Origin: an uncultured Ignavibacteria bacterium
GTDB taxonomy: Bacteria; Bacteroidota; Ignavibacteria; Kapaibacteriales; UBA2268
Reading direction: 5' to 3'
Length of the DNA stretch: 38,995 nucleotides
Assembly: GCA_903862655.1 (NCBI GenBank)
Contig: CAIOZA010000092.1
Location: 1-38,995 of the forward strand
A model generated the notes under the pieces. That model did not search any database, had not been told where the DNA came from, and saw nothing but the letters and a program-made list of their open reading frames with translations. The stretch's first letter is position 1, and each line of letters begins with the position of its first letter. This document shows, in pieces, positions 1-38,995 of this stretch. A program made the position numbers and the translations under genes.

Positions 1-18
1 TGATCTCCGGTAAGTGTC

Positions 19-82
19 ATCCCTACGGGATTTCAATCGTTTTGTTATATGTTTTTCTATACATATTTCATCCTTACAGGAT
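19..82 (-). repeat. Two palindromic repeat motifs, minus orientation
   Basis: Two 13-bp imperfect palindromes, ATCCCTACGGGAT (19-31) and ATCCTTACAGGAT (70-82), lie 51 bp apart. On the minus strand each reads ATCC-GTA-GGAT followed by an AT-rich stretch, and the second is followed by AGAAAAACA. They share the form ATCNN(TAC/GTA)NNGAT with the pair at 319-381, which lies in the opposite orientation. No protein is associated with them. The gene-free edge continues to base 571. Confidence 0.6.
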
Positions 83-318
83 TGAAAATCAAAAACGAAA
101 AAACACAATGCAATTGATGCAAAAGTGCAAACTCAAAAGTACGATAATTGAAATATTAGGTGATTACGAACTTTTTATATGCCTTTCATCACAAAAATCC
201 CTGAAATCACAGTTCAGACAAATTGGCTTTTCATATGTATAAAATAAAAAGCGTTTCTTTGGCATATCATCCTCTTTTTCGCAAATTACATCTACTGGGC
301 ATGGGAAAGTACCAAAAT

Positions 319-400
319 ATCGCGTAGCGATTACATATATGTAGAACAATGTCCACACAAGAGAATTTATCGGGTAGCGATTAAATATTAACCTAGTAGA
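319..400 (+). repeat. Two palindromic repeat motifs, plus orientation
   Basis: ATCGCGTAGCGAT (319-331) and ATCGGGTAGCGAT (369-381) are spaced 50 bp apart. Each is followed by about 10-15 AT-rich bases and then GTAGAACA or GTAGAAAA. This is the same design as the pair at 19-82 but inverted. The stems vary while the palindromic form is kept (one mismatch in the last copy). The rest of 1-571 holds no convincing gene; the small reading frames there lack recognisable protein features. Confidence 0.6.
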
Positions 401-571
401 AAAAATATATAACATCAACGATGTAATTGTATTTCGAAGGATTGGCGATAGAGTTGGGAAATTTTTAAAGTTATTAAATGGCTTTTGGACACGCTATACA
501 AGAATAAAGATAGTCGTGATAAGGTTGACTGTTACTCGCATTGGCAAGGTTGAATGATCCACTCAGATGTT

Positions 572-615
572 AAATAAACACAGAATCCCGTCTCGACTGG
601 ATTCTGTGTTTATTT
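572..615 (-). terminator. Intrinsic terminator of the CheB-like gene
   Basis: A perfect 17-bp inverted repeat (572-588 against 599-615) with a 10-nt loop lies 13 bp past the stop of the minus-strand gene at 628. The minus-strand right arm ends in TTTATTT, which suits Rho-independent termination. Confidence 0.8.
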
Positions 616-627
616 ATGTGTGAAATT

Positions 628-1668
628 TTACGCGCTTTTTAGTTTTTTCAGAACAGAGCTTACGTTATTGATAGTCTTAAGCATTTGTTCGGGCATATCG
701 GCAATGTTGACCATGGTGTGAGGTATCCCAGCCTGAACGATTGTTCTCGGCATCGATGGAGCCACAGCTGTCTCAGGATCCTGGACGAGTAGCTGACCAC
801 CAACGTGGACGATGTTCATCGCACCTTTCATTCCGTCGCGGCCTAATCCAGTGAGAACAACTCCTACGCTGAATCTTCCGTATGCTTCTGCCACACTTCT
901 GAATAGAGGATCGGCAGACGGACGGACAAAATTCTCTTTAGGTCCATCGTCAATTGTAATTCTGTAAGATCTTGGATTGACGCGCATGTGCTTATCACCA
1001 GGAGCCAGATATATTGTTCCGGCATTGCTTTCCAAACCACCTGATGCGAGCAGAACATTGAGTGAGGTCTCTCTCTGAAGTCGTTGAGCAAATGTTTCGA
1101 GCATCCAGGGCGGTCCGTGTTGTACTATATAGAATGCAGTATTAGCAGGATTGCCCAAACTTTCAAGATTCTTAAAGATATCAATCAATGTAGGAGGTCC
1201 ACCTGTACTTGTGGCTATGCATACTGCCACAAAGTTAGGATACTTAGTTTCGTCAGCTTTAATCACTTCAATATTATCTAATTGTAAACTTTGATTTTTT
1301 CGTGCTAATCCATCTCGGAGTCTTGACATAAGATCATCGACGTCTATTGGTTTAGCTAAATAGTCGTCGGCTCCGGATTCCATTGCATAATTCCTGGCAC
1401 CTTCAGAAACTAATGCAGTTATCATAATTATCAATGGCAAAATATCCATCTTCTCTCTCATCCTGCGGATAAGTTCGATACCATCCATTTGCGGCATCAT
1501 CCAGTCGGATAGAATTGCATCAAAGTTTTCAGTTTCAAGAACGTTGAGTGCTTCAACGCCATTGTGTGCAACCTTAACCTCATATCCGGCTTTGATCAAA
1601 ATCCGCTTCAGAAGCAGAGAATTGGTTAATTCGTCTTCAACGACGAGTATTTTTATGTTATTTCCCAT
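628..1668 (-). CDS. cheB: CheB-like response regulator / protein-glutamate methylesterase
   Basis: This 346-residue protein has an N-terminal receiver domain (about 5-120) and a C-terminal CheB methylesterase domain (about 145-340). The receiver has acidic residues E11/D12, phospho-acceptor D55 (LSDWMMP) and K106. The catalytic domain keeps the whole triad: S154 in ATSTGG, H184 in IVQHGPP and D278 in TGLGRDG. CheB removes methyl groups from chemoreceptors when phosphorylated. No CheR, CheA, CheW or receptor gene is in the window, so this is an orphan copy. Its target could be a receptor encoded elsewhere or a non-chemotaxis system. It is monocistronic, ended by a strong terminator, with its start at the ATG after a short AT-rich spacer. 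The family call is secure; the cellular pathway is not. Confidence 0.9.
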   Translation of the reverse strand: MGNNIKILVVEDELTNSLLLKRILIKAGYEVKVAHNGVEALNVLETENFDAILSDWMMPQMDGIELIRRMREKMDILPLIIMITALVSEGARNYAMESGADDYLAKPIDVDDLMSRLRDGLARKNQSLQLDNIEVIKADETKYPNFVAVCIATSTGGPPTLIDIFKNLESLGNPANTAFYIVQHGPPWMLETFAQRLQRETSLNVLLASGGLESNAGTIYLAPGDKHMRVNPRSYRITIDDGPKENFVRPSADPLFRSVAEAYGRFSVGVVLTGLGRDGMKGAMNIVHVGGQLLVQDPETAVAPSMPRTIVQAGIPHTMVNIADMPEQMLKTINNVSSVLKKLKSA

Positions 1669-1733
1669 TCAAAATAATATAATATAAATATAACTAAGGT
1701 TATTATCGGCATTTAATTTTTATTATTTAATAA

Positions 1734-1757
1734 AAAAAGGGACTTTTGTCCCTTTTT
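1734..1757 (-). terminator. Intrinsic terminator of the M16 peptidase operon
   Basis: AAAAAGGGAC (1734-1743) pairs with GTCCCTTTTT (1748-1757) around a TTTT loop, about 40 bp past the stop of the minus-strand gene at 1800. The minus-strand product would end in a T-rich tail. Confidence 0.75.
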
Positions 1758-1799
1758 AAAAATATTTTTTTCAAAAACGATTTATATTGAGTTTAGATA

Positions 1800-3872
1800 T
1801 TACTGAGCAGGTTTGAATTCCTTTTCGTCAATAATTTGATTCACTTTGTATGTATGCTCGAATTTCAATGTGTACATTGGATTCGTTGTTTCGTTAATCC
1901 CAGGAAGTTTCACACCATCAACCTCTACATAATTGCTGAAAAGATCAGTTACAGGCAAATCGCCGTTAGCCGATTTAAGCATTGAGTCAATTTTTTTGAG
2001 TAGAAATGTCTGAGAATCGAAATAATAAGTGCTTTCGGTTCCTTTTGGAGAAATGACTTTCATTTGAATGTCATTGCCCTGCTTACCAAGTACCTGACAT
2101 TTGTAACCAAGAACTATAAGTTTGGTGTGATTGAAAATTGTGGCATCAAATAAAGCTGATTCAAGGTCTTCCCCCTCTTTTTTATTCAAACCATTGGCAT
2201 CCTTGGACCAGAATTCATTTCCGTCCGACCATAAGGTTTGCTTTGTTACCTTTAGGTCAAGATCCATGAAGAATTTATTAGGAGCTGAATTCTTCATGGT
2301 CATCTGTCCCTTGAATTCCTGTCCACTGACGGTTAATGTTGTGTTTGACTCAGTTATTAAAGTTTTAACCTTAGCAAGAGCCTCTTTGCCACCTAAGGCT
2401 TTAACATAATTTTCAAGCAGTTCTTCGGCATCGAGAGATACTTTTTCAAATTTAGCTTTTTCGCCTGTTAAAGGATTCAGGTCAAGATCAAATTCATAGA
2501 CCTTGCCGAATTTCTCCAATTTCGACTTTACATCGCCATTACCGACAACAATAATATATGCATTCTGTGGAGTCATCATCTTTTCTGCTACATTTTTCAC
2601 CTGATATGCAGAATAATTCATGTACCTGGATGGATAATTCTTAACTCTTTCTATCGGAATACCCATAAAATCGGCATTCTGAATCAAACTTGCCAGGAAG
2701 CTGGAATTTTCGAATGACATCATGTATTGTCCAACTCTGAATCTTTTAACTCGACCAATTTCAGTTTCTTCTGATGGTTCTGTTGCCAGGTCACGCATCA
2801 GATCCAGAACTACAGTAATGGCAGAATCTGTGACAGAATTTCTTACGTCAGCCTGACAGCTGAATCTGTTGCCATACTTCATTTGTGAAAGCATTGCCGA
2901 AGGACTATAAGTATAAGAATGCTTCTCTCTTAGTGTCCGAAATAATCTTGATCCAAAGCCGCCACCCATGATTGCTGAGGCAAGCCCTTGTATTTCAAAT
3001 TCAGGATCATTATACGCAAGACCCTTTGTTGTTATCATAAGCGTGGATTGAACAGAGCCGGGTCTATTGATAAAGTAAACACCAACAGGCATGGGCTTTG
3101 GTTGAGGCATAGTCATTGATGCTTTTTGTCCTGGCTTCCAGTTATCGAGTGCTTTGTTGAGGGCAACAACAATTTCTGATTCTGTAAGATCGCCAACAAC
3201 AATAATAGAAGCATCATTTGGCTTAAATACAGCTTTGTAGTAATCCTTTACGTCCTGGAGCTTGATATCCTTTAATGCACCTTCCGTTGCATAAATACCA
3301 TAGGGATGCATGTCGCCGAAGATAACGCGTCTTGCCATATTTGCGGCAATTGAAGATGGATTAGCTTTTGCTTGTTTCAATCCAGCTAATTTCTGAGGGA
3401 TTAGTTTGACGAATTCATCTTCAGGGAATATTGGTCTCAGAAGTACATCAGCAAAAATTTCAAGAACTTTATTTAAATGCTTTTTTAATCCTGATGCAGA
3501 AACAGCGATATAATCACTGTTTACAGATACGTTGACATCTGCACCGATTCCATCGAGTGCATTTGCAATATCTAATGCAGTAAGCTTGCCGGCACCCTTC
3601 ATCATTAAGTCTGTTGTCAAATCGGCAACACCATTTTTGTTTTCGAGACTTGAACCGCCGGGGATGAGTAATCTAATCGAGAATGTAGGCTGTTCAGCAT
3701 CCTTAACGATGAAAAGCTTTACTCCATTGCTAAGCTTAGCTTCTTTATACTCCGGAAATGCAAAGTCCTTTGCTTGCAATGGTTCCGGTTTCTTTGTGAT
3801 ATCTTCTTTTACCTGAGCGAATAATGATAAACTCATAGTGGCCAGGAAAATAAGATTTAATAATTTTCTCAT
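1800..3872 (-). CDS. Catalytically inactive M16 peptidase subunit with C-terminal lipoprotein-carrier-like domain
   Basis: This 690-residue protein begins with a signal peptide (about 1-20, ending LSLFAQ) and has two M16 peptidase lobes (about 40-480). The zinc motif HxxEH is replaced by DLTTD (84-88), so this subunit should not be a protease. It keeps the glycine-rich and R/Y region of inactive partners (GGGFGSRLFRTLREKHSYTY). Residues about 490-690 form an extra domain, starting ENYVKALGGKEALAKVKT, that resembles LolA/outer-membrane lipoprotein carrier-like folds. This last assignment is inferred from sequence style. It lies 48 bp after the active M16 gene, so the two products probably form a heterodimer in the periplasm. 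A site like AGGATA precedes the ATG. Confidence 0.85.
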   Translation of the reverse strand: MRKLLNLIFLATMSLSLFAQVKEDITKKPEPLQAKDFAFPEYKEAKLSNGVKLFIVKDAEQPTFSIRLLIPGGSSLENKNGVADLTTDLMMKGAGKLTALDIANALDGIGADVNVSVNSDYIAVSASGLKKHLNKVLEIFADVLLRPIFPEDEFVKLIPQKLAGLKQAKANPSSIAANMARRVIFGDMHPYGIYATEGALKDIKLQDVKDYYKAVFKPNDASIIVVGDLTESEIVVALNKALDNWKPGQKASMTMPQPKPMPVGVYFINRPGSVQSTLMITTKGLAYNDPEFEIQGLASAIMGGGFGSRLFRTLREKHSYTYSPSAMLSQMKYGNRFSCQADVRNSVTDSAITVVLDLMRDLATEPSEETEIGRVKRFRVGQYMMSFENSSFLASLIQNADFMGIPIERVKNYPSRYMNYSAYQVKNVAEKMMTPQNAYIIVVGNGDVKSKLEKFGKVYEFDLDLNPLTGEKAKFEKVSLDAEELLENYVKALGGKEALAKVKTLITESNTTLTVSGQEFKGQMTMKNSAPNKFFMDLDLKVTKQTLWSDGNEFWSKDANGLNKKEGEDLESALFDATIFNHTKLIVLGYKCQVLGKQGNDIQMKVISPKGTESTYYFDSQTFLLKKIDSMLKSANGDLPVTDLFSNYVEVDGVKLPGINETTNPMYTLKFEHTYKVNQIIDEKEFKPAQ

Positions 3873-3920
3873 TTGTATATCCTATTAATATTATTTTCAA
3901 AATGTAGGTTTGATAATTAT

Positions 3921-5258
3921 TTATTTCTTTGCTTTGGGCATATAGTATAAAACAACCCTGTTGGGTGTGTCCAGATAATCCTTTGCGACTTTTTGCAGGT
4001 CAGCCTTAGTCACACTCTGATATTTATCAAACTCATTGTTAATCATTCCGGCATCGCCAAAATATGTGTAATATCTGGCAAGGCTCTGAGCTTTATCTAA
4101 TACATTCTTTTTATCGGAAATGAATCCAACTTCTGTTATATTTTTTGCTTTTGTAAGCTCTTCATCAGTAACTCCGTCTTTGACCACTTTCTCAATTTCT
4201 TCTGTCATAACCTCCAGCACTTTCATAGGATCTTTTCCAAGTGCCGGAATACCGATGAGCATGACCACTCCAGTGTATTGAAGATTGATTGGATTAAGCT
4301 GAGCGGCAACTGCTATCTGATCTTTATCAACCAAACGCTGGTACATTCTTGAGCTTTCTCCGCTTGCAAGAATTTCACTTAGTAATGACATTGCATAATA
4401 ATCCTTGTCGCCGAGCTTTGGACCTCTGTAACCTATGAAAACACCAGGCAATTGCGCTTTTGCATCTTCGATTGTTTCAGTTATTGGTGCTGCAAGAGGA
4501 GAGATATGGAATTGTTCTCTTTTAGGTTCTTTAGCTTTTGGGAGAACGCCGAAGTATTCATTTACATACTCTTTTGCCTCTTTAATTTCAAAATCACCTA
4601 CAACAGCCAGAACTGCGTTATTTGGCTGATAAAAATTATCATAGAAGTCACGGAACTCCTGAATAGTAGCTTTGTTAATGTGCTGTTCTGAGCCTATTGG
4701 TGTCCATTCGTAGGATGTTCCATTAAAAAGGTATTTCATCATATTTTCGAATAAGGTACCATAAGCAGTATTGTCGTTTCTCATTTTGCGTTCTTCTTTT
4801 ACAACTCCGCGCTGTGTTTCGACACCAAGTGAGTCTACAAGTAATCCTCTCATTCTCTGGGATTCAATCCAGAGGGCAAGTTTAATCTCATTAGTGGGAA
4901 CTCTGAATTTGAACACAGTTTCGTCAAATGATGTGTGGGCATTGAGCCATCCGCCAGCTTCTTCGACATATTTATCAATTGTAGCTCTTGGAATATTAGT
5001 TGTACCTTCGAACATCAGATGCTCGAAGAAATGTGCAAATCCTGTCCTTTGGGGATTTTCATCGCGCGATCCTACGCGGTAATGAACAACTGTGGAAACA
5101 ACAGGCGCGCTTTTGTCGATGCAATAGATTACCTGTAAGCCATTCGGAAGTGAGTCCCGTTCAAATTTTATTGGGTTGAAATCACCTTTAGCGTAGACCA
5201 TTTGACCCAGACTAAGTGAGATCAGCAATAAAACAGACATCATACTGATTTTCTTCAT
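3921..5258 (-). CDS. Active M16 family zinc metallopeptidase (pitrilysin-like)
   Basis: This 445-residue secreted peptidase has a signal peptide (about 1-23). The intact inverted zinc motif is H76-F-F-E79-H80 (AHFFEHLMFEGT), and the third zinc ligand lies about 75 residues later in VKEE (E155/E156). It is the first gene of a two-gene operon with the inactive subunit downstream, a common M16 arrangement in which the inactive lobe completes the substrate chamber. The start is supported by AAGGATT upstream of the ATG. The substrate is unknown; periplasmic peptide degradation or protein processing is likely from the family. Confidence 0.9.
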   Translation of the reverse strand: MKKISMMSVLLLISLSLGQMVYAKGDFNPIKFERDSLPNGLQVIYCIDKSAPVVSTVVHYRVGSRDENPQRTGFAHFFEHLMFEGTTNIPRATIDKYVEEAGGWLNAHTSFDETVFKFRVPTNEIKLALWIESQRMRGLLVDSLGVETQRGVVKEERKMRNDNTAYGTLFENMMKYLFNGTSYEWTPIGSEQHINKATIQEFRDFYDNFYQPNNAVLAVVGDFEIKEAKEYVNEYFGVLPKAKEPKREQFHISPLAAPITETIEDAKAQLPGVFIGYRGPKLGDKDYYAMSLLSEILASGESSRMYQRLVDKDQIAVAAQLNPINLQYTGVVMLIGIPALGKDPMKVLEVMTEEIEKVVKDGVTDEELTKAKNITEVGFISDKKNVLDKAQSLARYYTYFGDAGMINNEFDKYQSVTKADLQKVAKDYLDTPNRVVLYYMPKAKK

Positions 5259-5321
5259 TGATTAAAATCCTTGAATATATTGATATTGAAAATTCATTTT
5301 TTATAATTTAACTATTACGTT

Positions 5322-6971
5322 TCATTTTATTCTTTGTTTCATCCAGAGATTAATTAAAGCAAAAGCAGTTACTGTAAGACAAAGGTATGCCAGCCAATCG
5401 CCGAACTGTGTGTAAATACTCTTTTCTTTGAGGCAAACTATGTCTCCGCAAAATCCAATTGCTTTGTATTGATCTGCTCTGATTAAAGTTTTACCATTTG
5501 CTCCGATTATACCACTAACTCCGCTGTTGGCACTCCGTGCTACATAGCGTCTGTTCTCAATAGCCCGCATAACTGCTATCTGAAAATGTTGTTCGGGACC
5601 AAAAGTATAATCATACCATGCATCGTTAGTGATAATGGTTATGAAATCGGCATTCAGATTTACAAAATCTCTTACAAAACCGGGGAAGATTGATTCAATG
5701 CAGATAATTGGAGCAATTTTAGCCGTTTTACCATTATTCTCCATAGTAAGCAATTTTTGTTCTTTGCCTTTGTCCCAGGAAGATATTCCAACACCCCATT
5801 CAATCCATTTCCTAAGAAATGAAAAAACATCCATAAATGGAATTCTCTCACCGAATGGTGTTAACTTCATCTTATGGTAAATCTGAGGGTTGAGCCTGTC
5901 AGTTGGTGATGGATTGAGCAATAATGCTGAATTATATGAATCATAAACCATTGTCGTGTCATTCATATAGGCTTTTGCCGCAATCGATGGTTTCTCGCCC
6001 GGCTTATAGAAATACATATCGGCATAGCCGGTCAGGAGTGATGTTTTATAACCGTTAATCCAACCTTGCAATGGTGAGAAATCGTGATCTGCATTCATTC
6101 TAAGGCTTAGTTTTAATACAGCAGTTTCACTCCACAAGAATAAATCAGGTTTTGCTCCGGTCGATATAAGTGAATCCTGTAAATGCATGTGCCTGTAAAC
6201 CTGCTGCGAGGCACTCATTTCCCATTTCTGCCAGGGATTGATTGTTGGTTGAATAATTCCAACCTTGATGATTTGATTTCCGGAAATCAATTTCTGATGT
6301 TCGAATTGAGCAACCCGCATTGAACCATAGAGATATGGTACGATTATGAGAGCAATCAATGGTAAGATTAGTTTTTGGAAATTTCTGTTTTTGATCAGGA
6401 TATTTAGCTTCTTGGTTTCAGGTGTTAGTTCTCTTAGCAGGAATATGATTTTTAATAAAATGACATTAATTAGAGTAATAACAAATCCAACTCCATAAAC
6501 TCCGGCAATATCTGCAAATTGAACCCAATTCAGATTGAGTGTCTGTGTGTAGCCAATGTTTAACCAAGGATAGGCCAAATCACTGATACTATGCAGCCAT
6601 TCAAAACTGATCCAGATAAAAGGGAAGTACCATATAGCCTGATTAAAATCAATTCTTCTCCGTATTGTTCTATAAACAAGAAAAGGAAATAGAAAAAGGA
6701 ATGGATGAACTAAAGCAACAGCTAACCCGGAAATAAACAGATATGGATCAGTCTCAGCCTGCCAACTGCTTATCCACCAGTTTGTTCCTGCATGATAAAT
6801 GAAAAAGACAAGGTAAATCACAAGAAGTTGACGCTTATGTTGTTGTTCTAACCAGAATAAAAGTGGTACAAATGCAACAAAAGCAAGGTTCCCGAATGGC
6901 ATCGGTGGAAAAGAAAGTGCAAGAAGTAATCCAGTGACCAAAGCCAATAATATATTATTCTTTTTATCCAT
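5322..6971 (-). CDS. lnt: Apolipoprotein N-acyltransferase Lnt
   Basis: This 549-residue inner-membrane protein transfers a third acyl chain to the N-terminal cysteine of lipoproteins. The N-terminal half has several hydrophobic segments (starting LLALVTGLLLALSFPP), followed by a nitrilase-fold domain from about residue 235 and a final membrane segment near 525-545. The nitrilase triad is visible as E282 (LWSETAV), K369 (KMKLTPFGERIPF) and C424 (APIICIES). The length is close to that of the family. The ATG has no clear Shine-Dalgarno sequence. It sits 30 bp downstream of the amidotransferase gene and may be cotranscribed with it, although the functions are not obviously related. The lipoprotein gene at 9796 would be one natural substrate. 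Confidence 0.93.
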   Translation of the reverse strand: MDKKNNILLALVTGLLLALSFPPMPFGNLAFVAFVPLLFWLEQQHKRQLLVIYLVFFIYHAGTNWWISSWQAETDPYLFISGLAVALVHPFLFLFPFLVYRTIRRRIDFNQAIWYFPFIWISFEWLHSISDLAYPWLNIGYTQTLNLNWVQFADIAGVYGVGFVITLINVILLKIIFLLRELTPETKKLNILIKNRNFQKLILPLIALIIVPYLYGSMRVAQFEHQKLISGNQIIKVGIIQPTINPWQKWEMSASQQVYRHMHLQDSLISTGAKPDLFLWSETAVLKLSLRMNADHDFSPLQGWINGYKTSLLTGYADMYFYKPGEKPSIAAKAYMNDTTMVYDSYNSALLLNPSPTDRLNPQIYHKMKLTPFGERIPFMDVFSFLRKWIEWGVGISSWDKGKEQKLLTMENNGKTAKIAPIICIESIFPGFVRDFVNLNADFITIITNDAWYDYTFGPEQHFQIAVMRAIENRRYVARSANSGVSGIIGANGKTLIRADQYKAIGFCGDIVCLKEKSIYTQFGDWLAYLCLTVTAFALINLWMKQRIK

Positions 6972-7001
6972 TTTTTTGTTTTGGTTAGTTTCTGAATGAG
7001 T

Positions 7002-7688
7002 TTAAGTACCGGCAAAGGCATCGAGAACATCAGAGAGAAGTTCATTATTTAAGTTGCAGTTATTGACATGGGTCATTATATTTTCGCGATTCTGAACATA
7101 TAATTCAGGGTTTAAATCTGATTCATAATGGTTAAGCATTGATTCAATCATTTCCTCAGTGAATTCCATGTGAAATTGCATAGCGATTACATTCTCACCA
7201 AATGTATAACCCTGATTAATGCATCCATCAGATTCTGCGAATGGTATTGCACCTTCCGGCAAATCAAAAGTTTCCCCATGCCAATGGAAAGTGACAAGAG
7301 TAGGTGGGAGAAATTCAATTGCTTTATTTCCCTGGTGTTTTATCGATATTGGATACCAACCAATTTCCTGATGAATGCTGTAATTGACTTCAGCTCCCAA
7401 AGCCGATGAAATCAATTGACTTCCAAGGCAAATTCCAAAGACAAGTTTGCCGGCTATGATCGATTCTTTAATAAATACTTTTTCAGATATAAGCCAGGAG
7501 TACTTTGCTTCATCATTCACACTCATTGCACCGCCCATTATTAAAAGCAGATCGAAATCATCGATTGACGGCAAATGCTCGCCCAAATGAAGATGTGTAC
7601 AAGTGTGAGTGTGGCCATTGAGCGCAATCCAATCGCTAATTGCACCAATGCCTTCATAGGGTAAGTGTACCAGAGAATGTACTCTCAT
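7002..7688 (-). CDS. Class I glutamine amidotransferase (GMP synthase-like GATase domain protein)
   Basis: This 228-residue stand-alone class I glutamine amidotransferase has nucleophile C87 in FGICLGSQL and His/Glu partners H173 and E175 in MQFHMEFTEE. MGGAMSVND (51-59) is the oxyanion-strand segment common in YfeJ-like/GMP-synthase-like GATases. There is no synthetase domain and no partner synthetase nearby, so the acceptor of the released ammonia is unknown. Related stand-alone proteins include gamma-glutamyl hydrolase-like and defence-associated amidotransferases. AGGAAA precedes the ATG. The gene follows the YchF-like gene by 21 bp and probably shares its transcript. Confidence 0.85.
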   Translation of the reverse strand: MRVHSLVHLPYEGIGAISDWIALNGHTHTCTHLHLGEHLPSIDDFDLLLIMGGAMSVNDEAKYSWLISEKVFIKESIIAGKLVFGICLGSQLISSALGAEVNYSIHQEIGWYPISIKHQGNKAIEFLPPTLVTFHWHGETFDLPEGAIPFAESDGCINQGYTFGENVIAMQFHMEFTEEMIESMLNHYESDLNPELYVQNRENIMTHVNNCNLNNELLSDVLDAFAGT

Positions 7689-7709
7689 AATTTCCTGATA
7701 TTATTTGGA

Positions 7710-8795
7710 TTAGCCGTGTCTGACATGTAGTATATCTCCATCCTTAACTATGTATTCTTTTCCTTCTAGTCTGAAAACACCTTTTTCCTTGCACTTTGCA
7801 AAATTCTCATATTCGAAGAAATCCTTAAGTGCAACAACTTCAGCTCTGATGAATTTATTATAAAAATCGGTATGAATCACACCAGCAGCTTCCTGAGCTG
7901 TCATGCCCTTTTTGATTGTCCAAGCTCTGTTTTCATCTTCACCAACTGTGAAGAACGACTGCAAACCAAGCAGATCATAAGCACTTGAAATTAATCTGGA
8001 CAATGCTGAGTCTTTCAATCCATACTCAGCCATAAACATATCTTTTTCTTCTTGTTCAAGTTGAACTAGCTCCATCTCTATCTTTGCAAAGAAGGGCTCT
8101 ATTTTAATGTTTTTCCCTGAAAACTTCTGTTTGATATCGGCAACAATCGACTCACTGTTTTTGATGTCATTTTCATCTAGATTGAGAGCAATGAGTAGAG
8201 GCTTAACCGACAATGGCTGATAATTCCTGATATATTTGCTTTCTTCTTCTCCGAAGTCGAGCTCACGAAGCGGAGTTTCATTCTGCAATGCTTCGTTCCA
8301 GCGAACAACATATTCTTTCTCTTTTACAACTGTGTCCAGATTCTTATGTTTCAGAATATCCTTCTCGATTTTTTCCAGTCTGCTTTCGCAAAATGACATA
8401 TCAGCAAGAATAAATTCTTCTTCCAGTGTCCGGATATCCCTCATTAAGTCTATATTACCTTCAACATGAGGAACAGTCTCATCCCGGAAACCACGTACAA
8501 CATGGATGATCGCATCATTTGGTCTAACCTTGGTCAAAAATGTTGTATTAAACGCAGACTGATTATTTTCTCCCTTTTGTACACCAACCAAATCAAGTAT
8601 CTCAATTGTTGCATTGATTATTTTCTTAGGGTTGAACATCTCATTTAGCTTTTCAAGTCGAGCATCGGGAACCTTTACGATAGCCAGATTAGATTCTCTT
8701 TTTTGAAGAGCATTTACGTCGAGGTGAGTTTCAGTAAGTGTTTGGAAGAATGTAGTTTTACCTGAATATGGTAAGCCAACTATACCTATTTGCAT
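7710..8795 (-). CDS. ychF: YchF/OLA1-family GTP/ATP-binding protein
   Basis: This 361-residue protein has the YchF plan: a P-loop domain with an internal coiled coil (about 130-200) and a C-terminal TGS-type domain. The C-terminal stretch with RAWTIKKGMTAQEAAG, IHTDF and EYIVKDGDILHVRHG is diagnostic. The nucleotide motifs are G1 GLPYSGKTT (7-15), a G3-like DLVGVQKG, and a G4-like NLDE in place of NKxD, as expected for the ATP-preferring YchF family. The P-loop is unusual: YchF proteins normally read GLPNVGKST, but here it is PYSGKT. The protein is therefore either a divergent YchF or a paralogue; a second copy elsewhere cannot be excluded. It is first in a probable three-gene minus-strand run. 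Confidence 0.85.
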   Translation of the reverse strand: MQIGIVGLPYSGKTTFFQTLTETHLDVNALQKRESNLAIVKVPDARLEKLNEMFNPKKIINATIEILDLVGVQKGENNQSAFNTTFLTKVRPNDAIIHVVRGFRDETVPHVEGNIDLMRDIRTLEEEFILADMSFCESRLEKIEKDILKHKNLDTVVKEKEYVVRWNEALQNETPLRELDFGEEESKYIRNYQPLSVKPLLIALNLDENDIKNSESIVADIKQKFSGKNIKIEPFFAKIEMELVQLEQEEKDMFMAEYGLKDSALSRLISSAYDLLGLQSFFTVGEDENRAWTIKKGMTAQEAAGVIHTDFYNKFIRAEVVALKDFFEYENFAKCKEKGVFRLEGKEYIVKDGDILHVRHG

Positions 8796-9016
8796 ATTAT
8801 GCCTGTTTTATGATTATTCTATATTATGTCGTTTTTGAATCACAAAACTACGTAAAATATAGGACATAGAGAAAATAAGAATGTCAATAATGTCATTGGC
8901 ATAACAATTTTCTGACATGACTATGACATTTGTTTTACACAAGATTGACAATAGAATGACATAGCTGATTTCACTATCCACTAATTTTGCTCTTGAAATT
9001 AACAGCAAACTTCTTC

Positions 9017-9023
9017 AAGGAGA
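9017..9023 (+). promoter_or_regulatory. Ribosome binding site deciding the start at 9029
   Basis: AAGGAGA lies 5 nt before ATG 9029. It supports that ATG over an in-frame TTG at 8987, which has no such site. Confidence 0.75.
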
Positions 9024-9028
9024 CAAAA

Positions 9029-9760
9029 ATGAAAAAGACAGAATTAATAAAATCAAATCTTAAAAGAGCGATGATTTTTTCACTATTAATTATCATTTCA
9101 GTTTTAAATATTTATGGAAATGATAATCTTCAAAATTCTAATCAATTCTCGTTGGTTCAGCCCAAGTTTAATCAAGGTAAATACAGTATTGCATTAGCTT
9201 TGTCTCAAATGCCAAGAGTAATAACTGGTGAAGAATTAGCAGTTTTGCCAATGTTGGAGATTAATTATGATTTTAAACTACCTTCTCTAAAAATGAATAC
9301 AGGTTTTAGTTCATGTTATCTTATTAATGTTGCGTCAGCTGGTGCTGGTTTTGATTTTGACTTAAAAGGTATTGATCTAAATGCAGGAATTAATTGCAGA
9401 TATTGGTTTGGTAGTGCAAAGATGAAAGGATTCAATTCCTATGCATCAGGAATGATAGCTTCACCAAATGTTTCATTTGCATTCTATGCAATGGATATGT
9501 TTTTCACCACAACCGCAGAGGTTGATATATTCATCAGTAAAACATATAAATATGGTAAAGAAACATTCCACGATAATTTCATTCGCCAGCAAGGTGCAAC
9601 AATTTCATTGAAAATTGAAAGAGTAGTAAGTAATAACATTAACTTTTATATGTTAGCTAAACTTAGTTATACCCAACCAAGTTATCAAACATGGTTAGTA
9701 AATCCATCAAAATCATTGAATGTTTTGATACCAACATTATCACTTGGAATTAGCTTTTAA
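9029..9760 (+). CDS. Secreted beta-rich protein, probable outer-membrane barrel
   Basis: This is a 243-residue protein of unrecognised family. It begins MKKTELIKSNLKRAMIFSLL and has a hydrophobic signal segment (about 13-31). The mature part has alternating hydrophobic/polar strands rich in Asn, Ser, Phe and Tyr, with a final strand (VLIPTLSLGISF) ending in Phe. This is typical of outer-membrane barrels, but the fold is inferred. The start at 9029 is chosen for its AAGGAGA site. The gene is followed 35 bp later by the GDPD lipoprotein gene and then by another barrel-like gene, so the three probably form an operon working at the outer membrane. Confidence 0.75.
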   Translation: MKKTELIKSNLKRAMIFSLLIIISVLNIYGNDNLQNSNQFSLVQPKFNQGKYSIALALSQMPRVITGEELAVLPMLEINYDFKLPSLKMNTGFSSCYLINVASAGAGFDFDLKGIDLNAGINCRYWFGSAKMKGFNSYASGMIASPNVSFAFYAMDMFFTTTAEVDIFISKTYKYGKETFHDNFIRQQGATISLKIERVVSNNINFYMLAKLSYTQPSYQTWLVNPSKSLNVLIPTLSLGISF

Positions 9761-9795
9761 AAATAACTATAATAATTTAAAAAGGAGAACATAAA

Positions 9796-11010
9796 ATGAA
9801 AATGTTTTTGAAACTCACAAATGCAATTTTATTGATGTTTGTAATGCTAATGGTTTCCTGTACAGATGAACAATTTCTAATGCCTAAAATTGAACCACTC
9901 GCTTCTCGTTCGAACGCATTTGAACTGATGGTACTATATAAGTTATCAGGATACTATGAAGTTATAGGTGGAACTGATTGTTTTGGGACAAAAATAGCTA
10001 TTAAAATAAATTCGAAATATTTATCATTTTTCGGTAACAATTCAATGCATGCAGTCTTTGAATTAATTGATTACTCAGATTCAGTATTGACTTTTAAGGG
10101 AATATATAAAAATATGCAGTCCAGCAAAATAGATAGAATTATAAAATTACAATTAAATTTAAATAATAATAATGAGAAATTAGAATTATTTGTAACATTT
10201 GATGTTGAAGAAGCAAAAACTCTCAATCTTGCATTGATAGAGAATCTGGATAAACATTCAGAATCAGTTATTTTTGCTCATAGAGCAGGTGCCGCAGAAG
10301 GAGTTTGCTTCCCGGCTCCCGAAAATAGTTTTGCAAGTCTTAGAATTCTTGAAGCATTCGGAGCAAATGGTGCAGAAATTGACGTCCGAACAACTAAAGA
10401 CGGAATTCCTGTTGTATTTCATGATGATAATATCACACCTAGAACTTGCAATTCAAAATTCTGTATTGGTTCGATTTCAAATTTTTATTTTGCTCACCTA
10501 AGGCAATACAGTAAACTGTACAATGGTGAAAATATACCCACTTTAGAAGAAATGTTAAATTTTATTTATGATAGTACACTCATTAAATATGTCTGGATGG
10601 ACATGAAGTATGCACAGGTAATAAAGAAAGTAATGAAAATTCAGTTCGATATTAATGAAAAAGCAAAAAATTCAGGTAGAAATCTTATCATCTATATCGG
10701 TTTGCCTGATGAAACAATAATGAATGAATACTTATCCAATCCTCTGGCTAAGGTCTGTCCTAGTTTATGTGAAATTGGACCCGATGAAGCTATTAAAGCC
10801 GGATCGGCAATATGGGCTCCCAGATGGACAAATGGCGCGGAAAAAAGTGAATCTATGAGACTAAGAGAATTAGGAATAAAAACTATATACTGGCCAGTCA
10901 ATGATGTAGATGTGATGAATGTAATTCTAGACAAATCAGCAAGTGACGGTATTCTAACTGATTATTCACCTTTAGCATATCTAAAATGTTATGAAATTAA
11001 TAATTATTAA
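9796..11010 (+). CDS. Glycerophosphodiester phosphodiesterase-domain lipoprotein
   Basis: This 404-residue lipoprotein has a lipobox LMVSC with lipidated C22. Residues about 35-150 form a beta-rich domain I do not recognise. Residues about 158-398 form a GDPD (TIM-barrel) domain with the family's metal and catalytic residues: H162/R163 (FAHRAG), E176/N177 (PENS), E194 and D196 (AEIDVR) and H209/D210 (VVFHDD). A later WMDMK replaces the more usual L-E-I/L-K strand, with Asp in place of Glu. GDPDs cleave glycerophosphodiesters to glycerol-3-phosphate and an alcohol, so a role in lipid or phosphodiester scavenging at the envelope is likely. An AAAGGAG site precedes the ATG. The 3' end overlaps the next gene by 20 bp. 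Confidence 0.85.
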   Translation: MKMFLKLTNAILLMFVMLMVSCTDEQFLMPKIEPLASRSNAFELMVLYKLSGYYEVIGGTDCFGTKIAIKINSKYLSFFGNNSMHAVFELIDYSDSVLTFKGIYKNMQSSKIDRIIKLQLNLNNNNEKLELFVTFDVEEAKTLNLALIENLDKHSESVIFAHRAGAAEGVCFPAPENSFASLRILEAFGANGAEIDVRTTKDGIPVVFHDDNITPRTCNSKFCIGSISNFYFAHLRQYSKLYNGENIPTLEEMLNFIYDSTLIKYVWMDMKYAQVIKKVMKIQFDINEKAKNSGRNLIIYIGLPDETIMNEYLSNPLAKVCPSLCEIGPDEAIKAGSAIWAPRWTNGAEKSESMRLRELGIKTIYWPVNDVDVMNVILDKSASDGILTDYSPLAYLKCYEINNY

Positions 11011-11551
11011 GCTCGCTTTGTGTTTAGTCTTTGCTCAACACATAACTTTAGCAGAGGATGTTAGACTTCCGGAATTAAAACATTTCAATTTATCAGCTGG
11101 CACAGGATATTCAATTCATTTGACCAATTTAGTAAAATCACCAGTCAGTACCGAAAATGGAGGTTTTGCATTAAATTTCAATGTAGAATATTTCTTCAAT
11201 GATTTTTTAGGATTAAGTCTTGAAAGCGGAAGAACACTTATTTACAGAAATGAAAATACAAATGGAAAAGCACAACTATCTTCAATTCCATTAATATTAT
11301 GTGCATCTATACTGAGCAAGAGCTTTAATGTTAAATTTGGAGCTGGAATTAATGTTATCACGTCGGAGATAAATTCTTACGGGGTAATTAGCAAAAGTAA
11401 TTACATTGATATTACATACTGTTTCTCAATAGGTTATCAGATACCTTTAGTTTCTGATTTATATGTCAGCCCGGTTATTGAATTCAATTATTTATCAGAT
11501 CTCAAATTGGGGAGGATTGTTCCATTGATTCAATTTGGGATCAGATTATAA
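10991..11551 (+). CDS. Small outer-membrane beta-barrel-like protein
   Basis: This 186-residue protein has a signal peptide (MKLIIIKLALCLVFAQHITLAED) and alternating beta-strand residues throughout. It contains glycine-rich turns (LSAGTGYSIHL, NVKFGAGINVIT), and the closing strand IVPLIQFGIRL resembles small porin-like or OmpA-barrel-like proteins. The family is not identified. The start lies inside the end of the GDPD gene (20-bp overlap), which indicates translational coupling and a shared operon. A strong terminator begins directly after the stop. Confidence 0.7.
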   Translation: MKLIIIKLALCLVFAQHITLAEDVRLPELKHFNLSAGTGYSIHLTNLVKSPVSTENGGFALNFNVEYFFNDFLGLSLESGRTLIYRNENTNGKAQLSSIPLILCASILSKSFNVKFGAGINVITSEINSYGVISKSNYIDITYCFSIGYQIPLVSDLYVSPVIEFNYLSDLKLGRIVPLIQFGIRL

Positions 11552-11552
11552 A

Positions 11553-11580
11553 AAAAAAGCCGGCTGATGCCGGCTTTTTT
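11553..11580. terminator. Bidirectional intrinsic terminator
   Basis: AAAAAAGCCGGC (11553-11564) pairs with GCCGGCTTTTTT (11569-11580) around a TGAT loop. It lies between convergent genes ending at 11551 (+) and 11596 (-), and both strands yield a GC hairpin followed by T6. Confidence 0.92.
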
Positions 11581-11595
11581 AAAAATCTATTCAGA

Positions 11596-11937
11596 TTATT
11601 TCTTTACTGGTGCTTCTTTTTTCTCTACTTTGGGTTTCTTTTCAGTTTTTTCTTTTTTGACTTTCTTTTCTTTCTTTATTTCTTTCTTAGCATCTTTTGC
11701 AACTTTAGCGTCTTTTTTAACAACTTCTTTTGCAACTTTAGCGTCTTTTTTAACAACTTCTTTTGCAACCTTTGCGTCTTTTTTAACTACTTCTTTTGCA
11801 ACCTTAGCGTCTTTCTTGACTGTTTCTGTTTTTGGCTTTGCGTCTTTTTTAACTTCTTTTTTTGCTGGTGCTGGCTGTGCGAAAACTGTTGTTGCAATGA
11901 ATGCAACTGCGACGAATAATGCGATAAACTGTTTCAT
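11596..11937 (-). CDS. Secreted lysine-rich repeat protein
   Basis: This 113-residue protein has a clear signal peptide (MKQFIALFVAVAFIATTVFA) followed by a mature region of almost only Lys, Ala, Val, Glu, Asp and Pro. The core is an 11-residue repeat (consensus VKKDAKVAKEV, about four copies), and the tail is KKEKKVKKEKTEKKPKVEKKE-like. It resembles histone-H1-like or PAKK-type basic tails but is exported, so it may bind anionic envelope polymers or extracellular DNA; this is inference. An opposite-strand frame over the same bases is a composition shadow. AAGGAG lies upstream of the ATG on the minus strand. Confidence 0.75.
   Translation of the reverse strand: MKQFIALFVAVAFIATTVFAQPAPAKKEVKKDAKPKTETVKKDAKVAKEVVKKDAKVAKEVVKKDAKVAKEVVKKDAKVAKDAKKEIKKEKKVKKEKTEKKPKVEKKEAPVKK
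11698..11829 (-). repeat. 33-bp tandem repeat inside the lysine-rich gene
   Basis: Four 33-bp units run at 11698-11730, 11731-11763, 11764-11796 and 11797-11829. The first two are identical, the third differs at about three positions and the fourth is more diverged. Each encodes one 11-residue repeat, so copy-number change would keep the frame. Confidence 0.85.
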
Positions 11938-12084
11938 ATAAAAACTCCTTATAAAAAAATAATAAAAACATTGTTCATAGTTACGGTTACAAAATTCGTA
12001 AAATAATATGAAAAGAAAATGAAAATAATTAATTAAGAATTATTATGAATAAATATTAATTGTATTTCGTGAAATTAATTGAAA

Positions 12085-13485
12085 TTATACTCGATTTGAA
12101 ATTATCGGAAGGACTATTTTCATTGTGTTCTGAGTTTCTTCTGAGGTGAAAGTAACATTTCCGCCATGAGCTTCAACGATTGCTTTGATTATCGGCAATC
12201 CAAGTCCATAGCCCTTTGTTGTTCTTGAATCATCTGCCCTTTGGAATCTATCAAAAATTTTTGAGAGTAACTCTGAAGATAATTCCTGACCAGGATTTAT
12301 TATTCTTATCGTCGTATTATTTTTATCGAGTCCATTGTAAATTCTAATAGGATTACCTGGAAGTGTGTATTTGACAGCATTATCAATTGAATTTATTATA
12401 GCTCTCCTAACTAAATCCTTGTCAGCAAATACTTCAACAGGTTCATCAATATCAATAATGAATGTTTTATTTTGAGTTGAAGCCAGGTTGTAAAAGCTTG
12501 ACACACAATCCATCACCAATTCATCAAGACGGAAATCTGATTTTTTTAGAACTAATTGGTGTGAATCTGAACGGGCAAGAAGAAGAAGATTCTCGGCAAG
12601 ATTGCTTAGGCTTTTTAATTCCTTTATACACTTATCCAGAGGTTCCTTAACCTCATCGATCAGGTCTGAGCGGTTGGAAAGCAATTCCAGCTCAAGCCTG
12701 ACAATAGTTAGAGGTGTACGGAAATCATGCGAAGCATCAGCTATAAATCGTTTCTGACTTGCGAATGTAATATCAAGACGCTCAATCATATCATTGAAAG
12801 TCCTGGCAAGAAGTGATATCTCATCCTCGGCTTGCCCTACCGGAACTCTGCGGCTGAGGTTCTCACCGGATATCTCCTCTGCTGTCTTAGTTATGTTTCT
12901 TACAGGGGCAAATGCCCTTCTTGAGATAAAATAACCAACAATAGCGGCAGCAATTAAAAATAATGGGCTTATAATAAATAGGATATACCCCAGTGTGCTG
13001 AGTGAATTATTAAATCTTTCAAGTGAAGTAATCATCAATAGTTCAAGATCATCATTCTTGTTCCCATGTATTCTTTTTTTAAATAAGCGGTATTCCTCAT
13101 CATTAATAGTAATAAAGCGATAGCGTTCCTCCATCGTTTTCTCGTCTGCTTCAAATATTGGATTAATCAGAGAATCAATTTCAATCTTTTCATCAGATTC
13201 GAATATTACAGAGTCTTTATTGGCAAGTATAAAATTGTAGTTCATTTGCAAAGGCTTTTTTCGGACATCTCTACGGCTTGTTAATCTTTTGAAAACATAC
13301 GATAGGTCGCGGCTTTCAAGATATTGATTAGTAGTGAGAAATTCTGCATAATCCTGTAACTCTGCATCTATGGATGAAAGTCTCTGAGCATAATAAATAT
13401 AATACATAGAAATCCCCATCATTCCAATGATAATGGTTGATGCTGTAAGATAGAGTAGCGATATTCTTGTTGAAATTTTTAACAT
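12085..13485 (-). CDS. Membrane sensor histidine kinase with HAMP domain
   Basis: This 466-residue kinase has an N-terminal membrane segment (about 8-32), a periplasmic sensor region (about 33-160), a second membrane segment (about 165-187), HAMP (about 188-240), a HisKA domain with phospho-acceptor H253 (ASHDFRTPLT), and a HATPase domain with N-box SIDNAVKYT and a GLGL box (KGYGLGLPI). This architecture matches CusS/BaeS-like class I kinases. It begins 8 bp after its partner OmpR-type regulator, so the two form a cognate pair. The sensed signal cannot be read from the sequence; metal or envelope stress is common for the class. Confidence 0.92.
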   Translation of the reverse strand: MLKISTRISLLYLTASTIIIGMMGISMYYIYYAQRLSSIDAELQDYAEFLTTNQYLESRDLSYVFKRLTSRRDVRKKPLQMNYNFILANKDSVIFESDEKIEIDSLINPIFEADEKTMEERYRFITINDEEYRLFKKRIHGNKNDDLELLMITSLERFNNSLSTLGYILFIISPLFLIAAAIVGYFISRRAFAPVRNITKTAEEISGENLSRRVPVGQAEDEISLLARTFNDMIERLDITFASQKRFIADASHDFRTPLTIVRLELELLSNRSDLIDEVKEPLDKCIKELKSLSNLAENLLLLARSDSHQLVLKKSDFRLDELVMDCVSSFYNLASTQNKTFIIDIDEPVEVFADKDLVRRAIINSIDNAVKYTLPGNPIRIYNGLDKNNTTIRIINPGQELSSELLSKIFDRFQRADDSRTTKGYGLGLPIIKAIVEAHGGNVTFTSEETQNTMKIVLPIISNRV

Positions 13486-13493
13486 TTATTAGT

Positions 13494-14162
13494 TTATTCC
13501 ATCAGCTTATAACCTACACCACGCATAGTATGGATCAGTTGCTTTTCGAAATCTTTATCTATCTTCTGACGTAAAAATCTTACAAATGAATCGATGACGT
13601 TTGATTGTGGATCGAAATTCATATCCCACACATGTTCAGAAATCATCTCTCGCGTTAATACCTTATTCTTGTGCATAACGAAGTATTCAAGCATAGCAAA
13701 TTCCTTAGCCGATAGTTTTATGTCCTTACCGGCTCTGCTAACTGATCTCTCGCTAGTGTCCATTGTCAGATCAGCAACCTGAATGATAGTAGTTTTCTGG
13801 TCAGTCTGACGTCTCATAAGTGAGCGGACTCTTGCGAGAAGTTCACCCAAATCGAAAGGCTTTGTCAGATAGTCATCAGCACCTACGTCCAAACCACGGA
13901 TTTTGTTCTCAATAGTATCCAAGGCTGTCAGCATCAATATGGGAGTAGTAAATTTATTCTTTCGTAATTCCTTGCATACTTCCCAGCCATTGATATCCGG
14001 GAGCATAATATCGAGAATAAGCAGGTCATAATCATTAACCTCTGCCAGCTCCATTCCGGCTTCACCAGTGCCGGCGACGTCAACAGAATAGTGCTGTTCT
14101 GCCAGAGCCCGTTTGAGAGCATCGGCAATATTGATTTCATCTTCTATTATAAGAATTCGCAT
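13494..14162 (-). CDS. OmpR/PhoB-family response regulator
   Basis: This 222-residue regulator has a receiver domain with E7/D8, phospho-acceptor D51 (LLILDIMLPD) and the Lys of DDYLTKPFD. The C-terminal winged helix has the OmpR signature (LSAKEFAMLEYF, FVRFLRQKID, MRGVGYKLME). It should bind DNA after phosphorylation by the kinase that follows 8 bp downstream. The divergent gene cluster starting at 14407 is one possible target because the 14163-14406 gap is the only nearby upstream region. That link is inference. Confidence 0.93.
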   Translation of the reverse strand: MRILIIEDEINIADALKRALAEQHYSVDVAGTGEAGMELAEVNDYDLLILDIMLPDINGWEVCKELRKNKFTTPILMLTALDTIENKIRGLDVGADDYLTKPFDLGELLARVRSLMRRQTDQKTTIIQVADLTMDTSERSVSRAGKDIKLSAKEFAMLEYFVMHKNKVLTREMISEHVWDMNFDPQSNVIDSFVRFLRQKIDKDFEKQLIHTMRGVGYKLME

Positions 14163-14394
14163 AAGATCTACACCAAGAAATAATCAATGTCCAAATTTAA
14201 GAAAAAGATGCACCAAAACGAAAAGTAAATATAATTAATAATTTTTAACAGCCTATCTGAGAAACGAGAAGAATGATATGAAATTATTCCGAAATTCATT
14301 GATGAAAAATTCTTTTAAATTTATGAAAATTTACTTATCTTTAAATATATCTAATAGAGATAGCTTAGAACAGGCTTGTAAACTTAATAGGAAT

Positions 14395-14400
14395 AGAGGA
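14395..14400 (+). promoter_or_regulatory. Ribosome binding site favouring GTG 14407
   Basis: AGAGGA lies 6 nt before GTG 14407. The in-frame upstream ATG at 14278 would add a 43-residue, polar, poorly structured extension before the first membrane helix. Confidence 0.55.
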
Positions 14401-14406
14401 AATCCA

Positions 14407-14790
14407 GTGAATTTTATAAAAAAAACAATTTTGCCGGTGTTATTATCGACAATTTGGATCAGTATCTCTGAGTTTGTGAGAAATGAAGTCCTATTAAAAT
14501 CTTACTGGACAAATCATTACCAAAACCTGGGAATCGTCTTTCCATCAGCACCTATAAACGGCGCAATGTGGGGAGTATGGTCTTTACTATTTGCTATTGC
14601 GATTTTCATAATAGCAAAGAAATTCTCGATGATGCAGACTGCATTTCTTTCCTGGTTTGTGGGCTTTGTTCTGATGTGGGTTGTAATCGGGAATATGGAT
14701 GTATTGCCTTATGGACTGCTCTACGCTGCCATTCCATTGAGTTTACTCGAGGCATTATTAGCTACTTTTATTATTAAGAAATTATCATAA
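14407..14790 (+). CDS. Small four-helix membrane protein
   Basis: The protein is about 127 residues from GTG 14407, or 170 if the ATG at 14278 is used. Four hydrophobic helices are visible: ILPVLLSTIWISI, MWGVWSLLFAIAIFII, a helix from AFLSWFVGFVLMWVV, and LLYAAIPLSLLEALLATFII. It resembles short conserved bacterial integral-membrane proteins of unknown role; I do not recognise a named family. The GTG is preferred because of the AGAGGA site and because the hydrophobic part starts right after it. The next gene starts 4 bp after the stop, so the two are cotranscribed and perhaps coupled. Confidence 0.7.
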   Translation: MNFIKKTILPVLLSTIWISISEFVRNEVLLKSYWTNHYQNLGIVFPSAPINGAMWGVWSLLFAIAIFIIAKKFSMMQTAFLSWFVGFVLMWVVIGNMDVLPYGLLYAAIPLSLLEALLATFIIKKLS

Positions 14791-14794
14791 TGAT

Positions 14795-15538
14795 ATGTTA
14801 AGTAAAACTGCATTGAAGGCTATTGAAGCCTATGGTGGTGTCGGGTTATGGCAGAATTCCAAATATCTCGAAGCAGAAGTCAGCGTGAAAGGTTTGCTGT
14901 TCACCCTAAAGCAAAGGCCATTCTTTGATCTCGCAACAATCAGAATGGAAATCGGGAGACCTTTTTCAAAAACATCACCGATTGGTAAAGATAGAAATAT
15001 CACCGGTGTTTTGGATGGGAATGATGTTCGTCTGGAGAATAGTTCAGGTGAAGTTGTTGCCGAAAGGAAGAATGCAAGACAGTACTTCCCTTATGGCAGA
15101 AGGCTACTTTACTGGGATGATCTGGATATGGCATACTTCGCTAATTATGCATTCTGGAACTACTTTACTTTTCCAAATCTGCTGATGAATCCTCAGATAA
15201 AATGGATTGAGAAGGAGAATGGAATACTGGAAGCTACTTATCCTGATACAATCCCGGTGCATAGTAAAGTTCAGAATTTTAGAATTGATATGACAACAGG
15301 CAGACTGATTCAGCAAAACTATACTGCGGAAGTAGTTAGTAAGTTCGCCACTGCTGCGAATCTAGTGACCGAACACTCTGAGGAAAATGGACTTATATAT
15401 CCATCAAGAAGATTGATTACACCAAAGTCAAAAAGCGGCAAAGCACTAAAAATACCCGTATTGGTTGATATTAAAGTGCATAGATTTAGATTGACAAATG
15501 AAGAGATAATGGAAACGAATTATAATATAAGGATTTAA
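14795..15538 (+). CDS. Conserved hypothetical protein, possible lipid-carrier-like fold
   Basis: This 247-residue protein has no signal peptide and no membrane helix. It opens with AIEAYGGVGLWQNSK, a start seen in bacterial proteins with LolA/LolB-like or lipocalin-like half-barrels, and is rich in aromatic residues (WDDLDMAYFANYAFWNYFTF). The fold assignment is a guess from this pattern. The gene lies between a small membrane protein (4 bp upstream) and an aldo/keto reductase (1 bp downstream), so it belongs to a three-gene operon. Its function is unknown. Confidence 0.65.
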   Translation: MLSKTALKAIEAYGGVGLWQNSKYLEAEVSVKGLLFTLKQRPFFDLATIRMEIGRPFSKTSPIGKDRNITGVLDGNDVRLENSSGEVVAERKNARQYFPYGRRLLYWDDLDMAYFANYAFWNYFTFPNLLMNPQIKWIEKENGILEATYPDTIPVHSKVQNFRIDMTTGRLIQQNYTAEVVSKFATAANLVTEHSEENGLIYPSRRLITPKSKSGKALKIPVLVDIKVHRFRLTNEEIMETNYNIRI

Positions 15539-15539
15539 T

Positions 15540-16559
15540 ATGAAATACAATTTATTGGGAAACACCGGACTTAAAGTGTCCGAACTATGTTTAGGGGCAA
15601 TGACTTTCGGCGGTAAAGGATTTTGGACAGCGATTGGAACGCTTGGTCAGCAGGCAGTTGATGGGATTGTTGGACGCTCTGTCGATGCAGGGATTAATTT
15701 TATTGATACAGCTAATGTTTATTCCGAAGGATTATCCGAAGAGATGACTGGAACTGCGATTCGTAATCTGGGACTGAACAGGGATGATCTCGTTATCGCT
15801 ACAAAAGTTCGAGGAACAATGGGACAGTTACCCAACGACAATGGTCTTAGCCGTAAACACATCTTCAATCAAATTGATGCAAGCTTGAAACGACTTCAAA
15901 TGGATTATGTAGATCTTTATCAGATTCATGGTTTCGATCCATTAACATCGTTAGAAGAGACACTCGACGCTCTGGATACAGTCGTGAAGTCCGGAAAAGT
16001 CAGATATATCGGATGCAGCAATCTTGCGGCATGGCATATAATGAAAGCTTTGGACTATTCTAAATTCAATAAACTTGCGAGATTCGTTTCACTCCAGGCA
16101 TATTATACAATTGCCGGCCGTGACCTTGAGCGGGAAGTAATCCCAATGCTGATTGATCAGAATGTAGGATTGATGGTCTGGAGTCCATTGGCAGGCGGAC
16201 TATTGAGTGGAAAATTCAAGCGTAACGGTGACGGAGCCGAAGGTTCGCGTCGCTTGAGCTTCGATTTCCCACCTGTAAACAAGGAAAGAGCATTTGATAT
16301 AATTGATGTTCTGGAGCCAATGGCTAAGGAAAAGAACTCGTCCGTTGCACAGCTGGCTCTGGCTTGGCTTTTGAAGCAGCCTGCAGTCAGCACGGTCATC
16401 ATCGGAGCTAAGAGCATGGATCAGCTGGAAGACAACCTGAAATCAATTGATATAGTATTCACTGCAGACGAACTGCAGAAGCTTAGCGAAGTCAGCCGCC
16501 TTGAAGAGGAATATCCAGGCTGGATGATTGATAGACAAGGCACTGACAGGAAGAAGTAG
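15540..16559 (+). CDS. Aldo/keto reductase
   Basis: This 339-residue NADPH-dependent oxidoreductase is of the aldo/keto reductase TIM-barrel superfamily. The catalytic tetrad is complete: D56 and Y61 (FIDTANVYSEG), K89 (VIATKVRG) and H130 (DLYQIHGFD). The cofactor-binding end is marked by IIGAKSMDQLEDNL. It resembles YajO/Tas-like or auxin-induced-protein-like AKRs; the substrate is not predictable. An AAGGATT site precedes the ATG, one base after the upstream stop, so it is the last gene of the operon. No strong terminator follows. Confidence 0.92.
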   Translation: MKYNLLGNTGLKVSELCLGAMTFGGKGFWTAIGTLGQQAVDGIVGRSVDAGINFIDTANVYSEGLSEEMTGTAIRNLGLNRDDLVIATKVRGTMGQLPNDNGLSRKHIFNQIDASLKRLQMDYVDLYQIHGFDPLTSLEETLDALDTVVKSGKVRYIGCSNLAAWHIMKALDYSKFNKLARFVSLQAYYTIAGRDLEREVIPMLIDQNVGLMVWSPLAGGLLSGKFKRNGDGAEGSRRLSFDFPPVNKERAFDIIDVLEPMAKEKNSSVAQLALAWLLKQPAVSTVIIGAKSMDQLEDNLKSIDIVFTADELQKLSEVSRLEEEYPGWMIDRQGTDRKK

Positions 16560-16588
16560 TGGAACGCTAACTACAATTTTTTAACTTA

Positions 16589-16690
16589 TTATTCGCTATT
16601 AATCTCATGATTTGAGATTGACATTTTAACTCTATGCTTCTCCACAGTGAGTTTTAGGAAGCTAAGCATCAGCAAACTAAATATTGCTGA
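16589..16690 (-). pseudogene. Possible remnant of a histidine-kinase C terminus
   Basis: An open minus-strand segment ending in TAA at 16589 reads LTVEKHRVKMSISNHEINSE near its end. 'VEKHxxKMSISN' resembles the last strand of HATPase domains (typically VEKHGGKISVxS). A 20-nt stretch here (about 16610-16630) is identical to part of the kinase-like gene at 26285-27352. There is no start, no G-box and no ribosome site. It may instead be a chance similarity. Confidence 0.25.
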
Positions 16691-16691
16691 T
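16668..16691. terminator. Weak hairpin after the aldo/keto reductase gene
   Basis: ATCAGCAA (16668-16675) pairs with TTGCTGAT (16684-16691), about 110 bp past the plus-strand stop. No T-tract follows, so termination here is doubtful. Confidence 0.25.
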
Positions 16692-16751
16692 CATCTATTG
16701 AAACTAAGCTAATAAACTTATTCAGAGTAATTAATAGACATCCCGAAAAAA

Positions 16752-19334
16752 TTAATGATTAGGAAGAATTTCAATATCATGAGGTGATTCCGGAGTTGAT
16801 AGAGTATTAAAAATTAATTCTGACTTTTGGATAAGACCTAATTTTGTTAGCTCATCCTTATTGACAACAATTTGATATTCCCCGTCAAGAAGTCCTTTGA
16901 AATAGTATCCGCCATCAAAGAATGTAGTTGTTTCCTTAGTTTGATGATTTTTCTTGTTGATTGCAGTAACTTTGATGCCTGACAGAGCTATTGTCTTGTT
17001 GCCAATTGTCTTGAAAACTTTGCCTTCAACAGGTGTTGATTCATAGAAAGGAACATCTATTGTTTTGACTTGGTTGGGATCAGTTTCTATAGCAAAATTA
17101 TAGTATAATGGAGCCCAGAATGGATTGTCCAATGATGCCTCATCAATCGAGATCTGGTATTCACTATATGGCTGAAGATCTTTAATAACAATGACTCCAG
17201 TCTTCTCTCTTTCAAGTCGGACCGGTGTGTTTAGGGTGATGGAAGAATTTTTGATAATTGGCTCATCTTTATCATATCTGCCATTGTTATTCTTATCGAA
17301 GAAAAGTCTGACCAATACTGAAGATGAGTTGTTATATTGGTTTTTATCGAACATCAGCTCCGATTCTGTATTTGAATAAGCAATGCTGCCCTTAATGATC
17401 TGATTGATTTTTGATTCATTAAAATTAGAGTTGATTGTTGTCTGATTCTGGAGGAAAGCGAAATCGTAGTTTATTTTTACTCCAAGTTCAGTTTTTTTCT
17501 GAATAAGGTTGTTGTCAATCTGAAAATTAATCCTTAATGGATGGATAACCACATCGAAGGCAAGTCCCATGTTGAATGTTTTTAAATTCCTGGATTCCAT
17601 TGAATATTCAGTTGCAATAATAATTTTTGTATTCTGAATAAGCATAAATTCCGAAAAATTAATGGGTAATTGCAGGTTTAGTCCGATGGTGTTCAAGCGA
17701 AATAGATTGAGGTTGTTGACAGAGTAATTATTTTTATAGAAACTCTTGAGCCTCATGAAAGTATTGGTGTAGTCGAAAGACAGCGTTGAATTGAAACCCG
17801 ATTTATCTAAATTATAATAATAATCTGAGTTAAGATTAATTGAAAGAGGGTTATTCAGAAAATTTGTTCTGTAATATCCGGCTAGCTCAAATTTTGAAAT
17901 ACTATTTGTTGAATAATTATCTGTAAAAAGAGATTGTTTGAGTGAATCCTCATTCGATATGAAGTGAGTATATGAACCTCTAATATTCGCACTATTTGAC
18001 AAGAAGTACGATCCTTTGGCTGAGTAGGAAACACCGGGAGAAAATAAAAGTGATACTATCGAATTCATCGATAGCTTTGTATTGATTGAGGAAACGAAAT
18101 TACTCATCTGTCTTTGACTTGCACTGAGATAATCATATTGCGATGATAGAGTTATATAGTCCGTCAGACCATAGTTAGCATTTCCAGAAAGTATTTTATA
18201 TCCTGTTTCTTTCAGTATTCCAAGATCAATGTTATACTTTAGGCTATTCCTCTTAAGCATCGATTGAGGCAGAAACAGAACATAGAAATTAGATACTTTA
18301 TTATTCAAAGGGCTGATTTGTCGAAGCTCAAGATTATTTGTACCATAAGCCAGCGGGATAAGATAATTGATCTCATTTTCCTTATTTGGTAATTTAAAGC
18401 CTATTAACTCATTGTTGAGATAAATTTCAGTTTCCCAGTCAGGATTGATTTGCTCTTTGAATAAGTATTCACTGTATTCCTTATTCCCATGAATGTCATT
18501 ATTAGTGATTTGTACGCCACTGTATGCTTTTGGATAAAGACCTGATGTACTTAATCTGCCGGCATTAATCTGCTTGACAAGATCAAAATTCTTTAAATAA
18601 TATCTCCATCTTAAATCGTATTGATAAGCTGAACTATTTAAATTATTGAGACTGCCATTTAAGGAAGTATTAAGGTCGCCACCAAGAAATTCGCATAAAA
18701 GCTGAGTACTGAAACTGAATGACTTATTATTATTTTCTGCGCCACCACCCAGCGAATAATTCAAGAAAGAACCGTTGATAATGCTCTGATCTCTTCTATA
18801 GATCAATGGATAATTTGTAGTGTCTTTTAGGGTTGGTCCAGAATTCCATTTCAGATGTCTGTAATTTATATCATCAATAGGGAGCTTTTCTGCGGATGAC
18901 AAATAGACTGCAATTTCAGTCATTTGTAGGTCTATATCTAAATTGAAAATAAGCTTTATTAATTCTTTAGAAAAATAAATATTCTTTTCAGTTAGAACAA
19001 AGTCATTATCGGAGAAAGACATCTCCCTTTTTTTCATTCTGAATGACATATTGTTGAGATCGATGTTAAAGCTGTTTTCTTCACTATTCCAAAATCCTGA
19101 TATTTTTTTATCGGTTCTGTCAAATTCAGAATAAACCTTAATGTTAGCAAGTATTTCAGATATTGATAAGTATTCAGTTTCTTTGATGAAAATTACATTT
19201 ACAAAGTCGTGGACAACGTTCTTATAGGTTAATGAAAAAGTAATTTCTTCACTTTCTCCAGGCTTCAATTCCTTTGAGCCGGCTATAAATGTAAAGATTA
19301 AAAAAAATAAGATAACTGAATAAACTTTTATCAT
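16752..19334 (-). CDS. Usher-like outer-membrane assembly protein
   Basis: This 860-residue protein has a signal peptide (about 1-20) and an N-terminal globular region (about 30-170). A long Asn/Ser/Tyr-rich stretch of alternating strands (about 180-640) looks like a large outer-membrane barrel. Two C-terminal Ig-like modules follow. The first starts VLVRLFFDKNNNGRYDKDEP, an SdrD-B/EF-like entry motif; the second contains FFDGGYYFKGLLDGEYQIVV, of CarboxypepD-reg/CnaB style. It overlaps the chaperone gene by 4 bp (ATGA) and lies downstream of two fimbrial-type DUF4402 subunits. That order, subunit-subunit-chaperone-usher, is the main support for calling it an usher. Its sequence is far from PapC/FimD; CooC/TcfC-like alternative ushers are the nearest analogy I can offer. 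Confidence 0.7.
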   Translation of the reverse strand: MIKVYSVILFFLIFTFIAGSKELKPGESEEITFSLTYKNVVHDFVNVIFIKETEYLSISEILANIKVYSEFDRTDKKISGFWNSEENSFNIDLNNMSFRMKKREMSFSDNDFVLTEKNIYFSKELIKLIFNLDIDLQMTEIAVYLSSAEKLPIDDINYRHLKWNSGPTLKDTTNYPLIYRRDQSIINGSFLNYSLGGGAENNNKSFSFSTQLLCEFLGGDLNTSLNGSLNNLNSSAYQYDLRWRYYLKNFDLVKQINAGRLSTSGLYPKAYSGVQITNNDIHGNKEYSEYLFKEQINPDWETEIYLNNELIGFKLPNKENEINYLIPLAYGTNNLELRQISPLNNKVSNFYVLFLPQSMLKRNSLKYNIDLGILKETGYKILSGNANYGLTDYITLSSQYDYLSASQRQMSNFVSSINTKLSMNSIVSLLFSPGVSYSAKGSYFLSNSANIRGSYTHFISNEDSLKQSLFTDNYSTNSISKFELAGYYRTNFLNNPLSINLNSDYYYNLDKSGFNSTLSFDYTNTFMRLKSFYKNNYSVNNLNLFRLNTIGLNLQLPINFSEFMLIQNTKIIIATEYSMESRNLKTFNMGLAFDVVIHPLRINFQIDNNLIQKKTELGVKINYDFAFLQNQTTINSNFNESKINQIIKGSIAYSNTESELMFDKNQYNNSSSVLVRLFFDKNNNGRYDKDEPIIKNSSITLNTPVRLEREKTGVIVIKDLQPYSEYQISIDEASLDNPFWAPLYYNFAIETDPNQVKTIDVPFYESTPVEGKVFKTIGNKTIALSGIKVTAINKKNHQTKETTTFFDGGYYFKGLLDGEYQIVVNKDELTKLGLIQKSELIFNTLSTPESPHDIEILPNH

Positions 19335-20191
19335 TTCTTCATTTCGGTAATAGAATTTGTTATGTCATATTGGAATGTATTTTCGAGATTCACTTTACTA
19401 GCTTTAGCCAGGTAGATTTCGTTTACATCCTCGCGGGTAGATTCTAGTTCAAAATCTACAGTATATTTACCTGTATTCTGCTTATTCAAATCAATAATTA
19501 TTTCTTTAGCTAATCTAGAATAAACTGTCAATGGTACTTTTATCTGCTTTACAACATTTCCTTTTTCGTCCTTAACCAACAAATTACCAGTTCCTATAAA
19601 TGGTGATGTTTTGTCTGTTTTTGTAACAACAGTCATAATCATTTTGTTAGAATCCTGTCTGAAATCAACCTTTTCTACTTCTATTTTTGTTTGTGCTTCG
19701 CCTTTTTTGAATATAATCGGAATCACCTGATTGAAAGTAAGATTGATTTGAGCTCCTATCTGGTCAGATGTTGTATCGAAATTAATTGTAGATTTTGGTC
19801 TGGATACGAATGCAAGTCTTCCCCAGTACATTCCATCGTTTAAGCCCTGTGGGAGTTTGGCAAGGATTCTGATTGTTTGTTTTTCTTCCGGTTTAAGTAA
19901 AATCTTCTTTGGAAAAATCTTTACCCAAGAAACTAAGGAATGAAGTTTTTCGGTTGCTGAGTCATTATAGTTGATGTAAGATTTTCCTAATGAGTCAGTG
20001 GTGGGATATCCGAATTTCATTTCTAATGAGACTTCTCTGGTGTCCTGAGTTCTGTTCTGAATAACTACACTTGTGATGCCGTTGCCTTCATCCATAAATA
20101 CTGTGGTTGGTGCAATAAGCATTTGGGATAGACCTACACTAAGATTTATTAATAATAGTAAAATTCCGATCAAAATTGTCTGTTTTCTCAT
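19331..20191 (-). CDS. Periplasmic PapD-like pilus-assembly chaperone
   Basis: This 286-residue protein begins MRKQTILIGILLLLINLSVG, a signal peptide. The mature part opens with LIAPTTVFMDEGNGITSVVIQN, the usual first strand of PapD-like chaperones. A second region contains FPKKILLKPEEKQTIRILAKLP and GMYWGRLAFVSRP, matching the conserved 'ps-ksv-L-pg-q-vrv' strand pattern. The C-terminal half (about 150-286) is a second Ig-like domain. It should bind DUF4402 subunits in the periplasm and pass them to the usher-like protein, whose gene overlaps by ATGA. A longer frame to 20242 exists, but the signal peptide and the AGAGGAT site favour ATG 20191. Confidence 0.8.
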   Translation of the reverse strand: MRKQTILIGILLLLINLSVGLSQMLIAPTTVFMDEGNGITSVVIQNRTQDTREVSLEMKFGYPTTDSLGKSYINYNDSATEKLHSLVSWVKIFPKKILLKPEEKQTIRILAKLPQGLNDGMYWGRLAFVSRPKSTINFDTTSDQIGAQINLTFNQVIPIIFKKGEAQTKIEVEKVDFRQDSNKMIMTVVTKTDKTSPFIGTGNLLVKDEKGNVVKQIKVPLTVYSRLAKEIIIDLNKQNTGKYTVDFELESTREDVNEIYLAKASKVNLENTFQYDITNSITEMKK

Positions 20192-20198
20192 GATTATT

Positions 20199-20205
20199 AT
20201 CCTCT
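20199..20205 (-). promoter_or_regulatory. Ribosome binding site deciding the chaperone start
   Basis: On the minus strand AGAGGAT lies 7 nt before ATG 20191. It excludes the upstream in-frame ATG at 20242, which sits inside the terminator hairpin region. Confidence 0.75.
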
Positions 20206-20220
20206 TACATTTTGTTGTTA

Positions 20221-20254
20221 AAAAAAAAGACTGTCTCCACAAGGAAACAGTCTT
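20221..20254 (-). terminator. Intrinsic (probably leaky) terminator between subunit and chaperone genes
   Basis: On the minus strand AAGACTGT/ACAGTCTT (20247-20254 with 20227-20234), extended by a GGA/TCC step across one mismatch, forms a hairpin followed by T8. It stands 15 bp after the stop of the DUF4402 gene and just before the chaperone start. It would let the subunits be made in excess over chaperone and usher. Confidence 0.8.
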
Positions 20255-20269
20255 AATAAATTCGATCGA

Positions 20270-20755
20270 TTAATATTCAACATTGATGGTGAAATCACCG
20301 GAATAAAAGCCTCTTGTCTGGCTAGCTGCAGGTGAAACCTGTCCGCCTAAGTAAACATAATAGTTACCTGTTGCATTCAATCCTACAGTTGCGCCTGAAG
20401 CAATTTCCCAAGCTGCTGCTGCATCGTCGCTACCATTTTGCTTAACATAAGAAGTTAAAGGTAAAGTAGCTGTTCCGTTAGTGTGAGTAAGAACTGAAGG
20501 TGCTGCGAAAGTGATATTAACGTTTTCAAGGTCTTCACCAAGAACAGTGAATTTTACTGCTTTTGAGCTGGTCCAAGAAATTGTTTCAGTTACGCCCTGT
20601 GCTACTCTACCGAAATCAAGATCCTGATTTTTGTCTATGCTCAATGAACGGATAACTGTTGTAGTTGCTGCTGCTGATGTGTTTGCACTTTTCTGTGCGA
20701 AAGCTGAAACTCCGATGAGGATCATTACTGCGAAGATTGCGATTAAATTTTTCAT
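20270..20755 (-). CDS. DUF4402-type fimbrial subunit, copy B
   Basis: This 161-residue secreted protein has a signal peptide (MKNLIAIFAVMILIGVSAFAQ) and the DUF4402 features. The first strand, TVIRSLSIDKNQDLDFGRVAQG, carries the typical 'L-FG-v--g' motif. YYVYLGGQVSP lies in the middle, and the ending is GFYSGDFTINVEY, where a terminal 'G-Y-g-tf-itV-Y' strand is standard. Proteins of this type are exported subunits of pilus-like or coat-like structures. It is the second subunit gene of the cluster and is followed by a terminator, then chaperone and usher. The mature part differs from copy A at only about six positions. Confidence 0.85.
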   Translation of the reverse strand: MKNLIAIFAVMILIGVSAFAQKSANTSAAATTTVIRSLSIDKNQDLDFGRVAQGVTETISWTSSKAVKFTVLGEDLENVNITFAAPSVLTHTNGTATLPLTSYVKQNGSDDAAAAWEIASGATVGLNATGNYYVYLGGQVSPAASQTRGFYSGDFTINVEY

Positions 20756-20834
20756 TTGTTTATCCTTTGTATTATTGTTATTTAAATTTATTTAATTAAT
20801 TATTGTTTAAGTTTTGATTTAGAAATTCGATCGA

Positions 20835-21320
20835 TTAATATTCAACATTGATGGTGAAATCACCGGAATAAAAACCTCTTGTCTGGTTAGCTGCCGGTGA
20901 AACCTGTCCACCTAAGTAAACATAATAGTTACCTGCTGCATTCAATCCTACAGTTGCGCCTGAAGCAATTTCCCAAGCTGCTGCTGCATCGTCGCTACCA
21001 TTTTGCTTAACATAAGAAGTTAAAGGTAAAGTAGCTGTTCCGTTAGTGTGTGTAAGAACTGAAGGTGCTGCGAAAGTGATATTAACATTTTCAAGATCTT
21101 CACCAAGAACAGTGAATTTAACTGCTTTTGAGCTTGTCCATGCGATTGTTTCAGTAACGCCCTGAGCTACTCTACCGAAATTAAGATCCTGGTTTTTGTC
21201 TATGCTCAACGAACGGATAACTGTTGTTGTGCATGCTGCTGATGTGCTTGCGCTCTTTTGTGAGTATGCTGATACTCCTACAAGTATCATGGCTAGTGCG
21301 AATAATGCTAAACGTTTCAT
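20835..21320 (-). CDS. DUF4402-type fimbrial subunit, copy A
   Basis: This 161-residue paralogue of the adjacent gene is first in the operon. Its signal peptide (MKRLALFALAMILVGVSAYSQ) differs clearly from that of copy B, whereas the mature sequences are nearly identical. Visible changes include A30 to C30, D47 to N47 and S60 to A60 relative to copy B. The single Cys30 in this copy (SAACTTTV) is a notable difference because it could allow disulfide contact or anchoring. GAGTTTC-type sequence and AAGGAG lie upstream on the minus strand. The 376-bp gap upstream, shared with the divergent HbpS-like gene, must hold its promoter. Confidence 0.85.
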   Translation of the reverse strand: MKRLALFALAMILVGVSAYSQKSASTSAACTTTVIRSLSIDKNQDLNFGRVAQGVTETIAWTSSKAVKFTVLGEDLENVNITFAAPSVLTHTNGTATLPLTSYVKQNGSDDAAAAWEIASGATVGLNAAGNYYVYLGGQVSPAANQTRGFYSGDFTINVEY

Positions 21321-21696
21321 TAGAAACTCCTTTAATAAGAATGTAAAAAAAATGATTTAAAAATTTAATTTTATGAATTAATATTTTCTGTCAATGTACG
21401 GTTGCATTTAGATTACTTATGAAATCCGTGCCAAAGTTGTCATACCAAAATATAAATATTTCATAAATCCTTATAAAATAATCAGTTACAAAATTATTAA
21501 AGAATTTAATAATTACTTTTATAATTCGATATTTATTAATAATTTTGTACTTAGTTTATAATAAATATTGAACAAATCTGTCTAATATCATTATAAATGA
21601 TTGAAATAAAAGACTATAAACTAAATTTATACCCTCTTAACAAAGTTTATATTTATTTTCATATTATATATTTTTTGAAATTTTAACGGAGTTATT
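21321..21696. other. Divergent intergenic region
   Basis: This is a 376-bp AT-rich gap between the minus-strand DUF4402 operon and the plus-strand HbpS-like operon. It should contain both promoters. No clear sigma70, Bacteroidota-type or complete sigma54 promoter could be assigned. ACGGAG precedes ATG 21697. Confidence 0.5.
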
Positions 21697-22128
21697 ATGA
21701 ATTGTACTTTTAACAAACCATCATTATTAGCAGAAATAGCTGATTTAATGATTAATGCTGCAGAGAGTAAGGCTAAAGAGCAGTCGCTGTCAATTTCTAT
21801 CTCAATTGTTGACGAAAGCGGTATCTTGAAGGCATTCAGAAGAATGGATGGAGCTCCATTGGTTTCTGTCGGAATTGCACATAAAAAGGCAATAACTGCT
21901 GTAGGCTTTGGCTTTGATACGGGTGATGCATGGTTTAATTTCATCAAGGATGATCCAATTCTTAGAGAAGGTGTCGCCAGCATTGATAACTTTATTTTAT
22001 TGGGCGGTGGAAGAGCAATCGTTATTGATAATCGTATTGTCGGTGCTATCGGTATCAGCGGCGGACATTACAAACAGGATCAGCTTTGTGCTGATGCTGC
22101 AATTGATATAATCAATGAAGGGAAATAA
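21697..22128 (+). CDS. GlcG/HbpS-family (haem-binding-like) protein
   Basis: This 143-residue protein is of the GlcG/HbpS family. ISISIVDESGILKAFRRMDGA matches the family's 'sIaVvD-gG-l-af-RmDga' region. AHKKAITAVGFG matches 'a--KA-tA', and LGGGRAIVIDNRIVGAIGISGG is the 'GG-pi--dg-viGaIGvSG' motif. It has no signal peptide. In Streptomyces HbpS is a haem/redox accessory of the SenS-SenR two-component system. Here the gene ends just before a histidine-kinase gene, so a similar sensory-accessory role is plausible. Whether it binds haem or another ligand is not visible. ACGGAG precedes the ATG. Confidence 0.85.
   Translation: MNCTFNKPSLLAEIADLMINAAESKAKEQSLSISISIVDESGILKAFRRMDGAPLVSVGIAHKKAITAVGFGFDTGDAWFNFIKDDPILREGVASIDNFILLGGGRAIVIDNRIVGAIGISGGHYKQDQLCADAAIDIINEGK
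22118..22123 (+). promoter_or_regulatory. Ribosome binding site favouring GTG 22130
   Basis: AAGGGA lies 6 nt before GTG 22130. The in-frame ATG at 22115 lies inside the upstream gene and directly before this site, with no site of its own. Confidence 0.6.
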
Positions 22129-22129
22129 T

Positions 22130-24718
22130 GTGGCAGATACTTCTGTGATATTTGATATTCAATCTTTGGGAAATATTGCTAATTCTTTGTCTGCGGCGGC
22201 TACGTTGGAAGATTTGGCACTGAAAGTTGAGGAAATACTTGACCAATACATCCATGTTGAATATAGCGGTTTATATCTCTATGATCCACAGGAAAACAGA
22301 CTAAAATTGCTGTATGCGAAGGGATTTAGTAAAGATGAAATAATTGAAGCCCAAAAGTCAGCAATGGAGAGGCATCCAGGCAAAGTGTTTAAGGAAGCAA
22401 AGGAATTATCAATTCCGGATATTACTCAGGACAATACTAACCTTAGCTCAGACAGTAAGCGAAGCTTCGTCGTCAGATCAAGGCTTTTTCTCCCAGTGAT
22501 TGTCAATAATGAATGCGTAGGTACTTTTGGTCTTGCCAGTTCTTTGCCAAACAGGTTTACTGACATAGACAGGAATGTATTAAACTTTGTAAGTGGGCTT
22601 GCAGCCATTGTCTATAAAAACATTATCTCATATATCGAAATTCAAAAGAATGTATCAAGATTAAGCTCACTTATTTCGAGTCTGAAGGATGCAATACTCG
22701 TTGAAAATGAACAGAGGCAGATAGTATTGCTGAATAAGGAATTCTGTAATCTCTTTGAAATTCCGCTTGAACCAGAGCAGCTTATTGGTTTTGATTGTTC
22801 TGCTTCTGCTGAAGAATCCAAACACTTATTTGAGAATCCTGAGAAATTTGTTAGCAGAATTAATGAAATTCTTTCAGAAAAAAAATATGTAAAAGGTGAG
22901 ATATTAAACCTAAAAAATGGCAGTATGCTAGAAAGAGACTATATACCTGTCTATTTTAACGGAGTATATTTCGGACATATGTGGAAATATGCTGATATAT
23001 CCGAAAGAATTGCAAAACAGAAAGAGCTACAACTTTTTGAAAAAGCCATATCCCATAGCACAAATGGAATTGTAATCATTGATGCCAAAGCTGATGATTA
23101 TCCTGTAATCTATGTTAATGCAACATTTGAAGATTTTACGGGTTATAGCCGAAATGATGTAATAGGTAAGAATCTTCGTTTTCTACATCAAGGCGACAGA
23201 GACCAGCCCGGGTTAGCGATCATTAAAGATGCTTTAAAAAATAAAGCAAAAGCGGTAGCTAATTTAAGAAATTACAAGAAGGATGGATCAATATTTTGGG
23301 TAGAATTATATGTATATCCTATTTTTAATAACGAAGGTAATCTTACTCATTATGTTGGTATTGAGAAAGATATAACCGAAAGTGTCAAATCCAGTAAGGA
23401 ATTATTCGATCATAAAGAAATTGCTGATGGGGTTGCCCTGGCATCGAATTATCTGCTGAAAATTTATAATATTGATTTGGCAATGCCTTTGGCTCTTGAA
23501 GCACTCGGAGACAAAATAGGAGCAGAGAGGATAACTGTAAAAAAAATTAATCCTTATAGTGAAATTGAAAATTCTTATAATAAAATCTGGAAATTCCAAT
23601 CTAAAGATAGTCTCGCCTCAGATGTAGTTTATTCATCTTTACAACAAAATTTTGATACAAAAATTAAGATTTTCGATATGTTAGAGTCACATAGAGGAAT
23701 AATCAGTATAATTGGTGACCAATTATCCGATGACCAAAAGCAACTACTTTCCGATTTTGATTTAAAATCTTTAATAATGGTACCAATATACTTATATGGT
23801 AAAATCTGGGGTATTATTAGAATTGAAAACATTGAGCATACTTTGTACTGGTCTGATTATTACAATAGTATCTTTACTACTTTCGCTGCAACTATCTCTG
23901 GTGCATTGTCAAGAAAAGACACAGAAAATGATCTTCTTCATTCAAAAACAGAATTATCCGAATATGTAGAAAAACTTGTTACTTCAAGAAGTGAACTGGA
24001 ACAAGCAACAGGACTTCTTATACAGCAGGAGAAAATGGCCACACTTGGTATGATTGCAAGCAGTATAGCGCATGAGATAAATAGTCCATTGGGTGCAATT
24101 CTGAACTCTGCCGAACGGCTTCTGGAGAAATCCCTTCCAAAGGAAAGCATTAACAAAAATTTAAATTTGATTATGAACGCTGCAACCAGTTCCAAAAGGG
24201 TTATTGAGAAACTTCTGGTTTCGGTCAGACAGTCGACTGTTGACTCTAATTGCGAGATAAAACAGATACTTGAGGACTGGATTGATCTATATGGAATTCA
24301 ACTGAGTCATCTTGGTATAGATATCAAAATTGATGTTCCTAATCGATATAATATCCCAATAAGTTACTCTGACTTCAATCAAGTTCTAACAAATATCATT
24401 TTGAATGCAAAGGATGCTTTATCTGAATATGATTTGGTAGAGGACAAAGTTATAAGTGTCAAATTTGCAGAGGACAATGAATATTATATTTTAAAAATCA
24501 GCGACAATGGTCCGGGCATCGATTCAGCTATTCTTGACAAAATATTCGATGCATTTGTTACCTCAAAAGAGGCAGGTAAGGGAACCGGATTAGGTCTTTG
24601 GATTTCGAAATCTCTAATCGAAAAAGCAGGAGGAGAATTAATAGCAGGAAATTCAGATGAAGGGGCAATATTTACAATCAAATTCAAGATTAATAAATTA
24701 ACTGAAACCGAGAAATAA
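22130..24718 (+). CDS. Cytoplasmic multi-sensor histidine kinase (GAF-PAS-PAS-GAF-HisKA-HATPase)
   Basis: The kinase is 862 residues from GTG 22130 (867 if ATG 22115 is used; numbers below use the longer form). Domains in order are GAF (about 15-175), PAS (about 183-300), a LOV-like PAS (about 305-435), GAF (about 440-605), a short coiled coil, HisKA with H653 (SSIAHEINSPL), and HATPase with N-box NIILNAKDALSE, DNGPGI and GTGLGLWIS. No membrane helix is visible, so it senses intracellular signals. The third domain has the LOV-type frame GKNLRFLHQG but with L354 where the photoactive Cys would be. Its stop overlaps the ATG of the NtrC-type regulator (TAATG), which makes that protein its cognate partner. 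Confidence 0.9.
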   Translation: MADTSVIFDIQSLGNIANSLSAAATLEDLALKVEEILDQYIHVEYSGLYLYDPQENRLKLLYAKGFSKDEIIEAQKSAMERHPGKVFKEAKELSIPDITQDNTNLSSDSKRSFVVRSRLFLPVIVNNECVGTFGLASSLPNRFTDIDRNVLNFVSGLAAIVYKNIISYIEIQKNVSRLSSLISSLKDAILVENEQRQIVLLNKEFCNLFEIPLEPEQLIGFDCSASAEESKHLFENPEKFVSRINEILSEKKYVKGEILNLKNGSMLERDYIPVYFNGVYFGHMWKYADISERIAKQKELQLFEKAISHSTNGIVIIDAKADDYPVIYVNATFEDFTGYSRNDVIGKNLRFLHQGDRDQPGLAIIKDALKNKAKAVANLRNYKKDGSIFWVELYVYPIFNNEGNLTHYVGIEKDITESVKSSKELFDHKEIADGVALASNYLLKIYNIDLAMPLALEALGDKIGAERITVKKINPYSEIENSYNKIWKFQSKDSLASDVVYSSLQQNFDTKIKIFDMLESHRGIISIIGDQLSDDQKQLLSDFDLKSLIMVPIYLYGKIWGIIRIENIEHTLYWSDYYNSIFTTFAATISGALSRKDTENDLLHSKTELSEYVEKLVTSRSELEQATGLLIQQEKMATLGMIASSIAHEINSPLGAILNSAERLLEKSLPKESINKNLNLIMNAATSSKRVIEKLLVSVRQSTVDSNCEIKQILEDWIDLYGIQLSHLGIDIKIDVPNRYNIPISYSDFNQVLTNIILNAKDALSEYDLVEDKVISVKFAEDNEYYILKISDNGPGIDSAILDKIFDAFVTSKEAGKGTGLGLWISKSLIEKAGGELIAGNSDEGAIFTIKFKINKLTETEK

Positions 24719-26175
24719 TGAAACAGAAGAATTTAAAAGAAACAAAAAATGGGATCAATATTCTGGTTGTTGAAGACGATAAATTTGCAATGGAGAATAT
24801 CTTACTAAGCCTCGAGCCGGAAGGTTATATTGTTGATACTGCTGTTTCGGCATATCAAGCTGAAAAGCTGATTGAAAAAAGTGTTTATGATATTTTGGTA
24901 ACTGATGTAAAACTTCCGGGAATAGATGGTATCACATTTGCCGAAAAGTGTAAAACAAAATTTCCAAATATCAAGGTAATTGTCATCACCGGATTTGCAG
25001 ATGAGCCATCGGTAATAAGAGCACTCAAAATTGGAGTGAACGAATTTCTTAAAAAGCCATATAGAGAAAAAGAAATGCTTATAAGCGTTCAAAAGCTAGT
25101 TCATTTGAAGCAACTGGAAGAAGAGAACAGATCATTGCAGGAACAACTCTCGAAAGAGAATTACTATCTTAAAAAAGAAATAAAAATTCAGGAAAAAGTA
25201 TCTTCAAGGCATATTGTGATAGGTGAATCCGAAGGAATTAAAAAATGCCTTCTTCAGTCCGATAAAGTAGCTCAATTTAAGATTAATGCCATGATAAGGG
25301 GTGAAAGCGGCACAGGAAAAGAAGTTATTGCTCAATATATTCATGCTAATAGTCATCGAGCAGACAAACCTTTCATCACAGTTAATTGTGCGTCTATATC
25401 ACCATCATTATTCGAGGCCGAAATGTTCGGTTATGAGAAAGGTGCTTTCACCGGAGCTACCGAAGCTCACGCAGGACTATTCGAAATTGCGAACAAAGGA
25501 TTAATATTTCTTGATGAGTTGACTGAAATTCCATCCTCGATGCAGGCAAAACTGCTGAGGGTGCTCGAGCAGCAAAACATAAGAAGAGTTGGAAGTACTA
25601 AGCAGATAGACATAGATGTTCAGGTAATAGCTGCAACTAACCGGAATATAAATGAGGCTATCGAAAAGGGATTTCTAAGGATGGATTTGTATCATAGAAT
25701 TGCTCTTCTCGAAATAAATATTCCACCATTAAGAGAAAGAATTGAGGATCTGGAGCTGCTTTACGCTTATTTTGTAGAAATGTACAATGATCAGTTTCAG
25801 GTTAAAGCACCCAAAATGACGGAAAAATTTATGACTTTTCTTAAGTCACAGAAATGGGAGGGTAACATAAGACAATTTTCCAATTTTGTGAAAAAATGGT
25901 GTTTATTCGGATTGGAAGCATCAGAAGACGATGTTAGGTTATGGGTTAATTCTACAAATGAGACCAGGTTAAACGACCATTTTGACTCAGTTCTGAAGTT
26001 TGATTTTATATCGGGCAATGTGTCAGAAATAGAACAAGCAAAACAAATGCTGGTTCAAAAAATACTCACCCTCTATAAAGGGAATAAAAGCAAAGCAGCC
26101 AATCATTTGGGGCTGTCATATCCCGGTCTACTTAAAATAATGAATAGGATGGAGATAAAGCAACTGGAGAATTAA
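24718..26175 (+). CDS. NtrC-family sigma54-dependent response regulator
   Basis: This 485-residue transcription activator has a receiver (about 13-130, phospho-acceptor D63 in LVTDVKLPG, Lys in FLKKPYRE) and a coiled linker (about 130-165). The AAA+ domain (about 170-400) has Walker A GESGTGKE (about 195-202), the sigma54-contact loop GAFTGA (242-247), Walker B-like LIFLDEL and an arginine-containing MDLYHRI segment. A Fis-type helix-turn-helix closes the protein (GNKSKAANHLGLSYPGLLKIMN). It should remodel sigma54 polymerase at GG-N10-GC promoters. Its start overlaps the kinase stop. No convincing sigma54 promoter was found near the surface-structure genes, so its targets are unknown. Confidence 0.93.
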   Translation: MKQKNLKETKNGINILVVEDDKFAMENILLSLEPEGYIVDTAVSAYQAEKLIEKSVYDILVTDVKLPGIDGITFAEKCKTKFPNIKVIVITGFADEPSVIRALKIGVNEFLKKPYREKEMLISVQKLVHLKQLEEENRSLQEQLSKENYYLKKEIKIQEKVSSRHIVIGESEGIKKCLLQSDKVAQFKINAMIRGESGTGKEVIAQYIHANSHRADKPFITVNCASISPSLFEAEMFGYEKGAFTGATEAHAGLFEIANKGLIFLDELTEIPSSMQAKLLRVLEQQNIRRVGSTKQIDIDVQVIAATNRNINEAIEKGFLRMDLYHRIALLEINIPPLRERIEDLELLYAYFVEMYNDQFQVKAPKMTEKFMTFLKSQKWEGNIRQFSNFVKKWCLFGLEASEDDVRLWVNSTNETRLNDHFDSVLKFDFISGNVSEIEQAKQMLVQKILTLYKGNKSKAANHLGLSYPGLLKIMNRMEIKQLEN

Positions 26176-26204
26176 ATAATGAAATGGACATCACTCAAAA
26201 AACA

Positions 26205-26238
26205 AACCCCTTGTAAATATTTATTTTTACAAGGGGTT
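26205..26238. terminator. Intrinsic terminator between convergent genes
   Basis: AACCCCTTGTAAA (26205-26217) pairs perfectly with TTTACAAGGGGTT (26226-26238) around an 8-nt loop. On the minus strand it is followed by TGTTTTTTG, so it best ends the 26285 gene. On the plus strand the tail is only moderately T-rich. Confidence 0.8.
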
Positions 26239-26284
26239 GTTAGGTTTTAAGTCAGTGCTCCCTGAGGGTTGCTGATTTAATATA

Positions 26285-27352
26285 TCAATTATTTTCTGCT
26301 AAATTAAATTTTAAATTTACTAGTGCCCCACCATTTGCTTCATTATTTGAGATTGACATTTTAAATCCCTGTGCATCCATAATGACTTTTGCCGCTGCTA
26401 GGCTTAGACCAACAACATTTTGTTTTTCATCCATAGCCTCAGAACTAAAAAACTTTAGCAAATTAGCTAGTTGAATGCCCGAAAAACCAGAACCTTGATC
26501 TGTAATTGATAAATCAATCATTCCTGAACTTTTGATGAAATCAATAGTCAGCTCTCCACCCTCAGGTGAAAACTTAACTGCATTATCGATAATGGAAATG
26601 AAAACAAAACCCATTAAATCGGGATCAGCAGAAATATTAAGATTAAAAAGCTCATCAGAATACTTCAGTTTTATATTTTTTTTGATAATTAGCGAATTTT
26701 TAGCATCTAGAGATGATTTAAGAAATTCACCGATAGAAATCGATTTTAAACCAAACCTGTATTTTTCACTTTTTAACTGCGAAAGCAAATGGGCTATATC
26801 AGCAATTTTTTTCATCTTCATGAATTCCTGCTGAATAAATGGAGCCTGCATTTGCATATTCAATAATTTGAACAATTTGTTCTTAGAAGCGTCAAGTTCT
26901 TTCAATTTGACATAAGCTTCCTCAATTGCTTTCTGTTTTAGTTTAAGTTCTTTTTGTGTGTTGTAAAGTGTGATAGCTTTTTTAACTGATAATTCAAATT
27001 GATTTAGTTCCCATGGTTTTGTCATAAAGATGAACAGATTAGCATTGTTGATTGCGTTCTGAACGCCTTCGAATGTTGCCTGACCTGTAAGCATTACTGA
27101 CAATATTTCCGGATAATCATTATGAATTATCTCAAGCAATTCATCACCTTTCATCCCGGGCATAATGTAATCAGTAACAATAACAGGGACATCAATCCCT
27201 CTTTTTATCAAATCATTCAAGACTACTAATGCTTCTTCTCCACTCTCGCAAAATTCTAATATCATTGAATCTTTAAAAATAACTTGAAGAGCAAGCTTAA
27301 GTGCTTGAAGTATTAAAATTTCGTCATCAACAACTATAATGGCTTGCTTCAT
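26285..27352 (-). CDS. Receiver-HATPase hybrid with degenerate H-box
   Basis: This 355-residue protein has an N-terminal receiver (D9/D10, phospho-acceptor D61 in VTDYIMPG, K112 in TKPW), a coiled coil (about 125-158), a dimerisation-like helix pair (about 158-205) and a HATPase domain (N-box IIDNAVKFSPEGG, G1 DQGSGF, a weak GLSLAAAK box). The H-box should read like F-S-I-I-A-H-D-L-x-x-P-F but reads FKLLNMQMQAPF, placing M166 where the phosphorylated His belongs. It therefore cannot autophosphorylate by the usual route and may be a pseudokinase, a phosphatase or an allosteric partner. It follows the next gene by 21 bp in an operon. The receivers of the two share the LTGQAT-EGV-NAIN-A pattern. 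Confidence 0.88.
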   Translation of the reverse strand: MKQAIIVVDDEILILQALKLALQVIFKDSMILEFCESGEEALVVLNDLIKRGIDVPVIVTDYIMPGMKGDELLEIIHNDYPEILSVMLTGQATFEGVQNAINNANLFIFMTKPWELNQFELSVKKAITLYNTQKELKLKQKAIEEAYVKLKELDASKNKLFKLLNMQMQAPFIQQEFMKMKKIADIAHLLSQLKSEKYRFGLKSISIGEFLKSSLDAKNSLIIKKNIKLKYSDELFNLNISADPDLMGFVFISIIDNAVKFSPEGGELTIDFIKSSGMIDLSITDQGSGFSGIQLANLLKFFSSEAMDEKQNVVGLSLAAAKVIMDAQGFKMSISNNEANGGALVNLKFNLAENN

Positions 27353-27373
27353 AAAATAACAGTGATAGTAATA

Positions 27374-28714
27374 TTAATTAAATTTGTTAATTATAATGGG
27401 TTCAATAATATTGACATAGCTTCTTGAACGATTGAGAGCCTTGAGTAATTCTTCAGAAATGGTCTGACCTGATGGAATTAGTAGTATACCATTATTATCG
27501 TAAACGTTTTCAGCTACAGTCATACCGGCTTGCAAATTTTTTAACTTTATGGCTTTTCGCGCTTTTCCCTGATATGATTTTGTCTTTGCCTCCTTTGGCT
27601 TGGAGATTATCGGCAATTTAAACACTTCTTCCTTGACAAAGATGTTGCTGATGTTGTAAGTGTCCAAGTTCTTTTGTAACTCATCAATTACAGGCTCATC
27701 AACAATTGTTGAACTGGTTGTTATTGGCAGAACATTACCTTTGATCAATTGGTCAACTTCAAGTACTAGTTTAAATATATCGCAGATTAATTTTCCAATC
27801 TCATCTTTATCCTCACTGAAAATCGATTTAGCAGAATCAGATAATTGCAAATATGATGAAATATTATTCAAAATGGACTGTAGATGGGAACTTGTCAATA
27901 TGTTCTGATAAGAACTTTTCCCTATTACTTCTATCTCCAATAGATCTTTTTCGTTAAATTCTAATTCCTTTAGAATTTTTTCTGGTATATTTAAATTCTG
28001 ATTTACTAACTTATAAAGAGAAACAATAACACCTAAAAGAGTTATTATTCTCTTGGGAGGTGGAAAATCATTAATGACGATAGTCGCATATTTATATATT
28101 CTCTTGAATTTTTGCATTAAATCTTCATTGATCTGATAGGAAGTCGAAAGAAAAGATACTAATCCCAAATAGAGAGTATCCTGAAAATGGTAGAAGAAAG
28201 AATCCACTATTTGATCTAAGGGTCTATTGAATTCATTCGATTGGTCATTGATTTGATAGTCAATCTTATTGTTTACTTCACGAATTTGTCTATGTTGAAT
28301 CTCAATTAATCTTTCCTTGTAATAAATTCTAAATGCTTCAGTAATAGTTAACTCCAAGTCCAGATTATCCCATGGCTTAACAATAAACCGATAAAGTTCA
28401 GCCCAATTAATTGCATTACGCACACCTTCGAGAGTTGCTTGCCCTGTTAATAGAATTTTTTTTGTCTTTGGTAGTAACTTATGTGCTTCACGTAGAAAGA
28501 CATCACCCTTCATCACGGGCATAATATAATCACTAATTATTACAGGAATATCATTTCCATTTTTCTTATAATGTTTTATTAACTCTAGAGCTTCAGGTCC
28601 TGATTCAGCAATAATAGTATAAACTTTCTCATTGAAGAAAGAATTAATAGTCTCCCTTAAACTGTTCAAAAGGAAGATCTCATCGTCAACGCATATGATT
28701 ACTGGCTTTTTCAT
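27374..28714 (-). CDS. Response regulator with HD-GYP-associated C-terminal segment but no HD domain
   Basis: This 446-residue protein has a receiver (about 1-125) with D10/D11, phospho-acceptor D62 (ISDYIMPV) and K113 (FIVKPWD). The middle (about 130-370) is helical and unrecognised. The C terminus, AIKLKNLQAGMTVAENVYDNNGILLIPSG, looks like the short beta module that precedes HD-GYP phosphodiesterase domains ('L--GM-La-dv----G-lLl--G'). No HD or GYP motif follows. The receiver is of the type with 'TGQA...AIN...KPW', often found fused to cyclic-nucleotide or phosphodiesterase outputs. It is the first gene of a two-gene operon with the degenerate kinase. The output function is unknown. Confidence 0.8.
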   Translation of the reverse strand: MKKPVIICVDDEIFLLNSLRETINSFFNEKVYTIIAESGPEALELIKHYKKNGNDIPVIISDYIMPVMKGDVFLREAHKLLPKTKKILLTGQATLEGVRNAINWAELYRFIVKPWDNLDLELTITEAFRIYYKERLIEIQHRQIREVNNKIDYQINDQSNEFNRPLDQIVDSFFYHFQDTLYLGLVSFLSTSYQINEDLMQKFKRIYKYATIVINDFPPPKRIITLLGVIVSLYKLVNQNLNIPEKILKELEFNEKDLLEIEVIGKSSYQNILTSSHLQSILNNISSYLQLSDSAKSIFSEDKDEIGKLICDIFKLVLEVDQLIKGNVLPITTSSTIVDEPVIDELQKNLDTYNISNIFVKEEVFKLPIISKPKEAKTKSYQGKARKAIKLKNLQAGMTVAENVYDNNGILLIPSGQTISEELLKALNRSRSYVNIIEPIIINKFN

Positions 28715-29004
28715 TCATTAAATTTCAGATTGTTTGTGAATTATAAGGATGATATTCAAATAATTCTAGCAAAAAATTTCGTTGTGTTTATTTTCGGTAA
28801 TAGTTATGAAATCTGTAGGTTTTCAAATTATTAATTAATCATATGAGAGTAATTCTAATATTCGATCTAATGGAATATTTTATTAGCGTTAATATTAAAA
28901 CATTTTTAAATTATTCAAAAAATCCTAATGAAATCAAATAAATTTTTTGTAAGTTTATACTCTGAATATCTCAAACAAAACAAATATAATACATAAAGTT
29001 GTAA
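28715..29004. other. Divergent intergenic region
   Basis: This is a 290-bp AT-rich gap between the minus-strand response-regulator operon and the plus-strand CI-like regulator. It presumably holds both promoters and possibly an operator; no clear inverted repeat was identified. Confidence 0.4.
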
Positions 29005-29394
29005 TTGGCAAAAATTAAATCACATAATGTTGGCGAATCTTTAAATCGATTGAAAAAATTCCTCAAAATCCGATCTGACAGAGATTTATCAATTTTTCTG
29101 GGATTGAGTGAAAACACAATTTCAATGTGGAGGCAAAGATATTCATTTGACTTCGATTTAATTCTAGAAAAGTGCCCTGATATTAGCTTAGATTTTTTAT
29201 TAACAGGAGTTCCCCCTGAAACAATGAGTGAACGCAATAATATTCTCAATTTCTACCAGGTTCCTCTTTTGCAGATGGATTCGGATTATGTAGCTAAAAT
29301 GGGTTATAAAGTAGAAAAAATTGATCCCAGCGAACGAAAAATCTTGGAACTTGAGTCTGAGATAAAGAAAATATATGAATTATTGAAAAAATAA
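29005..29394 (+). CDS. CI-repressor-type helix-turn-helix regulator
   Basis: This 129-residue protein has an N-terminal helix-turn-helix (about 10-75; RDLSIFLGLSENTISMWRQR) typical of the phage CI repressor family. The following ISLDFLLTGVPP segment is also common after that domain. No LexA/CI-type autocleavage domain is present; the C terminus is a short helix (ERKILELESEIKKIYELLKK) that may dimerise. The only in-frame start before the conserved part is TTG 29005, without a clear ribosome site, so expression may be low or the start misjudged. Such short CI-like proteins are frequent chromosomal regulators in Bacteroidota. Its target may be itself, the divergent regulator operon or the giant gene 0.8 kb downstream. 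Confidence 0.8.
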   Translation: MAKIKSHNVGESLNRLKKFLKIRSDRDLSIFLGLSENTISMWRQRYSFDFDLILEKCPDISLDFLLTGVPPETMSERNNILNFYQVPLLQMDSDYVAKMGYKVEKIDPSERKILELESEIKKIYELLKK

Positions 29395-29793
29395 TTCAAC
29401 TGCACTCTAATCCCATTTATGAAGCATGAAATTTAATATTATTTCTTAATAATCATTCAGCAAGTAAACATCAAAATCCTAAGTACAAGTCAATAATGAA
29501 TACATCCAGTATTTTATTTCTTCATTTTTAAAACCGCATCAGACTACTCTTCTCTTTAAGTATTTTTTCCTATAATAATCAATGACTTCCATTCGAAGTA
29601 CAACTCAAAAATTTAGCTCAATTTTGAAAGAACCTTTTCTAGAACCAAATAATTAGATTTCAGAATAAATATTATTTTGATATCACAAAAAATATACATA
29701 ATTTCAATAAAAGTATACGAACAGTATGCAATAAGGAAAAAGCAATTACGAAACGTATATAATAATCGTAATTATGCTTTTAAGATTATTGAT
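29395..29793. other. AT-rich intergenic stretch
   Basis: About 400 bp with no coding region, repeat or terminator that I can support. It precedes the paired hairpin elements. Confidence 0.5.
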
Positions 29794-29915
29794 CAGCCGC
29801 TACACAAGACCTTGACGTTTTGCGGCTCTAAACCAAAAAAAACGTTATAAGGCTAAAAAAACGTGATGCGATATAAAGGAGTGTGGCACACACTCCTTTA
29901 TATAATTCAAAAAAT
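29794..29915 (+). repeat. Hairpin-rich direct repeat, copy 1
   Basis: This 122-bp element is repeated 182 bp downstream with about 95% identity. It contains an AGCCGC/GCGGCT inverted repeat around 20 nt, an AACGTT palindrome in an A-rich middle, and a perfect 15-bp terminal hairpin ATATAAAGGAGTGTG-GCA-CACACTCCTTTATAT (about 29871-29903). The hairpin has no T-tract, so it is not a standard terminator. An AAAGGAG sequence is buried in the stem. It may be a structured RNA, a regulatory leader or a small non-coding mobile repeat. Confidence 0.7.
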
Positions 29916-29975
29916 TCTTAATTAATCGAAAATTATATTATTAACAATGAAGAATTAAATAGATTGTTAATCATA

Positions 29976-30098
29976 CAGCCGCTACACAAGACCTTGACGT
30001 TTTGCGGCTCTAAACCTAAAAAAACGTTATAAGGCTAAAAAAACCGTGATGCGATATAAAGGAGTGCGACACACACTCCTTTATATATTCCAAAAAAT
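29976..30098 (+). repeat. Hairpin-rich direct repeat, copy 2
   Basis: The second copy ends 116 bp before the giant gene. The AGCCGC/GCGGCT stem and the A-rich centre are conserved. The terminal hairpin has GTGCG in place of GTGTG on its left arm, giving one mismatch in an otherwise kept stem. The two copies are separated by 60 bp of unrelated AT-rich DNA. Confidence 0.7.
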
Positions 30099-30214
30099 GA
30101 AAATTTAATAGTTATTTATCACAAAGGTAAATTAAGTTTTTCGCAAAACAGCTCAGCAATTAAAAAATAAATTGATAAACGAAATTATAAGTTATAAATT
30201 TGAATGGAGCAGTT

Positions 30215-33200
30215 ATGTCGTATTTCAAGAAAATTATTGTTAATTTCTTTTTACTTGTCATTTCTTCTATTCTTCTTTTCTCCCAAGTACCGAATACTTT
30301 AAATTATCAGGGCTGGTTAACTGATGGTAAGGGGAATGGAATAGCCGATGGGCAATTCAATATAACCATAAAGTTATACAAAAAGGCAAATGATATCACG
30401 CCTGTTTACACAGAAGTCATTATGGCAGTGCAAACATCTGGTGGTTACTTCAATCTGGTAATAGGTAAAGTGCAACCTTTGGACATTCCATTTAACGAAC
30501 CTTACTGGTTAGGAACTACAGTAGGTAATGCAACGGAAATGACCCCGAGGACAGAATTCACTGCTGTACCATACGCATTAAGAGCAAAAACATCGGATCA
30601 TGCCTTAATTGCTGATGCATTTTCGAACTCAGCAACAGGATTTGTCAAAAGCATAAATGCGCTTGATGGTAATGTAACGATAGAAGGTGGTCCCGGGCTA
30701 AAAGTAGCTAATAGTGGAAGTACAATAACAATTGGATTAGCACCTGAATCAATTATAGCCGGTGGAGACTTGATGGGCACATATCCTAATCCAACCATTA
30801 AGGACTCTAAAGTAACTACAGTAAAACTAGCAGACGGAGCAGTAACAAACTCAAAAGTTTCGGATGTTGCCTGGTCCAAAATCACTGGAACACCTGTATC
30901 GATGGCTCCAACTGGAAATGCCGGTGGAGACTTGACTGGCACATATCCTAATCCAATTTTAGACAATGGAAAAGTCACATCATCAAAGATTGCTGACGGA
31001 GCAATTACCGATTCTAAGATTACAGATGTCAGTTGGTCAAAAATAATGGGAGCACCATCGTCATTTGAGCCATCAGGAAATGCCGGTGGAGATTTAAGCG
31101 GATCTTATCCAAATCCATTTTTAGGGATTGGAGCAGTTACAAGTAATAAGATAGCAGACGGCGCAATCACTAATACAAAGGTAACTGATGTAGCATGGGG
31201 TAAGATAACAGGTACACCAACTTCAATGACACCAAGTGGCTCAGCCGGGGGTGATTTAACAGGAACCTATCCCAATCCAATAATTGGCGATGGTAACGTA
31301 ACTACAACAAAAATACTTGATGCTAATATTACGACTTTAAAGATAGCAGACGGCGCAATCACTAATGTAAAGGTAACTGATGTTGCATGGAGCAAGATAA
31401 CAGGCACGCCAAGCTCTATGTCACCAAGTGGTGCAGCCGGGGGTGATTTAACAGGAACCTATCCCAATCCAATAATTGGCGATGGTAAAGTAAGTACCGC
31501 TAAAATACTTGATGCTAATGTTACTACTTTAAAGATAGCAGACGGTGCAATCACTAATGTAAAAGTAGCTGATGTTGCTTGGAGCAAAATAACAGGCACA
31601 CCAAGTTCAATGACACCAAGTGGCTCAGCCGGGGGAGATTTAACAGGAACCTATCCTAATCCAACAATAGGAAATTCCAAAGTAACAACAAATAATATAG
31701 TTGACGGCGCAATCACTAATACAAAGGTAACTGATGTAGCATGGGACAAGATAACAGGCACGCCAAGCTCAATGTCACCAAGTGGCACAGCCGGAGGTGA
31801 TTTATCAGGAACCTATCCCAATCCAATAATTGGCGATGGTAAAGTAAGTACAACTAAAATACTTGATGCCAATATTACTACTTTAAAGATAGCAGACGGT
31901 GCAATCACTAATGCAAAAGTAGCTGATGTTGCTTGGAGCAAAATAACAGGCACACCAAGTTCAATGTCACCAAGTGGCACAGCCGGAGGTGATTTATCAG
32001 GAACCTATCCTAATCCAACAATAGGAAATTCCAAAGTAACAACAAATAATATAGTTGACGGCGCAATCACTAATGCAAAGGTAACTGATGTAGCATGGGA
32101 CAAGATAACAGGGACGCCAAGCTCAATGTCACCAAGTGGTGCAGCCGGGGGTGATTTAACAGGAACCTATCCCAATCCAATAATTGGCGATGGTAACGTA
32201 ACAACAACAAAAATACTTGATGCTAATATTACTACTTTAAAGATAGCAGACGGCGCAATCACTAATGCAAAGGTAACTGATGTAGCATGGGACAAGATAA
32301 CAGGCACGCCAAGCTCTATGTCACCAAGTGGTACAGCCGGGGGTGATTTAACAGGAACATATCCCAGCCCAACAATTGGAAGTGGGAAAGTTATTACTGT
32401 TAAAATAGCAGATAATGCTGTTACTACAGCAAAAATAGCTGACGGAAATATTAATGCATCTAAGATTGCTTCAAATGCGGTAACAACTGTGAAGATATTG
32501 GATGCTAATGTTACTACAGCTAAACTTGCCAATGGAGCTGTTACCGATGATAAAATATCAGATGTTGCATGGAGTAAAATTTCTGGTGCCCCTTCAGCAT
32601 TAGCTCCAACTGGAGCTGCAGGTGGAGATCTAACAGGTACCTATCCTAATCCAACAATAACTAGTAATGCAGTAATTACTTCTAAAATAGCAGATGCCAA
32701 TATTACAACAGCTAAACTTGCTGATGCTGCTGTAACCAATGCTAAGGTTAACGATGTAGCCTGGTCAAAGATAACGGGTGCTCCTTCAGCATTAGCTCCA
32801 ACTGGAGCTGCAGGTGGAGATCTAACAGGCAACTATCCAAATCCAACAATAACTAGTAATGCCGTTACTACAGCAAAAATAGCAGATGCCAATATAACTG
32901 AATCTAAAATTGCTTCAAATGCGGTAACAACTGTGAAAATCCTTGACGCTAACGTCACAACCGCTAAGCTTGCCGATGGTGCAATAACCAATGCAAAGGT
33001 TAACGATGTTGCCTGGTCAAAGATAACAGGTGCGCCATCATCATCAACACCAAGCGGATCTGCAGGTGGGGATCTATCAGGAACTTATCCTAATCCAACA
33101 ATAGCCACAGATGCAGTAACAACAACAAAGATTCTAAATGCTAATGTCACAGCAGCAAAACTTGCAGCTACAGCCGTAACTCCTGGTGCTTATGGTTCAA

Positions 33201-36200
33201 CCACACAGGTAGGAACATTTACTGTAGATCAGCAAGGAAGACTCACGTCTGCGGCTAACTTAACACTAAGCGGCACAGCACCGGGTGGAGCTGCAGGTGG
33301 TGATCTAACAGGTACCTATCCTAATCCAACAATAAATAGTAATGCTGTTACTACAGCAAAAATACTTGATGCTAACGTTACTACAGCAAAAATAGCAGAT
33401 GCCAATATAACTGCATCTAAGATTGCTTCAAATGCGATAACAACTGTGAAAATACTTGATGCTAACGTCACAACAGCTAAGCTTGCTGATGGTGCTGTAA
33501 CCAATGCAAAGGTTAACGATGTCGCATGGTCAAAGATAACAGGTGCGCCATCATCAGCACCACCAAGCGGAGCAGCAGGTGGAGATTTGACAGGCACCTA
33601 TCCTAACCCAACAATAAATAGTAATGCTGTAACTACAGCAAAAATACTGGACGCTAATGTCACAACAGCAAAAATCGCTGATGCAAACATTACTTCATCA
33701 AAGATTGCTTCAGATGCTGTAACTACAGCAAAAATACTTGACGCTAACGTCACAACAGCAAAAATAGCAGATGCCAATATAACTGCATCTAAGATTGCTT
33801 CCGATGCTGTGATAACAACAAAAATACTAGACGCTAATGTCACAACAGCAAAAATAGCAGATGCCAATATAACTGCATCTAAGATTGCTTCCGATGCTGT
33901 AACTACAGCAAAAATACTTGACGCTAACGTCACAACAGCAAAAATAGCAGATGCCAATATAACTGCATCTAAGATTGCTTCCGATGCTGTAACAACAGTG
34001 AAGATTCTAAATGCAAATGTTACAGCCGCAAAACTTGCAGCTACAGCCGTAACTCCTGGTGATTATGGTTCAACAACTCAGGTAGGAACATTTACGGTAG
34101 ATCAGCAAGGAAGACTCACCGCTGCTGCTAACGTTACAATCAGCGGAATAGCTCCAAGCGGTGCTGCCGGTGGGGATCTCTCCGGTAATTATCCTAATCC
34201 ATTAATTACTGACAATGCAGTTACAACAGTTAAAATTAACGAAGAAGCAGTTACAACCGTAAAAATTAAAAATAAAGCAGTTACAATTGACAAAATTAAT
34301 AATGGAGCACCTAATCAAGTTATGGTTACCACAGGTGGTGAAGGTAATTATCATACGGTGTGGTCAGATGATCTTCTACTTCCAGGCAGTCTATATGTGC
34401 AAAACACATCAACTTTAGTAGGAGGAATTACTACTTTTAACCGATCATATATGTCTGATCTAAATATTGGATCTCCTGTTGGCAGTACCAAGAAATATGC
34501 TTTTTATGGTGAGGAAGGAGCAAATCAGGGTAAAATAGATTTATGGGGTGCTTCTAGTAACGAATCAAATTACACAACATTATCTGTTGGTACCCCTACA
34601 GCGCATAATGCAATTAATTTCCCTAATGCAAGCGGTACAGTTGCTCTTCTCAGTGATCTTACATCTGCTGCTTCGATCAATGGTCTCAGCGATGGAATAT
34701 CTGATGGTACAACTACAGTTTTTCTAGGTACAAATTCAGGAACTAGTAATACAACCGGATCACATAATTTAGGAGTTGGCATTTCTTCTTTAACTTCAAA
34801 TACAAGTGGTTCCTACAATACTGCTATCGGAGATCGCGCCCTTTATAATACTTTAGGTTCTTCTAATATTGCTATCGGAGCTTATGCCGGATATGATCAG
34901 ACAACTGGCTCAGGCAATATTTATATTGATAACGGAGGTGTAGCCGGAGAATCGCGTGTGATCAAAATCGGAACAGACCAGACAAAAGCATATATCAAAG
35001 GTATAAATAACCAGACAATAGCAACTGCAGCCAACGTATATGTTGATGCCAACGGTCAGCTGTTCAAATCAACAGTAGCCAGTCCTTCCTACACAGCAGG
35101 CACCGGAATAAATATTACATCCGGAGCAATAGGGATAACCGAGGGCGGAGTTACAGCAACACAACTAGCAGACGGAGCAGTAACAGCAGTCAAGATGGCA
35201 TCAACAGCCGTAACACCAGCAGCTTATGGAACAGCAACGCAGGTAGGGACATTTACAGTAGATCAGCAAGGAAGACTCACAGTAGCTGCTAACGTGACAA
35301 TCAGCGGAACATTACCGGGTGGAGCAGCAGGTGGAGATTTAACAGGAACATATCCAAATCCAGCAATAAATAGTAATGCTGTAACAACAGCCAAGATTCT
35401 GGATGCTAATGTAACAAATGCAAAGCTAGCAAACAGTTCACTAACGGTAACAGCCGGCACAGGCATGACCGGTGGTGGTTCAGTAGCTCTCGGTGCAACA
35501 ACAACAATAGGTATTGCCGCAAGCGGAGTAGGAACAACACAACTAGCAGACGGAGCAGTAACAGCAGCAAAGATGGCATCAAACGGTGCAGCAGACGGAC
35601 AGATTCTTAAATGGAATACAGGAACAACAACCTGGGTAGCCGCAGATGACGCTGGGATTAGTACTATCGATGGACTTGTCGATGGTAAGTCTGATGGAGA
35701 TTCTTATATGTTTCTTGGTAATAATGCAGGATATAGTAATACCGGAGATTTTAATACCGGAGTCGGCGTTAATTCTTTATTTAGAAATACAACCGGAACA
35801 GAGAATACGGCTATTGGTGTTAATTCACTAAATGCGAATACAATCGGAAACAGCAATACAGCGTCAGGTGTATCAGCTCTTTTGTATAATACTACAGGCT
35901 CTAACAATACTGCTGTCGGTATAAATTCACTAAATTCGAATACAACCGGTTCCTATAATATTGCTATCGGAAATTCTTCCGGAGTTAATCAGACAACCGG
36001 CTCAAGAAATATATATATTGGTAACGGAGGTAATACAATAGAATCAGACGTGATCAAAATCGGAGAAGATCAGAGTAAAACATATATAGCAGGAATAGCT
36101 GGCACAACTAGTGAATCTGCAGCCAACGTATATATTGATGCCAACGGTCAGCTGTTCAAATCAACAGCAGCAGGTTCTTCCTACACAGCAGGCACCGGAA

Positions 36201-38995
36201 TAAATATTACATCCGGAGCAATAGGCATAACCGATGGAGCAGTTGGAGCAACACAACTAGGAACCGGAGCAGTAACAAATGTTAAAGTAACTGATGTAGC
36301 ATGGGGCAAGATTACAGGAGCACCGACTACATATGCACCAAGTGGAGATGCAGGCGGAGATTTAACTGGAACATATCCAAGTCCAACAATAGGAAATTTA
36401 AAAGTAACAACAGCAACAATAGCAGATGACGCTGTTACAACATTAAAGATTCTAAATGCCAATGTAACAGAAGGCAAACTAGCAGACGGAGCAGTAACAG
36501 CAGCAAAGATGGCATCAACAGCCGTAACACCGGAAGCTTATGGATCAGCAACACAGGTAGGAACATTTACAGTAGATCAGCAAGGAAGACTCACAGCCGC
36601 TGCTAACGTAACAATAAGCGGAACAGTACCGGGTGGAGCAGCAGGTGGAGATTTAACAGGAACATATCCAAGTCCAACAATAGCCGCAGACGCAGTAACA
36701 ACAGTAAAGATTCTAAATGCAAATGTAACAAATGCAAAGCTAGCAAACAGCTCACTAACGGTAACAGCCGGCACAGGCATGACCGGTGGTGGTACAGTAG
36801 CTCTCGGTTCAACAACAACAATAGGTATTGCAGCAGGCGGAGTAGGCACAACTGAACTAGCAGATGATGCAGTCACAGCAGCAAAACTAGCAGCGGGAAC
36901 AACAAGCGGACAGATACTTAAATGGAATGGATCAGCCTGGGCATTATCAGCAGACGCTGGAACAGCCTATACAGCAGGCACCGGAATTAATCTAGATGGA
37001 AATGCAATAGGCATAACCGCTGGAGCAGTTACAGCAACACAACTAGCAGACGGAGCAGTAACAGCAGCCAAGATCGGTCAAAACTCTGCAACAAACGGAC
37101 AGATTCTTAAATGGAATGGAACAACTTGGGTAGCCGCAGATGACGCTGGGATTAGTACTATCGATGGACTCACAGACGGAAAAACCAACAGCTCATCAGT
37201 GTTCCTGGGTGCTAATGCAGGTGCAAATGATTATGACAACGGCGAAGGCGGAAATTTTGGAACAGGCGTAGGTCAGTATGCATTAAACTCTAACACTTTT
37301 GGCGTCGGAAATACAGCAATCGGCTGGAGTTCCTTATATAGCAACACAACAGGAGATGATAACGCAGCAACCGGAGCAAATGCCTTATATTATAACACAA
37401 CAGGTGATAAAAATGTTGCCAGTGGAGATAATTCCTTACATGCGAACACAGCAGGAAACAATAATACAGCAATCGGCTCTAATTCATTATATAGAAACAC
37501 CACAGGGAACGACAATATTGCTCTTGGAAAACAAGCTGGATACAATCAGACAACCGGCTCAGGCAATATATATATTGATAACTCCGGTGTAGCTGCAGAA
37601 TCAAGCGTAATCAAAATCGGAACAAGCCAGACAAAAGCATATATAGCAGGAATAACCGGCACAACTAGTGCAACTGCAGCCAACGTATATATTGATGCCA
37701 ATGGTCAGCTGTTCAAATCAACAGTTTCCGGAAGCGGTGCAACTAATATCGATGGACTCAGCGATGGAATATCTGATGGTACAACTACAGTTTTTCTAGG
37801 TACTAATTCTGGAGCAAATAATACCGGCTCAGGTAATACCGGAGTTGGAATTTCTTCTTTAAATGCGAATACAAGCGGCTATGATAATACGGCCATTGGT
37901 ACTACTGCTTTACGTGCAAATACTACCGGTAGTGATAATACAGCGATTGGTCTTAATGCACTTTATTCAAATACAACCGGATCCAACAACACATCCATTG
38001 GAGTGTGGTCACTTCGTGACAACACAACAGGAGAATACAACACAGCTACAGGTCTTCTTTCGCTAGCCAAAAATACAACAGGAACCTCCAATTCCGCATT
38101 TGGTGAGGAAAGCTTAAAGGAAAATTTAGCTGGAATTCGTAATACTGGAACAGGGGCCCAGGCTTTATACGCAAATACATCAGGAAATTATAATACTGGT
38201 AATGGTGTTGGTGCACTTAGCACTAATACGACAGGATCGTACAATATTGCACTTGGATATCAAGCCGGACTAAATCAGACAACCGGCTCAGGCAATATTT
38301 ATATTGATAACGGAGGTGTAGCTGCAGAATCGAACGTAATCAAAATAGGAACAAACCAGACAAAAGCATACATCAAAGGTATAAATGACCAGACAATAGC
38401 AACTGCAGCCAATGTATATGTTGATGCCAACGGTCAGCTGTTCAAATCAACAGCAGCCAGTTCTTCCTACACAGCAGGCACCGGAATAAATCTAGCCGGA
38501 GATACAATAGGCATAACCGTCGGCGGAGTTACAGCAACCCAACTAGCCACAGACGCAGTAACAGCAGATAAGCTAGTAACTGGAGCAGTAACAGAAGGCA
38601 AACTGGCATCAAACGCCGTAACTCAAGCTAAAATTGCAGATGGCAATGTAATAACAGCCAAACTAGCTAATGGAGCAGTAACAGCAGCCAAGATCGGTCA
38701 AAACTCTGCAACAAACGGACAGATTCTTAAATGGAATGGGACAACCTGGGTAGCCGCAGATGATAATAACAACGGAACAGCCTACACAGCAGGTACCGGA
38801 ATAAATCTAGCCGGAGATACAATAGGCATAACCGCTGGCGGAGTTACAGCAACCCAACTAGCATCAGACGCAGTCACAACAGATAAGATAGCATCAGACG
38901 CAGTCACAACAGCAAAGATTCTAAATGCAAACGTCACAACGGGCAAACTAGCAGACGGAGCAGTAACATCAGTCAAGATGGCGCAAAACTCAGCA
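30215..38995 (+). CDS. Giant modular repeat surface protein, 3' end outside window
   Basis: One frame stays open from ATG 30215 to the last base (2927 codons, no stop). A GGAG site lies 5 nt upstream. Residues 1-24 are a signal peptide (MSYFKKIIVNFFLLVISS...LLFSQ). About 25-125 is the surface domain that starts VPNTLNYQGWLTD and ends TAVPYALRAK, a common N-terminal domain of FCB-group surface proteins. From about 180 on there are about 19 GGDL[TS]G-YP-P modules joined by linkers of the 'VTTAKILDANV' and 'VAWSKITGTPSS' types. Four blocks of NTAIG-type repeats follow, like YadA head repeats, with cassettes such as TFTVDQQGRLTAAAN, GQILKWNGTTWVAAD and DANGQLFKST. It is probably an elongated, trimeric fibre or adhesin, as in phage tail-fibre-like proteins. 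A C-terminal S74 chaperone or sorting domain may lie beyond the window. Confidence 0.9.
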   Translation, partial: MSYFKKIIVNFFLLVISSILLFSQVPNTLNYQGWLTDGKGNGIADGQFNITIKLYKKANDITPVYTEVIMAVQTSGGYFNLVIGKVQPLDIPFNEPYWLGTTVGNATEMTPRTEFTAVPYALRAKTSDHALIADAFSNSATGFVKSINALDGNVTIEGGPGLKVANSGSTITIGLAPESIIAGGDLMGTYPNPTIKDSKVTTVKLADGAVTNSKVSDVAWSKITGTPVSMAPTGNAGGDLTGTYPNPILDNGKVTSSKIADGAITDSKITDVSWSKIMGAPSSFEPSGNAGGDLSGSYPNPFLGIGAVTSNKIADGAITNTKVTDVAWGKITGTPTSMTPSGSAGGDLTGTYPNPIIGDGNVTTTKILDANITTLKIADGAITNVKVTDVAWSKITGTPSSMSPSGAAGGDLTGTYPNPIIGDGKVSTAKILDANVTTLKIADGAITNVKVADVAWSKITGTPSSMTPSGSAGGDLTGTYPNPTIGNSKVTTNNIVDGAITNTKVTDVAWDKITGTPSSMSPSGTAGGDLSGTYPNPIIGDGKVSTTKILDANITTLKIADGAITNAKVADVAWSKITGTPSSMSPSGTAGGDLSGTYPNPTIGNSKVTTNNIVDGAITNAKVTDVAWDKITGTPSSMSPSGAAGGDLTGTYPNPIIGDGNVTTTKILDANITTLKIADGAITNAKVTDVAWDKITGTPSSMSPSGTAGGDLTGTYPSPTIGSGKVITVKIADNAVTTAKIADGNINASKIASNAVTTVKILDANVTTAKLANGAVTDDKISDVAWSKISGAPSALAPTGAAGGDLTGTYPNPTITSNAVITSKIADANITTAKLADAAVTNAKVNDVAWSKITGAPSALAPTGAAGGDLTGNYPNPTITSNAVTTAKIADANITESKIASNAVTTVKILDANVTTAKLADGAITNAKVNDVAWSKITGAPSSSTPSGSAGGDLSGTYPNPTIATDAVTTTKILNANVTAAKLAATAVTPGAYGSTTQVGTFTVDQQGRLTSAANLTLSGTAPGGAAGGDLTGTYPNPTINSNAVTTAKILDANVTTAKIADANITASKIASNAITTVKILDANVTTAKLADGAVTNAKVNDVAWSKITGAPSSAPPSGAAGGDLTGTYPNPTINSNAVTTAKILDANVTTAKIADANITSSKIASDAVTTAKILDANVTTAKIADANITASKIASDAVITTKILDANVTTAKIADANITASKIASDAVTTAKILDANVTTAKIADANITASKIASDAVTTVKILNANVTAAKLAATAVTPGDYGSTTQVGTFTVDQQGRLTAAANVTISGIAPSGAAGGDLSGNYPNPLITDNAVTTVKINEEAVTTVKIKNKAVTIDKINNGAPNQVMVTTGGEGNYHTVWSDDLLLPGSLYVQNTSTLVGGITTFNRSYMSDLNIGSPVGSTKKYAFYGEEGANQGKIDLWGASSNESNYTTLSVGTPTAHNAINFPNASGTVALLSDLTSAASINGLSDGISDGTTTVFLGTNSGTSNTTGSHNLGVGISSLTSNTSGSYNTAIGDRALYNTLGSSNIAIGAYAGYDQTTGSGNIYIDNGGVAGESRVIKIGTDQTKAYIKGINNQTIATAANVYVDANGQLFKSTVASPSYTAGTGINITSGAIGITEGGVTATQLADGAVTAVKMASTAVTPAAYGTATQVGTFTVDQQGRLTVAANVTISGTLPGGAAGGDLTGTYPNPAINSNAVTTAKILDANVTNAKLANSSLTVTAGTGMTGGGSVALGATTTIGIAASGVGTTQLADGAVTAAKMASNGAADGQILKWNTGTTTWVAADDAGISTIDGLVDGKSDGDSYMFLGNNAGYSNTGDFNTGVGVNSLFRNTTGTENTAIGVNSLNANTIGNSNTASGVSALLYNTTGSNNTAVGINSLNSNTTGSYNIAIGNSSGVNQTTGSRNIYIGNGGNTIESDVIKIGEDQSKTYIAGIAGTTSESAANVYIDANGQLFKSTAAGSSYTAGTGINITSGAIGITDGAVGATQLGTGAVTNVKVTDVAWGKITGAPTTYAPSGDAGGDLTGTYPSPTIGNLKVTTATIADDAVTTLKILNANVTEGKLADGAVTAAKMASTAVTPEAYGSATQVGTFTVDQQGRLTAAANVTISGTVPGGAAGGDLTGTYPSPTIAADAVTTVKILNANVTNAKLANSSLTVTAGTGMTGGGTVALGSTTTIGIAAGGVGTTELADDAVTAAKLAAGTTSGQILKWNGSAWALSADAGTAYTAGTGINLDGNAIGITAGAVTATQLADGAVTAAKIGQNSATNGQILKWNGTTWVAADDAGISTIDGLTDGKTNSSSVFLGANAGANDYDNGEGGNFGTGVGQYALNSNTFGVGNTAIGWSSLYSNTTGDDNAATGANALYYNTTGDKNVASGDNSLHANTAGNNNTAIGSNSLYRNTTGNDNIALGKQAGYNQTTGSGNIYIDNSGVAAESSVIKIGTSQTKAYIAGITGTTSATAANVYIDANGQLFKSTVSGSGATNIDGLSDGISDGTTTVFLGTNSGANNTGSGNTGVGISSLNANTSGYDNTAIGTTALRANTTGSDNTAIGLNALYSNTTGSNNTSIGVWSLRDNTTGEYNTATGLLSLAKNTTGTSNSAFGEESLKENLAGIRNTGTGAQALYANTSGNYNTGNGVGALSTNTTGSYNIALGYQAGLNQTTGSGNIYIDNGGVAAESNVIKIGTNQTKAYIKGINDQTIATAANVYVDANGQLFKSTAASSSYTAGTGINLAGDTIGITVGGVTATQLATDAVTADKLVTGAVTEGKLASNAVTQAKIADGNVITAKLANGAVTAAKIGQNSATNGQILKWNGTTWVAADDNNNGTAYTAGTGINLAGDTIGITAGGVTATQLASDAVTTDKIASDAVTTAKILNANVTTGKLADGAVTSVKMAQNSA
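31310..32400 (+). repeat. 354-bp higher-order repeat
   Basis: Two GGDL modules form a 354-bp (118-codon) unit. Landmarks such as AAAATACTTGATGC recur at 31502, 31856 and 32210, and the stretch starting AGTAACAACAAATAATATAG recurs at 31681 and 32035, always 354 bp apart. Units are nearly identical over long stretches. Confidence 0.85.
33631..33990 (+). repeat. 90-bp tandem repeat, four units
   Basis: Units run at 33631-33720, 33721-33810, 33811-33900 and 33901-33990. The second and fourth are identical over all 90 bases, the third differs at a few positions and the first is more diverged. Each codes for 30 residues (TTAKILDANVTTAKIADANI and following KIASDAV). Confidence 0.9.
34726..34905 (+). 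repeat. NTAIG head-like repeat block 1
   Basis: Short block with LGVGISSLTSNTSGSYNTAI-type units of about 14 residues. It is followed by a GSGNIYIDNGG segment and the first DANGQLFKS cassette near 35045. Confidence 0.75.
35704..35990 (+). repeat. NTAIG head-like repeat block 2
   Basis: About six units of the type NTTG-NTAIG-NSL-A, ending in an IAIGNSSGVNQTTGS closing turn and followed by NIYIGNGG. Confidence 0.75.
37195..37560 (+). repeat. NTAIG head-like repeat block 3
   Basis: About seven units with NTTGDDNAATGANALYYN-like sequence, ending in ALGKQAGYNQTTGS and followed by NIYIDNSG. Confidence 0.75.
37795..38290 (+). repeat. NTAIG head-like repeat block 4
   Basis: This is the longest block, about nine units such as NTTGSDNTAIGLNALYSN. 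It closes with ALGYQAGLNQTTGS and is followed by NIYIDNGG and another DANGQLFKS cassette near 38435. Confidence 0.75.

What the first reader, a model, noticed from the sequence alone, without database searches (positions are those of the whole stretch)
30215..38995. Giant open frame of at least 2927 codons running off the window
The largest gene here has no stop to the last base. It combines a signal peptide, an FCB-type N-terminal surface domain, about 19 GGDL-type modules and four YadA-head-like blocks. The combination suggests a very long trimeric fibre or adhesin of which only the N-terminal part is seen. The function and anchoring domain are unknown.
Basis: partly seen in the sequence, partly recalled or inferred. 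Interest (0 to 1): 0.75.

Follow-up and report, generated by a model that had tools for sequence, protein, structure and literature searches.

The report
Giant phage-like surface fibre of bacteria
A bacterium encodes a very long secreted fibre that starts with a relative of the module found on the surface fibres of the predator Bdellovibrio and continues with phage-like repeats and a self-cutting assembly domain, which hints that such fibres are a general bacterial tool for touching surfaces and not only a predator's weapon.

Summary
The frame is real: 30215-38995, 2927 codons, no stop, 19 GGDL modules and four repeat blocks, as described. It is open only because the contig (C92) ends inside a repeat. 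Contig C107 of the same genome begins with a matching C-terminal end: 384 aa with a fifth block, a Peptidase_S74 self-cleaving chaperone with its Ser/Lys pair, a coiled-coil-like tail and a stop. Similarity, frame and module arithmetic make one gene of about 3322 codons likely; the join itself was not seen. The N-domain is a distant homologue of the N-domain of Bdellovibrio mosaic adhesive trimer (MAT) fibres (NCBIfam NF053851, window E 2.7e-8, below its curated cut-off; 91 of 91 relatives hit it). It occurs in 102 of 123 genomes searched in the order and was not found in phage or plasmid records, whereas the decamer shaft repeats and S74 are shared with phages. Best reading: a secreted, trimeric, S74-matured, MAT-like adhesive fibre with its N-end at the cell. 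Trimerisation, anchor, export route and ligand remain inferred or unknown. "YadA-head-like" found no support. A new variant of a known kind: notable for its size, its five tandem blocks and its setting outside known predators.

The parts
30215..38995 (+). N-terminal 2927 codons of the giant fibre gene, running off the contig
   Evidence: purifying pattern among modules
30206..30209 (+). GGAG, likely ribosome-binding site 5 bases before ATG 30215
   Evidence: sequence; inference
30215..30283 (+). putative signal peptide, residues 1-23
   Evidence: by eye; 79 of 80 testable relatives have a strongly hydrophobic stretch at the same place (10 of 90 too short to test)
30284..30595 (+). N-domain, distant homologue of the Bdellovibrio MAT N-domain; predicted beta-sandwich
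30752..34666 (+). shaft: first 16 of the 19 GGDL modules with interleaved 10-residue repeats (DUF5907-like)
   Evidence: DUF5907 76.6 bits against cut-off 27
34667..35089 (+). repeat block 1 (17-residue NTAIG-type repeats plus a conserved end ...VYVDANGQLFKST)
35657..36184 (+). repeat block 2
37142..37738 (+). repeat block 3
37739..38470 (+). repeat block 4, directly after block 3
38471..38995 (+). linker and decamer repeats at the contig end; the first 152 bases of contig C107 are 96% identical to 38742-38893
   Evidence: C-terminal partner C107:1-1157 + (outside the window)

Best explanation
A secreted MAT-like fibre. The signal peptide takes the chain to the periplasm. Three chains are thought to intertwine along the GGDL/decamer shaft and the repeat blocks. 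The C-terminal S74 domain acts as an intramolecular chaperone that sets the register of the trimer and then cuts itself off at its serine, leaving a mature fibre of about 3175 residues per chain. By scaling from Bd3182 (922 aa, about 550 A) this would be roughly 0.2 micrometre long. The N-domain stays at the cell surface and holds the fibre; the repeat blocks carried along and at the tip of the fibre bind glycans or other cells or surfaces. Shown here: the domains, their order, the homologies and the S/K pair. Inferred: the C92-C107 join, trimerisation, cleavage, surface display, binding. Not known: how the fibre crosses the outer membrane and what the N-domain holds on to.
For: N-domain: NCBIfam NF053851 Bdello_MAT_N hit by the window (E 2.7e-8, 33.8 bits) and by 91 of 91 aligned N-domains, best 7.1e-15, also 5 places in the own genome at E <= 0.001. 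C-end: Peptidase_S74 23.8 bits against cut-off 22 on C107; C107 has S-S-A-R-Y-K, and in 32 related S74 stretches Ser is kept in all 30 that cover it and Lys in 32 of 32. Whole-gene precedent: two intact paralogues in the same genome (frames of 890 and 1231 aa) run signal peptide, N-domain, GGDL module, repeat block, S74, coiled coil. Join: C107 nt 1-152 is 96% and nt 40-265 91% identical to the last kilobase of the window, against one 45-base match to the C46 paralogues; two internal copies of the junction both show 31 bases between the matching end points, which is 1 mod 3, as needed to stay in frame. Phage kinship of shaft and tip. Experimental model: MAT protein Bd3182 self-cleaves at its S74 serine and forms a trimeric beta-helix (PMC10769870, sections 10, 11 and 16 read).
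Against: The window's N-domain is below the curated cut-off of NF053851 (33.8 against 60 bits). The MAT capping-loop motif given in the paper is absent from the window protein, C107 and both paralogues. S74 on C107 is only just over Pfam's cut-off, and the order-wide rerun listed only 2 own-genome S74 matches, without C107. No assembly evidence joins C92 and C107: there is no suffix-prefix overlap, and one more contig end, C66, carries an N-domain start, though of the C46 type (98.6% over 141 bases). The longest decamer run also resembles designed monomeric pentapeptide-type solenoids (5dra, E 1.1e-6), so part of the shaft need not be a trimer. No export or anchoring device was identified.
Confidence: 0.68

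Rival explanations
1. A prophage or other phage tail-fibre gene that lies in the bacterial chromosome and acts on a virion.
For: The decamer shaft, the repeat blocks and S74 match phage families (PHROGs tail fibre families to E 3.4e-106; S74 region in 303 of 50,697 phage records; 18 of 29 and 582 of 600 candidate viral stretches). A CI-repressor-type HTH gene lies upstream (29005-29394).
Against: There is a signal peptide and an N-domain found in 0 of 50,697 phage records, 0 of 29 candidate viral stretches and 0 of 1072 ORFs in 98 viral loci. In 10 neighbouring proteins Pfam shows two-component, sigma-54 activator, DUF4402 and SdrD_B families but no virion genes. 3 of 77 viral decamer-repeat ORFs with a complete 5' end pass a crude hydrophobicity test.
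Confidence: 0.06
2. A classical trimeric autotransporter adhesin of the YadA type.
For: NTAIG-like repeats recall YadA heads; a long repetitive Cys-free chain with signal peptide.
Against: No YadA_head match for the protein or 24 block sequences; the C107 end matched only Peptidase_S74 in Pfam at E <= 10, no YadA anchor; 17-residue period.
Confidence: 0.03
3. A surface or matrix scaffold protein, perhaps an S-layer-like or biofilm fibre, with no specific ligand, whose N-domain is a generic packing module.
For: Very low-complexity composition (T 15%, A 14%, G 12.5%) and recent tandem module duplication would suit a spacer or matrix role. N-domains also sit on proteins with quite different C-termini.
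Against: Self-cleaving S74 ends are, in the cases known, used to mature receptor-binding fibres; close homology of the N-domain is to prey-contact fibres.
Confidence: 0.18
4. C92 and C107 are two different genes: the giant has another, unseen end, and C107 belongs to another gene such as the one that begins on C66.
For: No overlap between the contigs; C66 ends in another N-domain start.
Against: C107's repeats are of the C92 type and not the C46/C66 type; frame and spacing fit; paralogous response-regulator gene pairs stand in the same order on the outer side of both contig ends.
Confidence: 0.1

Closest known systems
Bdellovibrio bacteriovorus mosaic adhesive trimer (MAT) proteins, S74 group, e.g. 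Bd3182 (PMC10769870)
   Same: [quoted passage not shown] relatives of the N-domain carry varied tips (S74, Collar, Peptidase_G2, C1q), as MATs do.
   Different: About 3322 codons against about 1000 aa in MATs; five tandem repeat blocks; S-S-x-x-x-K instead of S-D-x-x-x-K; no capping-loop motif; N-domain below the curated Bdello cut-off; the host belongs to an order that I do not know to contain predators.
Phage tail fibres/tailspikes with Peptidase_S74 (K1F endosialidase, T5 L-shaped fibre)
   Same: S74 region, decamer repeats and repeat blocks recur in phages.
   Different: Phage fibres dock to a virion and lack a signal peptide and the N-domain.
Tail-fibre-like giants of a sister genome (G034: 4489, 3768, 3584 and 3109 aa frames)
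   Same: Same N-domain, GGDL modules, an end that reads as S74 plus coiled coil.
   Different: They go on into a T9SS-type tail (over the TIGR04183 cut-off in 1 of 4, below it or not listed in 3); the present protein stops after the coiled coil.
YadA-type trimeric autotransporters
   Same: Superficial likeness of the NTAIG repeats; long fibre.
   Different: No YadA_head or YadA_anchor match; other repeat period.

Membership tests
[quoted passage not shown]
   Signal peptide by eye; N-domain hits NF053851 at E 2.7e-8 and 91 of 91 relatives hit it; predicted beta-sandwich, mean pLDDT 77.
MAT superfamily (Bdellovibrio) | curated NF053851 cut-off (60 bits), i.e. the Bdellovibrio subfamily itself | tested here: not met
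   33.8 bits for the window; 0 of 5 own-genome matches over the cut-off. So filed as MAT-like, not as a Bdellovibrio MAT.
MAT superfamily, S74 group | C-terminal S74 domain with the catalytic S(D)xxxK | tested here: met
   On C107, 23.8 bits against 22, S-S-A-R-Y-K; depends on the C92-C107 join. The Asp is Ser, as in 6 of 30 aligned relatives.
MAT superfamily | capping-loop motif V-G-G/N-aromatic-x-x-P-x-x-x-L | tested here: not met
   0 matches in the window protein, C107 and two paralogues.
MAT superfamily | trimeric intertwined beta-helix | not testable with these tools
   Only single-chain prediction was available.
MAT superfamily | surface display and adhesion | not testable with these tools
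   Needs an experiment.
Peptidase_S74 proteins | Pfam PF13884 over its gathering score | tested here: met
   23.8, 25.6 and 27.3 bits in three searches of the C107 end, cut-off 22.
Phage tail fibre | virion-docking N-terminus and virion genes around | tested here: not met
   N-domain in 0 of 50,697 phage records; no virion family in 10 neighbours.
YadA-type trimeric autotransporter | YadA_head repeats | tested here: not met
   Not among families at E <= 1 for the protein and 24 block sequences.
YadA-type trimeric autotransporter | C-terminal YadA membrane anchor | tested here: not met
   Only Peptidase_S74 at E <= 10 on the C107 end.
T9SS cargo | C-terminal T9SS sorting domain | tested here: not met
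   No NCBIfam family on the C107 end at E <= 0.1, although the genome has SprA (881.5 bits) and at least 150 Por_Secre_tail matches (150 of 321 candidates scored).
eCIS tail fibre | eBAP1-5 baseplate domain in an eCIS locus | not tested
   No eBAP model at hand; the signal peptide and neighbours speak against it.

The most novel reading that the evidence does not exclude
MAT-type fibres are not a predator's invention. They are one display system, a signal peptide plus N-domain as a universal surface dock carrying interchangeable phage-derived shafts and self-maturing tips, spread over the FCB group and beyond. This lineage has stretched it into giants with several binding blocks per chain, and a sister lineage has wired it to T9SS so that S74 self-cleavage would separate the folded fibre from its own export tail.
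Probability: 0.4. Interest if true: 0.72.

Novelty: new variant of a known kind. Interest (0 to 1): 0.5.

Why it matters
The anchor of MAT fibres is an open question in the Bdellovibrio work (its authors say that the surface element bound by the N-domain awaits identification, PMC10769870 section 16). If the same N-domain is used by FCB-type bacteria with no known predatory habit, its partner can be sought by comparing genomes that have it (102 of 123 in this order) with the 21 in which it was not found, and MAT repertoires lose their value as a marker of predation. It also shows phage-type fibre parts taken over wholesale for a bacterial surface, in chains above 3000 residues.

Tried and rejected
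YadA head: rejected as a label. The single-chain model of block 4 had mean pLDDT 64.6; Foldseek gave no match at E <= 0.001, and VIA-align's best, Z 13.1 to an alginate epimerase beta-helix with many alike, is a common arrangement for repeats; no YadA chain was listed, which proves nothing. N-domain fold: no Foldseek match at E <= 0.001, best VIA-align Z 7.2 over 83 residues (4ojc), i.e. generic Ig-like; no sequence relative in the PDB (best E 0.28); nothing convincing in Pfam or PHROGs.

I first thought GGDL modules were as common in phages as the decamers. In 98 viral loci fetched for other queries the strict motif was in 0, against 34 of 90 and 20 of 29 N-domain ORFs, but a dedicated scan found 17 relatives in 31 candidate stretches of viral contigs and 1 of 50,697 phage records. 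So GGDL modules are rare in, not absent from, viral records.

My elimination argument (three S74 ends, three GGDL-type N-ends) was weakened on checking: contig C66 also ends in an N-domain start, of the C46 type. The join therefore rests more on similarity, frame and spacing. No direct comparison with Bdellovibrio sequences was possible: the one genome-contig scan returned none of them among its 79 loci, and it was capped at the best 80 of 128. Rfam gave nothing over threshold in the window.

Literature: search listings only, except PMC10769870 (outline, passages, sections 10, 11, 16) and PMC12923769 (passages). In this library 'mosaic adhesive trimer' with 'Bacteroidota' gave 0 papers; supplementary tables of PMC10769870, which list homologues in other bacteria, were not readable, so the wider spread may already be noted there.

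Full report
Observation. The frame is as reported: 2927 codons from ATG 30215 to the contig end with no stop, in a stretch whose other forward frames hold 268 and 239 stops and whose base shuffles never gave more than 214 open codons in 200 trials. Nineteen GGDL modules and four repeat blocks are there. Module copies differ mostly at silent positions (171 of 171 ungapped pairs, median dN/dS 0.31), so the frame is a maintained gene with recent tandem duplications (354-base unit, 2.9 copies at 92% match).

The missing end. The window is all of contig C92 of a 4.07 Mb genome in 148 contigs. Contig C107 opens with 384 codons of the same kind: decamer repeats, a fifth block, Peptidase_S74, coiled-coil-like tail, stop. 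Its first 152 bases are 96% identical to bases within the last 260 of the window, and it shares 91% over 226 bases with the last kilobase; the C46 paralogues share only one 45-base match. At two internal copies of the same junction, 31 bases lie between the points where C92 stops and C107 starts, which keeps the frame. The sum would be 2927 + 11 + 384 = 3322 codons. The own genome has three S74 ends (the order-wide rerun, listed two) and seven N-domain matches: C92, two intact S74 paralogues on C46, C139 (1405 aa frame, no S74 match), two on C124, and a contig-end start on C66 of the C46 type. Paralogous response-regulator pairs stand on the far sides of both contig ends (window 26285-28714; C107 2535-5015; 36% and 30% identity), which fits but does not prove adjacency.

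Anatomy. Signal peptide (by eye); N-domain (about 30284-30595); GGDL/decamer shaft; blocks 1-4; then, on C107, block 5 and S74. The blocks consist of 17-residue repeats and end in the same phrase, VYVDANGQLFKST or near it, that in C107 directly precedes the S74 serine. The internal blocks thus look like copies of the fibre tip without the chaperone: five tips in a row. The window part of the mature chain has no cysteine. Pfam sees DUF5907 (76.6 bits, 10 stretches) and, below its cut-off, Pentapeptide_4; the best PDB match of the decamers is a designed pentapeptide-type solenoid (E 1.1e-6).

N-domain. In 40 relatives 33 genomes had it; with a profile, 102 of 123 genomes of the order, up to 11 copies each. 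A genome-contig scan gave 79 loci (best 80 of 128) in records titled Bacteroidetes, Ignavibacteria, Kapabacteria, KSB1, Calditrichota, Gemmatimonadota, Eisenbacteria, Chitinivibrionia, Poribacteria, Armatimonadetes, Neomarinimicrobiota and others; most are metagenome bins, so single odd titles need care. All 91 aligned members hit NCBIfam NF053851, the N-domain model of Bdellovibrio mosaic adhesive trimers (window E 2.7e-8; best 7.1e-15; E limit 0.1), though the window stays under its curated cut-off (33.8 against 60 bits). It was found in no phage record (0 of 50,697), no plasmid record (0 of 72,556), and no viral contig by the two ways tried. The model is a beta-sandwich with only generic structural matches, in line with the paper's remark that the MAT N-domain has no PDB homologue.

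Mosaic tips. Of 90 N-domain ORFs, 70 with a readable C-terminus were scanned (19 ran off the locus, 1 had unknown residues): 18 matched Peptidase_S74, 2 Collar, 2 Peptidase_G2 and 1 C1q at E <= 0.01 (whose count of 19 for S74 includes C107). Matching rows by hand gives at least 23 frames in the order with both N-domain and S74 (the lists are cut). Frames above 2500 aa with the N-domain number at least 11 in 8 other genomes, so giants recur in this order.

Phage parts. The catalytic serine is kept in 30 of 30 covered and lysine in 32 of 32 aligned S74 stretches. So the gene is a chimera: a bacterial secretion-and-docking end on a phage-type fibre.

Mechanism. From MAT work (PMC10769870): an S74 MAT self-cleaves at its serine and yields a trimeric beta-helical fibre on the cell surface; the N-domain is taken to sit at the cell. 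I infer the same here. Export is open: the genome has T9SS but the protein has no sorting tail. In sister genome G034, four giants read as S74 plus coiled coil plus T9SS-type tail (sequence; Pfam S74 in the 3768 aa frame, 25.7 bits; TIGR04183 over cut-off in 1 of 4). There, cleavage by S74 would free the fibre from its export tail. This is a reading of sequence, untested.

Verdict. A real, very large MAT-like fibre gene broken by assembly; kind known since 2024, variant new in size, block number and setting.

Noticed in passing
window 29794-29906 and 29976-30089: Two copies, 182 bases apart, of an element just upstream of the giant gene that folds strongly as RNA (-35 kcal/mol, z -5.2) and ends in a 15-bp perfect hairpin; the DNA search of the own genome found only these two copies and their own palindromes, and Rfam had no match.
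   Followed up: partly
L133, L134, L135, L137 (genome G034): Giant N-domain fibres whose C-terminus reads as S74-like, coiled coil, then a T9SS-type tail: an autoprotease placed before the export signal.
   Followed up: partly
window 26285-28714 and C107 (L009) 2535-5015: Paralogous pairs of response-regulator genes in the same order and orientation on both sides of the giant gene, suggesting a local duplication around it.
   Followed up: partly
C124 (L023) 3278-6182: Two neighbouring N-domain proteins with C-termini that look like the Fibrobacter succinogenes major paralogous domain (name recalled, not tested).
   Followed up: no
window 29005-29394: HTH gene of the phage CI-repressor type between the two-component genes and the giant gene.
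   Followed up: no
C139 (L022) 4823-9040: 1405-aa frame with the N-domain and a long decamer array but no S74 match in the own-genome search: an NS74-like sister in the same genome.
   Followed up: no
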